Assembly: GCF_009905435.1 (NCBI RefSeq)
Contig: NZ_JAAAMT010000001.1
Coordinates: 248,001 to 312,000 of the forward strand
DNA length: 64,000 nucleotides
DNA from: Pseudomonas sp. R5(2019)
GTDB lineage: Bacteria > Pseudomonadota > Gammaproteobacteria > Pseudomonadales > Pseudomonadaceae
Direction of reading: 5' to 3'
Position 1 is the stretch's first letter, and each line of letters opens with the position of its first letter. This document shows positions 1 to 64,000 of this stretch, piece by piece. The translations under genes and the position numbers were made by a program. The notes beneath the pieces are model-generated. The model saw only the letters and a program-made list of their open reading frames with translations. It made no database searches and was not told the origin of the DNA.

Positions 1-11
1 CGGTTGAGACT

Positions 12-914
12 ATGACATCCGAAGATTCGTTTAGCGGGATCAACATTTTTCTCGTCACCGCACGTTCGGCCACCTTCACTGAAGCCGCGGAACGGTTGGG
101 GATAACCAAATCCGCCGTGGGTAAGGCGATTGCCAGGCTTGAAGGTCGGCTGGGCACCAGCCTCTTTTACAGGTCGACCAGGAAACTTTCCCTCTCCCCC
201 GACGGGGAGGCTTACTTGGCTGTGTGGTCATCCGCACTAGACGAGATCAAGGCGGCAGAAACGAATTTCGGCAGTCGATTCGGCGAACCCGCCGGTCGCT
301 TGCGTGTAGACATGCCGGTCGCGTTTGGAAAACAGATGATCTTGCCAGTGCTCTTGGACATGGCGAGTCAATTTCCCCGGTTGCACCTCACCCTTTCCTT
401 CTCAGATCGAATCAACGACATCACGGACGGGGGCATCGACGTAGCCATTCGGCTCGGCGGCGTCGACGACGTCCCAGGCCTGGTGGCAAGAGCACTGACG
501 GCACAGCGGTGGGTCATCTGTGCGACGCCTGGCTATCTCGACCGCTATGGAACTCCAACGACGCTGGACGAATTGAAAGACCACCGCTCGATCGTTGGCT
601 ATAGGGGCGGGAGCACCTTGGCCTGGAAGTTCACTGTCGATGGCAGCACGGTGAAGTACGCACCGCCACCGACCTATCAGTTCGACGACGCCGATGCCAT
701 GATCCTGGCGACCAAGCATGGGCTCGGTCTGTGCCAGATGCCGATGTGCCTCTTTCAGGACGCTATCGACCAAGGGGAGATAGTCCCTGTTCTCCAGGAC
801 CTGGAACCGTCCCCAATTGAGGTGCACGCTTTATGGTCGAAGACGAACCACCTGCGCCCCAAGATCCGGCACTTTATCGACGCACTCATTGATCTATTTA
901 ATACCCGGGCCTAA
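12..914 (+). CDS. LysR-family transcriptional regulator
   Basis: DNA-binding regulator of about 300 residues, the usual LysR length. Residues about 8-65 form the winged helix-turn-helix (FTEAAERLGITKSAVGKAI, then RLGTSLFYRSTR), followed by the effector-binding domain from about residue 92 (GRLRVDMPVAFGKQMILPVL). The target is unknown. Only 11 bases of upstream sequence are in the window, so promoter and divergent partner cannot be seen. The stop overlaps the convergent small gene by 4 bases. The family call is firm; the substrate is not inferable. Confidence 0.93.
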   Translation: MTSEDSFSGINIFLVTARSATFTEAAERLGITKSAVGKAIARLEGRLGTSLFYRSTRKLSLSPDGEAYLAVWSSALDEIKAAETNFGSRFGEPAGRLRVDMPVAFGKQMILPVLLDMASQFPRLHLTLSFSDRINDITDGGIDVAIRLGGVDDVPGLVARALTAQRWVICATPGYLDRYGTPTTLDELKDHRSIVGYRGGSTLAWKFTVDGSTVKYAPPPTYQFDDADAMILATKHGLGLCQMPMCLFQDAIDQGEIVPVLQDLEPSPIEVHALWSKTNHLRPKIRHFIDALIDLFNTRA

Positions 915-1156
915 GTGCCGAGGGCATTTATGTAGTCAGGCTCAATGCCGAAGCGCGGCAACTGATGCACCTGCTGCAGATCTGACTCAGCCCTTTCGCA
1001 CAGGGAAACCTCAATGGCCATGAGACCGCTGATACGATCCAGTTCAAGCTCACACTCGGCAAGGCGACGGGTCAACGCCAGATTTATAGCATTCAATTCC
1101 TCCATCGCTTGATCTGCGAGAAGGCGATTGATCACTCTACTCAACCCAAAAAACAT
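911..1156 (-). CDS. small hypothetical protein, helical/coiled-coil
   Basis: An 81-residue protein I do not recognise as a named family. Residues about 10-65 are rich in Leu, Glu and Ala with heptad-like spacing (EELNAINLALTRRLAECELE), suggesting a coiled coil. There is no signal peptide or membrane segment. Reality is supported by a strong ribosome-binding site (GGGAGGA) about 8 bases before the ATG and by tight convergent packing, with a 4-base overlap of stops with the LysR gene. No function can be proposed. Confidence 0.6.
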   Translation of the reverse strand: MFFGLSRVINRLLADQAMEELNAINLALTRRLAECELELDRISGLMAIEVSLCERAESDLQQVHQLPRFGIEPDYINALGT

Positions 1157-1267
1157 AGCTTCGTCCTCCCGGTAAAGGCATGACCACTCCAGACAAACAA
1201 CGGCTGTGGGAGATTGATTGAAGCCAAACCTGCCCCGCCGAAGCAGCGGAGCAGGTCGTCAGCAGGC

Positions 1268-2935
1268 TTACTTGACTACGATGCCCGTACCGCGGCCACG
1301 CGGATCAGAGGCGGTTTCGACAGACTTGCCGTTGACCTTGATTGCCTGGATATCGCCGAGCAACCAGCCTTGGTCTTCGATGGTGTAACCCATGGTTTTG
1401 AGCTCATCGGCGACCTTGCCAGTCAGAGGCGCATAGGAGTCGAAGTAGATCGTATCTTTGGGGAGCAGCTGGTGATGAACGCGCTGCGCGGCAACCGCTT
1501 TGGCAATCGGCATGTTGAAGTCGTAGACGTCGTTGAGCACTTGGAAAATCGAGGTGAAAATCCGCGAACCACCCGGTGTACCTACGACCAGATCGACCTG
1601 ACCATCGCGAGTCACAATGGTGGGACTCATCGAAGACAGCATGCGCTTGCCGGGTTCGATGGCATTGGCATCAGTACCCAAGACCCCGAAGCCATTCGCG
1701 GCGCCTGGCTTGGCGCTGAAGTCGTCCATTTCATCGTTCAGGAGGAAGCCAGCGCCCGCGACCACCACGCCGTTGCCGTAGTCGAAGTTCAACGTGTAGG
1801 TGTTGCTGACTGCGTTGCCGTCAGCATCGACGATCGAGAAGTGAGTCGTCTGGTGCGACTCCAGGCCCGGGCGGACGCTTTCTGTCGCAGAGATCGCATC
1901 AGGGTTGACCTCCGAGGCGCGCTGCTTGATGTAGGCTGGGTCAATCAGCTTGTCCACGGGCACCTTCGCGAAATCAGGGTCACCCATATAGTTCGCCCGG
2001 TCAGCAAACACCCGCTTCTCGATTTCGGCCAAGAGATGGATGTACTTGGCAGAGTTCAGTTCGACGCCTTTGAAGTCAGCTGCGCGCTGCTCCTTGATGC
2101 CGATGAGCTGCGCCAACGAGATGCCGCCCGAGCTCGGTAGCGGTGCGGTGTAAAGGGTTTTACCCTGCCAATCGACGCGCATAGGCTCACGCCATTTCGC
2201 CTGGTAGCTTTCAAGGTCAGCCGCAGTTATCAGGCCATCGTCCTTCTTCATCTGGGCAACCAGAAGCTTGGCGGTGAAACCTTTGTAGAAGTCGTCGGGC
2301 CCGTTTTCGGCGATACGCTCCAACGTCTTGGCCAGCTCAGGCTGCTTGAAATTGGTACCAGCCTTCATGGCGCCGAAATACTCGCCGAAGTTGGTCTTGC
2401 CCTTGAACAGCTCATTCACGTTGCTACGGTACTGATATTGCTTTTCCGCCACGGTGAAGCCGTTCCTGGCGTACCCAATAGCCGGGGTCACCAGATCACG
2501 CCAAGGTAGCTTGCCGAATCGCTTGTGTGCCTCCCATAGGCCCATGACCGTGCCCGGCACGCCGGAAGCCTTTGCACCAATCACGCTGAGGTTCTCGGTC
2601 ACCTCACCCTTCTCGTTAAGGTACATGTCTTTCGTGGCCGCCTTGGGCGCAACCTCGCGGTAGTCCAGGAAGTAAGGCTTCCCTTTGACGTACAACGTCA
2701 TGAAACCACCGCCACCGATGTTTCCTGCTTCTGGGTAAGTCACCGCTAGTGTGAAGGCCGTCGCAACCGCTGCGTCGACTGCGTTGCCGCCTTCCTTGAG
2801 CACCTGAGCGGCCACCTTTGCACCGTATTCGTCGGGCGCAGCGACGGCCCCGGCGTCTAAAAGGGAAGCAAATACCGAGTGGCTGGAGACAGCAATGGCA
2901 ACACCCACAATCAATGGCTTAATGAACAACTTCAA
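1268..2935 (-). CDS. ggt: gamma-glutamyltransferase (periplasmic Ntn hydrolase)
   Basis: Transfers or hydrolyses the gamma-glutamyl group of glutathione and related compounds in the periplasm. The N-terminus is a signal peptide (KPLIVGVAIAVSSHSVFA). The autoprocessing site and catalytic Thr lie in SHQTTHFSIVDADGN at about residue 363, and the small-subunit glycine loop is present (SSMSPTIV, GTPGGSRI). About 555 residues fits the family. There is no ATG near the start. Two TTG codons follow a GGAG; the one ending at 2935 has 9-base spacing and is preferred over 2941, which has 3. Divergent from the IclR gene across a 570-base gap. Confidence 0.93.
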   Translation of the reverse strand: MKLFIKPLIVGVAIAVSSHSVFASLLDAGAVAAPDEYGAKVAAQVLKEGGNAVDAAVATAFTLAVTYPEAGNIGGGGFMTLYVKGKPYFLDYREVAPKAATKDMYLNEKGEVTENLSVIGAKASGVPGTVMGLWEAHKRFGKLPWRDLVTPAIGYARNGFTVAEKQYQYRSNVNELFKGKTNFGEYFGAMKAGTNFKQPELAKTLERIAENGPDDFYKGFTAKLLVAQMKKDDGLITAADLESYQAKWREPMRVDWQGKTLYTAPLPSSGGISLAQLIGIKEQRAADFKGVELNSAKYIHLLAEIEKRVFADRANYMGDPDFAKVPVDKLIDPAYIKQRASEVNPDAISATESVRPGLESHQTTHFSIVDADGNAVSNTYTLNFDYGNGVVVAGAGFLLNDEMDDFSAKPGAANGFGVLGTDANAIEPGKRMLSSMSPTIVTRDGQVDLVVGTPGGSRIFTSIFQVLNDVYDFNMPIAKAVAAQRVHHQLLPKDTIYFDSYAPLTGKVADELKTMGYTIEDQGWLLGDIQAIKVNGKSVETASDPRGRGTGIVVK

Positions 2936-2941
2936 GATCAA

Positions 2942-3507
2942 TTACTCCAGCTTGTATTTTAGTTATATTCAAGCAACACAATTTCGTCACGCAAAACACA
3001 TATCGCCCTTGCGGCGATAGATTCACCTGCTACAGTTTCGAAGTGCGAGCAGCCATCATGGAAAAGTCAGGAATGCAGTTTCAGAAACATTAAATGGCCA
3101 TTACCTCCAGATGTTCAAACGGCGACATCGCAGTATCCTAGGATATTCAAGTGGCGTGATAAACCGACTGCAATTCGCTAATGGGTAGCAAAAAATTCTA
3201 CCTATATTCGTCGCTTCCCCCATCGTCATAGCGTTTCTATCTACTTGCGACGGCGCATGCCTATGGGCGACGTGTTTTTGGGCTCAATTTTCTATCCAAC
3301 TAGCGAAGCGGGGGCGATGATGGTCTAATGACCACTGCCTTTGAGCGACGCCGACGATCTCGGCGGCAGCTTGAATGCATTGAACAAAAACCATACAGAG
3401 CTAATACAGAGAACCTGTAGCTCGTGCCCGAAGCAATGATAATTGCGTTTTACTGCTTATTGGATGTTCCACGTATTAGCCAGGCTAATTCGTGCAGTTG
3501 AAAGCCG
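2942..3507. other. intergenic region between ggt and the IclR gene
   Basis: No convincing gene in about 570 bases. It should hold the promoters of the divergent ggt and IclR genes. Visible structure is a short inverted repeat at 3001-3019 (TATCGCC, 5-base loop, GGCGATA) with no following T-run, and a TGGA-TGT-TCCA palindrome at 3461-3471, 37 bases before the IclR start. The latter contains a TGGAAC half-site like those near 8 kb. Confidence 0.4.
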
Positions 3508-4407
3508 ATGCTTAGTACCAGGAAGGTAGACGCTGGTTTGGGCTTTCAGACTATCCTCTACCGTATGGGTAAACTTTCCATGATCGCAACCGCCAATAAT
3601 TCTTCCATTGCAGTCGACTCCGTTTGTGGCAAACCTTCCGGAACTCAGAGCATTGAGCGGGCAGCCAGCATCCTGCGGGAAATTGCGTCGTATAACGACC
3701 AGGGACTGCGCCTCTCTGATCTATCCTTGCTCCTGAAACTCGAACGCCCGACCATCCACCGGATACTATCCTGCCTGGTGCGCGAAGGCTTGGTCATGCA
3801 GGATCCGGTGACCCGGCATTATTTGTTAGGTCATGGACTTTTCGAGCTAGGCTTGACTGCAGCAACCCAGTTCAAGCTTCAGACCCTGTGCCGCCCTTCT
3901 ATGACCCGCCTGGCAGAGGCCACCGGTGAGATGGCTTTCGTCACTATCAGGAGTGGACGCGATGCCATCTCCATTGAACGCATCGAAGGCGCGCGACCGG
4001 TCGATGCACCGTTTATAGAAATTGGCGTTCACCGACCACTGGGCGTCGGCGCGGGAAGCCTGGCCCTCATGATGCTTTTGCCGGACGATGACATTACCCG
4101 GCTCTGCGATTTGAATGCAAAGCGTCTCATCAGATACGGCGGACTCTCCACGCCGAAACTGCTGAAAATCATTCGCCAATCTCAGGACATCGGCTACGCG
4201 GTGCATGACAGCAGCCTGATCCCTGGATTCTGCGGTGTGGGGATGGTGATCAACGACCATAAAGGCGCCCCACTCTGCGCTCTGAGTGTCACCTTGGTCA
4301 GCGAATCGATCTCGACAGAGAAACACCAAGAGATCATCTCACTGCTCCGCCAAGAGTCTCGGACGATCCAGAACCTGATCTACCAATCAGGTGGTTTGGC
4401 GCATTAG
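3508..4407 (+). CDS. IclR-family transcriptional regulator
   Basis: IclR-type regulator. The N-terminal winged helix (IERAASILREIASYNDQGLRLSDL... RPTIHRILSCLVREGLV) is followed by the GAF-like effector domain with the typical C-terminal serine-rich stretch (GAPLCALSVTLVS). The start is uncertain: the frame opens at 3508, but ATGs at 3565 and 3580 are also possible and none has a strong Shine-Dalgarno. The conserved domain begins after residue 45, so an internal start is plausible. It faces the amidase operon across a shared terminator, and may regulate that cluster. Confidence 0.9.
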   Translation: MLSTRKVDAGLGFQTILYRMGKLSMIATANNSSIAVDSVCGKPSGTQSIERAASILREIASYNDQGLRLSDLSLLLKLERPTIHRILSCLVREGLVMQDPVTRHYLLGHGLFELGLTAATQFKLQTLCRPSMTRLAEATGEMAFVTIRSGRDAISIERIEGARPVDAPFIEIGVHRPLGVGAGSLALMMLLPDDDITRLCDLNAKRLIRYGGLSTPKLLKIIRQSQDIGYAVHDSSLIPGFCGVGMVINDHKGAPLCALSVTLVSESISTEKHQEIISLLRQESRTIQNLIYQSGGLAH

Positions 4408-4423
4408 GTATTTCCCGGCCGAC

Positions 4424-4456
4424 AAAAAAGGCCAGCTTCCGTGGGCTGGCCTTTTT
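4424..4456. terminator. bidirectional intrinsic terminator
   Basis: Seven-base perfect stem GGCCAGC/GCTGGCC (4430-4436 with 4445-4451) with an 8-base loop, preceded by six A and followed by five T. It can terminate both the IclR gene (+) and the amidase operon (-), whose stops flank it. Confidence 0.85.
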
Positions 4457-4473
4457 CGTACGACCTTCCAGTG

Positions 4474-5877
4474 CTACCGGGCGAACTGGGGAGGGACGGC
4501 ATCCCAGAGCGACTGCTCACCTTCCAATGCAGAGGCTGCACGGAAGATGTCCGCCTCCTTGTTCACCTTCGCGACCATCTGCAAGCCGACGGGCAAGCCT
4601 GCAGCAGTAAAGCCTACCGGAACCGACGCCGCGGGCTGTCCAGTCACGTTGAACGGATAGGTGTAATACTGCCAGGTGCAAAGGCCTCGGCCACCAAACT
4701 GGGCGGGGACGTCCACTCCGACATCGCAGGCCGCAATCGGAACGGTCGGTGACAGCAGCAAATCGAAGGACTCGAACAGAGCGCTTACCTTCTCCCTGAA
4801 CGCGTAGCGTGCGAAGACCTTCTCGTAGTAGGAGGTGAAGGATTGTCCCATGGCCGTCTCAAGCACGGCTGAAAGAGCAGGATCCAACAGCTCTTGCGAA
4901 TCACGCATGGCTCCGGCCAGTCGAGTGCTGATACCGGCATAGAACTCCGACAACCAGATATCGGCGGGGTCGGTTCCAATCCCCTCCTCCAACTGGATGA
5001 CTTCACAACCCAAACGCTCCAGGATCTTCACAGCGTTTTCGGTGATCCGGACGATCTCAGGGTCGGGCTTCGCAAAGCCCAATGTCGGACTCCAGGCTAC
5101 ACGCATCCCTTTGACCGGAAGCTCGCAAGCCGCCAGGTAGTCCGGGACATCGCTGCTCACCGAGAACGGATCGCGCCGATCAAAACCGGAGAGCACCCCC
5201 AGCAGCAATGCGCTATCGCGCACCGTCCTGGCCAGGGGGCCCACATGGGCCAAGGTCGGCGTCGCAGACGTTGGATAGACCGGAACCCGGGCAAACTGAG
5301 CCTTGATCCCGACCAACCCTGTGAACGACGCAGGAGTGCGAATCGAGCCACCGCCATCGGTGCCCAGGGCGAAGGGTGTCACACCGGCCGCAACACTGGC
5401 AGCAGCCCCGCAACTGGAGCCTCCAGGGGTCTTGTCCAGGCTCCAGGGGTTGCGGGTGACTCCCGTCATGGGTGAATCGCCGACCGCCTTGCAGCCGAAC
5501 TCACTGGTGGTGGTCGTTCCTATGATGCAAGCACCGGCGGCCTTGATCCGCTCAACGGAGGGGGCATCCGCGGCAGCAATATTGTCAGCCATGACGCGAG
5601 ACCCAAAGGTTTGCCGCACACCGCCAACTGAGATGAGATCCTTCACCGAAATGGGGAGGCCATGCAGCGGGCCGAGCTTTTCTCCTGCCATGACGGCTTT
5701 CTCGGCAGCACGTGCGGCACTCAGGGCAAGCTCGGGGGTTTGGGTCACGAATGCGTTCAGCTGTGGCTCCAGCGACTGCATCCTGTCGATCGCAGCCGTC
5801 ACAACTTCGACGGGCGAGATCTCTTTGGTCACGATCATGTCACGCAAGTCGAGCGCCGATCGATATGGGTAAGACAT
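4474..5877 (-). CDS. amidase (amidase signature family)
   Basis: Hydrolyses an amide bond through a Ser-cisSer-Lys triad. The triad is visible as K79 (PISVKDL), S154 (PGGSSCGAAAS) and nucleophile S178 (LGTDGGGSIRTPASF), with the 24-residue Ser-Ser spacing typical of the family. Length (467 residues) is normal and there is no signal peptide, so it is cytoplasmic. It is the last gene of a leftward operon behind the cyclase and the COG0523 GTPase, 22 bases after the latter. The substrate is unknown. GatA is unlikely, since there is no gatB/gatC and the context is catabolic. Confidence 0.92.
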   Translation of the reverse strand: MSYPYRSALDLRDMIVTKEISPVEVVTAAIDRMQSLEPQLNAFVTQTPELALSAARAAEKAVMAGEKLGPLHGLPISVKDLISVGGVRQTFGSRVMADNIAAADAPSVERIKAAGACIIGTTTTSEFGCKAVGDSPMTGVTRNPWSLDKTPGGSSCGAAASVAAGVTPFALGTDGGGSIRTPASFTGLVGIKAQFARVPVYPTSATPTLAHVGPLARTVRDSALLLGVLSGFDRRDPFSVSSDVPDYLAACELPVKGMRVAWSPTLGFAKPDPEIVRITENAVKILERLGCEVIQLEEGIGTDPADIWLSEFYAGISTRLAGAMRDSQELLDPALSAVLETAMGQSFTSYYEKVFARYAFREKVSALFESFDLLLSPTVPIAACDVGVDVPAQFGGRGLCTWQYYTYPFNVTGQPAASVPVGFTAAGLPVGLQMVAKVNKEADIFRAASALEGEQSLWDAVPPQFAR

Positions 5878-5899
5878 ACTTAATGCGCCTTTTTCAGAT

Positions 5900-6991
5900 T
5901 CAAATCATTCCCAGAGCTCGATCGAGCACCGGTTGCGCTCTCGCGATGCACGCCTCAAACCGATCCTTGATTTTCTTGTGGTCGAGCTGCTTGCCAATGA
6001 TCACCAGGCGAGTTTCAGCGATACCTCCAGGCCAGGCATCGGCATAGCTCAGAGGACTGAACACGTTCTGGACACCTTGGAGCACCACCGGCCGCCCCAC
6101 TCCGCTGAAGCTGATCAAGCCCTTGATGCGGTAGAGGTTCGGCCCATACTCCTCCGTCAGGTGAAGGAGGCAGCTCATCAATTCTTGATAATCGACCTCG
6201 CGCGAGTCGCGTAGGCTGATGGCAGACACGTCAGTGTGATGATGGGCCTTGTGCGGATGGCAGGAATGGCAGCCAGCGCCGTGCTGCTCGCACGCCTGCG
6301 GCTCTACGCTTCCAAGCCAGCCATTGAGGTCGGCATCCTTGGTCGCAGGGTCAAAGAACGATCCACGCAGCAATTCGTCGACATCGATTTCACTGAAGGA
6401 GGTGAACTCCTTCGGCGCGAAGGGGTTCAGCTTCGAAACTGCAGCGAGGGCCCGGTCGAATTCGTCATCGCTCGCCAGATCACGCTTGTTCAAAACCACC
6501 TTGTCAGCGAGAGCGATCTGGCGCTCAGCCTCAGGACAGTCCCTCAACTGCAGGCCAATGTGCTTGGCGTCTACCAGCGTAACGATGGCATCCAGTCGAT
6601 AAGTAAGGCTCAGGGACATATCGGTATAGAATGCCTGCGCCAAGGGAGCGGGATTCGCAAGGCCGGTTGTTTCAATCACGATCCGGTCGAAATCGATCTT
6701 CGGCTCGACCAAACCCGACTTGCGCATGTACAACTTGTACAGCGACTCGATCAGGTCGTCCTTGCTGGAACAGCAGATGCATCCATTGCTAAGTTCGAGC
6801 ATGTCGTCCGAAGCGCGGCTGATCAGATCGCCATCGATTCCAATTTCGCCGAACTCGTTGACGATGACTGCCACCCTCTCTTTATTGGGATTAGACAGGA
6901 TTCGGTTAACCAACGTCGTTTTACCAGCGCCCAGAAACCCAGTGAGAAGGGTTATCGGGATTCGCTGATCCTGATCAATCGAATCATTCAT
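5900..6991 (-). CDS. COG0523/CobW-family GTPase (putative zinc metallochaperone)
   Basis: G3E GTPase that delivers metal to a client enzyme. The P-loop is GFLGAGKTT at residues 18-26, the CxCC metal motif is C71-I-C73-C74 (SNGCICCSS), and a His/Cys-rich stretch lies at about 233-256 (CHSCHPHKAHHH). The C-terminal CobW_C domain follows. It sits between a metal-dependent cyclase and an amidase in one operon, so the cyclase is the natural client (inference). An AGGTGA ribosome-binding site precedes the ATG. Cobalamin synthesis is unlikely, as no cob genes are nearby. Confidence 0.92.
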   Translation of the reverse strand: MNDSIDQDQRIPITLLTGFLGAGKTTLVNRILSNPNKERVAVIVNEFGEIGIDGDLISRASDDMLELSNGCICCSSKDDLIESLYKLYMRKSGLVEPKIDFDRIVIETTGLANPAPLAQAFYTDMSLSLTYRLDAIVTLVDAKHIGLQLRDCPEAERQIALADKVVLNKRDLASDDEFDRALAAVSKLNPFAPKEFTSFSEIDVDELLRGSFFDPATKDADLNGWLGSVEPQACEQHGAGCHSCHPHKAHHHTDVSAISLRDSREVDYQELMSCLLHLTEEYGPNLYRIKGLISFSGVGRPVVLQGVQNVFSPLSYADAWPGGIAETRLVIIGKQLDHKKIKDRFEACIARAQPVLDRALGMI

Positions 6992-7051
6992 ATCATCACC
7001 TAACTTGATGTAGAGCGATGAAACTCATCGCCCTGGTGCGGGAACATTCAG

Positions 7052-7753
7052 TTATTCGTCGAGGACAGCCCAAGCGCGTACCGGCGAGCCACTGCCGTTC
7101 TGAATCTTCAGAGGTGGGCCGTAGAACATGAACTCCCCTTTGCCAACCAGTTCTTCGAGGTTCACCAGCCACTCGTAGTGCGTGATGCCCCGATCGCGGC
7201 AAACGCGGTGGTTGGGGAAGAGGTTGTGAGACGGCTTGTCGGTGGAGGGGCCCTCCACGCCGTGAAGCTTCGAACCGCGGTCGGCCAACCAGTGGGTAGC
7301 CTCGGCGGTCAGGCCAGGGTTAGACCAGACCACCTTGATGTCCGGATAATGGCGCTTGTGCAGACCGGTGTTCAGCAGCACGATGTGGCCATCGACCTTT
7401 ACACCGGCAGCGTCCTCGGCAGCCTCCAGATCGGCGACATCGATGTCGCCCAGGTCAGGGATGTGGGTCATGTCGAAGCAGACGGCCTTGCCCATGAACA
7501 TGGACAGTGGCATTTCATCAACCGGAGCCCCCTTCGGGCTGGTGTGATAGAACGCGTCGACGTGGGTCGCAATGTGATCGAGGGTGCTGATGAAAGTTGT
7601 TGCGAAAGTCATCGGGTCGCCGGGCACGCCGAGTCCAAGCTCGAGAGACTTTTCGTGAGTAAGATGAGGCGCAACGATGGGCCGCTGAAACAGCTTGTGC
7701 GCGGGCATGTTGTCAGAGAGCGTCAGGGTGAGGTCGACAATACGCTGAGTCAT
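7052..7753 (-). CDS. cyclase-family metal-dependent hydrolase
   Basis: Member of the COG1878 family (kynurenine formamidase, isatin hydrolase and relatives), which open cyclic or N-formyl amides using Zn or Mn. The metal motif HxxxHxDxxxH is complete: H60, H64, D66 and H70 in LDHIATHVDAFYH. The 233-residue length is typical. It is the first gene of the leftward operon with the COG0523 GTPase (60 bases downstream) and the amidase. A cyclase followed by an amidase would suit stepwise opening of a cyclic imide, lactam or N-acyl compound, but the substrate cannot be read from the sequence. Confidence 0.87.
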   Translation of the reverse strand: MTQRIVDLTLTLSDNMPAHKLFQRPIVAPHLTHEKSLELGLGVPGDPMTFATTFISTLDHIATHVDAFYHTSPKGAPVDEMPLSMFMGKAVCFDMTHIPDLGDIDVADLEAAEDAAGVKVDGHIVLLNTGLHKRHYPDIKVVWSNPGLTAEATHWLADRGSKLHGVEGPSTDKPSHNLFPNHRVCRDRGITHYEWLVNLEELVGKGEFMFYGPPLKIQNGSGSPVRAWAVLDE

Positions 7754-7969
7754 AAAGCCTACTTTTTATTTGAGTTGATAGATTCGGCAGTTTTACAATT
7801 TCCCGCTTCCTGTACAAAGCCACCCGTTTTCCTAAAAACCTTTCTGACCCAAGTCTTCCAGATGACCGCTAATATCGGCCATATTGAACTCAATGGGCGG
7901 GGGCTTTTCCAGTGGGAAAACCTTAACGCTCTCACCCTCGCCCTACAACCATCGGCCGTTACAAAAAAG

Positions 7970-7984
7970 TCCACATAGTGGAAC
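7970..7984. promoter_or_regulatory. candidate operator, copy 1 (TCCA-N5-TGGAAC)
   Basis: Palindrome TCCAC-ATA-GTGGA followed by AC, in the 561-base gap between the divergent cyclase and dehydrogenase operons. A second copy with identical spacing lies at 8146-8160. The rest of the gap (7754-8314) contains no convincing gene. Binding by the IclR regulator at 3.5 kb is an inference. Confidence 0.4.
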
Positions 7985-8145
7985 GTTTTCTCCTGGCACC
8001 TTAGTCGTCCATATATCTTCCCGCCCGACGACGCCAAACAGTGCGCCCCAGAGCGTTTTTGTCTATCTCGCTTCAGACCAAATCGCCTGAAAAAGCGCCT
8101 TCTTATCACCTATCCAATCGATGCCACTGACCGAAAAGTGACGCG

Positions 8146-8160
8146 TCCATCATGTGGAAC
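8146..8160. promoter_or_regulatory. candidate operator, copy 2 (TCCA-N5-TGGAAC)
   Basis: TCCA-TCATG-TGGAAC has the same half-sites and 5-base spacing as the copy at 7970-7984, 176 bases away. It lies 155 bases upstream of the first dehydrogenase start. Two matching copies between divergent catabolic operons suggest cooperative control of both. Confidence 0.4.
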
Positions 8161-8314
8161 TCTTTGTTTTTCACAGTATTGCAATGGTAGGCGCCTTCGA
8201 TAAAGCTTGAGTCAGCTCCAGAAACTCCAGCCACCAGGGAGTGCAACTTAACTCTGGTCATGGCGGGTAAGTTTAGAGCGAGCTTTATAGAAACCACATT
8301 GATGGAAGCCAATA

Positions 8315-9088
8315 ATGAATAACCATTCGAACAGCGCCAAGGTTGTACTCATTACCGGAGCAGGGATTGGTATCGGTCGCGCCACTGCTGTCGCTTTCGG
8401 TGCAAAAGGTTACCGGGTAATCGTCACTGACATTCTTGAGGCAGAAGGTTGCGAGGTGGTTTCGCACATTCGCGAGAATGGCGGGGTTGCCGAATACCAC
8501 CCACTGAACGTGCGCGATACCGCCGCGTGCGACCAGCTGGTTTCGGACATCGAGAAGAAGTACGGCGCCATCGACACCATCGTCGCCAACGCGGGTATCG
8601 CTCACAAAGTCCCGCTCAAAGACCTCACGGACGAAAAGTGGGATCTGACTTTCGACATCGATCTCAAGGGCGTATTCCGCATCATCCGCTCCGCCGTACC
8701 AGGCATGAAGAGCAATGGCGGCGGCAATATCATCGCGGTTTCCTCGATCATGGGCGTCGCCTATGGCTGGGATGAGCATGCGCATTACTCCGCGGCGAAA
8801 TCCGGCGTCGTCGGCCTTGTGCGCGGCCTCGCCGTCGAGCTGGGGCGGCATCAGATTCGAGTCAACGGTATCGCCCCGGGCTTCATCCGCACCGCTCAAG
8901 CCCTTTCCGAAGTGCATTCGCTCGGCGCTGCCGGCCTGGACAAGGTCGCAAGTTCCATCCCGCTGGGCCGCGTAGGTGAGCCGGAGGACATGGCTGATGT
9001 GATCACGTTCTTGGCCTCGGACAGCGCTCGGTACCTCACTGGCCAAACGATCACCGTCGACGGCGGGCTGGTCATTCAAAGCCACTGA
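8315..9088 (+). CDS. short-chain dehydrogenase/reductase (SDR)
   Basis: NAD(P)-dependent oxidoreductase of the classical SDR family (257 residues). The cofactor loop is TGAGIGIG at residues 14-21, NAG lies at 92-94, the catalytic Ser is at 143-144, and Y158/K162 are in HYSAAKSG. Asp39 after the second strand suggests NAD(H) preference. First gene of an SDR-SDR-MFS operon divergent from the cyclase/amidase operon, so it probably oxidises or reduces an intermediate of the same pathway. FabG is unlikely, since no fatty-acid genes are adjacent. Confidence 0.92.
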   Translation: MNNHSNSAKVVLITGAGIGIGRATAVAFGAKGYRVIVTDILEAEGCEVVSHIRENGGVAEYHPLNVRDTAACDQLVSDIEKKYGAIDTIVANAGIAHKVPLKDLTDEKWDLTFDIDLKGVFRIIRSAVPGMKSNGGGNIIAVSSIMGVAYGWDEHAHYSAAKSGVVGLVRGLAVELGRHQIRVNGIAPGFIRTAQALSEVHSLGAAGLDKVASSIPLGRVGEPEDMADVITFLASDSARYLTGQTITVDGGLVIQSH

Positions 9089-9121
9089 CTTCACTGAATG
9101 CAGGTTGATGGAGTACCTATC

Positions 9122-9868
9122 ATGAGCAAATTGACCGGTAAGAAAGCCTTGGTTACAGGTGGTGCGCGCGGCATCGGCCAAGCCATCGCGCTTGAGTTCG
9201 CCAAAGCAGGCGCTGACGTCGCTATCCTGGATCTACGGGCCGCCGACGCCGAAGCCACTGCGGAGCAAATCTCCGCTCTTGGCGTAAAAGGCTTCGCCGT
9301 TGCAGCTGACGTCGGCGAAGAACAGCAGGTTCAAGAGGCCATCGAGAAAGTCATCGTTGAATTCGGCCAGATTGACATCCTCGTTAATAATGCCGGAATT
9401 GAGTCCGCCTCCTTCGTCGTCGACATGCCCACCGCCATGTGGGACAAAATGATGTTGATCAACCTTCGAAGCGTGTTCCTGTGCTCGCGTGCGGTGCTGC
9501 CTGCGATGCTCGAACGCCAGAACGGCCGCATCATCAACGTGGCCTCGCAACTTGCGCACAAGGGTGCAAAGGAGCTCGCTCACTATGCCGCTGCCAAAGC
9601 GGGTGTGATCGGTTTCACTCGCTCTCTGGCCTACGAGGTCGGTGACAAAGGCATCACGGTCAACGCGATCTGCCCGGGCCCAACCAATACCGAACTGTTC
9701 CGTAGCCTGCCAGCCACTTTCAGAGAGGCCAAGATTGCCGAACTGCCGATTGGCCGTGTGGCCGAGGTATCTGAAATTGCCCCGTGCGCGGTGTTGCTGG
9801 CCTCCGATGAAGGCTCGTACTTCCTGGGCGCCACGATAAATCCGAATGGCGGTGATTACATGATTTAA
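9122..9868 (+). CDS. short-chain dehydrogenase/reductase (SDR)
   Basis: Second classical SDR (248 residues) with TGGARGIG at 12-19, NNAG at 89-92 and the Ser142-Tyr155-Lys159 triad (HYAAAKAG). The ATG at 9122 is preferred over the in-frame ATG at 9098 because GGAG stands about 10 bases before it and the SDR fold begins at once. It follows the first SDR by 33 bases and is only moderately similar to it, so the two probably act on successive or stereochemically different intermediates. Confidence 0.92.
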   Translation: MSKLTGKKALVTGGARGIGQAIALEFAKAGADVAILDLRAADAEATAEQISALGVKGFAVAADVGEEQQVQEAIEKVIVEFGQIDILVNNAGIESASFVVDMPTAMWDKMMLINLRSVFLCSRAVLPAMLERQNGRIINVASQLAHKGAKELAHYAAAKAGVIGFTRSLAYEVGDKGITVNAICPGPTNTELFRSLPATFREAKIAELPIGRVAEVSEIAPCAVLLASDEGSYFLGATINPNGGDYMI

Positions 9869-10012
9869 CGATCACGTTGAATTATAAGCGCCACCAGCAA
9901 TAAGCCTAAACAATAAAATGCTAGTCGTTAGAGCACAGCCTTACTGGGTAAGCTTGGCTTTAGCGGCTATTTATTTCTGCCATAAAAACAATCAGTGCAG
10001 AGGTTCAATAAA

Positions 10013-11395
10013 ATGGCTAACCGAGAAAAACCGCTGGGATCAAGCGATTTCAAGCTTGAACCAATACTTCCAAGTGACGTCAAGCGTGCTACCACGGTTG
10101 CATTTTTCGCGTGGGTATTCGCGGTCTATGACTTCATTCTCTTTGGCACTTTGATGCCTGAAATTGCGGTTCATTACGACTGGGACTTAACTGAGCAGGC
10201 AGAAATTGCAACGCTAACCGCAGCGGGCACGGCGATCATTGCCTTCGCAATTGGCCCAATCCTCGACCGCGGTGGCAGGAAAAGCGGTTTGCTGTTCACC
10301 GTTGCCGGCGCTGCGATCTGCTCGGCACTCACCGCTGTTGGCGGGTCGTTGGGTAAATGGCCTCTGGTAATTATTCGCTCGCTTTCGGGCCTGGGCTACG
10401 CTGAAGAGACCGTCAACGCCACCTACCTGAACGAACTCTACTCCGCAGCAAATGACCCGCGCCTGAACAAGCGCAAGGGTTTCATTTATAGCCTCGTACA
10501 AGGCGGGTGGCCTATCGGTGCATTGCTGGCTGCAGGTCTGACTGCCGTGCTGCTGCCTTTGATCGGCTGGCAAGGCTGCTTCATCTTCGCTGCGTTTCCT
10601 GCGATTCTGATTTATTTCATGACTCGCAGACTCAAGGAAAGCCCTCAGTTCCTGCTGCACAAACACGTCAAGAATCTCCGTGAGGCTGGCCAGGAAAATG
10701 AAGCTCGCAAGGTTGCCAAGCAGCATGGAATCGATTACGAACAGCATGCTCGGGCGGGTGTTCGTGAAGCATTCCGCGGCGCTTCGCTGAGGCCAACCTT
10801 GGTATTAGGTGGCGGCTTCTTGCTGAACTGGGCAGCCATCCAAGTCTTCGGAGTTCTTGGCACCACTGTTCTCACCGAGGTTCACAATGTCTCGTTCCAG
10901 AACTCGCTGATCATCCTGGTGCTCTCCAACGTGGTTGGTTACATCGGCTACCTGACCCACGGTTACCTCGGGGACAAGCTTGGTCGACGCAATACGTTGG
11001 CACTGGGTTGGATGCTTGGCGGTGTAGCCTTTACTGCCATGCTGTATGGCCCGCACGACCTCTATGTGGTTGTCGGCCTGTATAGCCTGGGGCTTTTCTT
11101 CCTCAATGGCCCCTATGCAGCAGCCCTGTTCTTCATCGGCGAAAGCTATCCTACCGCTATCCGCGGAACTGGTAGCGCAATTGTCCACGCAATGGGGCCG
11201 ATCGGCGCAATCATCGCAGGCTTGGGACTGACCGCAGTGCTGAGCGACGGGGGCAACTGGCAGCATGCTGCCCTCATGTTTGGCGCCCTGCCCTGCTTCA
11301 TTTCTGGTTTGCTGATTTTCGCAGCACGTCACGTGGATCCGGAAGAGGAGTCCTACAGCGAACCGCTTTCCAATGTGCAGATGGAGGCCAGCTAA
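10013..11395 (+). CDS. MFS transporter (sugar/acid porter type)
   Basis: Twelve-helix major facilitator permease of 460 residues. MFS loop motifs are visible as DRGGRKSG after helix 2 and GDKLGRRNT after helix 8. The central loop (residues about 205-245) is charged and cytoplasmic. The ATG at 10013, with AGAGG about 10 bases upstream, is chosen over the GTG at 9995. Third gene of the SDR operon; it likely imports the substrate of the amidase/cyclase/SDR pathway. An aromatic- or organic-acid porter is possible; specificity is not readable. Confidence 0.9.
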   Translation: MANREKPLGSSDFKLEPILPSDVKRATTVAFFAWVFAVYDFILFGTLMPEIAVHYDWDLTEQAEIATLTAAGTAIIAFAIGPILDRGGRKSGLLFTVAGAAICSALTAVGGSLGKWPLVIIRSLSGLGYAEETVNATYLNELYSAANDPRLNKRKGFIYSLVQGGWPIGALLAAGLTAVLLPLIGWQGCFIFAAFPAILIYFMTRRLKESPQFLLHKHVKNLREAGQENEARKVAKQHGIDYEQHARAGVREAFRGASLRPTLVLGGGFLLNWAAIQVFGVLGTTVLTEVHNVSFQNSLIILVLSNVVGYIGYLTHGYLGDKLGRRNTLALGWMLGGVAFTAMLYGPHDLYVVVGLYSLGLFFLNGPYAAALFFIGESYPTAIRGTGSAIVHAMGPIGAIIAGLGLTAVLSDGGNWQHAALMFGALPCFISGLLIFAARHVDPEEESYSEPLSNVQMEAS

Positions 11396-11431
11396 GTAAC
11401 GCGTAAAATCTGCTGCTTCAATCAGCATTTA

Positions 11432-11464
11432 ACACAGGGCGAGATATTGGATCTCGCCTTGTGT
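11432..11464. terminator. intrinsic terminator between MFS and LysR genes
   Basis: Long stem ACACAGGGCGAGAT/ATCTCGCCTTGTGT (11432-11445 with 11451-11464, one mismatch) with a 5-base loop. Located between convergent genes. The T-run is short, but the stem is strong. Confidence 0.65.
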
Positions 11465-11620
11465 TGTTCCCATTTCATATAGTGACACGCCTCGTCCTAC
11501 CTTCACGCGCTTTGCCTCCTGGCGGCTCTGCCGATCCAACACCCACCCTCTCGCCCGTATCTACACTGACGACAAGCACACGCTTGCCATCCGGCGTTAT
11601 GTCCACCCGATTGACTAAAC

Positions 11621-12526
11621 TCACCTACCCCAATAACCAGCTGATTGATAGATCGACCTGAGGTAGTCAATGAAGTACCGGACTTTGGCCGGCAGGAAGC
11701 GCTGCTGTGGGTAGACCGCCATGATGTCGTAGTCCGGCAAGGCATAGTCATCCAGCACCGTCACCAGCTCACCACTTGCCAGTTCCTTGCGAATCTCCCA
11801 CGTCGATCGCCACCCAAGTCCGAGGCCCTGGCGCATCCACGAGAACAGCAGCTCTCCGTCGTTGCATGCCATGTTCCCGCTCACCTTCAAAGCGACCGGC
11901 TTGCCATCACGCTGGAACGTCCAGCCCCTTTGCTGGCCACCCTGCAGGGTGAAGGCCAGGCAGTTGTGATTCGCCAGCTCCTCAAGGGTTCTGGGCGTTC
12001 CGAACTTCGCGAAGTATTCAGGGGTTCCGCAGACGACTCGGTGGTTAGAGAACAGCTTGACCGCAACATAGTTGGGATCGGTGACACCTCCGATGCGGAT
12101 ACTCATGTCGTACCCTTCACTGACCAGGTCAATCACGCTGTCGGTGAGGTTGAAGGCCAGCTTCAGGTGGGGAAACTTGCGGTGAAAATCGAGTGCATGC
12201 GGCGCGACATGTAGCCTGCCGAAGGAAGCCGGAGCGGAGACCTGCAGGTTTCCTTTCACCATGGCCCCACTGGCACTGATGTCGGCCTCGATCTCATCGA
12301 AGTCCCTCAGTAATCCACGGGCCCGCTCCAGTAACTGCTCTCCGAGTTCAGTTAGATGCAACCCCCTGGTGGAGCGATGCATCAGCTTGACCCCCAGGCG
12401 CTTTTCCAGCGAATCCAGCCGTCTTCCCAGCATGGCTGGGGTCACACCCTCACTCATGGCCGCCGCAGCGAAGCTTCCTTTCTGGGCGACCAAGACGAAA
12501 CTGTGTAACTCCGTATATCTGCCCAT
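11621..12526 (-). CDS. LysR-family transcriptional regulator, divergent from gcl
   Basis: LysR regulator of 301 residues. The helix-turn-helix starts immediately ([38 protein letters not shown]), and the effector domain runs from about residue 90. The ATG at 12526 has AAAGGG six bases upstream and matches the family N-terminus, so the longer frame starting at 12583 is rejected. It is divergent from gcl with about 110 bases between; the gap contains an imperfect CTCT-N7-AGAG element at 12577-12591 suitable for a LysR site. It is a reasonable candidate regulator of the glyoxylate genes. Confidence 0.9.
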
Positions 12527-12637
12527 TCGATACCCTTTATATCGACAGAAACTATTTTCGAGGCATTCTATCCTAACTCTCACTGTAAGAGACTTGGCTC
12601 AACGACAAAAACTATCGATCAGCTCGAAGGAGTTCGT

Positions 12638-14413
12638 ATGGCCAAGATGAGAGCAATTGACGCAGCCGTTCTGGTAATGCGCCGTGAAGGTGTAGATACC
12701 GCATTTGGCATCCCAGGGGCTGCCATCAACCCCCTGTACTCGGCTCTGAAGAAATTCGGCGGTATCGACCATGTCCTCGCTCGCCACGTTGAAGGCGCCT
12801 CGCACATGGCCGAGGGTTACACCCGCACCAAGGCCGGCAACATCGGCGTGTGCATCGGCACCTCCGGCCCTGCCGGCACCGACATGGTTACCGGTCTCTA
12901 CAGTGCCTCGGCCGACTCCATCCCAATTCTGTGCATCACCGGCCAAGCGCCACGCGCCCGTATGCACAAGGAAGACTTTCAGGCTGTCGACATCACCAGC
13001 ATCGTCAAGCCGGTGACCAAGTGGGCGACCACCGTGCTGGAGCCTGGCCAGGTGCCTTACGCCTTCCAGAAAGCGTTTTATGAAATGCGTTCTGGCCGTC
13101 CTGGCCCGGTGCTGATCGACCTGCCGTTCGATGTGCAGATGGCTGAAATCGAATTCGACATCGAGGCCTATCAGCCGCTGCCGGTACACAAGCCGGCAGC
13201 CAACCGCATCCAGGTTGAGAAGGCTCTGGCCATGCTCGATACTGCCGAGCGACCACTGCTGGTGGCCGGTGGCGGCATTATTAACGCTGATGCCTGCGAA
13301 AAACTGGTCGAGTTCGCCGAACTGACCGGCATTCCGGTAATCCCCACCCTGATGGGCTGGGGCATCATCCCGGACGATCACCCACAAATGGTCGGCATGG
13401 TGGGCCTGCAAACCTCGCACCGCTACGGCAACGCGACGATGCTCAAGTCCGACGTGGTACTGGGCATCGGTAACCGCTGGGCCAACCGCCACACCGGCTC
13501 CGTCGACGTCTATACCGAAGGCCGCCGCTTCATTCACGTTGATATCGAAGGCACTCAGATCGGCCGCGTGTTCACGCCAGACCTTGGCATCGTCTCCGAC
13601 GCCGGTTCCGCCCTGGACGTGTTTCTGGAAGTGGCTCGTGAATGGAAATCCGCTGGCAAGCTGAAATGCCGCGCTGCCTGGCTGAAGGATTGCCAAGAGC
13701 GTAAGGCCAACCTGCAACGCAAGACTCATTTTGACAACGTACCGGTCAAACCTCAGCGCGTGTATGAGGAAATGAACCGGGTGTTCGACAAAGACACCTG
13801 CTACGTCAGCACCATTGGTCTCTCGCAGATCGCCGGCGCTCAGTTCCTGCACGTCTACAAGCCACGCCACTGGATCAACTGCGGCCAGGCCGGCCCGCTT
13901 GGCTGGACAATCCCGGCTGCATTGGGCGTGGTCAAGGCCGACCCGTCGCGCAAAGTCGTGGCGCTGTCGGGCGACTATGACTTCCAGTTCATGATCGAGG
14001 AACTGGCCGTGGGCGCGCAGTTCAACCTGCCGTACGTCCACGTGTTGGTGAACAACTCATATCTGGGCCTGATCCGCCAGTCACAGCGCGGTTTCGAGAT
14101 GGACTACTGCGTGCAGCTCGCCTTCGAAAACATGAACGCGCCGGAGATCAACGGCTATGGCGTAGATCATGTTGCGGTGGTTGAAGGCCTTGGCTGCAAA
14201 GCTATCCGCGTCTTTGAGCCTTTCGAAATTGCCCCCGCCTTGCGCGAAGCTCAGAAAATGGCGGCTGAATTGAGAGTGCCAGTTGTCGTCGAGGTGATTC
14301 TTGAGCGCGTTACCAATATATCGATGGGCACCGAAATTAACGCTGTGAATGAGTTTGAGGAGTTGGCACGTGTTGCCGGCGACGCCCCTACCTCAATTCT
14401 TCCGCTGAACTGA
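12638..14413 (+). CDS. gcl: glyoxylate carboligase (tartronate-semialdehyde synthase)
   Basis: ThDP enzyme joining two glyoxylate molecules into tartronate semialdehyde with loss of CO2. Val51 in [12 protein letters not shown] stands where other ThDP enzymes have the catalytic Glu, a hallmark of Gcl. The ThDP/Mg motif is near residue 445 ([16 protein letters not shown] ... [12 protein letters not shown]). The 591-residue length matches. AAGGAG stands 5 bases before the ATG. First gene of gcl-hyi-glxR, with hyi 28 bases downstream. Confidence 0.97.
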
Positions 14414-14441
14414 AGCTGTTACAGACTTAAAGGAGATGTCT

Positions 14442-15224
14442 ATGCCACGCCTAGCAGCCAACCTGTCCATGCTGTTTACCGAACAGGACTTTCTCGCTCG
14501 TTTCAAGGCTGCAGCCGACGCTGGCTTCAGCGGGGTCGAGTATCTGTTCCCGTACGACTACAGCGCGTCTGCAATCAAGCAGCAGCTGGACAACAACGGC
14601 CTGACACAGGTGCTCTTCAACCTGCCCGCCGGTGATTGGGCTAAAGGCGAACGCGGAATTGCCTGCCATCCTGACCGTGTCGAAGAGTTTCGTTCGGGCG
14701 TCGATAAAGCCATCGAGTATGCCAAGGTGCTGGGCAATACCCAGGTCAACTGCCTGGCCGGCATTCGCCAACAGGGCCAAGATTGCGCGATCGTGCGCAA
14801 GACCTTCGTCGACAACCTCAAGTATGCCGCCGAGAAACTGCAGGCAGCCGGGATTCGTTTGATTATGGAAATGATCAACACCCGCGACATTCCAGGTTTC
14901 TACCTCAATACCACCAAGCAAGCCTTGGTGATCCAAGCTGAGGTCGGTAGCGACAACCTGTTCCTGCAGTACGACATCTACCACATGCAAATCATGGAGG
15001 GCGACCTGGCTCGCACCATGGAAGGCAACCTGTCCAGGATCAACCACATTCAACTGGCTGATAACCCCGGCCGGAATGAACCAGGTACGGGTGAGATCAA
15101 TTACCGCTTTCTTCTCGCGCATCTGGATCGCATTGGTTATCAAGGCTGGATCGGCTGCGAGTACAAGCCACTGACTACTACTGAGGCAGGCCTCGGCTGG
15201 CTCAAGAGCCACAACGCACTTTAA
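14442..15224 (+). CDS. hyi: hydroxypyruvate isomerase
   Basis: Interconverts hydroxypyruvate and tartronate semialdehyde. TIM-barrel isomerase of about 260 residues with the Hyi opening MPRLAANLSMLFTEQDFL, metal-ligand segments LIMEMINTRDIPG and QYDIYHMQIMEGD, and WIGCEYKP near the C-terminus. The ATG at 14442 is chosen because AAGGAG is 6-7 bases upstream, whereas the ATG at 14436 is too close to it. Cotranscribed between gcl and glxR. Confidence 0.95.
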   Translation: MPRLAANLSMLFTEQDFLARFKAAADAGFSGVEYLFPYDYSASAIKQQLDNNGLTQVLFNLPAGDWAKGERGIACHPDRVEEFRSGVDKAIEYAKVLGNTQVNCLAGIRQQGQDCAIVRKTFVDNLKYAAEKLQAAGIRLIMEMINTRDIPGFYLNTTKQALVIQAEVGSDNLFLQYDIYHMQIMEGDLARTMEGNLSRINHIQLADNPGRNEPGTGEINYRFLLAHLDRIGYQGWIGCEYKPLTTTEAGLGWLKSHNAL

Positions 15225-15289
15225 TTAGCCGGCGCCAAGTCACCAAGACCGTGGCGCCGAAGTTGAACATTGGAAAGAGGCATACTCTC

Positions 15290-16183
15290 ATGGCTAAAAT
15301 CGGTTTCATCGGCACTGGCATCATGGGCCGCCCAATGGCCCACAACCTGCAGAAAGCAGGACACAGTCTGTTCCTGTCCACCCACTTCGACCCTGCGCCT
15401 GCTGACCTGATCGAAGCCGGCGCAGTAGCCTTGGCCACTCCGAAGGAAGTAGCCCAGGAAGCCGAATTCATCATCGTCATGGTACCGGACACCCCCCAGG
15501 TAGACAGTGTCCTGTTTGGTGACAACGGCGTGGCCCATGGCGTTGGCCCGAACAAGGTTGTAATCGACATGAGTTCGATCTCTCCAACCGCCACTAAAAC
15601 CTTCGCCGAAAAAATCAAGGCAACCGGGGCCGCCTACCTGGACGCCCCAGTGTCTGGTGGCGAAGTCGGCGCCAAAGCCGCGACCTTGAGTATCATGGTG
15701 GGTGGGGCTGCGCAAGCTTTCGAGCGCACCCTGCCGCTGTTCCAGGCTATGGGCAAGAACATCACGCACGTCGGTGACAACGGCGACGGCCAAACCGCCA
15801 AAGTGGCCAACCAGATCATCGTTGCTCTGAACATTCAGGCAGTTGGCGAAGCGCTGCTTTTCGCCGCTAAAAACGGCGCTGATCCGGCCAAGGTGCGTGA
15901 GGCGCTTATGGGCGGCTTCGCCTCTTCGAAGATCCTGGAAGTGCACGGCGAGCGAATGATCAAGGGAACCTTCGATCCTGGCTTCCGCATCAACCTGCAC
16001 CAGAAGGATCTGAATCTGGCCTTACAAGGTGCCAAGGAGCTGGGCATCAACCTCCCCAACACTGCTAACACCCAGCAAGTGTTCAGCACCTGCGTCTCCC
16101 TGGGCGGCGGCAACTGGGATCACTCCGCGCTGATTAAAGGCCTGGAGCACATGTCAAACTTCGCGATCCGCGACGAAAAGTGA
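15290..16183 (+). CDS. glxR: 2-hydroxy-3-oxopropionate (tartronate semialdehyde) reductase
   Basis: Beta-hydroxyacid dehydrogenase reducing tartronate semialdehyde to D-glycerate with NAD(P)H. The Rossmann motif GFIGTGIMGRPMA is at residues 5-17, the substrate loop is DAPVSGGEVGAKAATL, and the catalytic Lys lies in AKVANQIIV. The 297-residue length is standard. The ATG at 15290 with AAAGAGG upstream is preferred to the in-frame ATG at 15251. Last gene of the gcl operon; glycerate kinase and pyruvate kinase genes often found after it are absent here. Confidence 0.95.
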   Translation: MAKIGFIGTGIMGRPMAHNLQKAGHSLFLSTHFDPAPADLIEAGAVALATPKEVAQEAEFIIVMVPDTPQVDSVLFGDNGVAHGVGPNKVVIDMSSISPTATKTFAEKIKATGAAYLDAPVSGGEVGAKAATLSIMVGGAAQAFERTLPLFQAMGKNITHVGDNGDGQTAKVANQIIVALNIQAVGEALLFAAKNGADPAKVREALMGGFASSKILEVHGERMIKGTFDPGFRINLHQKDLNLALQGAKELGINLPNTANTQQVFSTCVSLGGGNWDHSALIKGLEHMSNFAIRDEK

Positions 16184-16240
16184 TACTCGGTGCTGATCGT
16201 CCACGTTTACGTATGACACGACGATAGCGCGTGGCAACAC

Positions 16241-16286
16241 CGCCTCTTGGCCAGCCTGCACGGAGGCAGGCGAAGGGGCGTTTTTT
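16241..16286 (+). terminator. intrinsic terminator of the gcl-hyi-glxR operon
   Basis: Nested hairpin: outer CGCCTCTT/AAGGGGCG (one G-T pair) and inner GCCTGC/GCAGGC, followed by six T at 16281-16286. It separates glxR from glcC. Confidence 0.8.
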
Positions 16287-16355
16287 ATGCTGCCGAGTTA
16301 TCGGGCTGCTGCTTTAAACATAACCCGATTCCATTTGCTCTCTGCGGGGTGATAC

Positions 16356-17135
16356 ATGTCAGGTTCCGTCTCGAACAAGCATGGCAAAATCCAGGTCGCT
16401 GACCAGGTCGCTGAGCGCATTGAAAAATTGATAGTCGATGGTGTGTTGAAGGTAGGTCAGGCACTTCCTTCAGAGCGACGACTCGTTGAAAAGCTTGGCT
16501 GTTCACGCTCCGCGCTTCGTGAGGGGCTGAGGGTTCTCCGTGGACGTGGCATCGTTGACACTGAACATGGACGCGGTTCGTATGTAGCGGACATAAGCAG
16601 AGCAGATAATGCCACCCCATTGATGCACCTCTTTAATTCCCAACCGCGCACCTTGTTCGACCTTCTAGAGGTAAGAGCATTGTTAGAGGGTGAATCTGCC
16701 CGCTTGGCCGCTCTGCGCGCGACAGATGTCGATCGTTTGCTCATCAAGCGACGATTCGAGGAAATGGTTGCAGCGCATGAAGACTCACAAGTACATGATC
16801 CTCGTGAGCATGCCCGGCTCGACCACACCTTTCACCGGGCAATCAGCGAGGCATCCCACAATCCGGTGTTGGTGCACACGCTTGCGCTGCTGAGTGACTT
16901 GACGTTGAGCACTGTCTTCACCTCGGTCAACAATCTCTACTGCCGCCCAGCTCAGAAGCGACAAATCGACCGTCAGCACACTCGCCTCTACCACGCCGTC
17001 ATGGAACAGATGCCGGAGCAAGCTCAGCGCGCTGCTCGCGAGCACATTTACGGTGTTCGTGACAATCTCCAAGAGATCGAGCAAGAGGAATCACGCCTCG
17101 TTCGCGCCACTATCCGACTCGAAGGTTGGAGCTAA
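16356..17135 (+). CDS. glcC: GntR/FadR-type regulator of glycolate utilisation
   Basis: FadR-subfamily GntR regulator of 259 residues. The winged helix is at about 15-80 (LPSERRLVEKLGCSRSALREGLRVL, GRGSYV) and the all-helical FCD effector domain follows, with metal-binding residues in LDHTFHRAISEASHNPVL. It lies directly upstream of glcDEF in the same direction, as GlcC does in glycolate loci. A perfect CTGGT-N3-ACCAG palindrome lies between it and glcD. The symbol rests on context and family. Confidence 0.85.
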   Translation: MSGSVSNKHGKIQVADQVAERIEKLIVDGVLKVGQALPSERRLVEKLGCSRSALREGLRVLRGRGIVDTEHGRGSYVADISRADNATPLMHLFNSQPRTLFDLLEVRALLEGESARLAALRATDVDRLLIKRRFEEMVAAHEDSQVHDPREHARLDHTFHRAISEASHNPVLVHTLALLSDLTLSTVFTSVNNLYCRPAQKRQIDRQHTRLYHAVMEQMPEQAQRAAREHIYGVRDNLQEIEQEESRLVRATIRLEGWS

Positions 17136-17263
17136 AACGTCGAGGGGCTACGCGCATCCGCTCAGGTAAACGGAGGGCAGCGCGTGTCCCGCGCTTACCA
17201 ATCAAAAAATGATTGTTTAACTGAGTGACGGTCTAGCGCTTACGACCTTAAAGGCACTCCGAA

Positions 17264-17280
17264 AACTGGTACTACCAGTT
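17264..17280. promoter_or_regulatory. candidate GlcC operator
   Basis: Perfect inverted repeat AACTGGT-ACT-ACCAGTT with 7-base arms, 232 bases before glcD. FadR-subfamily operators are known to have the form TGGT-N3-ACCA, so this fits a GlcC site exactly. The rest of the 17136-17511 gap has no convincing gene. Confidence 0.7.
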
Positions 17281-17511
17281 CCTACCTGCACAAACAATTT
17301 CTCTCGACGCATAACCGGAAACCCCGGCTCCTTGACGTCCCTGTACCCGCCTTTAAAAAAAAAGTGGTCATACCAGCTTTCTTGGCTGTCGACTCGATCC
17401 GACCGAACGAGCAGTTTAGCGTTGTCTCCGGCCTCGCGAATCAACCCGATTCGCTGAATCACTCCACGCATCACGGCCGGTTCTAACAACAAAAACTGAA
17501 ATGTGAGCCAT

Positions 17512-19011
17512 ATGAACATTCTCTACGACGAGCGCGTCGATGGTGAATTGCCCAGAGTCGACAAGGCACTTTTGCTTTCACAGTTGCACGCGGCACTGCC
17601 AGACCTAGAGATCTTGCATACGCAGGAAGATCTAAGGCCTTACGAATGCGACGGCCTCTCTGCCTATCGCGTAGTGCCATTGCTAGTGGTTCTGCCTACG
17701 CGCATTGAGCAAGTTCAGACAGTGCTCAAGCTTAGCCATAGCCTAAAAGTCCCAGTGGTAGCTCGCGGCGCTGGTACGGGCTTATCAGGCGGTGCTTTAC
17801 CTCTTGAACAAGGGATCCTTCTGGTAATGGCTCGCTTCAACAGAATCATTGAAGTGAATCCCGATGGACGATTTGCGAAGGTTCAGCCGGGTGTTCGCAA
17901 TCTGGCGATCTCCCAGGCGGCAGCTCCCTATGGCATGTATTACGCACCCGATCCTTCCTCTCAAATCGCTTGCTCTATCGGCGGCAATGTTGCGGAAAAT
18001 GCTGGAGGGGTGCACTGCTTGAAATACGGACTGACCGTGCACAACCTACTGAAAGTCGAGATCCTTACAGCTGAGGGTGAGCATATGACCTTGGGTAGCG
18101 ATGCCCTGGACTCTCCCGGTTTCGACTTACTGGCACTTTTCACAGGCTCCGAAGGCATGCTTGGCATCGTCACCGAGGTAACAGTCAAGCTTCTTCCCAA
18201 GCCGCAAGTTGCACGCGTGTTATTGGCCAGCTTCGATTCGGTGTTGAAGGCAGGCCAAGCAGTCGGAGACATCATCGCGGCCGGCATCATCCCAGGTGGC
18301 CTGGAGATGATGGACAACCTCTCAATACGCGCGACCGAAGACTTCATCCATGCTGGTTACCCGGTAGATGCTGCCGCCATTCTCCTATGTGAACTTGACG
18401 GGGTAGAAGCTGACGTCCAGGACGACTGTGACCGAGTGGAGGAAGTGCTCAAGCTTGCCGGTGCAACTGAGGTGCGTTTGGCTCGCGACGAAGCCGAGCG
18501 CGTGCGGTTCTGGGCCGGACGCAAGAACGCTTTCCCGGCGGTAGGCCGAATCTCTCCAGACTACTACTGCATGGACGGCACAATCCCACGCCGAGAGCTG
18601 CCCGGGGTGCTCACTGGGATAGAAAAGCTTTCTGACGAATACGGTCTGCGCGTGGCAAATGTCTTCCACGCAGGAGACGGCAACATGCACCCACTGATCC
18701 TCTTCGATGCCAACCAACCTGGCGAACTGGAGCGTGCTGAAGCATTGGGCGGCAAGATCCTTGAGCTGTGCGTGGCAGTCGGCGGAAGTATCACCGGCGA
18801 GCACGGCGTAGGGCGCGAAAAGATCAACCAGATGTGTGCTCAGTTCAGCAGCGACGAGTTGACGCTTTTCCATGCGGTGAAAAGAGCCTTTGATCCGAAC
18901 GGTCTGCTGAACCCAGGCAAGAACATACCGACGCTGCACCGCTGCGCTGAGTTCGGATCCATGCACATACATCACGGCAAGCTGCCTTTTCCTGAACTGG
19001 AGCGCTTCTAA
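17512..19011 (+). CDS. glcD: glycolate oxidase subunit GlcD (FAD subunit)
   Basis: FAD-binding catalytic subunit of glycolate oxidase, which oxidises glycolate to glyoxylate at the membrane and passes electrons to GlcF. The PCMH-type FAD domain shows VVARGAGTGLSGGALPLE and GNVAENAGGVHCLKYG; the C-terminus has HAGDGNMHPLILFD and GSITGEHGVGREK. 499 residues, the standard length. The ATG at 17512 is preferred to the GTG at 17503 because the usual N-terminus begins MNILYDERVDG. The glcE start overlaps its stop. Confidence 0.96.
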   Translation: MNILYDERVDGELPRVDKALLLSQLHAALPDLEILHTQEDLRPYECDGLSAYRVVPLLVVLPTRIEQVQTVLKLSHSLKVPVVARGAGTGLSGGALPLEQGILLVMARFNRIIEVNPDGRFAKVQPGVRNLAISQAAAPYGMYYAPDPSSQIACSIGGNVAENAGGVHCLKYGLTVHNLLKVEILTAEGEHMTLGSDALDSPGFDLLALFTGSEGMLGIVTEVTVKLLPKPQVARVLLASFDSVLKAGQAVGDIIAAGIIPGGLEMMDNLSIRATEDFIHAGYPVDAAAILLCELDGVEADVQDDCDRVEEVLKLAGATEVRLARDEAERVRFWAGRKNAFPAVGRISPDYYCMDGTIPRRELPGVLTGIEKLSDEYGLRVANVFHAGDGNMHPLILFDANQPGELERAEALGGKILELCVAVGGSITGEHGVGREKINQMCAQFSSDELTLFHAVKRAFDPNGLLNPGKNIPTLHRCAEFGSMHIHHGKLPFPELERF

Positions 19012-20063
19012 TGCGATACGACCATGACAACAGCGCCGCATTGCTGGAACAGGTTAATTACGCTCTAAACGAACGTATCCCATTGCGTATCCAGGGTGGT
19101 AACAGCAAGGCCATGTTGGGCCGTCGCGTATCAGGAGAGGTGCTGGACACCCGTAGCCATCGCGGAATCGTCAGTTACGATCCGACTGAACTGGTGATAA
19201 CTGCACGTGCAGGAACACCGCTGGCAGAAATCGAAGCAGCGCTCGACGTTTCTGGGCAAATGCTCCCCTTCGAACCGCCACATTTAGGCGCGGACGCAAC
19301 CCTGGGAGGTATGGTTGCCAGCGGTTTGTCCGGGCCAAGGCGCCCGTGGGCAGGCTCCGTTCGTGATTACGTATTAGGTACCCGTGTGATTACGGGACAC
19401 GGCAAGCTACTTCGCTTTGGTGGTGAGGTGATGAAAAACGTCGCCGGCTACGATTTGTCACGCTTGATGGCGGGAAGCTTCGGATGTTTGGGACTGCTTA
19501 CGGAGGTATCTCTCAAAGTTCTGCCAAAGCCTCGTCAGTGCGTCAGCTTGTATCTGGAGATGGATACTCACCAAGCCCTTGGTAAGCTCGCGCAATGGGG
19601 CCAACAACCCATCCCGATAAGCGCGGCCTGCCATGACGGCAACCTTCTTCACCTGCGTCTGGAAGGTGGTGAAGGATCGGTTCAATCCGCCTGCCAACGC
19701 CTCGGTGGAGAAGCATTGGACAGTCGCTACTGGAAAGAACTGCGCGAGCAACGGCTCGCCTTCTTCACGACTCCAGAGCCACTTTGGCGACTGTCACTTC
19801 CGATCAATGCAGCACCAGTCGATCTGCCAGGTAAGCAGTTGGTGGACTGGGGCGGCGCTCAACGTTGGCTGAAGTCCGATGCACCGTCCGAGGTGATTCG
19901 TGACGCTGCCGCCAGTGTTGGCGGCCACGCAACCCTCCTTGCAGTGGACGAGTCTTCTTTTGCGCCATTGACAGCGCCGCTCCTGCGTTACCACCAAAAC
20001 CTCAAGAAGCAGCTTGATCCCCTGAGCATCTTCAACCCTGGCCGTATGTACGCGGAAGTCTGA
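19011..20063 (+). CDS. glcE: glycolate oxidase subunit GlcE (FAD-binding)
   Basis: Second FAD-binding subunit, shorter than GlcD (350 residues) and sharing its FAD domain: IPLRIQGGNSKAMLGR at 18-33, PPHLGADATLGGMVASG, and VMKNVAGYDLSRLMAGSFG. It ends LDPLSIFNPGRMY as in known GlcE. Its ATG shares one base with the glcD stop, so translation is probably coupled. It follows GlcD and precedes GlcF in the usual order. Confidence 0.95.
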   Translation: MRYDHDNSAALLEQVNYALNERIPLRIQGGNSKAMLGRRVSGEVLDTRSHRGIVSYDPTELVITARAGTPLAEIEAALDVSGQMLPFEPPHLGADATLGGMVASGLSGPRRPWAGSVRDYVLGTRVITGHGKLLRFGGEVMKNVAGYDLSRLMAGSFGCLGLLTEVSLKVLPKPRQCVSLYLEMDTHQALGKLAQWGQQPIPISAACHDGNLLHLRLEGGEGSVQSACQRLGGEALDSRYWKELREQRLAFFTTPEPLWRLSLPINAAPVDLPGKQLVDWGGAQRWLKSDAPSEVIRDAAASVGGHATLLAVDESSFAPLTAPLLRYHQNLKKQLDPLSIFNPGRMYAEV

Positions 20064-20072
20064 GAGCGAGCT

Positions 20073-21290
20073 ATGCAAACCAACCTGAGCGAACAAGCAA
20101 AACGTCTTCCGCGCGCCGAAGAGGCTGAGCGTATTCTGCGCTCATGCGTACATTGCGGATTCTGCACTGCGACTTGTCCTACCTATCAGTTACTGGGCGA
20201 TGAGTTGGATGGGCCTCGTGGGCGAATTTACCTGATCAAACAAGTACTCGAAGGTCAGGAGGTTACTGCCAAAACCCAGCAGCACCTCGACCGCTGCCTT
20301 ACCTGCCGTAACTGCGAAACCACTTGCCCCTCCGGTGTGCAGTATCACAACTTGCTTGATATTGGTCGCGCAGTCGTCGAGGAGCAGGTACCACGCTCTT
20401 TCGGTGAGCGTATGCTGCGCGAAGGTCTTCGAGCGGTCATCCCGCGACCTGCAGTGTTCAAGGCTCTTACCAAGGCCGGAAATGCGTTTCGTCCGCTGCT
20501 GCCAGCAATGCTGAAGGCCAAACTGCCAGGTCACCCTCATCCAGCCAAGCCACGCCCGGAGGTACGCCACTCACGTAGGGTGCTGATGCTAGAAGGTTGT
20601 GTGCAACCAACCCTTTCACCTAATACCAATGCAGCAGCCGCACGTGTGCTGGATCGATTGGCTATCTCTGTGGTACCTGCAAGGGAGGCCGGCTGCTGTG
20701 GCGCCGTCGACTACCACCTCAACGCCCAGGAAAAAGGACTTGAGCGAGCGAAGCGCAATATCGATGCGTGGTGGCCGGCCATTGAGGAAGGTGTGGAGGC
20801 CATCGTTCAGACAGCCAGCGGATGCGGAGCCTTCGTACGTGATTATGGTCACCTGCTCAAAAACGATCCGTCCTATTCAGAGAAGGCCGAGCGTGTCAGC
20901 GCATTGGCGAAAGATCTAGCAGAAGTTATTCGGGCTGAACCGCTAGAAAACCTCGGTATCCAGGCTGAACGGCGCCTGGCATTCCATTGCCCTTGCACAC
21001 TACAGCACGCCCAAAAACTCGGTGGAGCGGTTGAGGGTGTACTCAGCCGACTCGGCTTCAGTCTCACCACCGTCCCAGACAGTCACCTGTGTTGTGGTTC
21101 GGCGGGAACTTACTCAATTACCCAACCCGAGCTATCCCGCCAATTGCGCGACAACAAACTCAATGCATTGGAGAGCGGAAATCCTGAAGTAATCGTTACT
21201 GCCAACATCGGCTGCCAGACCCATCTAGACGGTGCCGGGCGTACACCCGTTCGGCACTGGGTCGAGCTTGTGGAAGAAGCACTCATCTAG
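20073..21290 (+). CDS. glcF: glycolate oxidase iron-sulfur subunit GlcF
   Basis: Electron-transfer subunit with two 4Fe-4S clusters: C25-C28-C31-C35 (CVHCGFCTATCPTYQL) and C75-C78-C81-C85 (CLTCRNCETTCPSG). Two CCG-type motifs follow (AGCCGAVDYHLN and HLCCGSAGTYS), the quinone-side module of this family. 405 residues. It starts 9 bases after glcE. Immediately downstream lies a scar of glcG rather than an intact gene. Confidence 0.95.
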   Translation: MQTNLSEQAKRLPRAEEAERILRSCVHCGFCTATCPTYQLLGDELDGPRGRIYLIKQVLEGQEVTAKTQQHLDRCLTCRNCETTCPSGVQYHNLLDIGRAVVEEQVPRSFGERMLREGLRAVIPRPAVFKALTKAGNAFRPLLPAMLKAKLPGHPHPAKPRPEVRHSRRVLMLEGCVQPTLSPNTNAAAARVLDRLAISVVPAREAGCCGAVDYHLNAQEKGLERAKRNIDAWWPAIEEGVEAIVQTASGCGAFVRDYGHLLKNDPSYSEKAERVSALAKDLAEVIRAEPLENLGIQAERRLAFHCPCTLQHAQKLGGAVEGVLSRLGFSLTTVPDSHLCCGSAGTYSITQPELSRQLRDNKLNALESGNPEVIVTANIGCQTHLDGAGRTPVRHWVELVEEALI

Positions 21291-21298
21291 GAGAAGAA

Positions 21299-21439
21299 CA
21301 TGCATGCAAAGCTGTACTCGAGAGCTCAGAAGTGACCCGCATTTACGAGGATATGGTCAACAAAGGGCGTACCGCATTTGTCACCGCCCCACTGGTGACC
21401 TCGCTTGAGGGAGGGATGCCGGTGGTGCAGGAGATATAA
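21299..21439 (+). pseudogene. glcG: glcG remnant
   Basis: Directly after glcF, a GGAGAAGAAC ribosome-binding site and ATG (21300) open a frame that stops after 11 codons. In the next frame (21332-21439) the sequence reads VTRIYEDMVNKGRTAFVTAP followed by LVTSLEGGMPVVQEI and a stop. The core matches the known GlcG segment containing YEEMVNNGRTAF and TSLEGG. The first 50-60 and last 35-40 codons of the family are missing, so two deletions have left an internal fragment. GlcG is usually the next gene of the glc operon, which fits the position. Confidence 0.85.
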
Positions 21440-21509
21440 ACGTGACGTGAGACAGCTGTGCCAGTGAAGTTCTAAATCCAGCCAGAAACGCCCTTCGCAG
21501 GAGATAATC

Positions 21510-21872
21510 ATGGAACATGCATATCCGCAAGATCGTGGCCCGGCCATGTCCGCTGAACCGGTTGATGGCACGACTCGCAATCCGATTCTCGAAAACCCAC
21601 AGTTTCGTGCTTTGGTCAAACAGCGACGAATATTTTCGTGGTGCATGACTGCTCTTATGCTGGCGGTGTATTTCGGTTTTATTCTTTCTCTAGCCTTTAT
21701 ACCTGCCCACTTAGGCACACCGATCACCGTAGGCCAGCCTATGACTTGGGGTGTGCCTATTGGCTTCGGAATGCTCGCCTTTACGATTCTTATCGTGGCT
21801 GTCTATGTATGGCGCACGAACACCTGCTACGACCCAAAAATAAAAACAATCATCAGGAGCTTCGACAAATGA
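21510..21872 (+). CDS. DUF485 inner-membrane protein (YjcH-like)
   Basis: A 120-residue protein with two membrane helices (about residues 43-66 and 82-103: [20 protein letters not shown] and [18 protein letters not shown]). This is the DUF485 family that accompanies ActP-type acetate/glycolate symporters. AGGAG stands 7 bases before the ATG. Its stop overlaps the permease start (ATGA), so the two are translationally coupled. The family's role is unproven; it is presumably an accessory to the permease. Confidence 0.9.
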
Positions 21873-23524
21873 AGCGTCTACTTCTCGCACTCTCAGCCAT
21901 CCTTGCGTCAGTTGCAGTGTACGCGGCCGACGTCCCTGTCGCAGTGCACGAGCATAATCCCATTGCCATTGGCATGTTTTTAGCTTTCGTTATTTTCACT
22001 CTGTTCGTCACGCGGTGGGCGGCACGTAAAAATAATAGCGTTGCCGATCACTACGCAGCGGGCGGGAAGATTACCGGCTTTCAAAATGGCTGGGCTATCG
22101 CAGGAGATTATATGTCCGCAGCGTCTTTGCTGGGCATCTCCGCATTGGTTTTTACCAGTGGTTTCGATGGGCTTATCTACTCAATCGGCTTCCTTGCGAG
22201 CTGGCCGATTATCCTGTTCCTCATTGCGGAACCATTGCGCAATCTTGGGCGCTATACTTTGGCGGACGTACTGTCCTATAGGCTGAAGCAAAGACCAATA
22301 CGAGCTTTTTCGGCGTCCAGTTCTATCGTGATTGTTCTGCTTTACCTGGTTTCTCAGCTGGTAGGCGCTGGGAAATTGGTGGAGTTGCTGTTCGGCTTCG
22401 ATTACACCGCAGCGGTGCTTCTCGTGGGCACGTTAATGGTTATCTATGTTTTCTTTGGTGGGATGTTGGCAACCACCTGGATTCAGATTATCAAGGCGGT
22501 GTTACTGCTGACCGGCTGCCTCTTCATGGCCTTCATGGTGTTGTCCCAGTTCGGATACAGCTTGAATCAACTGTTCACTCAAGCTACCGAAGTGCATCCA
22601 TCCCATATGGCAATCATGAGCCCAGGAGGCTTGATTACGGATCCGGTGTCTGCCATTTCGCTAGGATTGGCGCTGGTCTTCGGCACGGCAGGTCTCCCAC
22701 ATATCCTCATGCGGTTCTTCACCGTCGGTAACGTTAAGGCGGCGCGCCAAAGTATTCTGTATGCCACTGGTCTTGTCGGCATAGGCTATGCGCTGATCGT
22801 TATCATCGGCTTCGGTACCATTGCCCTGGTTGCCAGCAACCCTGCCTATCACGATGCATCAGGTGGAATCTTGGGTGGCGTTAACATGGTTGCGATTCAC
22901 CTTGCGCAGAACGTTGGCGGTAACGTCTTCCTTGGGTTTATGTGTGCGGTATCGTTCTCGACGATATTGGCGGTAGTGGCAGGGCTAACCCTTGCAGGTT
23001 CTTCTGCGGTTTCTCATGACCTCTATGCTCATGCGTTATGCCGCGGCACGGCCAGCGATCGTAATGAAATGCGCGTATCGCGTGTTACAACCATTGTTAT
23101 GGGGGTGCTGTCGATTCTTTTAGCGATTGCATTTGAGAAGCAAAATATCGCATTTATCGTAAGTCTCACCTTTTCCATCGCGGCAAGTTCCAATTTTCCA
23201 GTACTGTTGTTGTCTATTTACTGGAAAGGTTTGACGACGCGCGGTGCCGTGATTGGGGGATCGCTGGGCCTTGTATCTGCAATCACCCTATGCGTACTCA
23301 GTCCAACGGTATGGGTCAAGATACTTCATCATCAACAAGCCTGGTTTCCGTACGAATATCCAGCCCTGTTCTCTATGGTCGTCGCATTTATCGGTATCTT
23401 TTGGTTCTCCATTACCGATCGCTCCGCCAGTGCCGTGCGTGAACGCAGCCTTTTCGATAATCAGTTAGTCGATTCTGAACTGGGTGCGCCGACAACCTGG
23501 AAGGCGCAGTTGAAAGGTGAGTAA
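21869..23524 (+). CDS. actP: ActP-type cation/acetate-glycolate symporter
   Basis: Solute:sodium symporter of 551 residues, the ActP length. It starts with a cleavable-looking leader ([20 protein letters not shown]), followed by about 13 helices; [21 protein letters not shown] is the SSS signature region and [18 protein letters not shown] a conserved late segment. Enterobacterial ActP is known to carry glycolate as well as acetate, and the position behind glcDEF points to glycolate uptake. The start at 21869 is fixed by overlap with the DUF485 stop and an upstream CAGGAG. Confidence 0.92.
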
Positions 23525-23582
23525 CAAGTTGTTTTGATTGTGAGCCGCTTCCATAGAAGCCTCCCGACCAATAACTGCATGG

Positions 23583-24025
23583 TGCTGTCGCTTTCACACA
23601 CTGCAATCGGCCTGTTTGGCTTGGCCGGCGTCGCCGGTGCCCTTGCTGCCAGAAGAGCCGGTCGCTGGGCCGATCAAGGTCTGGGGCAACGAGTTACCGG
23701 CATTTCGCTGGGGCTCCTGACGCTTTCCTGGCTGCCCATCACTGCTGCCGAGACGTCCCTGATCGCGCTGGTCTGCGGCGTGGTCCTGCTCGACTTCGCG
23801 GTGCAGGCCGTACACGTCACCAACCAGAGCATCATTTTCGCTGCACGACCCGACGCTCAAAGTCGCATAGGTAGCGCGCAGGGAGCCGCCGCCGCGCCCC
23901 AGATTTATGCGCTCTGGGGCTGGATGGCAGTAAGTCTGCTGGGCGCCTTGATCAGCGCTACTGCCCTGGTTCTGTGGTTTCTCACGTTTCATTTCTCAAC
24001 GCCCCATCAAGGAAGATCACCCTGA
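23583..24025 (+). pseudogene. MFS transporter, C-terminal remnant
   Basis: The frame (open from 23534) reads as the C-terminal half of a drug/sugar-efflux MFS protein: AIGLFGLAGVAGALAARRAG, RWADQGLGQRV, then LDFAVQAVHVTNQSIIFAARP. About the first 230 residues are missing. The segment after PDAQSR (GSAQGAAAAPQIYALWGW) appears to lack about a dozen residues of the usual helix 10-11 region. It has no plausible ribosome-binding site. It is a 5'-truncated gene left at a junction behind actP. Confidence 0.7.
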
Positions 24026-24167
24026 AAGCCAGGCACCGATCAACGAAGGGCCGAGTTCCACGCCCCCCCATCTCGCTGCTGCTCGGAGCAGGACATCACA
24101 AGTCTTCCTCAGTCAGCGAATTTTACTTCTCGATACACCGATACAAACGTATCTTTGAAACGGAGGG

Positions 24168-24269
24168 CTACAAGGCTGTTTGAACCTGCTGGCCCAATGA
24201 CTTCAGTCTGTCTTTCTCCAGATCGATGTCACGCTTTTCCGTCTTTTGAGTGGTCTTCTTGAACGCGTG
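24168..24269 (-). pseudogene. RelE/HigB-like (Gp49-type) toxin remnant
   Basis: On the minus strand, the 33 codons before the TAG at 24168 read HAFKKTTQKTEKRDID then LEKDRLKSLG, the typical C-terminus of phage-Gp49-like HigB/RelE toxins (LHxFxKKTxKTPxxDIxLA). The rest of the toxin (about 70-80 residues) is absent; the matching frame runs instead into the start of the neighbouring cyclase-like gene. No antitoxin gene follows. It is a scar at the boundary of the inserted cyclase/patatin pair. Confidence 0.65.
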
Positions 24270-24287
24270 CAAATGGGAGGAGATCGT

Positions 24288-27200
24288 ATGCGCTGCGCAA
24301 ACTGCGGATTCGAGAATCCCTCCGGGGCCAGCTTCTGTGAAGCGTGCGGCGTCGGATTGTCTCGCAGCTGTCCACGCTGTGGCCACGAGGCGGGCCTTGA
24401 CGCCAAATTCTGCAGTGAATGCGGCGCGCCGCTGACCGGTGCGCCTGCTGCTCCATTACCTCGCCCCTGGCCTGTTCCTGGGCCCTCTCCAGCGCCCATT
24501 CATTACACGCCCCACCACCTTGCCGAGCGCATCCGCGCCGAACAGGCGGCCATGGAAGCCCGGGGCGAGACCGCCGGTGAGCGCAAGACCGTCACGGCAC
24601 TGTTTGCCGACATGGCCGGCTCCATGGCGTTGATCCATGACCTCGATCCGGAAGAGGCCCACCGCCTGATCGAGCCCGTCGTCGCGCTGATGATGGAAGC
24701 CGTCCACCACTACGAAGGCTACGTGGCCAAGACGCTGGGCGATGGCATACTCGCGCTGTTCGGAGCCCCCATCGCACATGAGGATCATCCTCAGCGGGCG
24801 CTGTATGCGGCACTGCGCATGCAGCAGGCGATACGCCGACATGGTGACCGCATTCGCCTGGAGAAAGGCATTGCGCTGCAAATCCGCGTCGGCATCCATA
24901 CCGGAGAGGTCGTCGTGCGTTCGATCCGCACGGATGATTTGCACACCGATTACGATCCGGTCGGGCACACGATCCACATTGCATCCCGGATGGAGGGAAT
25001 CGCCGCACCCTCGTCGATCCTGGTGAGCGAGCCCACCTACAAGCTGGCGGAGGGTTATTTCGAATTCAAGGCTCTGGGGGCCGCCCAGGTCAAAGGCATT
25101 CCTGAGCCCCTCGTTGTGTACGAGGTGCAGGGTCTCGGCGCGCTGCGCACGCGCCTGCAACTGTCGGCACACCGCGGGCTAGCCAGGTTCGTCGGCCGCC
25201 AGGTCGAGCTTGACCACCTGCATCAGGCGCTCGAGCAGTCCAAAGCGGGCCACAGTAAGGTCGTCGCGGTGGTAGGCGAGGCCGGAGTCGGGAAGTCACG
25301 GCTGTTTCTTGAGTTCAAGGAGCGCTCACGGCGCGGCTGTTTGGTGCTGGAGACGTTCTCGGTGTCGCACGGCAAGGCCTTTGCCTATTTCCCGCTCATC
25401 GAGCTTCTAAACAACTATTTTCAGATCACCGCCCAGGACGACGAGCGCCGGTGCCGGGAAAAGGTCATGGGCAAGACCCTGACGCTCGAGCGAAGCTTCG
25501 AGGATCTCGTGCCCTACCTGCTCTATCTGCTGGGTGTCGGCGAACGCAGTTCAGTGCTCGCGGAAATGGATCCTCAGATCCGGCGCGATCGCACCTTCGA
25601 CGCGATCACTCAACTTCTGGCGCGCGAGAGCCGCAATCAACCGATCGAGCTGCTGTTTGAGGATTTGCAATGGCTGGACTGCGAGACCGAAGCATTCCTC
25701 GCGTACTTAGTCGACCACTTGGCGAGCACCCCGATCCTGCTGCTCGTGAACTACCGGCCCGAGTATCAGCCTGTCTGGACGCGCGCGGGTCATTGCAGCC
25801 AACTGCGGCTCGACCCGCTGGGCCCGGCCGAAGCACAGGCACTGCTGGCGACCCTGCTTGGGGATGATCCCACCCTCGCCCCCCTCAAACAGCTCATCCT
25901 GGATAAGACGGAGGGCAACCCTTTCTTCATGGAGGAAGTGGTGCAAACGCTGGTCGAGGAAAAATTGCTGCTGGGTGAACCCGGTCAATATCGGATCGAG
26001 CAAACTCCGGCTGCACTGCATATTCCCACCACCGTGCAAGGTGTACTCGCCGCCCGTATCGACCGCCTCCCCGTTGCAGAGAAGGAATTGCTGCAGACCC
26101 TCGCCGTTATCGGCAAAGAGTTTCCGTTCAGTCTGATCCAGTGCATCTGTGATGGGCAGGACGCTCGGATGGACGACGATTTGTGCGATCTGCTCGCCCG
26201 ACTGGAGGCCGCGGACTTCATTTACCAGCGGCCCGCATTTCCGGAGGTGGAGTATTCGTTCAAGCATGCGCTGACCCAGGAGGTTGCGGGCCACTCGCTA
26301 CTCACGGAGCGGCGTAGCGCACTGCACGAACGCACAGCCCAGGCCATCGAGGCGCTGTTTCCCACTCGCATTGCGGATTACTGCAGCGAACTGGCGCATC
26401 ACTACAGGCTGAGCGGCAATGTCCCGAAGGCTGTGGAATACCTGCTACGTACCGGGCAACAGGCCCTCCAGCATTCAGCCCAACTCGATGCGATGCGTCA
26501 TCTCGAGGTGGCACTGGAATTGCTCAAGCATTTGCCCGACACGCCCGCGCGTGCTCATCAGGAACTGACGTTGCTACTCTCCCTGGGGCCGGCCTTGATG
26601 GCCATGCGAGGCTATAGTGCGCCGGAGGTAGCGGTCACTTACACCCGCGCACTGGCTTTGTGCACGCAAATAGGCGACGACAGCGTGCTTTTCCCTGCTC
26701 TGCTGGGGCTGCGGACTTACTACTCATTGCGTGCTGATTACGCAACGGCATTTGAGCTGGGTGAGCGATTGCTCAATGTTGCGCAAACTGCGCAGGATCC
26801 GGACTTGCTCGTGGATGCCCATGCTGCACTCGGGGCGACATTGTTTTTCCAGGGTGATCTGCGCAATGCCTATGAACATCAGGAGCGGGCGCGTGTCCTC
26901 TACAACCCAGACCGTCATCGCACACATGCCGATATGTACGGCATGGATCCGGGCTACGCTTTGATATTTTCGGCCTGGAGTCTTTGGTTCTTGGGTTTCC
27001 CCGATCAGGCAAACACGCGCTGCCGGGATACCCTTGCTCTAGACAAGAAGATTTCCCATCCCTTTACCTTAGCCTTCACCCTGTCCGCTACATCGATACT
27101 GGGACAGTTTCGGCACGACGTACAACTCGCCGATGAGTGTGCAGATGCCGCCATCGAGCTTTCACTCGAACGAGGGTTTCCGTTTTATTTGGCATGGGGG

Positions 27201-27740
27201 AATATTCTTCAGGGTTGGACTCGCACCGAGCAGGGAAACATTGAGGAGGGAATCGCTCAGATAACCAAAGGTATCGCCACTTACCAGGCAGCCGGAGCAG
27301 AGCTTGGATGTTCTTATTTTCTGGCCCTGCTGGCCGCAGCTCACGGGCGCGTCGGGCAACCGCAGGCAGGATTGGATACCGTGGCCGATGCTCTGGCTAT
27401 GGTGAACAGAACTGGCGAGCACTTTTACGAAGCAGAACTGTACCGGCTCAAGGGAGCTCTTACCCTTCAATGTCCGGGCGAGGCCAGACTGGATTCTTTC
27501 GTGCAGCAGGAAGCGCAAGCATGCTTTCAAAAAGCGATCTCGATCGCTCGACAACAAGGGGCAAAGTCACTCGAGCTACGCGCCACATTGAGCCTTGCTC
27601 AGCTATGGGAAACACGAGACCAAGAGGCCGCCAGGCAAATGCTGGCCGACATCTATAGCTTCTTCACCGAAGGCTTAGACAGCGTTGATTTACTACACGC
27701 CAAGGCGCTGCTCGATGCATGGGCACCAAGCGGGGGGTGA
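24288..27740 (+). CDS. zinc-ribbon, class III cyclase-like, AAA/STAND ATPase, TPR protein
   Basis: A 1150-residue cytoplasmic signalling protein. Two zinc ribbons (C3/C6/C17/C20 and C28/C31/C42/C45), then a class III nucleotide-cyclase domain at about 98-280, a STAND/AAA ATPase at about 300-600 (Walker A GEAGVGKS at 330-337; Walker B ELLFEDLQWLD), and helical TPR repeats to the end. Cyclase metal residues D108 and D152, base-contact K148 and D223, and R234 are present. The transition-state Asn position is His230 (VGHTIHIASRM), so cyclase activity is doubtful. The ATG at 24288 with GGAGGA upstream is chosen over an earlier TTG. A patatin gene follows 116 bases later. Confidence 0.9.
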   Translation: MRCANCGFENPSGASFCEACGVGLSRSCPRCGHEAGLDAKFCSECGAPLTGAPAAPLPRPWPVPGPSPAPIHYTPHHLAERIRAEQAAMEARGETAGERKTVTALFADMAGSMALIHDLDPEEAHRLIEPVVALMMEAVHHYEGYVAKTLGDGILALFGAPIAHEDHPQRALYAALRMQQAIRRHGDRIRLEKGIALQIRVGIHTGEVVVRSIRTDDLHTDYDPVGHTIHIASRMEGIAAPSSILVSEPTYKLAEGYFEFKALGAAQVKGIPEPLVVYEVQGLGALRTRLQLSAHRGLARFVGRQVELDHLHQALEQSKAGHSKVVAVVGEAGVGKSRLFLEFKERSRRGCLVLETFSVSHGKAFAYFPLIELLNNYFQITAQDDERRCREKVMGKTLTLERSFEDLVPYLLYLLGVGERSSVLAEMDPQIRRDRTFDAITQLLARESRNQPIELLFEDLQWLDCETEAFLAYLVDHLASTPILLLVNYRPEYQPVWTRAGHCSQLRLDPLGPAEAQALLATLLGDDPTLAPLKQLILDKTEGNPFFMEEVVQTLVEEKLLLGEPGQYRIEQTPAALHIPTTVQGVLAARIDRLPVAEKELLQTLAVIGKEFPFSLIQCICDGQDARMDDDLCDLLARLEAADFIYQRPAFPEVEYSFKHALTQEVAGHSLLTERRSALHERTAQAIEALFPTRIADYCSELAHHYRLSGNVPKAVEYLLRTGQQALQHSAQLDAMRHLEVALELLKHLPDTPARAHQELTLLLSLGPALMAMRGYSAPEVAVTYTRALALCTQIGDDSVLFPALLGLRTYYSLRADYATAFELGERLLNVAQTAQDPDLLVDAHAALGATLFFQGDLRNAYEHQERARVLYNPDRHRTHADMYGMDPGYALIFSAWSLWFLGFPDQANTRCRDTLALDKKISHPFTLAFTLSATSILGQFRHDVQLADECADAAIELSLERGFPFYLAWGNILQGWTRTEQGNIEEGIAQITKGIATYQAAGAELGCSYFLALLAAAHGRVGQPQAGLDTVADALAMVNRTGEHFYEAELYRLKGALTLQCPGEARLDSFVQQEAQACFQKAISIARQQGAKSLELRATLSLAQLWETRDQEAARQMLADIYSFFTEGLDSVDLLHAKALLDAWAPSGG

Positions 27741-27856
27741 ACGATCGATGACGCATTGTGCTCAATGGAGCATCGGCGTGTCGTCGGCGAGCGCGTGACG
27801 GGGCGAAGCGCCGCAACAAGTTCCGATTCGGCTCAGCACCGACGAGGAGACCCAGA

Positions 27857-28906
27857 ATGACCACGAACAACGGACAGCCCCGAGGCAGTGATGAGCGTAA
27901 GCCGGTCGCCCTGGCTTTGCAGGGCGGCGGGATGCACGGTGCGTTCACCTGGGGCGTGCTCGATCGGTTGCTCGAGGACGGCAGGCTTGCCATTGAAGGG
28001 GTGAGCGCAACCAGTGCCGGCGCGATGAATGCCACCGTGTTGGCCTCCGGTATGCTACAAGGTGGCGACGCCGGCGCGCGCCAGGCGCTGCACGATTTCT
28101 GGTACGCCGTGGCTCAATCCGCCGAGCGTTATAACCCGTTGCGCTGGATGCCATGGCTGAAAGGGACGCACAGCTTCGGGCTGGACTATTCGCCCATGTA
28201 TACGTTCGCGGACATGGCGCTTCGTATCTTCTCGCCTTACCAGTTCAATCGCCACAACTTGAGTCCGCTGCGGGAGGTGCTGGAGAGTCAGGTCGATTTC
28301 GCCGCCTTGCGAAAGCAATGCCCGTTCCACCTCTATCTGTGTGCGACCAATGTCGAGACGGGGAAGATACGCATCTTCTCGGGCGAGGACGTCTGCGCCG
28401 AAGCGGTGCTTGCTTCGGCCTGTGTGCCGACACTGTTCCAGGCGATCACGATCGACGGGCAGAACTACTGGGATGGCGGCTATATGGGAAACCCGGCCAT
28501 TTTCCCGTTGATCTACCACTGCAATACCCGCGATGTGGTGATCGTCCACATCAACCCGCTCGTCCGCCCGGGCGTGCCCATTACAGCTGCCGATATCCTC
28601 AATCGCATTAGTGAAATCAGCTTCAACTCGTCGCTGATGCGTGAGATGCGCACCATCGCCTTTGTCACCGACCTCATCCAGCAAGGCAAGCTCGATCGCG
28701 ACGGGATGAAGGAGATGCTGATCCACTCCATTAAGTCTGACGAGGCGATGTGCGCGCTCAGCGTGTCCAGCAAGTACAACGCGGACTGGGACTTCCTTTG
28801 CGGACTGCGCGACAACGGACGACGCGAGGCCGAGGCGTGGCTCACGGAGAACTACCGGAATATTGGCGAGCGGTCGAGTATCGACATCCGAAAGGAATTT
28901 CTTTGA
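27857..28906 (+). CDS. patatin-like phospholipase, DUF3734-type C-terminus
   Basis: Soluble acyl hydrolase of 349 residues with the Ser-Asp dyad of patatins: oxyanion loop GGGMHG at 23-28, nucleophile S53 in SATSAGAMNA, and D206 in YWDGGYMGNP. The C-terminus (CGLRDNGRREAEAWL) resembles the DUF3734 extension. There is no signal peptide or membrane helix, so it would act on inner-leaflet phospholipid or storage polyester. GAGGAG precedes the ATG at 27857; an earlier in-frame start at 27758 is less likely. It follows the cyclase-like ATPase in the same direction, so the pair may be signal receiver and effector (inference). Confidence 0.9.
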   Translation: MTTNNGQPRGSDERKPVALALQGGGMHGAFTWGVLDRLLEDGRLAIEGVSATSAGAMNATVLASGMLQGGDAGARQALHDFWYAVAQSAERYNPLRWMPWLKGTHSFGLDYSPMYTFADMALRIFSPYQFNRHNLSPLREVLESQVDFAALRKQCPFHLYLCATNVETGKIRIFSGEDVCAEAVLASACVPTLFQAITIDGQNYWDGGYMGNPAIFPLIYHCNTRDVVIVHINPLVRPGVPITAADILNRISEISFNSSLMREMRTIAFVTDLIQQGKLDRDGMKEMLIHSIKSDEAMCALSVSSKYNADWDFLCGLRDNGRREAEAWLTENYRNIGERSSIDIRKEFL

Positions 28907-28922
28907 ACGCCGCCATGGCTGC

Positions 28923-29699
28923 TTAATCCAGCACCGGCTTGAGCAGCATCTGCGCTTCATACAACGCACCCAGATACTGGGCCTGCATTTCCAGCATGCT
29001 TGCCCGCGACACGTGTGTGGTGACTGCCAGGGTCGCTACCAGGTTGCCACTGCGCCCGTACAGTGGCACGGCGAGCACGCGCATGCTGACCTCGTATTCC
29101 TGATCGACCGCGCAAAAACCCTGACGCCCGGCTTTGCGGATTTCCTCGCGTAGCAGTATCGGATCAGTCTGTGTGTAGGGTGTCAGCGCCTGGGGAGGGT
29201 TACGCAGCAGGTAGGCGTCCAGCTCTGCATCGTCCAGTACCGCCAGCCAGATTCGGCCGGTGGCGGTGCAATGCATGGGTGCCCGGGAACCTGGACGAAT
29301 GGAAAGCGAAGTGACACTGCTGTAGCGGCTGCGTACCAGATAAATGATCTCATCGCCGTCACGGGTTCCCACTGATACGTGCTCCTGGGTCGTCCGGGCC
29401 ACCTGCTCCACCACTGGCCGCAACATCCGCGGCAACTGCGCCGAGTCGGCGTAAGCCTGCCCCAGGCGCAACACCTTGGGCATCAGCCAATAGTGGCGAC
29501 CGTCAGTAGCCATATAGCCATCGTGGACCAGGGTGAGAAAGAAGCGACGTACCGCGCTGGTGCTCATCTGCGCTCGACGGGCGGCCTGCGGCACGCTCAA
29601 CCGCGGGGTTTCGCCGTTGAAAAGCTGGATGAGTGCCAGCCCCTTCTGTAATCCCGCAATCAGGTCGCGAGGGTGAATTTCAGCTTCAGCCATCGTCAT
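28923..29699 (-). CDS. IclR-family regulator (PcaR/PobR type)
   Basis: IclR regulator of 258 residues, with an N-terminal winged helix (LSVPQAARRAQMSTSAVRRF) and an effector domain closing RVLAVPLYGRSGNLVATLAV. The subgroup controls aromatic and hydroaromatic acid catabolism (PcaR, PcaU, CatR). It is divergent from the aroE-like operon, and a perfect 15-base palindrome resembling the PcaR site lies 18 bases upstream of its start. The gene convergent with it is the patatin, 16 bases away. Confidence 0.92.
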   Translation of the reverse strand: MTMAEAEIHPRDLIAGLQKGLALIQLFNGETPRLSVPQAARRAQMSTSAVRRFFLTLVHDGYMATDGRHYWLMPKVLRLGQAYADSAQLPRMLRPVVEQVARTTQEHVSVGTRDGDEIIYLVRSRYSSVTSLSIRPGSRAPMHCTATGRIWLAVLDDAELDAYLLRNPPQALTPYTQTDPILLREEIRKAGRQGFCAVDQEYEVSMRVLAVPLYGRSGNLVATLAVTTHVSRASMLEMQAQYLGALYEAQMLLKPVLD

Positions 29700-29717
29700 G
29701 ACTCATTTCGGTGAAAA

Positions 29718-29732
29718 ATGCGATTATCGCAT
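29718..29732. promoter_or_regulatory. candidate IclR/PcaR-type operator
   Basis: Perfect palindrome ATGCGAT-T-ATCGCAT, followed by a partial direct repeat GGTGCGATAAGCG at 29738-29750. The known PcaR site GTTCGATAATCGCAC has the same CGATnATCG core. It sits in the 133-base gap between the divergent IclR and aroE-like genes and could control both. Confidence 0.65.
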
Positions 29733-29832
29733 CGTTGGTGCGATAAGCGGAATATTTGCGGGTTATCAGCATTGCTCACTCCAGAGGCGACCCTAAGAAT
29801 AGGGCGCACAAGTCGAATAACTGGAGCTGGAC

Positions 29833-30642
29833 ATGATTCACGGTACAACACAGCTGGTAGGCATTATTGGTTCACCCATAGCCCAGGTGAAATCCCCGGA
29901 AAACTTCAACGCCTGGTTCAATGAAAATGCTGTGGATGTGGCCATGCTTCCCATCGACATGCGCGAAGCGCAACTTGCAGGTTTCGTGTCTGCCATGCGC
30001 GGCTGGAATAATCTGCGCGGCTGCGTGGTGACGGTCCCCTACAAACTGACCATGGCTGAACTGGTGGACGAGCTGAGCCCGCGCGCCGCGGCCTTGCGCT
30101 CAGTCAACGTGCTGCGCCGCGAAAGTGATGGGCGCCTGGTAGGCGATAATGTCGACGGCGACGGATTCCTTAATGCCGCCAAGGCGCACGGCTTCGATCC
30201 GGTTGGCAAGAGCGCGTTGGTGATCGGTTCGGGTGGCGTCGGTGCGGCCATCGCCTGGGCCCTGTGTCAGGGCGGTGTCCGTTGCCTGGGCATCGCTGAT
30301 TTGAGCGAAACGCGCATTCGCGCGCTGAAGGCAATTCTGCAAAACGCGTTCCCTGATATTGAAATTCACACTCAGTACAGCACCCTTTCCGAGTTCGACC
30401 TGGTGGCGAACGCAACCCCTGTGGGCATGGGCGGCACCGGTGAGACACCACTGCCTGCCAACCTGCTGCAAAGCCTGAGTGCCGAGGCGCTCGTCACCGA
30501 TGTGGTGACCAACCCCGTGCTCACGCCATTTCTGGAACTGGCTCGCAGCCGTGGCTGCCGGATCCAGACCGGCCCGGAAATGGCCCGTGCGCAACTCGCA
30601 AACCTGGGCGCCTTCATGGGCGTCACGGCGCTGAATATCTAA
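29833..30642 (+). CDS. shikimate dehydrogenase-family protein, catabolic paralogue
   Basis: AroE fold, 269 residues. The catalytic Lys71 (VTVPYKLT) and Asp108 (GDNVDGDGF) are kept, and the NADP-binding loop is GSGGVGAAIAWAL. The substrate-binding motif reads GSPIAQVKSP where true AroE has a HSxSP motif, so one of two carboxylate-binding serines is Val and the His is Gln. With an IclR regulator and FAD dehydrogenases as neighbours, this is probably a catabolic enzyme for a shikimate- or quinate-like compound, not the biosynthetic AroE. GGAG precedes the ATG. Confidence 0.88.
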   Translation: MIHGTTQLVGIIGSPIAQVKSPENFNAWFNENAVDVAMLPIDMREAQLAGFVSAMRGWNNLRGCVVTVPYKLTMAELVDELSPRAAALRSVNVLRRESDGRLVGDNVDGDGFLNAAKAHGFDPVGKSALVIGSGGVGAAIAWALCQGGVRCLGIADLSETRIRALKAILQNAFPDIEIHTQYSTLSEFDLVANATPVGMGGTGETPLPANLLQSLSAEALVTDVVTNPVLTPFLELARSRGCRIQTGPEMARAQLANLGAFMGVTALNI

Positions 30643-30661
30643 GTCCAGAACGGGGGCCACC

Positions 30662-32392
30662 ATGAACGCCATGCATCCATCCTCCCTCGACGCTCAAGGC
30701 GATGCGCAATACGACCTCATTGTGCTGGGCAGCGGCGCTGCCGGTTTCGCCGCAGCCACCACAGCCACCGGCCGTGGTCTTAAAGTCCTGCTGATTGAAA
30801 AAGCGCGGCAATTCGGCGGCACTTCGGCTATTTCCGGCGGCGCCGTGTGGATTTATGGCACCAACCAGGCCAAGGCGGCAGGCGTCCAGGACTCGGCCGA
30901 GGCCATGCGCACCTACCTGCGCCGGACCATCGGCCCAGGCTCCGACGCCGAGTTAATTAATGCTTACATCGAGCACGGCCATGAGGCCCTGCGTTGGTTG
31001 GAAAAACACAGCGAACTGACCTACAACCTACGTCCGATCTCACCGGACTATTACCCCGATGAGCAAGGCGGTACCGAGACAGGCCGAGCGCTGGAGATCG
31101 CCGAGTATGATGGCCGGCGTCTGGGCCAGCGCTTCAAGGACTTGAAGATGCCGCCACCGGGCATGCTGCTGTTCGGCGCAATGATGGTCAATCGCGTCGA
31201 CATTCAGCACTTTCTCAGCTTCAAGCGCTCTGCCAAATCGCTCTGGCACTGCATCAAGCTGATGACCAGGTATGGCCTGGATCGCCTTGGCCATCACCGC
31301 GGCACCCGGCTGACTACCGGCAACGCGTTGATCGCGCGCCTGGCAACCACTGCCTTCGAACGGGGTTGCGAGCTATGGCTCGATTGCACCAGCGAATCGC
31401 TCATCATCGAAGACGGCTGCGTGCGCGGCGTGGTGGTCAAGCACAATGGCCAGCTACGGCGCGTGCACGCTCGCGGCGGTGTGGTCATGGCCACCGGCGG
31501 CTTCGCTGCCGGGAGTATCGCCGCCAGTTATCGCCCCCAGGGCGACAGCGAACACTTGAGCATGTCCCCGGACACCAACGTTGGCGACAGCCTGCGCTTG
31601 AGTGAGGTGGTCAATGCCGCCAGCGGCGAGGATCTGGCCGCCAATTTCTTCTGGGCACCGGTTTCCGAATTGCAGCATGCCGACGGCGGCCGCGAACGTT
31701 TCCCCCACCTGGTCACCGACCGCGCCAAGCCCGGCGTCATCGCCGTGAACAAGGCCGGCGAGCGCTTTGTCAATGAATCCAACTCATACCACCACTTCGT
31801 GCAAACCATGTTCAACACCGGTAACACCCGCTGCTGGCTGATTTGCGACGCCACGGCGATGAACAACTATGGCATGGGCCTGGCGCGCCCACGTCCAGTG
31901 GACAACACCGAACTGGTCCGCCGCGGCTATTTGTACAAGGCCGACAGCGCCGAGCAACTGGCCCACGCCATTGGCGTGGATGCCCAGGGCCTGAGCCTCA
32001 CGCTGCAGCACTACAACGCCGACGCCCGCCAAGGCCTGGACAGCGCCTTCGGCAAGGGCAGCAATGCCTACAACCGCTATATGGGCGATCCGGAACACCG
32101 CCCTGACCCGTGCAACGCGCCCCTGCTCAAGGCGCCCTGGTACGGCATCGAGATCCATACCGGCGATCTCGGATCGGCCAGGGGACTGGTCACCAACGGC
32201 AATGCCAATGTGCTGGATCGCAGCGGCGCGCCGATTCCCGGCCTGTACGCGGCGGGCAATGACATGAACTCGTTAATGCGCGGCACCTATCCGGGCCCCG
32301 GCATCACCCTCGGCCCCGGCCTTGTGTTCGGCTATCTGGCCGCCACCCATGTTGCAGAGTGCCTCGGCACGCCGACCCCAGTCATTCACTAG
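30662..32392 (+). CDS. FAD-dependent oxidoreductase (KstD/fumarate-reductase flavoprotein type)
   Basis: A 576-residue flavoprotein. The dinucleotide motif GSGAAGFAAA is at about 20-29, then EKARQFGGTSAISGGAVW; the C-terminal FAD segment is GLYAAGNDMNSLMRGTYPGP. This class introduces or removes C=C bonds next to a carbonyl (3-ketosteroid dehydrogenase, fumarate reductase flavoprotein, urocanate reductase). It lies 19 bases after the aroE-like gene and has a paralogue two genes downstream. No signal peptide is seen. Dehydrogenation or aromatisation of a cyclohexene-type acid would fit its neighbours (inference). Confidence 0.9.
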   Translation: MNAMHPSSLDAQGDAQYDLIVLGSGAAGFAAATTATGRGLKVLLIEKARQFGGTSAISGGAVWIYGTNQAKAAGVQDSAEAMRTYLRRTIGPGSDAELINAYIEHGHEALRWLEKHSELTYNLRPISPDYYPDEQGGTETGRALEIAEYDGRRLGQRFKDLKMPPPGMLLFGAMMVNRVDIQHFLSFKRSAKSLWHCIKLMTRYGLDRLGHHRGTRLTTGNALIARLATTAFERGCELWLDCTSESLIIEDGCVRGVVVKHNGQLRRVHARGGVVMATGGFAAGSIAASYRPQGDSEHLSMSPDTNVGDSLRLSEVVNAASGEDLAANFFWAPVSELQHADGGRERFPHLVTDRAKPGVIAVNKAGERFVNESNSYHHFVQTMFNTGNTRCWLICDATAMNNYGMGLARPRPVDNTELVRRGYLYKADSAEQLAHAIGVDAQGLSLTLQHYNADARQGLDSAFGKGSNAYNRYMGDPEHRPDPCNAPLLKAPWYGIEIHTGDLGSARGLVTNGNANVLDRSGAPIPGLYAAGNDMNSLMRGTYPGPGITLGPGLVFGYLAATHVAECLGTPTPVIH

Positions 32393-32403
32393 GAGAACAA
32401 AAC

Positions 32404-32724
32404 ATGTACTACGAACTGCGTACCTACACCATCAAGCCGACTCGCCTGGCCGACTGGCTCGCCCTGTATCAGAGCGATGCCCTGGAAGTGCAGACCGAGC
32501 ACCTGGGCAATCTGGTCGGTTTTTTCACCACCGAATTCGGCGCTGGCAACCAAGTTGTGCACATCTGGGCCTATGACAGCCTGGATGATCGCATTGCCCG
32601 CCGCACCAAGATGGCCGCAGACCCACGCTGGGCCGAGTTCAGCCGCAAGAACAAGGAACTGGACGCTGTCGTCAATCTGGAATCGCGCCTGATGCGCCCT
32701 ACCGGCTTTTCCCCGCTGAAATAG
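32404..32724 (+). CDS. NIPSNAP-family protein
   Basis: A 106-residue protein with one NIPSNAP (ferredoxin-like alpha/beta-barrel) domain: MYYELRTYTIKPT at the start and VVHIWAYDSLDDR in the middle. The fold is related to small dimeric alpha/beta-barrel enzymes, often found in catabolic operons; its activity is not established. The start at 32404 is set by AGGAG 9 bases upstream. It lies 11 bases after the first FAD oxidoreductase. Confidence 0.88.
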   Translation: MYYELRTYTIKPTRLADWLALYQSDALEVQTEHLGNLVGFFTTEFGAGNQVVHIWAYDSLDDRIARRTKMAADPRWAEFSRKNKELDAVVNLESRLMRPTGFSPLK

Positions 32725-32790
32725 TGGGAAAATCTGCGCCGTCCCGCAAGGCCGGCGCCCCCTGACCAATGAAGAAAAAAGGAGTCCCCC

Positions 32791-34503
32791 ATGCTTGCCC
32801 GCCCTCCGCTGGATTGCGACGTTCTGGTCATTGGTTCCGGTGCTTCTGGCCTGGCCGCAGCGGTTACCGCCGCGCACCAGGGATTGCGGGTGGTGGTGGC
32901 AGAAAAACACACCCAATTGGGCGGCACCAGCGCCTGGTCCGGCGGCTGGATGTGGATACCACGCAATCCTCTGGCGATCGCCGAGGGCAATATTGAAGAA
33001 CCCGGCGCACCTGAGCTGTACCTCGAACAACAGCTGCATCGCCAAACGCTGGACCGCCGTCAGCAGGCTTACCTACAGGCGGGCCCGCAGATGGTCGAGT
33101 TCTTCCAGAACAACACCGCTGTACAGTTTTTTTCCGGTACCAGGATGCCGGATATGCATGCCGGCCTCGGCTCCCGCAACGGCGGGCGTTCACTCTGCGC
33201 ACAGCCCTTCGATGGCCGTGAGCTCGGCCCCTGGATTCAACGCATGCGAGCGCCGCTGGATATCGTCAGCCTGGCGGGCATGGGAATTGCCGGCGGCGCC
33301 GACATGGCCCATTTTTTCAATGCCAGCAGCTCGCCCAAGGCCGCACTCCATGTTGTTCGCCGGCTGCTTCGCCACGCCCGTGATCTGCTGCTGTATCGCC
33401 GTGGCATGCAGCTGGTCAATGGTAATGCGTTGGTGGCACGGCTGCTGCGTAGCGCCCTGGACCGCCAGGTTCAGTTTTTCACCAGCAGCAGTGCCCAGAG
33501 CCTGTTGCAAGAACAAGGGCGAGTCTGCGGTGCGCGCCTGCAGAGCCCGGAAGGCTCTATTGAGGTGCGTGCCAGACGCGGTGTCGTACTGGCTTGCGGT
33601 GGATTTCCCCATGACCCTGGACGCATCGCCCAGTTGATTGACCATGCACCCAGCGGTGAGGAACACCGCTGCGCGGCACCTTTGGAGAACAGCGGCGACG
33701 GCCTGCGCCTGGGCGAAGCGGCTGGTGCACAGGTCAGTGACGATCTGGTGAATGCCGGGGCCTGGGCGCCAGTGTCGTTGGTACCGCGCCAGGACGGCAG
33801 CTTCGGGCATTTCCCGCACCTGCTCGACCGCGCCAAACCCGGCTTTATCGCGGTCCGCCGTGACGGCCGGCGCTTCACTAACGAAGCGGATTGCTACCAC
33901 GATTTCATGAACGACCTGTTTCGCAGCACCGCGCCGGGAGAGCCCCACGAAGCCTGGCTGATCTGTGACCACAAGGCACAACGTCGCTACGGTATTGGCT
34001 GGGCCAAGCCGTTCCCTTTTCCAACTCGCTGGTACGAGCGTCGCGGTTACCTGTTCAAGGGCCGCACCGTCAAGGAACTTGCAGCCCGCTGCGGGATTGA
34101 CGCCGAGCAACTGCAAGCCACATTAGGGCGTTTCAACCAGTTTGCCGCCAAGGGCACCGACCCGGACTTCGGCCGTGGCGAGTCGAGCTATAACCGCGCC
34201 CAGGGCGAGGTTTTACATGGCCCTAACAGTTCACTGCGACCGCTCGATCAAGGGCCGTTTTATGCGGTGAAATTACTGCCTGGCAGCCTCGGTACCTTTG
34301 CCGGCCTGCGCAGTGACGAACGCGCCCGTGTATTGGACGCTTCGCAACAGCCCATTGCCGGCCTGTTCGCCGTTGGCAACGACATGGCCAGCATCATGGA
34401 CGGCCACTACCCCAGCGGCGGCATCACGCTGGGTCCCGGCATGACGTTCGGTTACCTGGCCGGGTTGACCCTGGCCGAACACGGACCCACCAGCGCTAGC
34501 TGA
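32791..34503 (+). CDS. FAD-dependent oxidoreductase, paralogue of the upstream gene
   Basis: A 570-residue flavoprotein of the same family as the gene at 30662, with GSGASGLAAAV near residue 13, EKHTQLGGTSAWSGGWMW, and the C-terminal segment GLFAVGNDMASIMDGHYPSG. The two share motif order and length throughout (TDRAKPGVIAVN versus LDRAKPGFIAVR), indicating an old tandem duplication around the NIPSNAP gene. GGAG precedes the ATG. Last gene of the operon. Two divergent copies may act on successive intermediates or form a heteromer. Confidence 0.9.
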   Translation: MLARPPLDCDVLVIGSGASGLAAAVTAAHQGLRVVVAEKHTQLGGTSAWSGGWMWIPRNPLAIAEGNIEEPGAPELYLEQQLHRQTLDRRQQAYLQAGPQMVEFFQNNTAVQFFSGTRMPDMHAGLGSRNGGRSLCAQPFDGRELGPWIQRMRAPLDIVSLAGMGIAGGADMAHFFNASSSPKAALHVVRRLLRHARDLLLYRRGMQLVNGNALVARLLRSALDRQVQFFTSSSAQSLLQEQGRVCGARLQSPEGSIEVRARRGVVLACGGFPHDPGRIAQLIDHAPSGEEHRCAAPLENSGDGLRLGEAAGAQVSDDLVNAGAWAPVSLVPRQDGSFGHFPHLLDRAKPGFIAVRRDGRRFTNEADCYHDFMNDLFRSTAPGEPHEAWLICDHKAQRRYGIGWAKPFPFPTRWYERRGYLFKGRTVKELAARCGIDAEQLQATLGRFNQFAAKGTDPDFGRGESSYNRAQGEVLHGPNSSLRPLDQGPFYAVKLLPGSLGTFAGLRSDERARVLDASQQPIAGLFAVGNDMASIMDGHYPSGGITLGPGMTFGYLAGLTLAEHGPTSAS

Positions 34504-34850
34504 CACATTGTCCCCACAAGAGATCACGGCTGCCTGACAAAATCGCCTTGCGCTGTACCCAAACCCGCGTTAACCCGCACTTACTACCCTCTGCGCTCAG
34601 TGTCTTCTTCTCAGGCATGCGCCTTGATAAAGCAGTTGCGCATTTCGGCTTCCTGGCTGATCTCGGTCAGCAGGTCACTAATGAACGTCTTTCGGACCCA
34701 ACTCGCTGCGCAGTGTTGACGCTCGCGACCGGGCTGGCATAGTCCACTGACTTGTCTATATTCAATTCGAGTTTCTGCGTCTGGAGTGTCCAAAGGACGC
34801 GCTGTCGAGAAGTAGCTCAGCGGACATCCACCGCTTCAGGGGATGCAGCT
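34504..34850. other. intergenic region with a possible gene fragment
   Basis: About 350 bases without a credible complete gene. On the minus strand, 34611-34697 reads VRKTFISDLLTEISQEAEMR to a TGA, which looks more like a protein tail than random sequence, but I cannot assign a family. The rest presumably holds the promoter of the cytochrome/GMC-patatin unit. Confidence 0.3.
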
Positions 34851-37800
34851 ATGCTCATGCGATTGGCCTCAGCAAGTAACAGAATTGAACTTTGCCTTTG
34901 GGCCGGTCGCAATCTACTTGTTACAGGCAGTCTTCTGACCATTGCCTTCACCTCCTCCGCTCAGTCGCAATTAACCACTCCAGACGCTAAAGGACACACT
35001 TGTAGCACCGAACCCGCCCGATTCGAAGTAGGTCAACAATCGCTTGATGCCGCTCGCAAGGCATACCCGGCTGCTGCTCTTGTTCCAGAATCAATGTCAG
35101 GCTGGGAAAAGCTATCGAATGTGGTTGAAGAGAATGCGCCGGGGGATGAAGGCACGGGAGGGCTCAGCGCGAACGGAGTCAAGCTGTATGGGCGCAACAA
35201 AGACTGCTTCCCCACCGAACCGCGAAACCTTTTCAGCGAAGTAGACAAAGTCATCGTCGGGAGCGACTTGTCTCCCCGCCCCATCGACTATAACGAAGGC
35301 AAAGGCGTCCCGGAGCATGCACGCCAGGCCATCAAGGGTCAGAACACCTGGATGCTCTGGGGCGAGGGAAACGAAGCCTTCTGGGGTTGGTTGCAACAAA
35401 ATGGATACGGTATCGCCGACTTCCTGATTCTTCTGGATTCGAGAAAGCGTGACACCCGGTTTGAAGATGCCGGCCTGATGAATCAGCCCGGTATGATCAA
35501 ACGTGAAACACCCATTGATGGGTTGGGCCTTTACCTCGATCAGGCTGACGGCGATAACGTCAAGATGATCGCCCCTAAGGACGATATCGACGCTGAAACC
35601 CAAACGCCTGTCGAACCTCAAAAGCCGCCGACCACGCACAAAGGGGAAAGCTTTCGAGAGTTTTTCGAAGTCGGCGACAAAGACTCCTATAAAAAGATCA
35701 TCGACCAGCTCGCCAATGACGGTGTCGATCCACTTGTATACGGCTACCCTTCCGGCGTAGTCGGATTACGGCTTATGCCCAATCCGGACTTCTTCGGCAG
35801 ATCGGATACCGCCATTGAAGCGCGCAGGTATTGGCAGCAGCAGGTCGTCGACAATAAAAACGGCGGCAGCGAGGCGTACTACTCTTCGGAAGGAAACAGG
35901 GTGAGCGCCGATCCAAAGCTCGTACGTCCATTCCGGGTCGCCATGGCGTGCTCATTCTGTCATGTCGGGCCGCATCCGCTATCGCCTCCGGGGAATCTCG
36001 AAAATCCGGCCTGGGGCAACATGTCGAGCACCATCGGTAATCAGTACTGGAGGCCGGAAAAGGCCTTCTCCAATCTCAGGCACGAAACAAGTTTTCTCTG
36101 GCAGTTTGTCGCGAGCCAGCAGCCGGGCACGATCGATACCTCGCTCATCAGCACGGACCACATCAATAACCCTAATACAATTAATGCGATCTTCGAGGTC
36201 AACCCGCGATTGGCCCGCGCCGGGTTAAACCCACCCGAGCAACAGAGCCCGGCCAATCTTGAACAACGTGGCATCGAGGACGACCCGGATTTCAAGTCGA
36301 ATCCACGCCACACGCCGCGTGTACTACTTGATGGTTCGGATAGCATCGGCGTCGAAGGTGCACTCTCGCGTGTCTATCTGAATATTGGTGCTTACTCCGA
36401 ACAGTGGAATCGCCTGCACAATCCTGTCATCGGGTTCAAACCACAGCGCCCCTTCGAATTGGCGACGATCAAGAACAAATCGGTCTACTGGCAAGCCACC
36501 GAGGAATACCGCATCCCTCAGCTCGAGAGTTTTTTTACCTACGTATCAAAAACCGGTGCCAGCGTGACGCAGCCGATGAAACTGGAGTCGATCCCAGAGG
36601 GACGGGCTCGCATCGACAGCAAACGCGCAGATGCATTAGATGGCCGCACTGTGTTCCTCAAAAACTGCGCTGTCTGCCACTCCAGTAAGCAGCCGCCCGA
36701 CCAGCAGTTTGCATTTTCGCGTGAATGGCGCCTCGCCAAGACCGGAAACCTATCCACGCTGACAATGCCAATGGACTTCACCGACTGGGAAGCCTTCAAG
36801 CTCAGCGACAAATACCTCGATTACCTCAAGAGCCTTTTCGCCTACGAGATACAAGAGTCGGCCCTGGAGCGTGACTTGTTCAAGGACAACTATCTGTCCA
36901 CCGACATCCGGGTGCCGATCACGCTGGTTGGGACCAACTCCCAACGTGCAGTCGCGACCAATGCCATGCGTGGCCAGGTCTGGGACAACTTCTCCTCGGA
37001 AACCTACAAGTCGCTACCTGCCGTGGGTAGAATCCGCTTCTTCAATCCATTCAAGTCAGCGGGTGGCGTAGATGAATGGGGCAACAATGACAGCTATGTT
37101 CCCCCGCCCGGCGGCCCGGGTTATTACCGGCCGGCTTCGCTGGTGGGTCTGTGGGCCACCGCTCCGTTTCTTCACAACAACGCCTTGGGAATCTTCAACA
37201 ATGACCCCTCGGTCAAGGGCCGCCTCGACGCCTTCGATGATGCAATCGACAGACTACTGAACAAGAACAAACGCGTAGCTGAATACACTAATCCAAAGGA
37301 TTTGCGCACGGCTATGGATTTCCGCCAGCGGTTCGCGGGAGATACCGTTGTCGCTGGCACACCCGGTTTCAGCGATTCGGGCCTGATCTACCGGACCACT
37401 GCGCGGTCCGAGATCGATTTTCGTGGACCCTTTATCCGTCCGCTGTTAAACGGCGTGCTGGGTGATACTGCCACCTCGATCATCGCCTTGTACCTTTGGC
37501 TGGCCCTGGCTGCGATCTCTCTGGTTCTGGTGTTCATCGGCCGGGCACGCCTGGCAGCCAGCGCCCTCCTCTTGCTGATGGCTGTGACAGCGGTGCTGCT
37601 GCGTATCACCGGCGTAGACAGCATCTACCCATGGCTGTGGGCGATTCCGGCAGTGGCTTTGTTGGCCGCCTTTGGGTTCTTGTTGCGTCCACGCTCGATT
37701 CTGGCCCCACGACTGTTTTTCGGTGCCAGCACTGTTGTGTTCCTGGCGGTCGGCCTGTTTGCCAATGCTTACGTCGACGGCCATATCAGTCCCATCGAAA

Positions 37801-38129
37801 TTCGCCCCATCCCTAAGGGAACGCCGGTGAACCTGATCATGAACATGAACCCGCAGGCGCCGGTGCTGGATCTGGTCAGGGCGACCTCAGCGCTTACCCG
37901 CGCAATACTGCGCGTGCGCAAGGACGACTTGCTCGATGATGAACCGACCACTGACCAACGGCCCGCAGGCCACTTCCAGGCACTTGCAGCGTTCCAGGAA
38001 GAAGCCGGTCCGGCGTTGCTGAAGGTCAGCAAGTGCCCGGACTTCGTAGCCGACCGTGGCCACTGGTTCGGTGAATACCTCTCGGACGTCGAGAAGAAGC
38101 AACTGAAGGCTTTCCTCGAAACATTCTGA
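34851..38129 (+). CDS. large di-heme cytochrome c-type protein with membrane tail
   Basis: A 1092-residue protein. A long N-terminal leader ends in a hydrophobic stretch (LLVTGSLLTIAFTSSAQSQ), so the body is periplasmic. Two haem c motifs are C367-SF-C370-H371 and C606-AV-C609-H610. Residues about 875-975 contain three or four membrane helices, followed by a periplasmic-looking tail. I do not recognise the whole as a named family. It precedes a GMC flavoprotein fusion by 28 bases, so it probably accepts that enzyme's electrons, as cytochrome subunits do for other GMC dehydrogenases (inference). AGGGGA precedes the ATG; a longer frame from 34752 lacks a signal-peptide start. Confidence 0.85.
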   Translation: MLMRLASASNRIELCLWAGRNLLVTGSLLTIAFTSSAQSQLTTPDAKGHTCSTEPARFEVGQQSLDAARKAYPAAALVPESMSGWEKLSNVVEENAPGDEGTGGLSANGVKLYGRNKDCFPTEPRNLFSEVDKVIVGSDLSPRPIDYNEGKGVPEHARQAIKGQNTWMLWGEGNEAFWGWLQQNGYGIADFLILLDSRKRDTRFEDAGLMNQPGMIKRETPIDGLGLYLDQADGDNVKMIAPKDDIDAETQTPVEPQKPPTTHKGESFREFFEVGDKDSYKKIIDQLANDGVDPLVYGYPSGVVGLRLMPNPDFFGRSDTAIEARRYWQQQVVDNKNGGSEAYYSSEGNRVSADPKLVRPFRVAMACSFCHVGPHPLSPPGNLENPAWGNMSSTIGNQYWRPEKAFSNLRHETSFLWQFVASQQPGTIDTSLISTDHINNPNTINAIFEVNPRLARAGLNPPEQQSPANLEQRGIEDDPDFKSNPRHTPRVLLDGSDSIGVEGALSRVYLNIGAYSEQWNRLHNPVIGFKPQRPFELATIKNKSVYWQATEEYRIPQLESFFTYVSKTGASVTQPMKLESIPEGRARIDSKRADALDGRTVFLKNCAVCHSSKQPPDQQFAFSREWRLAKTGNLSTLTMPMDFTDWEAFKLSDKYLDYLKSLFAYEIQESALERDLFKDNYLSTDIRVPITLVGTNSQRAVATNAMRGQVWDNFSSETYKSLPAVGRIRFFNPFKSAGGVDEWGNNDSYVPPPGGPGYYRPASLVGLWATAPFLHNNALGIFNNDPSVKGRLDAFDDAIDRLLNKNKRVAEYTNPKDLRTAMDFRQRFAGDTVVAGTPGFSDSGLIYRTTARSEIDFRGPFIRPLLNGVLGDTATSIIALYLWLALAAISLVLVFIGRARLAASALLLLMAVTAVLLRITGVDSIYPWLWAIPAVALLAAFGFLLRPRSILAPRLFFGASTVVFLAVGLFANAYVDGHISPIEIRPIPKGTPVNLIMNMNPQAPVLDLVRATSALTRAILRVRKDDLLDDEPTTDQRPAGHFQALAAFQEEAGPALLKVSKCPDFVADRGHWFGEYLSDVEKKQLKAFLETF

Positions 38130-38157
38130 TGTGTTGCGTTCGTTAATCGGAGCCGCC

Positions 38158-41100
38158 ATGGATCACGATGCATTGAAGCCCAACCGGGAGCAACTGCTGG
38201 AACGTGCCGAAAACCCGCAAAAAACACCCTTCGATTACGTGATTGTGGGGTCGGGAGCCGGTGGCGGTCCGCTCGCAGCCCGGCTGGCCATCAACGGGCG
38301 ACGGGTCCTGCTTATTGAAGCGGGCGTTGATCCCGCGGCGGAGGATCGCGAGGTTTATAACGTGCCCGCCTTCCACGCTGCGGCGACGGAAGATCCGGAA
38401 ATCACCTGGGATTTCTCGGTCCGTCACTATGCCGACAATACACAGCAACGCCAGGACTCAAAGTACAACGAACATAAGGACTTTCCCATAAACGGCGTTG
38501 GGGATTCGGGAGGCATTCAGTATCCCCGCGCAGCAGCCATCGGTGGCTGCACTGCGCACTACGCACAAATCATCATCCGGCCAAACGACGCGGACTGGGA
38601 CCGGATAGCCGAATTCACCGGCGATCCGTCCTGGCGCTCCGAAAACATGCAAGGGTACTTCGCGAAAATTGAGAACTGCCTGTATTACACGGTCTATAGG
38701 GGTTTTGTCGGCAAGTTGTTGGGCGGGCTACTTAGAGTCGTCCAGATTATCGCTACCCGGCTCAACCCACGTCGACAGCTTGATCCTGGTGGTCATGGAT
38801 TCAAAGGCTGGCAGAAGACCAGTTTCATTGATCCGCTGGTAATCGCCGGGATAGTACGAGGCGATCGGACTTTCCTGCGCGTACTCAAGGATGTTTTGTT
38901 TTCTTTTCTCGGCAAGCAGCGTGATCGCTCGATGCTCGGTCGCGCCATCGCCAGGCTGCAGCTCCTTCAGTTTTTGGACCCTAATGTTCGTTCGCCAGAG
39001 ATACCGACCCGCGATCATCTGTCGCTGATTTCGATCGGCACTGACGGCAAACGTCGCCACGGCTTGCGGGAACACTTGCTGGATGTCGCTAAGCGATTCC
39101 CGGACCGACTGGTTATTTTGAATCCGGCCCACGCAAGACGTGTGTTGTTTGAAAAAGATGAGAATGATCCCGCGCCCAGGGCTGTTGGCGTAGAGGTCCA
39201 GCTTGGCGCACACCTTTACCGTGCTAGCCCGAAGAGTAAATCCATCGTGGAGGATTCGAGTCCAACGCAATACTTCGCACGTCTGGAGGTAATTGTTAGC
39301 GGCGGTGCTTTCAATACACCGCAGCTACTGATGCTCAGCGGCATCGGTGATCGGCAGCACCTTGAGGAACTGGGCATTGAAGGCCCGCGTGATAAAAACG
39401 GTGCGCAGCTAACGGAAATCGTAAATTTGTCGGGGGTCGGCAAGAATCTGCAGGACCGTTATGAAGTCAGCGTTATCAGCGAAGCGAAGTCAGCGTTTTC
39501 CACGCTGGACGGGGTTTCCTTTGAGCCGGATAAACATGGCGACCCTGCCCGTGAGCAGTGGCTGCGCGACGGAACGGGGCTCTATTCAACTAACGGAGGC
39601 GCTATCGCCTTTATGTTGTCGTCCAAGCACAACGCCGAGCCTCGCGTCGACCCCGACCTCTTCATCTTTGGCGTACCTGCAGCATTCCGCGGCTACCATT
39701 GGGGGTGGTCAAGGGAGCTACTGCACAAGACGATGGGCGCGACGACCGAGTCGCGCAATCTGTGGAGCTGGGTCATCCTCAAGGCCTATACCAACAACGA
39801 TCAAGGCGTCGTTCGCCTGCACAGCAACAACCCGCTGGATACCCCGAAGATCAACTTCAATTCATTCGAAGACAGTTCCCCAGAAGGCCACGGCGCCATG
39901 AAAGATGTCGAGGCCTTGTGCGAAGCGATTGAAGTCGTGCGCAAGATCAATGGGGATGTCACTGTCTTTGACAATGAAGTGCAGCCAGGGTCGACGCGAG
40001 CGGATGGCTCACCTCAGCTGAAACAATGGATAAAGGACGAAGCCTGGGGACACCATGCCTGCGGCACGTGCCGGATGGGCAGCGAGCCCCATCGCAACGA
40101 CACGCTTCTGCTTGAAGACTCTGGCGCAGTCCTGGATAGCCGTTTCTGCGTACATGGTGTGAAAAACCTGCGCGTGGTCGACACCTCTGTCTTCCCCTAC
40201 ATTCCGGGCTATTTCATCGCCACGCCAACCTTCATGATTGGCGAGAAAGCCGCCGATGTGCTGCTGGCTGATTCCGACGACTATCCGCAAAAGCTTGAAG
40301 CGGTGGAAGCGGCTGCGATTCGGGAGCGCCGCACGGCCGTTGATCCCGAATACCAGGATCCCCAAACGGATACCGCGAGGTTGCCCAAGGACACGATCGG
40401 GCTCGCGTTTTCGGGCGGCGGTATCCGCAGTGCGACCTTCTGCCTTGGCCTGCTCCAGGCTCTGGCGAAGTGTCATCGACTGCGTGATATCGACATCGTG
40501 TCGTCAGCCTCTGGCGGTGGCTATATTGCCGCGTTTCTGGGGCGTCTCTTCACTCGGATGCGCCCGGATCTGCCCAACAAGGCCGCGCGGGTGGAGTCGA
40601 TACTCAAGGGCTCTCCCGAAATCGACTGGCTGCGGCGCAATTCCCAGTACATTGACGGGGGCGGGCGTGGTGACGCCCTGTTCGATGCGGCCATCGTGCT
40701 GCGCAACCTGGCAACCGTACATCTTTGGCTGGGCACCCTGTTGTTCGGCGTGTTCGGGTTGATTCGCTGGCTGGCCATCACCTTCCTTGGCGATGTGATA
40801 CCAGTGACCCTGTTTGAAATAACCCTCTCGGCCTGGTGGTGGCTGCCTGGTGGACTGTTGGTGTTGGGTGTGCTTCCCCCCGCCATCGGCTACTGGTTGG
40901 TGATGCAGGACCCAACCCGTAACTGGCGCGCGTTGCTGCCATTGCTCGTCTGGCTGACTTTTCTTGGGTGCGCAATCTACGGCCTTGCATTGCCTGCAAT
41001 CACAGCCTGGTGTGGCGTGGCCATCGTCGTACTGCTACTGGCTTTGCTGTTGCAGGAAGGCGCGAGATGGAACATCCCCAGCAAAACAGCCTCCATGAAA

Positions 41101-42846
41101 TGGGCGCTACCCGACGATCCGGATGAAGGCAATCCGGCGGACAAGAGCGCCATCGTGCGCAATCGGCTGACGCGGCTTTTCGGCGTGGGACTGTTCGGTT
41201 TCGCCGTCAGCATCCTGTGGGTGGTTCTGGATACAGGCGCGCAGTTCGCTGCCAGCGACATGCCCATGATCGGATGGTCGATTGTTGGACTGGCACCGTT
41301 GCTCCCGTTGTTGCGGGGTGTCGCGACCGGGCTGCTCAAAGGCCCACCGTCGGGGGCCGTTTCGTCTTTCGCAAAGGGCCTTGGATTACCGATCCTGATG
41401 GGCACGGTAACATTCCTGCTCGTGTTCCTGCTGCTGATGTACCTCAATATGCTCGCGCACCTGGTGTTCCTTCGGGACCTTCAGGTCGGCACCTGGTGCG
41501 TGATGACGGCCCTGCTCGTTTCCGCCGTACTGGGGCAGACGCTTTCCCTGCTCAATCTGTCTTCTTTGCAGCAAGCGTATTCGCAGAAACTGGTGCGGAC
41601 CTTCCTTGGCGCTTCGAACGATGCGCGAGTCCATCCCACCGGTACCAATACACCCGTACCGGTCAACGTCAGCGACCTGGGAGATGACATCGATTTTGAT
41701 ACCTATCATCCCGAACGCACGGGAGGCCCATTGCATCTGGTCGGTACCTGCTTGAACAACTCCGTCGACCCTTTGTCCGGCAACCTCCTGCGTGACGACA
41801 ACGGCATGCCGATGTGTCTGGGGCCAGCAGGCATTACCGTCGGACGGCGCTTTCATGCGCTATGGGAGCCGCGCGACACCGACACCCCGGCGCGCCAGGT
41901 TCCTGTGGCAGCCATCAATGTGGCGCCCGACCCCAATCAGTTTCATGTCCTGTCACGCTCCGATGACAAGCCGGTCACGGTGGAACGCTTGCGCCTCGGC
42001 CAGTGGATGGCGATCTCCGGGGCGGCCTACACTACTGGCTCGGGTCGCAATACGAAACTGTGGCGATCGTTGATTCTGGGTCTGGTCAATCTTCGCATTG
42101 GCTATTGGTGGAACAGCGGTATCCCCGCCGGCCGGCGACCGGGGCGTTACCCGCCAAGTCTTTGGCGCGCCTTCAAGTCCCTGCCGTCGACTGTCTTTGC
42201 CTTACAGGCGAGCTTGCTGAACGAGTGGCGAGGCTATTTTGCCGGTCCTGCCGAGCGGCTTTGGTACTTGAGCGATGGTGGACATTTTGACAACACCGGG
42301 CTCTACGAGCTGATTCGCCGTCGCCTGCCCATCATGATTGCGGTCGATGCGACCAGTGACCCGAATTATGTGTTCGATGATCTCGCGCTGCTTACGCGGC
42401 AAGTGCGTCTCGACTTTTGTGCGGAAATAAAATGGCTCAAGCCGGTCAGAACCACCGAAGTCAACCCGCCCCCTGATATGCCAGGTTGGAAAGCTTCCTG
42501 CGACTCAACGGGAGAAGTCAGCGTGCCACTGTGGATCGCAACCCATGTCCAGCAAAAAGCCGTCGGTGCGATCGAGGAGATCAAGCGCACAGGTCCCTTC
42601 GGTGCCGCGTTGGCACAAATAACCTATTCAGACGAACATCCTCCGAGCTGGCTACTACTGGTCAAGCCCTGCCTGTTTGCCGACCTGCCCACGGATCTGC
42701 GTACCTACGCGTCCATGCACGAGCGCTTTCCCAACGAAACCACGCTGGACCAGTTCTTCGACGACAACCAGTGGGAGGCTTACCGCATGCTTGGAGAAAC
42801 AGCAGGTCAGAAACTTTTCGCTGAGCCTGATGATTGCAGGAGGTAG
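38158..42846 (+). CDS. GMC oxidoreductase fused to membrane-embedded patatin lipase
   Basis: A 1562-residue fusion. Residues 1 to about 700 are a GMC flavoprotein (cholesterol oxidase/choline dehydrogenase type): VGSGAGGGPLA at 30-40, GGCTAHYAQIIIRPND near 129, GGAFNTPQLLMLSGIG, and His632/633 in WGHHACGTCRMG. The usual C-terminal Asn-Pro is replaced (FIATPTFMIGEKAAD). Residues about 745-1562 are a patatin: GGGIRS near 752, nucleophile S785 in SSASGGGY, and D1373 in LSDGGHFDNTG. About eight membrane helices (about 850-1140) lie between nucleophile and Asp. No signal peptide is seen. GGAG precedes the ATG at 38158. The lipoprotein gene starts 3 bases downstream. Confidence 0.92.
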   Translation: MDHDALKPNREQLLERAENPQKTPFDYVIVGSGAGGGPLAARLAINGRRVLLIEAGVDPAAEDREVYNVPAFHAAATEDPEITWDFSVRHYADNTQQRQDSKYNEHKDFPINGVGDSGGIQYPRAAAIGGCTAHYAQIIIRPNDADWDRIAEFTGDPSWRSENMQGYFAKIENCLYYTVYRGFVGKLLGGLLRVVQIIATRLNPRRQLDPGGHGFKGWQKTSFIDPLVIAGIVRGDRTFLRVLKDVLFSFLGKQRDRSMLGRAIARLQLLQFLDPNVRSPEIPTRDHLSLISIGTDGKRRHGLREHLLDVAKRFPDRLVILNPAHARRVLFEKDENDPAPRAVGVEVQLGAHLYRASPKSKSIVEDSSPTQYFARLEVIVSGGAFNTPQLLMLSGIGDRQHLEELGIEGPRDKNGAQLTEIVNLSGVGKNLQDRYEVSVISEAKSAFSTLDGVSFEPDKHGDPAREQWLRDGTGLYSTNGGAIAFMLSSKHNAEPRVDPDLFIFGVPAAFRGYHWGWSRELLHKTMGATTESRNLWSWVILKAYTNNDQGVVRLHSNNPLDTPKINFNSFEDSSPEGHGAMKDVEALCEAIEVVRKINGDVTVFDNEVQPGSTRADGSPQLKQWIKDEAWGHHACGTCRMGSEPHRNDTLLLEDSGAVLDSRFCVHGVKNLRVVDTSVFPYIPGYFIATPTFMIGEKAADVLLADSDDYPQKLEAVEAAAIRERRTAVDPEYQDPQTDTARLPKDTIGLAFSGGGIRSATFCLGLLQALAKCHRLRDIDIVSSASGGGYIAAFLGRLFTRMRPDLPNKAARVESILKGSPEIDWLRRNSQYIDGGGRGDALFDAAIVLRNLATVHLWLGTLLFGVFGLIRWLAITFLGDVIPVTLFEITLSAWWWLPGGLLVLGVLPPAIGYWLVMQDPTRNWRALLPLLVWLTFLGCAIYGLALPAITAWCGVAIVVLLLALLLQEGARWNIPSKTASMKWALPDDPDEGNPADKSAIVRNRLTRLFGVGLFGFAVSILWVVLDTGAQFAASDMPMIGWSIVGLAPLLPLLRGVATGLLKGPPSGAVSSFAKGLGLPILMGTVTFLLVFLLLMYLNMLAHLVFLRDLQVGTWCVMTALLVSAVLGQTLSLLNLSSLQQAYSQKLVRTFLGASNDARVHPTGTNTPVPVNVSDLGDDIDFDTYHPERTGGPLHLVGTCLNNSVDPLSGNLLRDDNGMPMCLGPAGITVGRRFHALWEPRDTDTPARQVPVAAINVAPDPNQFHVLSRSDDKPVTVERLRLGQWMAISGAAYTTGSGRNTKLWRSLILGLVNLRIGYWWNSGIPAGRRPGRYPPSLWRAFKSLPSTVFALQASLLNEWRGYFAGPAERLWYLSDGGHFDNTGLYELIRRRLPIMIAVDATSDPNYVFDDLALLTRQVRLDFCAEIKWLKPVRTTEVNPPPDMPGWKASCDSTGEVSVPLWIATHVQQKAVGAIEEIKRTGPFGAALAQITYSDEHPPSWLLLVKPCLFADLPTDLRTYASMHERFPNETTLDQFFDDNQWEAYRMLGETAGQKLFAEPDDCRR

Positions 42847-42849
42847 ATC

Positions 42850-44337
42850 ATGGCAGCCATGCCCATTCCCCGAGCACTGATGCGATGTGCGTTCCTGCTG
42901 ACTCTGCTTGGGCTGTCTGCGTCTTGCGGCCTCTATAACGTCCCGCACCGGCCAGTTCAGCCAGAGCGAGTCTCCGCCAGTACTGCGCATGCACCTGGTG
43001 CGGGATTCGATTTGCAGTTTATCGAATCGGACGATCAAGGCTGGTTCTGGAATCCGGAGCAGGCCGTTTCCGCTCTGTCGACCGTAAAAACCGCGACAGC
43101 TGAAGGTAATACGCTGGTAGTGCTTTTCATCCATGGCTGGCATCACTCCGCGGCTTGCTACGATGACAACGTCGAGGCATTCAAACGCGTACTGCAGCGT
43201 TTGCACGTTGAGCTGGATCAAAAAATGTACCGTGAGGCAATGCCGACAGTGCGCGTCATTGGCCTCTATGTTGGCTGGCGTGGACGCTCACTGCCGGGAC
43301 TGATCGACTACACGACATTTTGGGGACGCAAGTCGGCCGCAAGACGTGTTGGTGAAGGCGACCTCCAGGAATTCATGGCCAGGTTACAGCGAATATACAA
43401 CGATCATTCCGACGGGCGAGTGACCGACGGCAAGCAGAAACCTTTTTTTGGACTGGTCTCGATTGGCCACAGCTTCGGCGGGGCCGTATTGCTCGCGGCT
43501 ACCTCCCGCTACTTTGAGAGCCAAATGCAGTTGGCCAACCCGGCCAGCGGATTCTTGCGAACAGCACCTGTGATCCCGACTGGCTCCACTGCCCCCACCA
43601 CATCGCAGAGTGCTAAACCTGCAGCCATAAACCCTCCATTGCGCGGCTTTGGTGACATGGTCGTCCTCGTCAATCCTGCCGTCGAATCGGCGGCCTACGA
43701 GCGCATCAACATTCTTTCACGCGGTATCACTTACGGCTCCGACCAGACGCCTTTACTCGTCACGTTTTCGGCGCAAAACGATGGTGCCCGCAATAGCTGG
43801 TTCAAGGCCGGTCGAATCGCCGGGGAATTCTTCACAAATGCTGCTCCCGTCCACGACGACCGGGAGCGAGCCAGCCTCCGCGAAGCTCTAGGTGTATACA
43901 ACCACGGTGGCAGCGGGATAACTCACTCGCTTACTCCGATTGAGACTCAACACTTGGTTTCGAGCCAGCAGGACGAAGCTCCTGATTCGCAATGTACAGA
44001 CAAGCGACCAGACACATTTGAGTGGTGGCGCTGGGTCGATAAGCCGGTGAGCCCCGATACTCCTTTCCCGAATGACACGATAAACGTGAAGGCTGCCGAC
44101 GTTCGGGAGCTGGCTTCGTTCGACTTCTCCCAAGACGCTAAATATTCTGACTTGAGGCTATTACCGGCCAAGCCTGTAACAGCTCATCAGCCTTTCATGG
44201 TTGTCTCGGTCAACGAGCAGATCATCGATGGCCACACTGGAATCTTTTCAGAACCGTTCATGAGCTTTCTGACGCGCTACATCGGCCTCACCGAGGCGAA
44301 GCGAATTTTGCTCGGTACGCAGGCCAGCAAGCGCTGA
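42850..44337 (+). CDS. lipoprotein alpha/beta hydrolase (esterase/lipase-like)
   Basis: A 495-residue putative lipoprotein. The leader ends in a lipobox, LSAS-C26. The alpha/beta-hydrolase elements are the strand and oxyanion loop VVLFIHGWHHSA and the nucleophile elbow IGHSFGG with S208. A candidate acid/His pair near the C-terminus is DGHTGIFSEPFM, which I cannot confirm. AGGAGG stands 6 bases before the ATG and only 3 bases separate it from the GMC-patatin stop, so the two are coupled. It would release acyl groups at the envelope and feed the flavoprotein or cytochrome (inference). Confidence 0.85.
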   Translation: MAAMPIPRALMRCAFLLTLLGLSASCGLYNVPHRPVQPERVSASTAHAPGAGFDLQFIESDDQGWFWNPEQAVSALSTVKTATAEGNTLVVLFIHGWHHSAACYDDNVEAFKRVLQRLHVELDQKMYREAMPTVRVIGLYVGWRGRSLPGLIDYTTFWGRKSAARRVGEGDLQEFMARLQRIYNDHSDGRVTDGKQKPFFGLVSIGHSFGGAVLLAATSRYFESQMQLANPASGFLRTAPVIPTGSTAPTTSQSAKPAAINPPLRGFGDMVVLVNPAVESAAYERINILSRGITYGSDQTPLLVTFSAQNDGARNSWFKAGRIAGEFFTNAAPVHDDRERASLREALGVYNHGGSGITHSLTPIETQHLVSSQQDEAPDSQCTDKRPDTFEWWRWVDKPVSPDTPFPNDTINVKAADVRELASFDFSQDAKYSDLRLLPAKPVTAHQPFMVVSVNEQIIDGHTGIFSEPFMSFLTRYIGLTEAKRILLGTQASKR

Positions 44338-44395
44338 ACCAGCATGCCTGCTTTGGGGCTATCCATCTCCCCAATTCACTCAACGACAAAAGATA

Positions 44396-44424
44396 GGGCC
44401 GCCAAAAGCAATTATTGGCCGCCC
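44396..44424 (+). terminator. possible terminator after the lipoprotein gene
   Basis: Hairpin GGGCCGCCAA/TTGGCCGCCC (44396-44405 with 44415-44424, one mismatch), 59 bases after the stop. There is no clear T-run, so termination would be inefficient or Rho-assisted. Confidence 0.35.
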
Positions 44425-44473
44425 CGCGTCTCTTACCATCATGACTCTTCATACAAAAACAAAGAGAAGAGCC

Positions 44474-45835
44474 ATGGCCGCAACCCTCAAAAAACAGGGC
44501 GACAGTACCGACTACTCGGTCGTCGCCGTTCCTGATACCCATCGCATGAGTAGATTGTCGCTGACAATGGCCTGGTGGGGCATCTGCAGCGCAATGTTTT
44601 GGCTGGTCGTCTCCGCCACGCTGGCGATGACCTTCGGGACCCAAAACGCAATGATCGGCCTGCTGCTGTCGGTGGTCACTTACGCCATCATCAACGGCAT
44701 CATTTCCCGCTACGCCATCAAGACCGGCCTTTCGGTCGCGCTGTTTTCACGGGTGCTGTTCGGGCGCACGGGCGCGACTCTGGCGACCTTGATCTTCTTC
44801 GTCACCGCCACGTACTACAGCGTTTTCGAAGGCTCGGTCATTGCCATCGCGATTCATCAGTACTGGTCTGTGCTATCGCTGAATCAGGCGTACCTGCTGG
44901 TTGTGCTGTACAGCGTGCCATTGATCTTCGGCAGCGTGCAGAACTGGATGGACAAGCTCAACGGCGTGCTGCTGCCCTTCTACCTGATCGGACTGGTGGC
45001 GCTGGTGGTGATGACGATCGGCGAATACGGTTACAGCGCTGCGTGGCTGCAAATGGGTCCGGCGAGCGGCCCGGTGGAGAACGGCTGGTGGAACTGTTTC
45101 AGCGCCTTCATGGGGGTGTGGATCCTGATGATGTACACCTGGGACTACGCACGCTTCGGGCGCAAGGAAGATGCGCAGTACCACGGCCGCATCAACTTCG
45201 GGCTGCCCTTCTACACCTTCACCTTTTTGATCAATGGCCTGGTGGGGATCTTTCTGGCCGGGACTATTCCGACACCGGGTGGCCTGACCGAGGTTTCGGT
45301 GGTCATGGCGATCATCGAGCTGATGGGCATCTGGGGGCTGATTTTCGTGTGGATCAGCCAGACGCGTATCAACTCCGCAAACTTCTTCCTGGCGGCCACC
45401 AACATGCAGGCGTTCTTCGGTCGCCTGGGGCTGACCCAGGTGCCTTACATCGTTTGGGCAATTGCCGTTGGCGTACTGGTCTACACGCTGATGCGCCTGA
45501 ACGTGTTCGAGTACATCCTGCAGGCACTGGCATACCAGAGCATCTTCGTGGTGGCCTGGGTCGCGATTGCCCTGGCGCACATTTTTTCGCCCAGATACAC
45601 CCAGCTGTTCCAGGGCAGAATCGAATACGAACTGGAACGTGTCAGCGCCTTCAACCCCTGTGGCCTGGGCGCGTGGTTCTTCGCAGCCGGGCTCGGCATC
45701 CTCTTGCTCAATGCCAACAGCCCAACGCTGGCCACATGGTCGGCCCCGGTGACATTCGTCAGTGCGTTCGGCGCCTACTGGCTACTGCTCAACAGTGCCA
45801 AGCGCAGCTGGTTCGTGCGCGCCAGCTGCACCTGA
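44474..45835 (+). CDS. NCS1-family nucleobase/hydantoin permease
   Basis: Twelve-helix permease of 453 residues in the NCS1 (cytosine/purine/allantoin/hydantoin) family: early segment LTMAWWGICSAMFWLVVSAT, middle WNCFSAFMGVWILMMYTWDY, later WISQTRINSANFFLAATNMQ. The ATG at 44474 has AGAGAAGAG upstream. It precedes a porin and hydantoinase B/A genes, so it likely imports a cyclic ureide or lactam for them. A second NCS1 gene lies at 58.6 kb, attached to a different operon. Confidence 0.9.
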   Translation: MAATLKKQGDSTDYSVVAVPDTHRMSRLSLTMAWWGICSAMFWLVVSATLAMTFGTQNAMIGLLLSVVTYAIINGIISRYAIKTGLSVALFSRVLFGRTGATLATLIFFVTATYYSVFEGSVIAIAIHQYWSVLSLNQAYLLVVLYSVPLIFGSVQNWMDKLNGVLLPFYLIGLVALVVMTIGEYGYSAAWLQMGPASGPVENGWWNCFSAFMGVWILMMYTWDYARFGRKEDAQYHGRINFGLPFYTFTFLINGLVGIFLAGTIPTPGGLTEVSVVMAIIELMGIWGLIFVWISQTRINSANFFLAATNMQAFFGRLGLTQVPYIVWAIAVGVLVYTLMRLNVFEYILQALAYQSIFVVAWVAIALAHIFSPRYTQLFQGRIEYELERVSAFNPCGLGAWFFAAGLGILLLNANSPTLATWSAPVTFVSAFGAYWLLLNSAKRSWFVRASCT

Positions 45836-45903
45836 AACGACCTATCGATTGATCTGACTCGCGTCAGCCAGGACGCGACTCGCCTCCCGCCTACACCTCG
45901 CCT

Positions 45904-45934
45904 GAGCCACAGACTTTCTGCGGCTCGGCTTTTT
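45904..45934 (+). terminator. intrinsic terminator after the NCS1 gene
   Basis: Stem GAGCCACAGA/TCTGCGGCTC (45904-45913 with 45917-45926, one mismatch), then GGC and five T. It may make expression of the downstream porin and hydantoinase genes partly independent. Confidence 0.7.
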
Positions 45935-45973
45935 GCTGCCTGTAAAACAACAATGACTCCCAAGGAGCGAAAC

Positions 45974-47152
45974 ATGCGCTTGCTCGACCGCCGTACCTTT
46001 ACCGCCGCACTCCTGTTGCCAGTACTGGCAACGCTCGGCACCCCCGCCTTTGCGGTGCCGATCAACGAGAACCTGGACATTGGCGGGGCGATCCGGGCGC
46101 GGGTTGACTATGACCCGGATCAGGACCTGGAAAAAATCAGTTTCGACACGTTTTTCCTGACCGCCACCTACACCTCCAGCAGCTGGATCGGCGCCACCAA
46201 ATACCGCTTCTACGGGGATGCCTATCCGTTCAAGCACACCAACAAAATCGGTGCCATCTCTTTTCCCGAATATGCCTGGGTGGGCTACAGGTTCAATGAG
46301 TCGCAGCAGGTGCAGGCCGGCCTGAACAAAATACCCTTTGGCTTGCAGCCCTACTTCGGCAGCACCTTTTTCGAGACGCTGGGCAACGTCATCGGCCTGG
46401 AAGACATTCAGGACCTGGGTATCAAGTACATTCAGCACAGTGGCGACTGGAACCTGCAGGCAGGTTATTACCTGCGCCCCATCGATCAGGGCCAGGGCAC
46501 CAGCCGTGGTGGCCGCACCTACTCGACCAGCGTCGCCAAAGCCGACAGTTACGTGGAAAACGGCAGCAATAACCAGGAGCGCGACATTGTCGTCGCACGC
46601 TTGGCACGCAACTTCAAACTGGGCGATTGGCAGTCGGAAATCGGTGTATCAGCGCTGACCTCGACCCTGGAAAACCGCGACACCCATGACAGCGGTCGAC
46701 GCAATGCGCAGGCCGTGCACTACCTGGGCAAGAACGGCCCCTGGGGCGTACAGCTGCAAGCCGCACGCCAGGACATGCAGCCCAGGAACCCGGGCAGCGA
46801 CCAGCTCGTCACCTTCGGCAGCTACGACGCAACCTTCAACGTCGCGGCCAAGGGCAATCTGTATGTGGCCGACCTGAGCTACGACATCGCCGGCAAGTAC
46901 GGCTGGTTCTCCGGCATCAAGCTGTACGGCAACTACAGCGCTTTTGACAAAAGCGAGCAAGGCTTCGACGACTCCGAACGCTTCATCGTCGGCACCTCGT
47001 TCTCACTTCTGGATCTGTGGATCGCCGTTGAATGGCTGCACGGCAAGAACGACCCCTATATCGGTGGCAGCAGCTTCACCCAGAGCCTTGGCGCCGGTGG
47101 CAGCGACCAATGGGAAAACCAGTTGTACGCCAACATCGGCTACTACTTCTAA
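45974..47152 (+). CDS. outer-membrane beta-barrel porin-like protein
   Basis: A 392-residue protein with a signal peptide (TAALLLPVLATLGTPAFA) and many alternating amphipathic strands. It ends in Tyr-Tyr-Phe, the C-terminal aromatic typical of BAM substrates. The strands (SWIGATKYRFYG, YAWVGYRFNESQQVQAG) recall porins of diet-specific operons, but I do not assign a subfamily. AAGGAG stands 8 bases before the ATG at 45974. Placed between the NCS1 permease and hydantoinase genes, it probably admits their substrate across the outer membrane. Confidence 0.8.
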   Translation: MRLLDRRTFTAALLLPVLATLGTPAFAVPINENLDIGGAIRARVDYDPDQDLEKISFDTFFLTATYTSSSWIGATKYRFYGDAYPFKHTNKIGAISFPEYAWVGYRFNESQQVQAGLNKIPFGLQPYFGSTFFETLGNVIGLEDIQDLGIKYIQHSGDWNLQAGYYLRPIDQGQGTSRGGRTYSTSVAKADSYVENGSNNQERDIVVARLARNFKLGDWQSEIGVSALTSTLENRDTHDSGRRNAQAVHYLGKNGPWGVQLQAARQDMQPRNPGSDQLVTFGSYDATFNVAAKGNLYVADLSYDIAGKYGWFSGIKLYGNYSAFDKSEQGFDDSERFIVGTSFSLLDLWIAVEWLHGKNDPYIGGSSFTQSLGAGGSDQWENQLYANIGYYF

Positions 47153-47293
47153 GCCCCCCGACAGTGCTCTGTGAGTCAAAAAACGGTGCACTTTGCGCCA
47201 AGCCATCCACAGGTAGGTGCGCGTAGCTTTGTGTCGTGGGTCAGGCATCCGTCCTGCCCCCCACCTGGATAACAACAAGATTTCTGGTGACCC

Positions 47294-49039
47294 ATGAGTA
47301 CAGTAGATCCGATCACCCTGGCAGTCGTGCGAGGCGCACTTGAAACCGCGCAGCGCGAAATGACCCTGACCCTGGAAAAGACTGGCCGTTCGAGCGTTTT
47401 CAACCTGGCTCACGACTATTCCAACGCCCTCTTCGACCACCTTCCGGAGATGATCCTGCAAGGACAGGACATTCCAATCCACCTGGGATCGCTGATTCCT
47501 GCAATGAAATGCGTCGCCGGCTTCTTCGGTGATGACATCAATGAAGGCGACGTGATCTATCACAACGATCCGGCCTACAAGGGCAGCCATATTCTCGACT
47601 GCTGCATGTACAAACCGGTCTTCTACAAAGGCGAACTGGTGTTCTGGACGGTCTGCAAAGGCCACCTGACCGACATCGGCGGTCCCGTACCCGCCGGCTA
47701 CAACCCGGACGCCAGGGAAATCTACGCCGAAGGCTTGCGTATCCCTCCGGTGAAACTCTGGTCACAAGGCCAGCGTCGTGAAGACGTGATCAACCTGCTG
47801 CTGACCAACATGCGTGCCCGCGCTTACCAGGAGGGCGACCTGAACGCTCAGTATGGCGCGTGCACCGTCGGTGAAAGGCACTTGCTCGAGTTGCTTGACC
47901 GCTACGGCGTGGAGCAGGTTCGGGCGTGCATCGCCGAGTTGAAAGACATGGCTGACCGCCACATGCGCGCATTGCTGCGAGATGTACCCGACGGCTTTTA
48001 CACCGGCACCGCCGTTCTCGAGGACTCGGGTCATGGCCTGGGCGAACTGTCGATCACAGCGCGTGTGGAAATTCGCGGCGATGAAGCCCACGTACTGATC
48101 GAAAGTCCGCCGCAAGTGCCCTACTTCATCAACTCCTACGCCGGCAACTCGGTGTCCGGGGTGTACCTGGGGCTGATGATGTTTGCCCAGGTGCCGCCGC
48201 CGTACAACGAAGGGCTGTATCGCTGCGTGACTGTCGACCTCGGCCCACCGGGCACCTTGTGCAACGCGCAAGAACCGGCACCGCATGTCAACAGCACCAC
48301 GACGCCGATGGAAACCCTCGCCGATGCCGTGCGCCAGGCCCTGGAACAGGCGGCACCGGATCGCGTCACCGCCTCCTGGGGCCACGCCAGCGGGATCAAC
48401 ATTGCCGGCCACGACCCACGCAACGGCAACGACGAATACGTGACCATGGTCCTGGCTTCGATCATCTCCGGTGCCGGTGCGAACAAGGCAATGGACGGCT
48501 GGCCGGCCTGCGGCCCGCTGTGTTGCTTCGGTGCGCTGATGTCCGGCGATATCGAGTTGCTGGAATACTCCTACCCGGTACTCATCCACCGCTACAGCCT
48601 GATGACCGATAGCGGTGGCGCCGGGGAGTTCCGCGGTGGCTCGGGCACCCGCATTGAAATCGAGCCACTGAACCATGCCATGACCGTGGTCGGCTTCGGT
48701 GAAGGTCGACAACTGCCCACCGCCGGCGCGGCTGGCGCGACCAACGTCTTGCTCGAACCCAAGCTTGGCCGGTTGATCCACCGCAAGGTGAACGGCGAAG
48801 AAGACCACTTTACTTACAACGCGCTGCTGACCGCTCAACCGGGTGAACGCGTGATCAACGTCAACCCGGGTGGCGGCGGCTATGGCCACCCGTTTCGACG
48901 CCCCGTCGCCAGCGTGTTGAACGACGTCCTCAACGGCCTGGTTTCGCCAGAAGGCGCACGCCTTGAGTACGGCGTGGTGATCGACAGCAACGGCCTGCTC
49001 GACGAAGCAGAGACCCACGCTCACCGCGTCATGCATTAA
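47294..49039 (+). CDS. hyuB: hydantoinase B/oxoprolinase family protein
   Basis: Large HyuB-type subunit (581 residues) of an ATP-dependent hydantoinase/5-oxoprolinase/caprolactamase/acetone-carboxylase-like enzyme. Family features: ITLAVVRGALETAQREMTLT at the start, DVIYHNDPAYKGSHILD, GGAGEFRGGSGTRIE and the closing NVNPGGGGYGHPF. It opens a cyclic amide together with HyuA, whose gene begins 38 bases downstream. The exact substrate (N-methylhydantoin, oxoproline, lactam) cannot be read. Confidence 0.93.
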   Translation: MSTVDPITLAVVRGALETAQREMTLTLEKTGRSSVFNLAHDYSNALFDHLPEMILQGQDIPIHLGSLIPAMKCVAGFFGDDINEGDVIYHNDPAYKGSHILDCCMYKPVFYKGELVFWTVCKGHLTDIGGPVPAGYNPDAREIYAEGLRIPPVKLWSQGQRREDVINLLLTNMRARAYQEGDLNAQYGACTVGERHLLELLDRYGVEQVRACIAELKDMADRHMRALLRDVPDGFYTGTAVLEDSGHGLGELSITARVEIRGDEAHVLIESPPQVPYFINSYAGNSVSGVYLGLMMFAQVPPPYNEGLYRCVTVDLGPPGTLCNAQEPAPHVNSTTTPMETLADAVRQALEQAAPDRVTASWGHASGINIAGHDPRNGNDEYVTMVLASIISGAGANKAMDGWPACGPLCCFGALMSGDIELLEYSYPVLIHRYSLMTDSGGAGEFRGGSGTRIEIEPLNHAMTVVGFGEGRQLPTAGAAGATNVLLEPKLGRLIHRKVNGEEDHFTYNALLTAQPGERVINVNPGGGGYGHPFRRPVASVLNDVLNGLVSPEGARLEYGVVIDSNGLLDEAETHAHRVMH

Positions 49040-49077
49040 TCAAGCCCAGCCCCTCAGAGCAACCAGAGACTCACACC

Positions 49078-51168
49078 ATGATCAAGCAGCAATATCGTCT
49101 GGGCATCGACGCCGGCGGCACCTTCACCGATTTCATCCTCGCTGATCGCAACGGCAACGTGCAGTTGTTCAAGGCACCGTCGACGCCCCACGACGGCACC
49201 ATCGCCATCCGTAACGGGCTGGCGCAGATTGCCGATGCCATCGGCCGCACCCCAGCGCAGATCATTGCCGACTGCGACCTGTGCATCAACGGCACCACCG
49301 TGGCCCTCAACGCATTGATCGAAAAAACCGGCGTCAAAGTCGGCCTGTTGTGCACCGACGGCCATGAAGACAGCCTGGAAATCCGCCTGGGTCACAAGGA
49401 AGACGGGCATCGCTACGATGCCAGCTACCCACCGGCCTACATGCTGGTACCGCGCCATCTGCGTCGCCCGATCGGCGGCCGGATCATCAGTGATGGCAGC
49501 GTACATAGCCCGCTTGATGAAGACGCGATTGCCCAGGCGATCGAGTACTTCCGCGAGCAGGATGTCAAAGCGGTGGCGATTTCTTTCGTCTGGTCAGTGC
49601 GTAACCCGAGCCACGAACAACGCGCCGCCGAGATGGTGCGCGCAGCATTGCCCGGGGTGTTCGTCTGTACCGGCAATGAAGTGTTCCCGCAAATCCGCGA
49701 ATACACCCGTACCTCGACCACCGTGGTCAACGCGTACCTGAGCCCGGTGATGGGCCGCTACATCGAACGTATCGATGCGCTGTTCGAGGAACTCGGCGCG
49801 CAGCAGCCCACTCGCTACTTCCAGTCCAATGGCGGCCTGGCGCCGGGCGCGGTGATGCGCGAACGCGCGGTCAATGCGATCAACTCGGGCCCGGCTTCCG
49901 CACCGCAAGCCGGATTGTGCGTCGCCCAGCCGTTTGGTATCGACAACGTGATCACCGTGGACATGGGCGGCACCTCGTTCGACATCACGTTGAGCAAGTC
50001 CGGGCGCACCAACTTCAGCAAGGACACGGACTTTTTGCGCTATCGCATCGGCGTGCCGATGATTCAGGTGGAAACCCTCGGTGCCGGTGGTGGCTCGATT
50101 GCCTATCTGGACGACTTTGGCATGCTGCAAGTCGGCCCGCGCAGTGCCGGCGCCAACCCGGGGCCGGTGTGCTATGGCAAGGGCGGCGTCGAGCCAACCG
50201 TCACCGACGCTAACCTGGCCCTCGGCTACCTGGCTGACGGCGCACTGCTGGGCGGCAGTATTCGTCTCAATCGCCAGGGGGCCATTGAAGCCATTCGCAG
50301 CACAATTGCTGAGCCCTTGGGGATCAGCGTCGAACGTGCGGCCATCGGCATCATCACCCTGGTCAACCTGAACATGGTCAGCGGTATCCGTCGGGTGTCG
50401 GTCGAGCGCGGTTATGACCCCCGCGACTTCGCCCTGATCGGCGCCGGTGGTGCAGCCGGCATGCACGTCATGCGCCTGGCCGAAGAGATCGGCAGCAAGG
50501 TGGTGCTGATCCCTAAAGTGGCTTCCGGGCTGTGCGCCTTTGGCCAGATTCTCTCGGACATCCGCTACGATCAGTTGACCACGCTGCCCATGCGCCTGGA
50601 CGACGAACAGGTCAACCTGCCGTTGCTCAACCAGACCTTGCGCGAGCTGCGTGAGCGCGGCATGAACAACCTGCGCGACGATGGTTTCAGTGCCGGCAAC
50701 AACGTTGAGTGCCTGTATAACCTGGAAATCCGCTACCTCGGCCAGGTTCACGAATGCAGCGTCGAGCTGGCCTGCGATCAACTGGATCAAAAGGGCCTGG
50801 TAGCCCTGCGCGAGGCGTTCCATCAACGGCACAAGGCGCTGTTTTCCTACAGCGAACCTGAAAGCCCGGCGGAACTGGTCAACCTCGAATGCTCGGTGAT
50901 CGCACGCCTGCAACGTCCGCCGATGCCGGAACTGTCGCTCCCATCCGAAGGCACCCCGGCCAGACCGGTCGGTCGCCGGCCAATGCTGTTCAACACCCAG
51001 GACAACTGGCAAGACACCCCGGTCTACAACGGTGATCGGCTGCAGGCCGGGCAAACCGTTCAAGGCCCTTGTGTGATCGAGGAAGCGACCACCAACATCG
51101 TCGTCCCACCTGGCTGGCAAGCCACCCTGGCGCCGTCGGCCACCTACCGCCTGACGCCCAATGATTGA
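49078..51168 (+). CDS. hyuA: hydantoinase A/oxoprolinase family protein
   Basis: HyuA-type ATP-binding subunit (696 residues). ASKHA-fold motifs are visible: LGIDAGGTFTDFILAD at 8-23, INGTTVALNALIEKTG, DMGGTSFDITLSKSG and GAGGAAGMHVMRLAEEIG. It phosphorylates the cyclic amide for hydrolysis with HyuB. The gene order B then A, with permease and porin in front and an AraC regulator behind, forms a self-contained utilisation unit. Confidence 0.93.
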   Translation: MIKQQYRLGIDAGGTFTDFILADRNGNVQLFKAPSTPHDGTIAIRNGLAQIADAIGRTPAQIIADCDLCINGTTVALNALIEKTGVKVGLLCTDGHEDSLEIRLGHKEDGHRYDASYPPAYMLVPRHLRRPIGGRIISDGSVHSPLDEDAIAQAIEYFREQDVKAVAISFVWSVRNPSHEQRAAEMVRAALPGVFVCTGNEVFPQIREYTRTSTTVVNAYLSPVMGRYIERIDALFEELGAQQPTRYFQSNGGLAPGAVMRERAVNAINSGPASAPQAGLCVAQPFGIDNVITVDMGGTSFDITLSKSGRTNFSKDTDFLRYRIGVPMIQVETLGAGGGSIAYLDDFGMLQVGPRSAGANPGPVCYGKGGVEPTVTDANLALGYLADGALLGGSIRLNRQGAIEAIRSTIAEPLGISVERAAIGIITLVNLNMVSGIRRVSVERGYDPRDFALIGAGGAAGMHVMRLAEEIGSKVVLIPKVASGLCAFGQILSDIRYDQLTTLPMRLDDEQVNLPLLNQTLRELRERGMNNLRDDGFSAGNNVECLYNLEIRYLGQVHECSVELACDQLDQKGLVALREAFHQRHKALFSYSEPESPAELVNLECSVIARLQRPPMPELSLPSEGTPARPVGRRPMLFNTQDNWQDTPVYNGDRLQAGQTVQGPCVIEEATTNIVVPPGWQATLAPSATYRLTPND

Positions 51169-51202
51169 CCCCTGGTAAGCATTGGCAAATGATGCAAAAA
51201 GC

Positions 51203-51229
51203 GGCGCCGCCGGTTTATCCGCCGGCGCC
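51203..51229. repeat. GC-rich hairpin between hyuA and the AraC gene
   Basis: CGGCGCCG repeated as an inverted pair around a short AT-rich loop, 35 bases after the hyuA stop. There is no T-run, so it is at best a weak terminator or an mRNA-stabilising hairpin. Confidence 0.35.
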
Positions 51230-51276
51230 GTCCTCAATATAAAAAAGCTCACAATAAAAAAGCATGAGGCGTGGCC

Positions 51277-52251
51277 ATGGCAAACAAACTCTCCACCCGT
51301 TATTGGTCCGACAGTGAATGCCAGCCACGCTGGGCCGAAGCGATCGGCAGTGCCTATTTCCCTCTGTCCCTGGAGTTTGCGCCAAGCACCCGTTTCAGTG
51401 GCAGCCTGCAGATCTGGGAAACCAACAGCACGTCCCTGACCTTGTCACGCCTGCGCTCGAGCCAGCTCGGCTATTCGCGCAGCAAAGCCCAGGTCAGCGA
51501 AGACCGCGAAGCCTGCTACCTGGTCACCGTACCGCGTCGTAGCGAAGTCCATTTCGAGCAGGACGGCCGAGAACTGCATTGCCGGCCCGGCGGGTTCATC
51601 TTCGAGCGTGGCGATGCGCCCTACCGCTTTCACTATGCCTGCGACAACGACCTCTGGGTGTTCAAGCTGCCCGAGCGCGCGCTGCATGGAGAACTTCGCG
51701 GAGCCGAACGCTATACACGCTTCTGTTTCGATGCCAAGCGAGGCGTCGGCCGGATATTCGTCGACCAGTTGGCGATGTGTGCCGCACGCTTCGACGAATG
51801 CGACAATACCGCCCGCCATATGCTGCTGGAGCAGGCCCTCTCGACCTTATTGATGGCCCTGCGCAATGATGAACGGGTGCTCAACAGCGAAAGTTCGAAC
51901 CTGGCCGCCTTGCATCTGCAGCGCATAGAGCACTATGTCGAGCAACAGCTGGGCAATCCCGACCTCGCCCCGCAATTGATTGCTGACGCCTGCGGCCTTT
52001 CAGTGCGTTACTTGCACAAACTCTTCGCCACCACACCCTACAGCCTCGGCGAGTGGATTCGCCTAAGGCGCCTTGAGGCCGTCAACCGAGTCCTGCACGA
52101 ACCCAACTGCCACCTGTCGATTGGGGAATTGGCCATGCGCTGGGGATTCAGCGATCAGACACAGTTTGCCCGAAGCTTCCGACAGCACTTCGGCTTCACC
52201 GCCCGGGAGGCGCGCGCCGGCGCTGTTCGCTCGGCGAGTCAATCAGGATAA
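51277..52251 (+). CDS. AraC-family transcriptional regulator
   Basis: A 324-residue regulator. The N-terminal cupin-like sensing domain of the AraC_binding_2 type (ACYLVTVPRRSEVHFEQDGR) is followed by two C-terminal helix-turn-helix units from about residue 220 (LIADACGLSVRYLHKLFATT and IGELAMRWGFSDQTQFARSF). It lies 108 bases after hyuA, same strand, and is the likely activator of the permease-porin-hydantoinase unit. The ATG at 51277, with GAGG 7 bases upstream, is preferred to the GTG at 51271. Confidence 0.92.
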   Translation: MANKLSTRYWSDSECQPRWAEAIGSAYFPLSLEFAPSTRFSGSLQIWETNSTSLTLSRLRSSQLGYSRSKAQVSEDREACYLVTVPRRSEVHFEQDGRELHCRPGGFIFERGDAPYRFHYACDNDLWVFKLPERALHGELRGAERYTRFCFDAKRGVGRIFVDQLAMCAARFDECDNTARHMLLEQALSTLLMALRNDERVLNSESSNLAALHLQRIEHYVEQQLGNPDLAPQLIADACGLSVRYLHKLFATTPYSLGEWIRLRRLEAVNRVLHEPNCHLSIGELAMRWGFSDQTQFARSFRQHFGFTAREARAGAVRSASQSG

Positions 52252-52256
52252 ATGAC

Positions 52257-52499
52257 TTACGAGAAGGTAAGCCGATCGTCAAGGCGCTGTACCGTTACCG
52301 GAATCTGCTTGCCGGCTGCGTCATAAGCCCAGGCACCGCTGATTTTTTCCGCTTTGAACGGATTGTCCTCCGCCCCATGACCGTAGATAACTTCTATGTT
52401 GCCTCGGCGCTGCTCAGTCCATAGGCCGTGCGCATGAGCCTGCCCAACTAACAGGACAGCACACACGCTTGCCAGGAGGAAAGGTTTGTGAAATTTCAT
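52257..52499 (-). pseudogene. DUF4198 protein, C-terminally truncated
   Basis: Eighty residues: signal peptide (MKFHKPFLLASVCAVLLVGQAHA), then HGLWTEQRRGNIEVIYGHGA, the mature N-terminus of DUF4198/NikM-like periplasmic metal-uptake proteins. The family is about 240-270 residues; here the frame stops soon after PVTVQRLDDRLTF, 5 bases from the AraC stop. The 3' two-thirds have been lost at this junction. It follows the TonB receptor on the same strand, as family members often do. The ATG at 52499 is chosen for its AAGGA site; 52508 is an alternative. Confidence 0.75.
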
Positions 52500-52516
52500 G
52501 GGATACATCCTTATTA

Positions 52517-54622
52517 TTAGAGGTTGAGAGTAAGGCTCAGGCTGACGTTGCGCGGATCGCCGGGTATGACCCAGGTGCTGTTGTAGGCGCGCTCGTAATA
52601 CTTGCGGTCAAAGAGGTTGTTCAGGTTCAAACCGACCGTTATAGCGTCGCTGGCCTTGTAATGAGCGAGCAGATCGACCGTGTTGTAGGCAGGCACTTCA
52701 AAGTCGCTACCTGTCTGACCGGAGCGGTCGCCAACATAGTTGGCCGCCGCTCCGAAATCCGAACCGCGCAGGGGGCCGTTCTGAAATTCGTACACCGCCA
52801 TCAGGCTGCCGCTATGGCGGGCGATGCCAAGCAGGTCGCTGCCCTCAGGTATAGATTTGTCGCCCTTGGTGACTTGCGCATCGATATAGGCATAGGCACC
52901 GATGATGCGTACGGCATCGGTCAATTGTCCACTCAATTGCATATCCAGGCCCTGACTCCGAGCCTTGCCGGCAGCGATGCTATTGCCGTTGGCATCGGTG
53001 GTCAGCACGTTCTCTTTGTCGATATGGAACAAAGCGATTGTGCCGCCGACACGACGGTCGAGCAGATCGAGTTTTAGGCCCGTTTCGTAGCCAATACCCT
53101 TCTCCGGCTTGAACACTTGGCCTTGGTTACCGATGCTGTTGGGGCGGAATGAAGTGGACGCGTTAGCGAATACACCCACCTGCGGTGTTAGCTGATAGAG
53201 CAGACCGAAACGCGGGTTGGCAACGTCCTTCTCCTGTTTGTTACTGACCCGGGTGGTGCGATTGAGCGACGTTTGTTCGAAATGCTCGAAGCGCACACCC
53301 ACCAGGCCGCGCAGGCGCTCGGTAAAAACAATCTGATCTTGCAGATTAAGGGCATGACTTTCAGTGTGCTCATGAAAGTCATTGGGGTTGACGATGGCTG
53401 GCTTGGGCTGCCCATACACCGGATTGTAGATGTCCAGACCATACCCAAGAGAGGTCGCGCTCTGCGGGTATTTCTGGCTGTTACGGTAGTTCTCGTATTC
53501 CAGCCCGAACAACGTTTGGTGTTGCCAACTTCCTGTCTCGAAGGTGCCGTGCAATTCGGCCTGGGTGATGTTGTCATTCCACTCGAAACTGCGATCTCGA
53601 TAGAAACGCGTCACCCTGTTACCCATCAGGCGCTGGGTTTCAGAACTCTCGCCTTTCAGCGTGCCTTGGGTGTAATGGTTCGCCAGACGCACCTTCCAGG
53701 CATCGTTCAAGTAGTGCTCAAGCGCAAGGTCCAGGGTCTGGTTGTCATTCCTGATTTCGCCGTCGTTGGGTTCGCCAAGGAACGTGGAGCGCTTCACCGA
53801 TCCAAGCTCGCCATTGACGGCCGGTATACCGCGATCAAATACCGATTCAGTGCGCGAAAACTCGCTGTCAAGGAGCAAGCGTGTATCGGGGGCGAGCTGC
53901 CAGCTCAACGACGGGCTGACGATCTTCCGCTGGTTGCCGACATAGTCACGAAAGCTATTGTTGTCCTCTACTGCCAGGTTGACCCTGGACAGCAGACTGC
54001 CGTCCTCGGTGAGTGGTGTGTTGACGTCAACGCTGCTGCGGTAGCGGTCCCAACTTCCGGCGCTGGCCTTGAATTCGCTGAAAGATACCGGCTGCGGCCG
54101 TTTGCTGACAATGTTGATCATCCCACCCGGGTCACCACGGCCGTACAGACTGGCAGCCGGACCTTTGAGCACTTCGATGCGTTCTATTCCCGATGCATCC
54201 GGTGCGCTGTAGCTGCCGCGGTTTACTGCGAACCCGTTTTTATAGAGTTCGCCGGTAGTGAAGCCACGCACGCTGTAGTTGAGAAAGGTCAGGCCACCAA
54301 AGTTGTTCTGCCTGGCTACCCCGCCAGCGAAATCCAATGCTCGATCAATACGGGTAGCGTTCAGGTCTTCTAACACCTGAGCAGGCACAACGCTGATGCT
54401 TTGCGGTGTATCGCGGATGTCGGTATCGGTCTTGGTAGCTGTCGCCGAACGGGTCGCCCGATAGCCAGATACTCGGCTGTCGGCAACTTCATGAATCTGG
54501 TTGGTCGAAACTTCAATGGGTTCCAGGGTAAACGCGGTGCTCTGTTTTTCCATGGCACATGCGATTTCGCTAACCAGGCCAAATGTCAGAGCGCCAATAG
54601 AGGCGAGAGTAGTCGATTTCAT
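52517..54622 (-). CDS. TonB-dependent outer-membrane receptor
   Basis: A 701-residue gated barrel. After a signal peptide comes a TonB-box-like LEPIEVSTN, the plug domain (DTPQSISVVPAQVLEDLN, IERIEVLKGPAASLYGRGDPGG), and the barrel ending in VSLSLTLNL. The plug motifs resemble siderophore receptors (FhuA/FpvA type). Neighbours argue for a metal other than iron: a DUF4198 remnant follows, and a DUF1826 gene with a Zur-like site precedes. Zinc or nickel chelate uptake is therefore possible. The call as receptor is firm; the ligand is inferred. Confidence 0.93.
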   Translation of the reverse strand: MKSTTLASIGALTFGLVSEIACAMEKQSTAFTLEPIEVSTNQIHEVADSRVSGYRATRSATATKTDTDIRDTPQSISVVPAQVLEDLNATRIDRALDFAGGVARQNNFGGLTFLNYSVRGFTTGELYKNGFAVNRGSYSAPDASGIERIEVLKGPAASLYGRGDPGGMINIVSKRPQPVSFSEFKASAGSWDRYRSSVDVNTPLTEDGSLLSRVNLAVEDNNSFRDYVGNQRKIVSPSLSWQLAPDTRLLLDSEFSRTESVFDRGIPAVNGELGSVKRSTFLGEPNDGEIRNDNQTLDLALEHYLNDAWKVRLANHYTQGTLKGESSETQRLMGNRVTRFYRDRSFEWNDNITQAELHGTFETGSWQHQTLFGLEYENYRNSQKYPQSATSLGYGLDIYNPVYGQPKPAIVNPNDFHEHTESHALNLQDQIVFTERLRGLVGVRFEHFEQTSLNRTTRVSNKQEKDVANPRFGLLYQLTPQVGVFANASTSFRPNSIGNQGQVFKPEKGIGYETGLKLDLLDRRVGGTIALFHIDKENVLTTDANGNSIAAGKARSQGLDMQLSGQLTDAVRIIGAYAYIDAQVTKGDKSIPEGSDLLGIARHSGSLMAVYEFQNGPLRGSDFGAAANYVGDRSGQTGSDFEVPAYNTVDLLAHYKASDAITVGLNLNNLFDRKYYERAYNSTWVIPGDPRNVSLSLTLNL

Positions 54623-54737
54623 TCTTCTGTCTGTTCAAGTTTTATTGTCGGCACTCACAGCACGGCACGACCTGACTATGGGTGGCCGTGAAGGAAGTCG
54701 TAGTTGAGGTGCCGAGGAAATGTTGTTGAAATCCGTC

Positions 54738-55394
54738 TCAGCTCAACCAGTCCAGGGTCAAGATCAAGCGGCGCATGCCCTCTGGTGGTTGTGGCGAGCG
54801 GTGGATGATTCCAGCGCCTTCGTTACCCAGCCATTTCTCACCCTTCAGCAGGGCTACATCACCAGGTCGCAACGGGTGAATCAATGCAGGGTCGTGGGGT
54901 TCGGCGGTGGGGTCACCCAACCTCGATCGGGACATACCCCCCTCGCTCAGCCACTCGCTTGCCAGGCCGGCATATGTCGTGATCAATCGGACTGGAACAT
55001 GGTCAACATGAAAACGTGGGCACATGCTTCGATCCAGTGCTCGCAGCCGAACACCAACGCGCCGCACACCCAGCAGGCAGCCATAGGCACCGACCAGCCC
55101 GGAAACGTCCGCAAGGAACTGCTGATAACCGTCCAGGCTGCTGTAGGCGCGCGCAAGCTGACTCAGGTCCGGCTCGATCTCATCGTTCAGCTCAAGCATG
55201 AAGCTTTCCGATAGTGGCTCTCGGATATTCAGAAGAGTCTCAGCAAAGCATTCGATCGGATGAGACAGCGCTCTCTGCCAGACGGCTAGATTCACCTCAT
55301 CGAGTAGTACCTCAGTCAAAGTAATCGGGTTCGCTCCCATTACTTGGCGGGGAAAAGAATTAAACCTAGGGGCCAACATCACGCTGTACCTCAT
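54738..55394 (-). CDS. DUF1826 family protein
   Basis: About 218 residues of the DUF1826 family (EVNLAVWQRAL, MCPRFHVDHVPVRLITTYAG, KGEKWLGNEGAGIIHRSP). The HVDxVPVRL and HRSP segments recall 2OG-Fe-oxygenase-like metal ligands, though activity is unknown. Such genes are known to cluster with Zur-regulated COG0523 and zinc-uptake genes. The start is uncertain: 55394 lacks a good ribosome-binding site, and the Met at 55340 (MGANPITLTEVLLDEVN) is an alternative. It is 115 bases upstream of the TonB receptor and probably co-regulated with it. Confidence 0.8.
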   Translation of the reverse strand: MRYSVMLAPRFNSFPRQVMGANPITLTEVLLDEVNLAVWQRALSHPIECFAETLLNIREPLSESFMLELNDEIEPDLSQLARAYSSLDGYQQFLADVSGLVGAYGCLLGVRRVGVRLRALDRSMCPRFHVDHVPVRLITTYAGLASEWLSEGGMSRSRLGDPTAEPHDPALIHPLRPGDVALLKGEKWLGNEGAGIIHRSPQPPEGMRRLILTLDWLS

Positions 55395-55515
55395 CTAACT
55401 TGGCAAAGACGACGGACGTACTGACCCAGTCCAACGCCCTAACCTCTGCGGCGTGGGCAGTGACATCGGGCAAAGTCAGTGCATTCGTCGACGGTTTCAG
55501 GTTGAAACAAAAGAT

Positions 55516-55532
55516 ATGCTATATCATAACAT
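55516..55532. promoter_or_regulatory. Zur-box-like palindrome
   Basis: ATGCTAT-ATC-ATAACAT, an inverted repeat with 7-base arms and one mismatch, 122 bases upstream of the DUF1826 start. The known gamma-proteobacterial Zur box has an ATGTTAT...ATAACAT core of the same design. Together with DUF1826 and the receptor it suggests zinc-responsive control. Confidence 0.5.
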
Positions 55533-55556
55533 TGTATTTCAACATCATTTTTCTGG

Positions 55557-55637
55557 GTGGATATCCTCAAGGACGAACTGCCCAAGCTGGTTGCCAAGCA
55601 CGGAGTCATTGCCGATGACGTGCGCCATTGGGGCTAG
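55557..55637 (+). pseudogene. 3' fragment of an unidentified gene
   Basis: From 55557 a plus-strand frame reads VDILKDELPKLVAKHG then VIADDVRHWG and a TAG, with clean coding character and no start or ribosome-binding site. It is followed 79 bases later by a terminator, as a real gene end would be. It looks like the last 27 codons of a deleted gene; I cannot name the family. The rest of 55395-55826 holds the Zur-like site, a terminator and an operator-like repeat. Confidence 0.45.
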
Positions 55638-55715
55638 AACTGAGAGATTCCGGCGTTCGCTTGCGACTCTGCCCTGCACAATTTGTAGCTTAAAGATGTT
55701 TTTTGACAGTCGACA

Positions 55716-55741
55716 ATACCCGCATTCGCGGGCATTTTTAT
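55716..55741 (+). terminator. intrinsic terminator
   Basis: CCCGC-ATTC-GCGGG stem (55719-55723 with 55728-55732) followed by CA and five T. This is the typical short Pseudomonas terminator and probably belonged to the gene whose 3' end survives at 55557-55637. Confidence 0.75.
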
Positions 55742-55758
55742 TGAACATATTTTCAATA
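55739..55758. promoter_or_regulatory. candidate BetI/TetR-type operator
   Basis: Perfect inverted repeat TATTGAA-N6-TTCAATA, followed by another half-site TATTGAA at 55773-55779. It lies 68 bases upstream of the aldehyde dehydrogenase start. ATTGAA/TTCAAT half-sites are known in BetI operators, and the operon ends in a BetI-like regulator. Confidence 0.5.
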
Positions 55759-55826
55759 AAGTGATCATCAGCTATTGAATGAATTTTTAGTATGATCTAG
55801 CATCGCCGCAGCCTGAAAAGAACAAG

Positions 55827-57335
55827 ATGAGGTGTTGCGTGCCGCAGATCAAAGACCATGCCTACTGGCTTGAGAGAAGTGAAAAATTGCAGATCGAGGG
55901 CCGGGCGTTTATAGACGGTGCCTACGTCGATGCCTGCAACGGGGCGACGTTCTGGTCGCAAAGCCCGATCGATGGCAAGCCATTGGCTGCCGTCGCCTTG
56001 TGTACCGAGGCCGATGTCGACCTCGCCGTAGCCGCTGCCCGGCGCAGTTTCGATGCTGGCGTCTGGGCGGAAAAATCCGCCAGGGATCGTAAGGCGGTAT
56101 TGTTGAGGTGGGCTGCATTGCTTCAGGCACACGCAGAGGAACTGGCGTTGCTCGAAAGTCTCGACAGCGGCAAGCCGATAGGCGACACCACCGGCGGTGA
56201 TCTTCCTGGCACGATTTATTGCCTGCAATGGTTTGCCGAGCTGGTGGACAAGGTTCACGGCGAAGTCCCGGCAACCGATCCGCAATTCTTCGGCACTGTC
56301 ACCCATCAGGCCTTGGGCGTCGTTGCAGCGGTGGTGCCCTGGAATTACCCGCTGTTGATGGCCGCGTGGAAGTTCGCTCCGGCATTGGCCGCTGGCAACA
56401 GTGTCGTACTCAAGCCTTCCGAAAAGTCCCCTCTCAGTGCGTTGCGCATTGCCGGGCTGGCACTGCAAGCCGGGATTCCAGCGGGCGTGTTCAACGTCGT
56501 TGCCGGCGACGGTGTCGCGGGCCGGGCATTGAGCTTGCATCCGGACGTCGACTGCATCGCCTTCACAGGCTCCGGCAAGGTCGGCCGCGAGATTGCGAAA
56601 AATGCCGCTGCCTCGAACCTCAAGCGCGTCTGGCTGGAGCTGGGCGGCAAGTCGGCCAACATCGTCATGGCCGACTGCGCGGACATCGCTCAGGCAGCAC
56701 GTTCAGCGGCGGCGGCGATTTTTTCCAACATGGGCCAGGTCTGTAGTGCCGGTTCGCGACTGCTGGTGCAACGTTCGATTGCCACGGCACTGCTCGGCGA
56801 GTTGCTGGAAGCCAGCAAAGGCTATCGACCGGGCCACCCACTGGACCCACAAACCGTCACCGGCGCAATCATCGACAACGCCCAGTTGGACCGGGTTTGC
56901 AGCTACATCGAGATCGGCAAGCAGCAAGCGCAACTCTTGAGCGGTGGCAATCGGTTGTCGCTGGTCGACGCAGGCGCTTACCTGGAGCCGACGATTTTTC
57001 TCGCCGAGGATGCTTCGGTGCCCATCGCTAACGAAGAGATTTTCGGCCCTGTGCTGGTGGTCATCCTGTTTGACACGCTGGATGAGGCGATCGCCATCGC
57101 CAATCAGACGGAATATGGCCTGGCGGCTGCGGTCTGGTCGTCCGACATCAACACCATTCGTACCGCCACGCGCAAACTCAAGGCCGGGACGGTATGGGTC
57201 AATTGCTACGACGAACTGGTGGATATGAATTTCCCGTTTGGCGGCTTCAAGGAATCGGGAAATGGTCGGGACAATTCTGCTCATGCCCTGAGCAAATACA
57301 CCGAGTTGAAATCAACCATCATTCGTTGCAGTTAA
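55827..57335 (+). CDS. NAD(P)-dependent aldehyde dehydrogenase (PuuC/AldA-like)
   Basis: Aldehyde dehydrogenase of 502 residues, with catalytic Cys306 (MGQVCSAGSR), Glu271 (LELGGKSANIV) and cofactor segment AFTGSGKVGREI. The overall sequence resembles gamma-glutamyl-aminobutyraldehyde dehydrogenases (PuuC) and similar amine-pathway enzymes. The start is either the ATG at 55827 or the GTG at 55839, the latter with GAGG 8 bases upstream. It opens an operon with an iron alcohol dehydrogenase (10 bases downstream) and an NCS1 permease, so it probably oxidises the aldehyde made by that alcohol dehydrogenase. Confidence 0.92.
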   Translation: MRCCVPQIKDHAYWLERSEKLQIEGRAFIDGAYVDACNGATFWSQSPIDGKPLAAVALCTEADVDLAVAAARRSFDAGVWAEKSARDRKAVLLRWAALLQAHAEELALLESLDSGKPIGDTTGGDLPGTIYCLQWFAELVDKVHGEVPATDPQFFGTVTHQALGVVAAVVPWNYPLLMAAWKFAPALAAGNSVVLKPSEKSPLSALRIAGLALQAGIPAGVFNVVAGDGVAGRALSLHPDVDCIAFTGSGKVGREIAKNAAASNLKRVWLELGGKSANIVMADCADIAQAARSAAAAIFSNMGQVCSAGSRLLVQRSIATALLGELLEASKGYRPGHPLDPQTVTGAIIDNAQLDRVCSYIEIGKQQAQLLSGGNRLSLVDAGAYLEPTIFLAEDASVPIANEEIFGPVLVVILFDTLDEAIAIANQTEYGLAAAVWSSDINTIRTATRKLKAGTVWVNCYDELVDMNFPFGGFKESGNGRDNSAHALSKYTELKSTIIRCS

Positions 57336-57345
57336 GGTGAGCTTC

Positions 57346-58530
57346 GTGGAAAACAATCTGTCAGCCTTGAACTATCAAAAATGGACCGTGCCCGTGCCGA
57401 TGGAATATGGGCCTGGCGTACGCAACAAACTGGTCGAACTGTGCCAGGCGTTGAACATCTCCCGGCCGATGATCATCACCGACCAAGGTTCGCTCAACCT
57501 GCCGTTCGTGGGCCAGATGCAACAGGCGTTGACCGCAGCCGGCCTTGAATGCGGCCTGTTTGGTGGCATTGAACCCAACCCCACCGATGCGTCGGTCCTG
57601 GCCGGTGCATCGGCTTATCAAGCGTGGGATGCCGATGGCATTATCGCACTGGGTGGCGGCAGCGGTCTGGACGGGGGCAAGGCGGTTGCGTTGATTGCTC
57701 GACAGCAACGTTGCGGGCTGTGGGAGTTCGATTTCGACCGCCCTGTACCTGCTGGTTTCAGCGCGGCGGACTTCCCGCCGGTGATCACCATTCCAACCAC
57801 CGCCGGCACCGGTGCCGAAACCGAAAGCACCGCCATGCTCACGGATTCGAAGCGGGGCATCAAGGGCTGTGTCTGGCACCCAAAGGCACGGCCTGCAGCG
57901 GTCATCCTCGATCCTGAACTGACGCAGAGCCTGCCGGCCAACCTGACGGCATGGACCGGTTGCGATGCCATCATTCATGCGCTGGAAGCTTACTTCGTAC
58001 CCAGCTTCAACCCGCTCAGCGATGGTGCGGCGTTGCAGGCGCTGAGCCTGCTCTGGAGCTCCATCGATACCGCCGTCAACAACGGCCAGGATCTGGAAGC
58101 ACGGGGCAAGATGCTGATCGGCTCATGCCTGGCCGGTGTCGCCTTTCTCAAGGGTCTGGGGCTTGTGCATGCGCTGAGTCACATGGTCGGTGCGACCTAC
58201 AATACCCACCACGGGCTGACCAACGCGGTCATTCTGCCAGTGGTACTGCGCTTCAACGAGCAGGACATCAGCCCTCGCCTCAAACCTGTGGCTCAGGCGC
58301 TCGACTTGCCGGATGCGAGTTTCGAGACGTTCTACAACGCCGTGTGCGCGAAACTCGACAGCCTGAATATCCCCAAGTCCTTGTCCATTCTGGGCGTCAA
58401 ACATGCAGACGTTACCGAGGTGGCAAGGAAGTCATTGGGTGATCCCGCCCGTTTGACCAACCCCAGGGACAGCTCGCTCGAGCAACTCCAGACGTTGCTC
58501 AAACAAGCCATCGATCAGGCCCGGCATTAA
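57346..58530 (+). CDS. iron-containing alcohol dehydrogenase
   Basis: Group III alcohol dehydrogenase of 394 residues. The metal ligands are all visible: Asp207 and His211 (GCDAIIHALEAYF), His275 (GLVHALSHMVGAT) and His289 (YNTHHGLTNAV). The nucleotide segment is LGGGSGLDGGKAVA, and TIPTTAGTGAETES is the family signature. The GTG at 57346 with AAGGTGA upstream is preferred to the GTG at 57337. It oxidises an alcohol to the aldehyde that the preceding gene product would convert to an acid. The substrate is unknown. Confidence 0.93.
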   Translation: MENNLSALNYQKWTVPVPMEYGPGVRNKLVELCQALNISRPMIITDQGSLNLPFVGQMQQALTAAGLECGLFGGIEPNPTDASVLAGASAYQAWDADGIIALGGGSGLDGGKAVALIARQQRCGLWEFDFDRPVPAGFSAADFPPVITIPTTAGTGAETESTAMLTDSKRGIKGCVWHPKARPAAVILDPELTQSLPANLTAWTGCDAIIHALEAYFVPSFNPLSDGAALQALSLLWSSIDTAVNNGQDLEARGKMLIGSCLAGVAFLKGLGLVHALSHMVGATYNTHHGLTNAVILPVVLRFNEQDISPRLKPVAQALDLPDASFETFYNAVCAKLDSLNIPKSLSILGVKHADVTEVARKSLGDPARLTNPRDSSLEQLQTLLKQAIDQARH

Positions 58531-58589
58531 TCCCGCCTGCCGCTATTGAACACCGTGCCGTGCTGCCAAAACCAATAAAAAAGGTGCAA

Positions 58590-60032
58590 ATGTCTATGTC
58601 ATCTTCCAGCGAAACTGCGTCCAAAGGACGTCTGAATCTCGAAACACGCTCCATTGATTATGTGCCGCTCGCCGAGCGGCATGGCAAAGCCTGGCACTTA
58701 TGGCCGATCTGGTTCTGCGGCGAAGCACACCTGACGACGCTGGCGGTCGGGATCATCGGCGTCGGCATGGGGGCCAACCTGTTCTGGTCGGCCATTGCGA
58801 TCTTCCTGGGGTGCGCATTCGGTACCCTGTTCATGGCCGGCCACTCGACGCAGGGCCCGCAAATGGGGCTGCCTCAGCTTATCCAGTCCCGACCGCAGTT
58901 TGGTTACCTGGGCGCGTTGCTGGTGTACGTGGTGGCGATCGCCACTTACGTCGGCTACAACGCATTCAACCAATTGCTGGTCGGGCAGACCCTGCATGAG
59001 TTGTTCAATGCCCCCGAAGAAGGTTCGGCCATTGCCTTCTCATTGCTGGCGATCATCATGGCGATTGCCGGTTACAACACCTTCCACAAGGTTCAACGGG
59101 CGTTGGCGTTCATATTGATAGCCGTGATGCTGGTGTTCACCGTAGGGCTGTTCTTCTTCGTGAAGCTCCCTGCGGATCAATTGAGCGTTTCCGGTTTCAA
59201 GGCAACGCCGTTCCTTGCGCAGTTCTTCGTTGCGGCGGCTTATCAGTTGAGCTGGGCAATTTATGTGTCCGACTACTCGCGGTACTTGCCCGCCAATGTC
59301 AGCGTGCGCTCTTCGTTCTGGTGGACCTACATGGGCGCCATGATCGGCGGCGTATGGATGATGCTGATCGGTGCGCTGGCGGCTGCGTTGAGCCCGGGGC
59401 AGAACCTCGCCAAAGGCTTGGTGATGCTTGGCAACATGCTCTTCAGCGGGTTCGGTGAGTTACTGTTGATCCTCGCTGTACTCAGCCTGGTGACCAGTGC
59501 CGCGCAGAATTTCTATGGTGCCTCCATCACGCTGTTGAGCATCGCCGATACGGTGAAAACGCAGAAGTCGACCTTGCTCAAGCGCATCATTTCGATGGGT
59601 GTTGTCGGCGGTACGGCCATCCTCATCGCCATGACGGCCTCGGACAACTTCGTCAAGGATTTTGGCGACTTCCTGGCGATCCTGCTTTACCTGTTCACCC
59701 CGTGGACGGCGATCAATCTGGTCGACTTCTATAAAGTTCGTCACGGCAAATTTTCCATCACAGAGATCTTCAAGCCCAACGGCATCTACGGGAAATGGAA
59801 CTGGCGAGGCATTGGCGCCTACGTGGCGGGTTTCGTGGCGATGCTGCCGTTCTCCAACACCGGGATTTACACCGGCTACATCACAGCGAAGCTCGACGGT
59901 GCGGATGTCAGCATGCTGGTCGGTCTGGCAGTGTCGGCGGTGGTCTACTGGTGGCTGTGCCGCTCGCAGAATATCCATGAAGAGTTGTCGCGGATCGACG
60001 GCCTGGACAAAGGTCTGGAAAGCGGTATTTAA
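58590..60032 (+). CDS. NCS1-family (cytosine permease-like) transporter
   Basis: About 480 residues, twelve helices, NCS1 family: AWHLWPIWFCGEAHLTTLAV at the start, GPQMGLPQLIQSRPQFGYLG, SWAIYVSDYSRYLPANVS and LLYLFTPWTAINLVDFYKV. A GGTG-rich site precedes 58590; the ATG at 58596 is also possible. Third gene of the dehydrogenase operon, likely importer of its nitrogenous substrate. It is only distantly similar to the NCS1 protein at 44.5 kb, so the two were probably acquired separately. Confidence 0.9.
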   Translation: MSMSSSSETASKGRLNLETRSIDYVPLAERHGKAWHLWPIWFCGEAHLTTLAVGIIGVGMGANLFWSAIAIFLGCAFGTLFMAGHSTQGPQMGLPQLIQSRPQFGYLGALLVYVVAIATYVGYNAFNQLLVGQTLHELFNAPEEGSAIAFSLLAIIMAIAGYNTFHKVQRALAFILIAVMLVFTVGLFFFVKLPADQLSVSGFKATPFLAQFFVAAAYQLSWAIYVSDYSRYLPANVSVRSSFWWTYMGAMIGGVWMMLIGALAAALSPGQNLAKGLVMLGNMLFSGFGELLLILAVLSLVTSAAQNFYGASITLLSIADTVKTQKSTLLKRIISMGVVGGTAILIAMTASDNFVKDFGDFLAILLYLFTPWTAINLVDFYKVRHGKFSITEIFKPNGIYGKWNWRGIGAYVAGFVAMLPFSNTGIYTGYITAKLDGADVSMLVGLAVSAVVYWWLCRSQNIHEELSRIDGLDKGLESGI

Positions 60033-60038
60033 GCAGCA

Positions 60039-60065
60039 CTCACCGCCTGCAACGGGCGGTGAGTT
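60039..60065 (+). terminator. terminator after the NCS1 gene
   Basis: Perfect ten-base stem ACTCACCGCC/GGCGGTGAGT (60039-60048 with 60056-60065) with a 7-base loop, 6 bases after the stop. The T-run is weak. Confidence 0.6.
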
Positions 60066-60245
60066 CCTTCACGGATTCGCCCCCCCTGGTTCGCGCTCAT
60101 TTGCCCTTGCTGGCTGCCCGATTCGGCCGCCGAAGTATTTCCTGCGCCTGACGCCTCGAAAAGTTGCTAAATTGGCGCGTCGTTCACTGTGCCAGCCTGT
60201 CTTTCAGGCCTGACGGCGGACAAGGATTTGATTTAGGGCAGCTCG

Positions 60246-60890
60246 ATGAGTAGCGAAACCAGTGTGTCTGAAGTAAAGAAACGCCGAACGCGAATAGACC
60301 CCGAGACGCGCCGCAAGGCTATTGTCGAAGCCACAATGCGCTGCATCACCCGGTTCGGTCATTCCGGAAGCACCATTGAACGCATCTGTGCCGAGGCTGG
60401 CATTTCGATTGGGTTGATCGGTCATCACTTTTCCGGCAAGGAAGAGTTGATGCTGTCCACCTATCAGGAGTTGACCAATCAACTGCGTGAAGAAACCCGC
60501 AAGTACATGGGGGTTCGAGGCGGTTCAGCTGAGGATCGCCTACTGGCAATTATTCGCTCCTCGTTCAGGGGCAAGATCTTCAACGAATTCATCTTGACTA
60601 CCTGGCTGGGCTTCTGGGGCGCCGCGGTTTCGTCCGAACAGCTGCGCGCGCTGAACAAAAAGCTCTACAGCGATTATCGCAAGGAGCTGGAGTCAGTATT
60701 CCGCGAGATCGCCGCCGAGCAGGGGATCGAGATCGATGCAAAGGCCGGGGCGTTGACCATTACTGCCCTCATCGACGGCTTCTGGTTGGAGTGGGCGCTC
60801 GATCACAAAGCCTTCAGCGCCAAAAAAGCGGAAAAGTGCTGCGTTATGACGGCTCAGTTATTGATCAAAAGTTCGCAATTGCTGGGTTGA
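60246..60890 (+). CDS. TetR-family regulator, BetI-like
   Basis: A 214-residue repressor with an N-terminal TetR helix-turn-helix at about 20-70 (ITRFGHSGSTIERICAEAG, SIGLIGHHFSGKEELM). The C-terminal domain has the BetI_C pattern (FWGAAVSSEQLRALNKKLYS, ALIDGFWLEWALD). BetI relatives control choline, amine and amino-alcohol catabolism, which suits the upstream alcohol/aldehyde dehydrogenases. Same strand as that operon, separated by a terminator and about 180 bases. Confidence 0.9.
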   Translation: MSSETSVSEVKKRRTRIDPETRRKAIVEATMRCITRFGHSGSTIERICAEAGISIGLIGHHFSGKEELMLSTYQELTNQLREETRKYMGVRGGSAEDRLLAIIRSSFRGKIFNEFILTTWLGFWGAAVSSEQLRALNKKLYSDYRKELESVFREIAAEQGIEIDAKAGALTITALIDGFWLEWALDHKAFSAKKAEKCCVMTAQLLIKSSQLLG

Positions 60891-60892
60891 GA

Positions 60893-60990
60893 GAGTGCCG
60901 GGCAGAGGGATCACTGCCAGAGCCCCCATGCTCTGGATTGCACCGACGAAGGCTTCAGAGTCGTAACCTTTGTCCCCGTGCCCACTCATT
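60893..60990 (-). pseudogene. IS5-family transposase fragment
   Basis: On the minus strand a short frame reads SGHGDKGYDSEAFVGAI then QSMGALAVIPLPGT, matching the region around the second catalytic Asp of IS5/IS427-type transposases (ADKGYDS..., VIPPR). Only about 33 codons remain, with no inverted repeats visible. It begins right after the TetR stop and marks an old insertion between the dehydrogenase operon and phaG. The remaining 60991-61377 stretch has no gene. Confidence 0.75.
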
Positions 60991-61051
60991 ATGCGCAGCA
61001 CCGATCGGCAAGCAGTAGACCCTATAGCGCAATCCCGCCACTCACCGGCGC

Positions 61052-61068
61052 GTAATCACGCTGATTAC
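61052..61068. promoter_or_regulatory. palindrome upstream of phaG (copy A)
   Basis: Perfect inverted repeat GTAATCA-CGC-TGATTAC with 7-base arms, about 310 bases before phaG and 160 after the TetR gene. It is a plausible regulator site or IS relic; no regulator can be assigned. Confidence 0.35.
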
Positions 61069-61129
61069 AAAAACTGCATTCTTGCAATCGGGAGAATCCC
61101 TGCTTAACTCTGAACCTCGGGTCAATCAG

Positions 61130-61143
61130 TGACCAATTGGTCA
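61130..61143. promoter_or_regulatory. palindrome upstream of phaG (copy B)
   Basis: Perfect 14-base palindrome TGACCAATTGGTCA, 235 bases before phaG. Its size and symmetry suit a TetR-type operator. Binding by the BetI-like regulator 240 bases upstream is possible but unproven. Confidence 0.4.
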
Positions 61144-61377
61144 TGGCAACCATCCAGGCGGCCCTTGCGCTGCTGTTGCTGGGTTAACCGAGGGAATTCC
61201 AGGTTTTGGCAGACGAAAAACATCTGATCTCTGCTTGTAACTTATTGAAAACAACACGTTATCCATTTCTTGGTACTCAGCTGTCAGGTCCAGGTGTTCT
61301 GCTTTCCGCGATATAACCCTGCGGACAGGCACTCCAGCTGCCCCCCACATCTGAATATATTCAAAGAAGATAATGAT

Positions 61378-62271
61378 ATGGAACCAAAAATCGCCATCGT
61401 CGAGATTGACCGCCAGTACAAGGTCTATACCGAACACTATCGCAATGCCAGCGCGGACAAGACCATCATTCTGGTCAACGGCTCGCTGGCAACCACCGCA
61501 TCCTTCGCCCAGACGGTGCGTTATTTGCGGCCATGCTTCAATGTGGTTCTCTACGACCAACCCTACGCCGGCCAATCAAAACGGCACAATCGCCACGGCC
61601 AGCCAATCCGCAAGGAGGATGAGGCTGAGATACTGCTGGAGTTGATCGAACACTTCTCTGTCGACCATGTGCTGTCTTTTTCCTGGGGCGGCGCAGCAAC
61701 GTTGCTGGCATTGGCCCAGCGGCCGCAAAGAATCGAGAAGGCCGTGATCTCTTCATTCTCGGCGCGGATCAATACGCCTATGCGCGATTACCTGGAGAGC
61801 GGCCTGGCCCTCCTTCAGGCCTGCGACCGTAACAATGTCGGTTGTTGGATCAATACCACCATTGGCAAGCACCTTCCATCGCTGTTCAAGCGGTTTAACC
61901 ACCGCCATGTCAGCAGCCTGGCCGAGCACGAATACAGGCAGATGCATTTCCACGTTAATGAGGTGCTGGCCCGGGACGCCGAGTGCTATCTCGCCTGCGC
62001 CAACGCCATCGAGGTACCGCTGTTGTTCGTCAATGGCGAATGGGATGAATATACCTCGGCGCAAGACGCCCGGCTTTTTGCCGAGCATGCCCGCCAGTCT
62101 GAGTTCCACACCGTCAAGAGGGCCGGGCACTTCCTCGATATGGAGCACCAGGCGGCCTGGCACGACACTCAACAAGCCTTGCTCGGCTTCCTGCAGCCGA
62201 CGCATCACCGCGCAGCCGACGTTACCCATAAACCACTGAGCAGCCCAATCTCACGGCGGCTGCAGTCTTAG
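61378..62271 (+). CDS. phaG: 3-hydroxyacyl-ACP acyltransferase/thioesterase PhaG
   Basis: Alpha/beta-hydrolase (297 residues) that diverts 3-hydroxyacyl-ACP from fatty-acid synthesis toward medium-chain polyhydroxyalkanoate. The sequence tracks known Pseudomonas PhaG closely: KTIILVNGSLATTASFAQTV, LYDQPYAGQSKRHNR, HLPSLFKRFNHRHVSSL and AGHFLDMEH. The nucleophile is Ser102 in LSFSWGGAATLL, the same number as in characterised PhaG and RhlA. RhlA is the alternative, but no rhlB follows. Its stop overlaps the convergent regulator's stop by 4 bases. Confidence 0.92.
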   Translation: MEPKIAIVEIDRQYKVYTEHYRNASADKTIILVNGSLATTASFAQTVRYLRPCFNVVLYDQPYAGQSKRHNRHGQPIRKEDEAEILLELIEHFSVDHVLSFSWGGAATLLALAQRPQRIEKAVISSFSARINTPMRDYLESGLALLQACDRNNVGCWINTTIGKHLPSLFKRFNHRHVSSLAEHEYRQMHFHVNEVLARDAECYLACANAIEVPLLFVNGEWDEYTSAQDARLFAEHARQSEFHTVKRAGHFLDMEHQAAWHDTQQALLGFLQPTHHRAADVTHKPLSSPISRRLQS

Positions 62272-63362
62272 CTGTGCTGGGCAGATGCCTTAAGTAGGCG
62301 CTCGAGTTCGTGCACGCGTGACTCCAGTGCCAGGCGACTGGTGCGGCTAGTCGTCACATCGTCGATCACGCTGATCAGATACTCCGGCGTGCCATCCTGC
62401 GAGTTACGCTGCAGGGAGGTTTTCACGTTGGCCCAGATGATATGGCCATCCTTGCAGCGCAAGCGTTTTTCCAGCGCATACATGCTGATCTCGCCTGCCA
62501 GCAACTGGTGCAGTTGCTTCAGGTTGTCGTCCAGGTCGTCGGGGTGCGTGAGATCCTGAAAGGTCAGTTCACTCAGCTCTTGTTCGCTGTAACCGAGCAA
62601 TTCGCAGAGCCTGTTGTTGACCCGTAGCCAGCGACCGTCCAGGCCGATGTAGGCCATGGCGCCACAGGCCAGATCGAAAATCGCCCGAAAGCGTTCCTCG
62701 CTTTTTCGCAAAGCTTCTTCAGCGATTTTGCGTGCGGTGGTGTCCATGCTGATGCCGACCATCTTCACCGAACGGCCAGCGCTGTCGGGCAAGGGCGATG
62801 CGCGCGAGGAAATCCAGCGCATTTCGCCATCAGGACGGAAGATCCGAAAATCGAATTCATAGGATTTGCAATTGGCAATGCAGTCGCGATACATCGCTTT
62901 CATGGCCGCTGCATCCTCGGCAGGCAAGTGCGGCCAGAAGTCGTCGTTGCTACGAACCTGCCAGCCGTAGACGGCCTCGACGTTCTCCGAGTAGATGACC
63001 TCATCGGTGATCAGATTCCACTGCCACGTAACGATGCCGGCGCTTTCCTGCGCCAGCTTCATGCGCGCTTCGCTTTCCATTATCTCGGCGGTGTATTTTC
63101 GCCGCACGTCGGTCATTGGCAGCTCAGCCACGGTGGAGCCTTGCAGATCAGCCTGGGCCTGTTCGCCATAGCGCAGCCAGATCCAGTTGACCTTGAGAAA
63201 GTCGGCGAGCTTGCGCAGATTGTCGTAGTCGATCTCGCCTCCACGGGTCCACTTGTGCACCGCTGTGCGGGAGATGCCAAGGGCTGTGCCCACCGCTTGC
63301 AATGTCAGCTTGTGGTGTTCGAGTAGTTCCTTCAGTCGAAAGGCGAAGCTGTTTTCAGTCAT
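62268..63362 (-). CDS. XRE helix-turn-helix regulator with two PAS domains
   Basis: A 364-residue soluble regulator. An N-terminal XRE/Cro helix-turn-helix lies at about 5-60 (LQAVGTALGISRTAVHKWTR), followed by two PAS/PAC units at about 105-215 and 225-345 (GIVTWQWNLITDEVIYSENV; FDLACGAMAYIGLDGRWLRV) and a short coiled tail. No kinase or cyclase domain follows, so it probably senses a ligand or redox state and binds DNA directly. The ATG at 63362 is preferred to an upstream start at 63410. It lies 96 bases downstream of the reductase gene on the same strand. Confidence 0.88.
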   Translation of the reverse strand: MTENSFAFRLKELLEHHKLTLQAVGTALGISRTAVHKWTRGGEIDYDNLRKLADFLKVNWIWLRYGEQAQADLQGSTVAELPMTDVRRKYTAEIMESEARMKLAQESAGIVTWQWNLITDEVIYSENVEAVYGWQVRSNDDFWPHLPAEDAAAMKAMYRDCIANCKSYEFDFRIFRPDGEMRWISSRASPLPDSAGRSVKMVGISMDTTARKIAEEALRKSEERFRAIFDLACGAMAYIGLDGRWLRVNNRLCELLGYSEQELSELTFQDLTHPDDLDDNLKQLHQLLAGEISMYALEKRLRCKDGHIIWANVKTSLQRNSQDGTPEYLISVIDDVTTSRTSRLALESRVHELERLLKASAQHS

Positions 63363-63458
63363 GGCATTCCCGTGATCGCTAGAGACGCGTGTGGCGAGCA
63401 CAGTATACACAGACGTCTCTATCGATCCCCATTCACGGTGAATGGACCTGCAGCGAAC

Positions 63459-64000
63459 TCAGAGGTCGAGCACCAAGCGATCGGACCTGGCGCGCGAGAC
63501 GCAGAGCATCATGGTCTGCTGGGCCACTTTTTCCTCATCGCTCAGGTACTGGTCGAAGTGTTCGGCTTCGCCTTCCAGGATGCGCGTCTCGCAGGTGCCA
63601 CAGACGCCTTCACGGCACAGGCATTCAATTTGAGCGGCATTGGCCTTTTCGATCGCCTGGAGGATGCTCATGCCCTCCTCTACCTTCAACTCTGTGCCCG
63701 ATTTGGCCAGCACTACAGTAAAGGCGCCGCCTGTGGCGGGCGCGGCAGCGAACTGCTCCCAATGTACGCGTTGGTCGGCCACACCCAGCTGTTTGGCTGT
63801 GGAGATGACTGCGTCGATCAACGGTTTCGGCCCACACACATAGACATGCGCATCGCTTTGCAGGTCGGCAAGCAGCGCTGCCAGATTCAGGGATTGGCCC
63901 AGGCTATCGATATAGAACCGCGAATGAGCGCCATGGACGCCAGTGCTGATCTCCTCCTGGAAGGCGCCATGCTCCGGGCTACGGAAGGCGTAGTGCAGCT
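63459..64000 (-). CDS. phthalate/vanillate dioxygenase reductase-type protein (5' end beyond window)
   Basis: The C-terminal 180 residues of a PDR/VanB-like ferredoxin reductase that feeds electrons to a Rieske oxygenase. The NAD domain end is HVYVCGPKPLIDAV, and the plant-type 2Fe-2S domain carries the Cys set in CLCREGVCGTCE plus the final Cys in MMLCVSRARS. The reading frame is open through the window edge, so the FMN/NAD N-terminal domains lie outside. The matching oxygenase gene should be just beyond 64 kb if the usual pairing holds. Confidence 0.9.
   Translation of the reverse strand, partial: LHYAFRSPEHGAFQEEISTGVHGAHSRFYIDSLGQSLNLAALLADLQSDAHVYVCGPKPLIDAVISTAKQLGVADQRVHWEQFAAAPATGGAFTVVLAKSGTELKVEEGMSILQAIEKANAAQIECLCREGVCGTCETRILEGEAEHFDQYLSDEEKVAQQTMMLCVSRARSDRLVLDL

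Follow-up and report, generated by a model that had tools for sequence, protein, structure and literature searches.

Few bacterial oxylipin systems are known to us. Among the described systems closest to the locus reported here, the gluconate, fructose and sorbitol dehydrogenase complexes contain a Tat-bearing small subunit and a tri-haem cytochrome. A second point of comparison is the oleate-diol synthase pair PA2077/PA2078 of Pseudomonas aeruginosa, which is secreted and acts on fatty acids; one report assigns PA2077 (FadCcp), from mutants, as a di-haem oleate dioxygenase (PMC4496055).

The locus lies in a window of 64,000 nucleotides, by which we mean the whole stretch of DNA analyzed. As in the gluconate, fructose and sorbitol dehydrogenases, its GMC gene adjoins a c-type cytochrome gene; however, the window cytochrome has two CXXCH motifs only, the GMC active site is non-canonical, and there is no room for a Tat-bearing small-subunit gene within the tight cluster. 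Like PA2077 and PA2078, the cytochrome appears related to RoxA and the cytochrome c peroxidases, but it is 1092 residues long, has an inserted membrane segment and scores below the family cut-offs, whereas the P. aeruginosa pair are two di-haem proteins of 634 and 624 residues, with no GMC or patatin mentioned in the accessible part of PMC4496055. With the rubber oxygenases RoxA and RoxB it shares the di-haem c-type character and probably a C-terminal axial His and a MauG-like motif; against this, its similarity to them is local only, it has no Trp at the presumed W302 position and it gives no sign of a polymer substrate.

Organization of the locus

Three genes lie side by side, with intergenic gaps of 28 and 3 bases (Table 1), as a preliminary description had reported; the length of 1562 residues that it gave for the GMC-patatin fusion was confirmed for the ATG start. 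The FAD-binding, haem and hydrolase motifs that it noted are present (GSGAGG, CXXCH and GHSFGG), and so are those of the patatin, with a qualification on the Ser elbow.

Table 1. Features of the three-gene cluster, with positions in the window; residue counts are over the 21 aligned core loci.
Feature	Position	Strand	Basis or remark
Large di-haem c-type protein, 1092 aa, signal-like hydrophobic N-terminus	34851..38129	+	ATG start 34851; sequence, profile matches below cut-off
Haem motif 1, CSFCH (H371)	35949..35963	+	His in 21/21 aligned relatives
Haem motif 2, CAVCH (H610)	36666..36680	+	His in 21/21 aligned relatives
MauG/RoxA-motif-like APFLHNN (H775)	37161..37181	+	His 10/21, Leu 10/21, Ser 1/21
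Four predicted transmembrane segments, inserted ahead of C-terminal part	37455..37754	+	Hydropathy
CPDFVADRGH (H1071)	38034..38063	+	His in 21/21; likely second axial ligand of haem 2
GMC flavoprotein fused to membrane-inserted patatin	38131..42846	+	Start GTG 38131 (1571 aa) or ATG 38158 (1562 aa)
FAD-binding GSGAGG	38248..38265	+	Motif in translation
GMC catalytic His motif GHHACGT (H642)	40048..40068	+	His in 21/21
PGYFIATP, second GMC catalytic position, here Ala	40204..40227	+	Ala or Val in 21/21
Patatin SGGGIRS and Ser elbow SASGGG	40411..40521	+	Motifs in translation
Nine hydrophobic segments between patatin Ser and Asp motifs	40708..41535	+	Hydropathy
Patatin Asp motif LSDGGHF	42268..42288	+	Motif in translation
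Putative lipoprotein alpha/beta hydrolase, 495 aa, accessory	42850..44337	+	GHSFGG elbow 43465-43482; Abhydrolase_6 below cut-off

Among the other loci examined, L027 and L062 alone contain a homologue of the third gene (27% identity). With a homologue in 3 of 25 core loci its adjacency is rare, which speaks against the core role proposed for it in the preliminary description; the gene is optional. The lipobox ascribed to its product, LSASC, is weak (Ser at -3), although in both homologues, too, the N-terminal hydrophobic stretch ends in a Cys. A PDB search with the hydrolase gave nothing at E <= 1.

Distribution and linkage of the cytochrome-GMC pair

A locus was classed as core-type when the cytochrome profile matched it strongly, which for the scored loci meant a best piece of roughly 470 bits or higher; L028-L030 entered the set by BLAST or HMM. 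A distant cytochrome group scored 152-261 bits against the same profile. The GMC gene lies directly 3′ of the cytochrome gene in all 25 core loci and directly after it in 21 of 21 plasmids compared by eye. Eight of the 25 have a fused patatin and seven a nearby one, and the stretches covered for the remaining 10 showed none. The proposal of a conserved unit is thereby borne out for the cytochrome and GMC genes, with a patatin fused or nearby in 15 of 25 loci.

The GMC or GMC-patatin protein was what initially led to L001-L005, L027-L030, L035, L037 and L038, so that their pairing is in part a product of selection. A count without this selection comes from 21 genomes found by the cytochrome profile, in which an adjacent GMC was present in 15, absent in 5 (G738, G1133, G1196, G1285 and G1355) and undecidable in one owing to a short contig (G1109); a patatin was fused or near in 7 of the 15. 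The cytochromes without an adjacent GMC are five distant relatives, four of them lying beside RoxA-like di-haem proteins; one of the five loci, L069, has a weak GMC-model match (2e-9) about 3 kb away. Calothrix and Microvirga records of the GMC clade, which are plasmid records only, contained no cytochrome.

The distance matrices of cytochrome and GMC agree closely (r=0.957, 0 of 2000 permutations, n=21), a Mantel value that may partly reflect clade structure. These matrices and the residue counts out of 21 cover 21 of the 25 core loci, leaving out L030 (cytochrome cut at the contig start), L060 (cytochrome and GMC each split in two ORFs), L088 and L089. The pair was found again in Paraburkholderia, Crenobacter, Rhizobium, Sinorhizobium and Mesorhizobium, indicating that the locus is not a chance arrangement. 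It is nonetheless rare and scattered, occurring in 3 of 199 genomes in the genus and in 8 of 299, 5 of 398 and 7 of 385 elsewhere, and a megablast of the gene cluster against plasmids returned none.

Not counted among the 25 were L006 (Nocardia, 33% over 94 residues); L031, L032 and L034, which have a patatin alone; L033, a GMC fragment where its contig ends; L036 and L039, whose GMC is not accompanied by a cytochrome; L070 (3.3 kb contig); L063 and L066-L069 (distant cytochrome, no adjacent GMC); repeats of the same places (L007-L011, L040-L054, L071, L072, L084-L087); and L012-L026, which are generic loci of GMC or patatin genes and in part recur as L031-L033.

The di-haem protein

The 1092 residues and two CXXCH motifs of the cytochrome agree with the preliminary description, but the membrane part is an internal insert and not a C-terminal tail: four hydrophobic segments near residues 869-968 stand before the last conserved ~100 residues, which hold the invariant H1071. 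Unfused relatives such as L027 and L028 have a cytochrome without this insert. From the table of RoxA haem ligands in PMC6311187, H1071 is likely the second axial ligand of haem 2, at a position presumably equivalent to RoxA H641. The spacing of 239 between H371 and H610 lies within the ~200-245 of the RoxA/FadCcp di-haem oxygenase superfamily and compares with 245 and 235 in PA2077 and PA2078 (PMC4496055).

In profile searches the cytochrome appears as a distant outlier within the RoxA/oleate-diol-synthase di-haem superfamily, with scores below the curated cut-offs. It matched NF040606 at E 1.5e-9 (37.6 bits, cut-off 150), as the only protein of its genome to match that model at E <= 0.001, and the RoxA-like PF21419 at 2.2e-4 (21.2 bits, cut-off 26.7). 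A RoxA-like HMM built here gave E-values of 4e-9 to 2e-12 with seven large cytochromes, of which L028, L030 and L065 are core and four are distant; the window cytochrome was not among its matches. Profile-profile comparison with RoxA-like proteins was weak, aligning 26 columns at 70%. In a PDB profile search RoxA (4b2n) appeared at 0.021 only, ranked below ordinary cytochromes c, which align around the second haem motif, and the cytochrome subunit of a quinone alcohol dehydrogenase appeared at an insignificant 0.95. The sequence alone found nothing in PDB at E <= 1, and no relative was found in the viral contigs searched with the cytochrome profile. AlphaFold2 with a six-row alignment gave a pLDDT of 32 and a pTM of 0.23.

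The position that we presume to correspond to RoxA W302 is Leu or Lys in 21 of 21 relatives, and the MauG-motif His is lost in 11 of 21; some members may therefore not be oxygenases. RoxB has Val at the W302 position (PMC6311187).

The GMC and patatin parts

Both Pfam GMC domains scored above cut-off (GMC_oxred_C, 5.4e-22; GMC_oxred_N, 1.4e-15). The catalytic pair of GMC enzymes is usually His-His or His-Asn; here the first His is kept but the second is replaced by Ala or Val in all 21 relatives, so that the canonical pair is absent. Among the other GMC stretches of the same genome, the second position is Asn in five, Thr in one and Ala in one (7 resolved out of 11). No export signal was found in 20 of the 22 GMCs tested, a set that includes L036 and L039 and is without L060, L065, L088 and L089; the L030 protein has a Tat-lipoprotein-like start and that of L027 a hydrophobic N-terminus. 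Since c-type haem proteins are made outside the cytoplasm, the GMC would mostly occupy a compartment other than that of the haem protein.

Of the solved structures, fatty acid photodecarboxylase gave one of the best profile matches to the GMC (7.2e-62), and the PxIPG motif is common to both. Membership of that family was rejected, since C432, its key residue, aligns with a small residue (consensus Ala, read by eye). A further difference is that the window protein keeps the GMC catalytic His. The photodecarboxylase R451 falls in an insertion of the same alignment.

Patatins are marked by GGGxR, G-X-S-X-G and D-G-A/G. The window protein has GGGIR and DGG, with an S-A-S-G-G elbow instead of G-X-S-X-G, and its Pfam Patatin score (7.4e-6, 26.7 bits) is one bit below the cut-off of 27.7. 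Three other fused proteins have 7-8 hydrophobic segments between the patatin Ser and Asp motifs.

Neighboring genes in related loci

A lipid-oxidation theme, as earlier proposed, is present among the neighbors of related loci. Rhizobium johnstonii pRL11 carries two RoxA-like di-haem proteins, of which one exceeds the NF040606 cut-off and the other does not, together with an OYE, and the gene order is the same in Sinorhizobium fredii and G1368. The fatty-acid alpha-dioxygenase pathway of plants and cyanobacteria is a further point of comparison: an alpha-dioxygenase homologue directly follows the GMC gene in G343, on the opposite strand (5.5e-112), and another lies 2.5 kb before the GMC-patatin gene in Calothrix (9.5e-121). 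Both have full-length homology and the HDW and Y-x-x-H motifs of the rice and Arabidopsis enzymes, whereas a Crenobacter protein gave no HDW match in this comparison. However, no such homologue was found beside the window genes, and a transposase gene and two unknown genes intervene in Calothrix, where the link may thus be accidental. CalDOX of Calothrix parietina (PMC8720084) is possibly, though not certainly, identical with the protein of Calothrix PCC 6303.

In a parallel to the Lcp rubber degraders with their OxiAB-type molybdenum aldehyde dehydrogenase, a molybdenum aldehyde-dehydrogenase-like gene lies near in 7 loci, all within one family; the best match of the L055 protein is an aldehyde dehydrogenase large subunit (3.9e-75). 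DyP-like proteins occur in L057 and L061. A sensor-kinase-like gene stands beside the cluster in L001-L004 and L064; in L057 it is more distant.

Discussion

That the first two genes travel together in scattered bacteria, in some cases near probable fatty-acid oxygenases, suggests an undescribed envelope lipid-oxidation route. We put at slightly under one half (about 0.47) the probability that the window genes represent, in fused form, a lipid-oxidation module that is rare and has probably spread by horizontal transfer. Its core would consist of a large membrane-associated di-haem c-type protein, probably an outlying relative of the RoxA/FadCcp/cytochrome c peroxidase superfamily, and a GMC flavoprotein whose active site departs from the canonical one. 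The membrane-embedded patatin would release acyl chains, which a haem protein would then oxygenate; here this is probably the di-haem protein itself, and at other loci RoxA-like di-haem proteins or a fatty-acid alpha-dioxygenase may also add the oxygen. The GMC flavoprotein would oxidize or rearrange the resulting hydroxy, hydroperoxy or aldehyde product, and at some loci a Tat-type molybdenum aldehyde dehydrogenase may take it further. While linkage, families, motifs and distribution are direct observations, we infer from them the substrate, the reaction order and a catalytic, as opposed to purely electron-carrying, role of the di-haem protein. A bolder form of this reading, which we regard as possible but somewhat unlikely, is an undescribed bacterial oxylipin or fatty-aldehyde pathway in which giant membrane-inserted di-haem oxygenases of a new family and an unusual GMC act on acyl chains cut by the patatin from the cell's own or a host membrane, with alpha-dioxygenase as an interchangeable oxygenase.

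The preliminary description, whose interpretation is partly supported overall, had the hydrolases free an alcohol or sterol and the GMC pass electrons to the cytochrome. Such a lipid-alcohol dehydrogenase of the gluconate or fructose type, with the di-haem protein as acceptor to the respiratory chain, would account for the invariant pairing and co-divergence in core loci, and is consistent with the N-termini of the L030 and L027 GMCs, with a molybdenum dehydrogenase in seven loci of one family that would also need an acceptor, with the absence of the MauG His from 11 of 21 relatives, as would suit an electron carrier, and with the PDB ranking of ordinary cytochromes c above RoxA. However, no significant family or PDB match links the cytochrome to the corresponding subunit of a dehydrogenase of this type, its weak matches being to RoxA/FadCcp-type proteins; 20 of 22 GMCs show no export signal; and each partner occurs apart, the GMC clade in the Calothrix and Microvirga plasmid records and distant cytochromes in five loci. 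We therefore consider GMC-to-cytochrome electron transfer doubtful and this explanation rather unlikely, and nothing in the evidence seen here points to a sterol.

Peroxide coupling, in which a GMC oxidase would make H2O2 for use by a haem peroxidase, namely the di-haem protein in the window and alpha-dioxygenase or a DyP-like protein at other loci, has the merit that H2O2 can cross the membrane, so that separate compartments are no obstacle. A di-haem protein is present in every core locus by definition, that of the window is weakly matched by a di-haem peroxidase model, and some loci add other haem-peroxidase-family proteins; but we saw no sign that the GMC is an oxidase, and RoxA lacks peroxidase activity according to PMC6311187, making this account improbable. 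A role unrelated to lipid oxidation (defense, signaling or MauG-type protein maturation) is about as improbable, for although the rarity of the cluster and the sensor-kinase-like neighbor would fit it, RoxA-like, alpha-dioxygenase-like and aldehyde-dehydrogenase-like neighbors recur, and defense and phage readings were rejected as PADLOC (six proteins given) and PHROG (three window proteins) gave no match.

If the lipid-oxidation module is real, the cassette, whose carriers include rhizobia of plant nodules, would be a sign that bacterial lipid-oxidation pathways form a wider class, and a function could be given to a cytochrome family missed by the curated models used here. It would also provide a test of whether GMC enzymes can work without their usual catalytic pair.

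Linkage and distribution of the gene module

The three ORFs were confirmed as real and lie where the preliminary description had placed them (Table). In the GMC-patatin protein, both GMC halves passed the Pfam cut-off and Patatin fell one bit short of it; no Pfam match of the hydrolase or of the cytochrome exceeded the cut-off. A search of the open-licence literature found no paper whose title pointed to the combination of cytochrome, GMC and patatin.

Table. Coordinates of the module's ORFs and of a small protein encoded after GMC
Feature	Position	Remark
Cytochrome	34851-38129	ORF in the window
GMC-patatin	38131 (GTG) or 38158 (ATG) to 42846	ORF in the window
Hydrolase	42850-44337	ORF in the window
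~143-173-residue protein	L056:4795-5226	
~143-173-residue protein	L057:7463-7894	
~143-173-residue protein	L058:7658-8089	
~143-173-residue protein	L061:13570-14013	
~143-173-residue protein	L059	longer frame

The proposed co-occurrence of the three genes held for the first two, the GMC gene directly following the cytochrome gene in 25/25 core-type loci, 12 of which were first found via the GMC protein, so that the pairing is partly selected; it did not hold for the hydrolase, homologues of which were found besides the window only in L027 and L062. These loci, whose cytochromes match our profile A1 strongly, are the window, L001-L005, L027-L030, L035, L037, L038, L055-L062, L064, L065, L088 and L089. 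In the unselected set of 21 cytochrome-led genomes, an adjacent GMC gene was present in 15, absent from five, each of which belongs to the distant group of low scorers, and undecided in one. Among plasmids, each of the 21 records matched by the cytochrome also had an adjacent GMC match when coordinates were compared by eye, these records not being independent because 18 are from Rhizobium. Cytochrome and GMC distances were strongly correlated (r=0.957, n=21; 0/2000 permutations as high). Patatin was fused to GMC in 8/25 core-type loci (window, L001-L005, L064, L035), and separate and nearby in seven (L027, L028, L037, L038, L057, L088, L089). In the other ten, none was found within the sequence retrieved; in four of these (L029, L030, L056, L058) the contig breaks off shortly before the cytochrome gene.

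Several further features were observed at these loci. The cytochrome and GMC genes of L060 (genome G669) are each broken into two frames, possibly through decay or assembly error. A protein of ~143-173 residues is encoded directly after GMC in six loci (L056-L061) and had no Pfam match in the two cases tested (L056, L061); L057 and L061 have further genes in common (433 residues, DyP-like, about 400 residues). In the window, two flavoproteins resembling 3-ketosteroid dehydrogenases and a shikimate-dehydrogenase-like gene lie upstream of the cluster (29833-34503), possibly as a separate catabolic operon. On the other side, an NCS1-permease-like gene and a porin-like gene precede a caprolactamase beta region (47294-51168; NF050157 above cut-off), in which another ORF follows at 49078.

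Genome surveys with profile A1 (E <= 1e-10) detected the cytochrome in 3/199 genomes of the window's genus, 8/299 of the family around Paraburkholderia nodosa, 5/398 of the phylum and 7/385 of the class of G888; the window's genome and G888 were each counted twice, giving 21 different genomes. The fused form is carried by four Paraburkholderia and Crenobacter oryzisoli, and on Mesorhizobium onobrychidis pOM4 and Rhizobium sp. CCGE531/532 plasmids. The module is rare and patchy in occurrence, and has probably spread horizontally.

Family placement of the cytochrome

Both CXXCH histidines (spacing 239 in the window protein) and a C-terminal GH histidine were conserved in 21/21 cytochromes, and a MauG-like His was present in 10/21. 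In the set examined for export signals, all 21 cytochromes listed had a hydrophobic N-terminal segment. Reference ligands and motifs for the rubber oxygenase RoxA came from a table in PMC6311187, and those data for the fatty-acid di-haem peroxidase FadCcp from a portion of PMC4496055. The nearest Pfam model was RoxA-like_Cyt-c (2.2e-4, below cut-off). The NCBIfam di-heme-cytochrome C peroxidase model NF040606 matched at 1.5e-9 (37.6 bits; cut-off 150). The 6.0 Mb genome yielded no further hit to this model at E <= 0.001, and its remaining cytochromes reached at best 0.0078 against profile A1. Our own RoxA-like model matched seven big cytochromes (4e-9 to 2e-12), three core (L028, L030, L065) and four distant, the window protein not being among them. 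Direct profile-profile comparison with RoxA-like proteins gave a weak match, and in a solved-structure profile search RoxA 4b2n (0.021) ranked below ordinary cytochromes c and the cbb3 oxidase subunit 8smr (1.1e-4).

RoxA-like genes also recur as neighbours. On R. johnstonii pRL11 and on S. fredii pSF45436e, the big cytochrome, GMC and patatin occur together with an OYE gene and a pair of RoxA-like di-haem proteins; genome G1368 has the same set, patatin not being found. In four genomes of another class, probably Alphaproteobacteria (L066-L069), a relative of the cytochrome with no GMC gene next to it lies near two RoxA-like di-haem proteins. The model matches, the weak comparisons and these neighbours together lead us to place the cytochrome as a putative outlier of the RoxA/FadCcp di-haem superfamily rather than a member of RoxA or FadCcp. 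A mono-CXXCH protein is additionally encoded in L067 and L069; L067 also has a relative, 310 residues long, of the 143-residue protein seen after GMC elsewhere.

The GMC flavoprotein and neighbouring oxidation genes

The first GMC catalytic His was conserved in 21/21 proteins, and the second catalytic position was Ala or Val in 21/21. This position is Asn in choline oxidase; among the window genome's other GMC stretches, 7/11 of which were resolvable, it was Asn in five, Thr in one and Ala in one. By hydropathy and RR pattern only, 20/22 GMCs tested lacked an export signal, the L027 protein having a hydrophobic N-terminus and the L030 protein (1557-3371) alone a Tat-lipoprotein-like one. A Microvirga lotononidis plasmid encodes a GMC of the same clade (L039:8001-9926); nothing on the plasmid record matched the cytochrome, and the patatin model had no hit within the 17.9 kb retrieved.

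In genome G343, where the end of a RoxA-like gene precedes the cytochrome, GMC is followed 0.3 kb away by a convergent gene whose product is homologous over its full length to plant fatty-acid alpha-dioxygenase (5.5e-112). A plasmid of Calothrix sp. PCC 6303 carries another homologue (9.5e-121), encoded on the same strand as GMC and patatin and 2.5 kb upstream of them, but with two unknown genes and one for a transposase in between. According to an excerpt of PMC10947199, alpha-dioxygenases convert fatty acids to 2-hydroperoxides, which decay to aldehydes. In Crenobacter, a more distantly related An_peroxidase is encoded 5.3 kb away from the fusion. Overall, An_peroxidase was found in 3/21 carrier genomes searched, within 6 kb of the module in two (G343, G373). 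The window genome has one large An_peroxidase ORF, which lies beyond the window; at G000:C1:233808-240800, ~7-14 kb before the window, an open frame of 3630 codons carries two sets of matches to animal haem peroxidase. A molybdenum protein gene occurs in seven loci, all of one family. The L055 protein, the only one tested against PDB, best matched an aldehyde dehydrogenase large subunit, and both proteins run against Pfam, those of L002 and L055, begin with a Tat-like motif, judged by eye. OxiAB is thought to oxidise aldehydes in one rubber degrader, as part of PMC9782182 has it.

Proposed reaction scheme

The preliminary description had the GMC flavoprotein oxidise a lipid alcohol and pass electrons through the cytochrome to the respiratory chain, a scheme that is now weakened, as both the compartment evidence and the cytochrome's relatives go against it; GMC as a source of peroxide is our third choice. 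With the gene families and their linkage observed, the most likely scheme runs from patatin through a haem protein to GMC: patatin would free acyl chains within the inner membrane, a haem protein would oxygenate them, and GMC would act on the oxygenated product.
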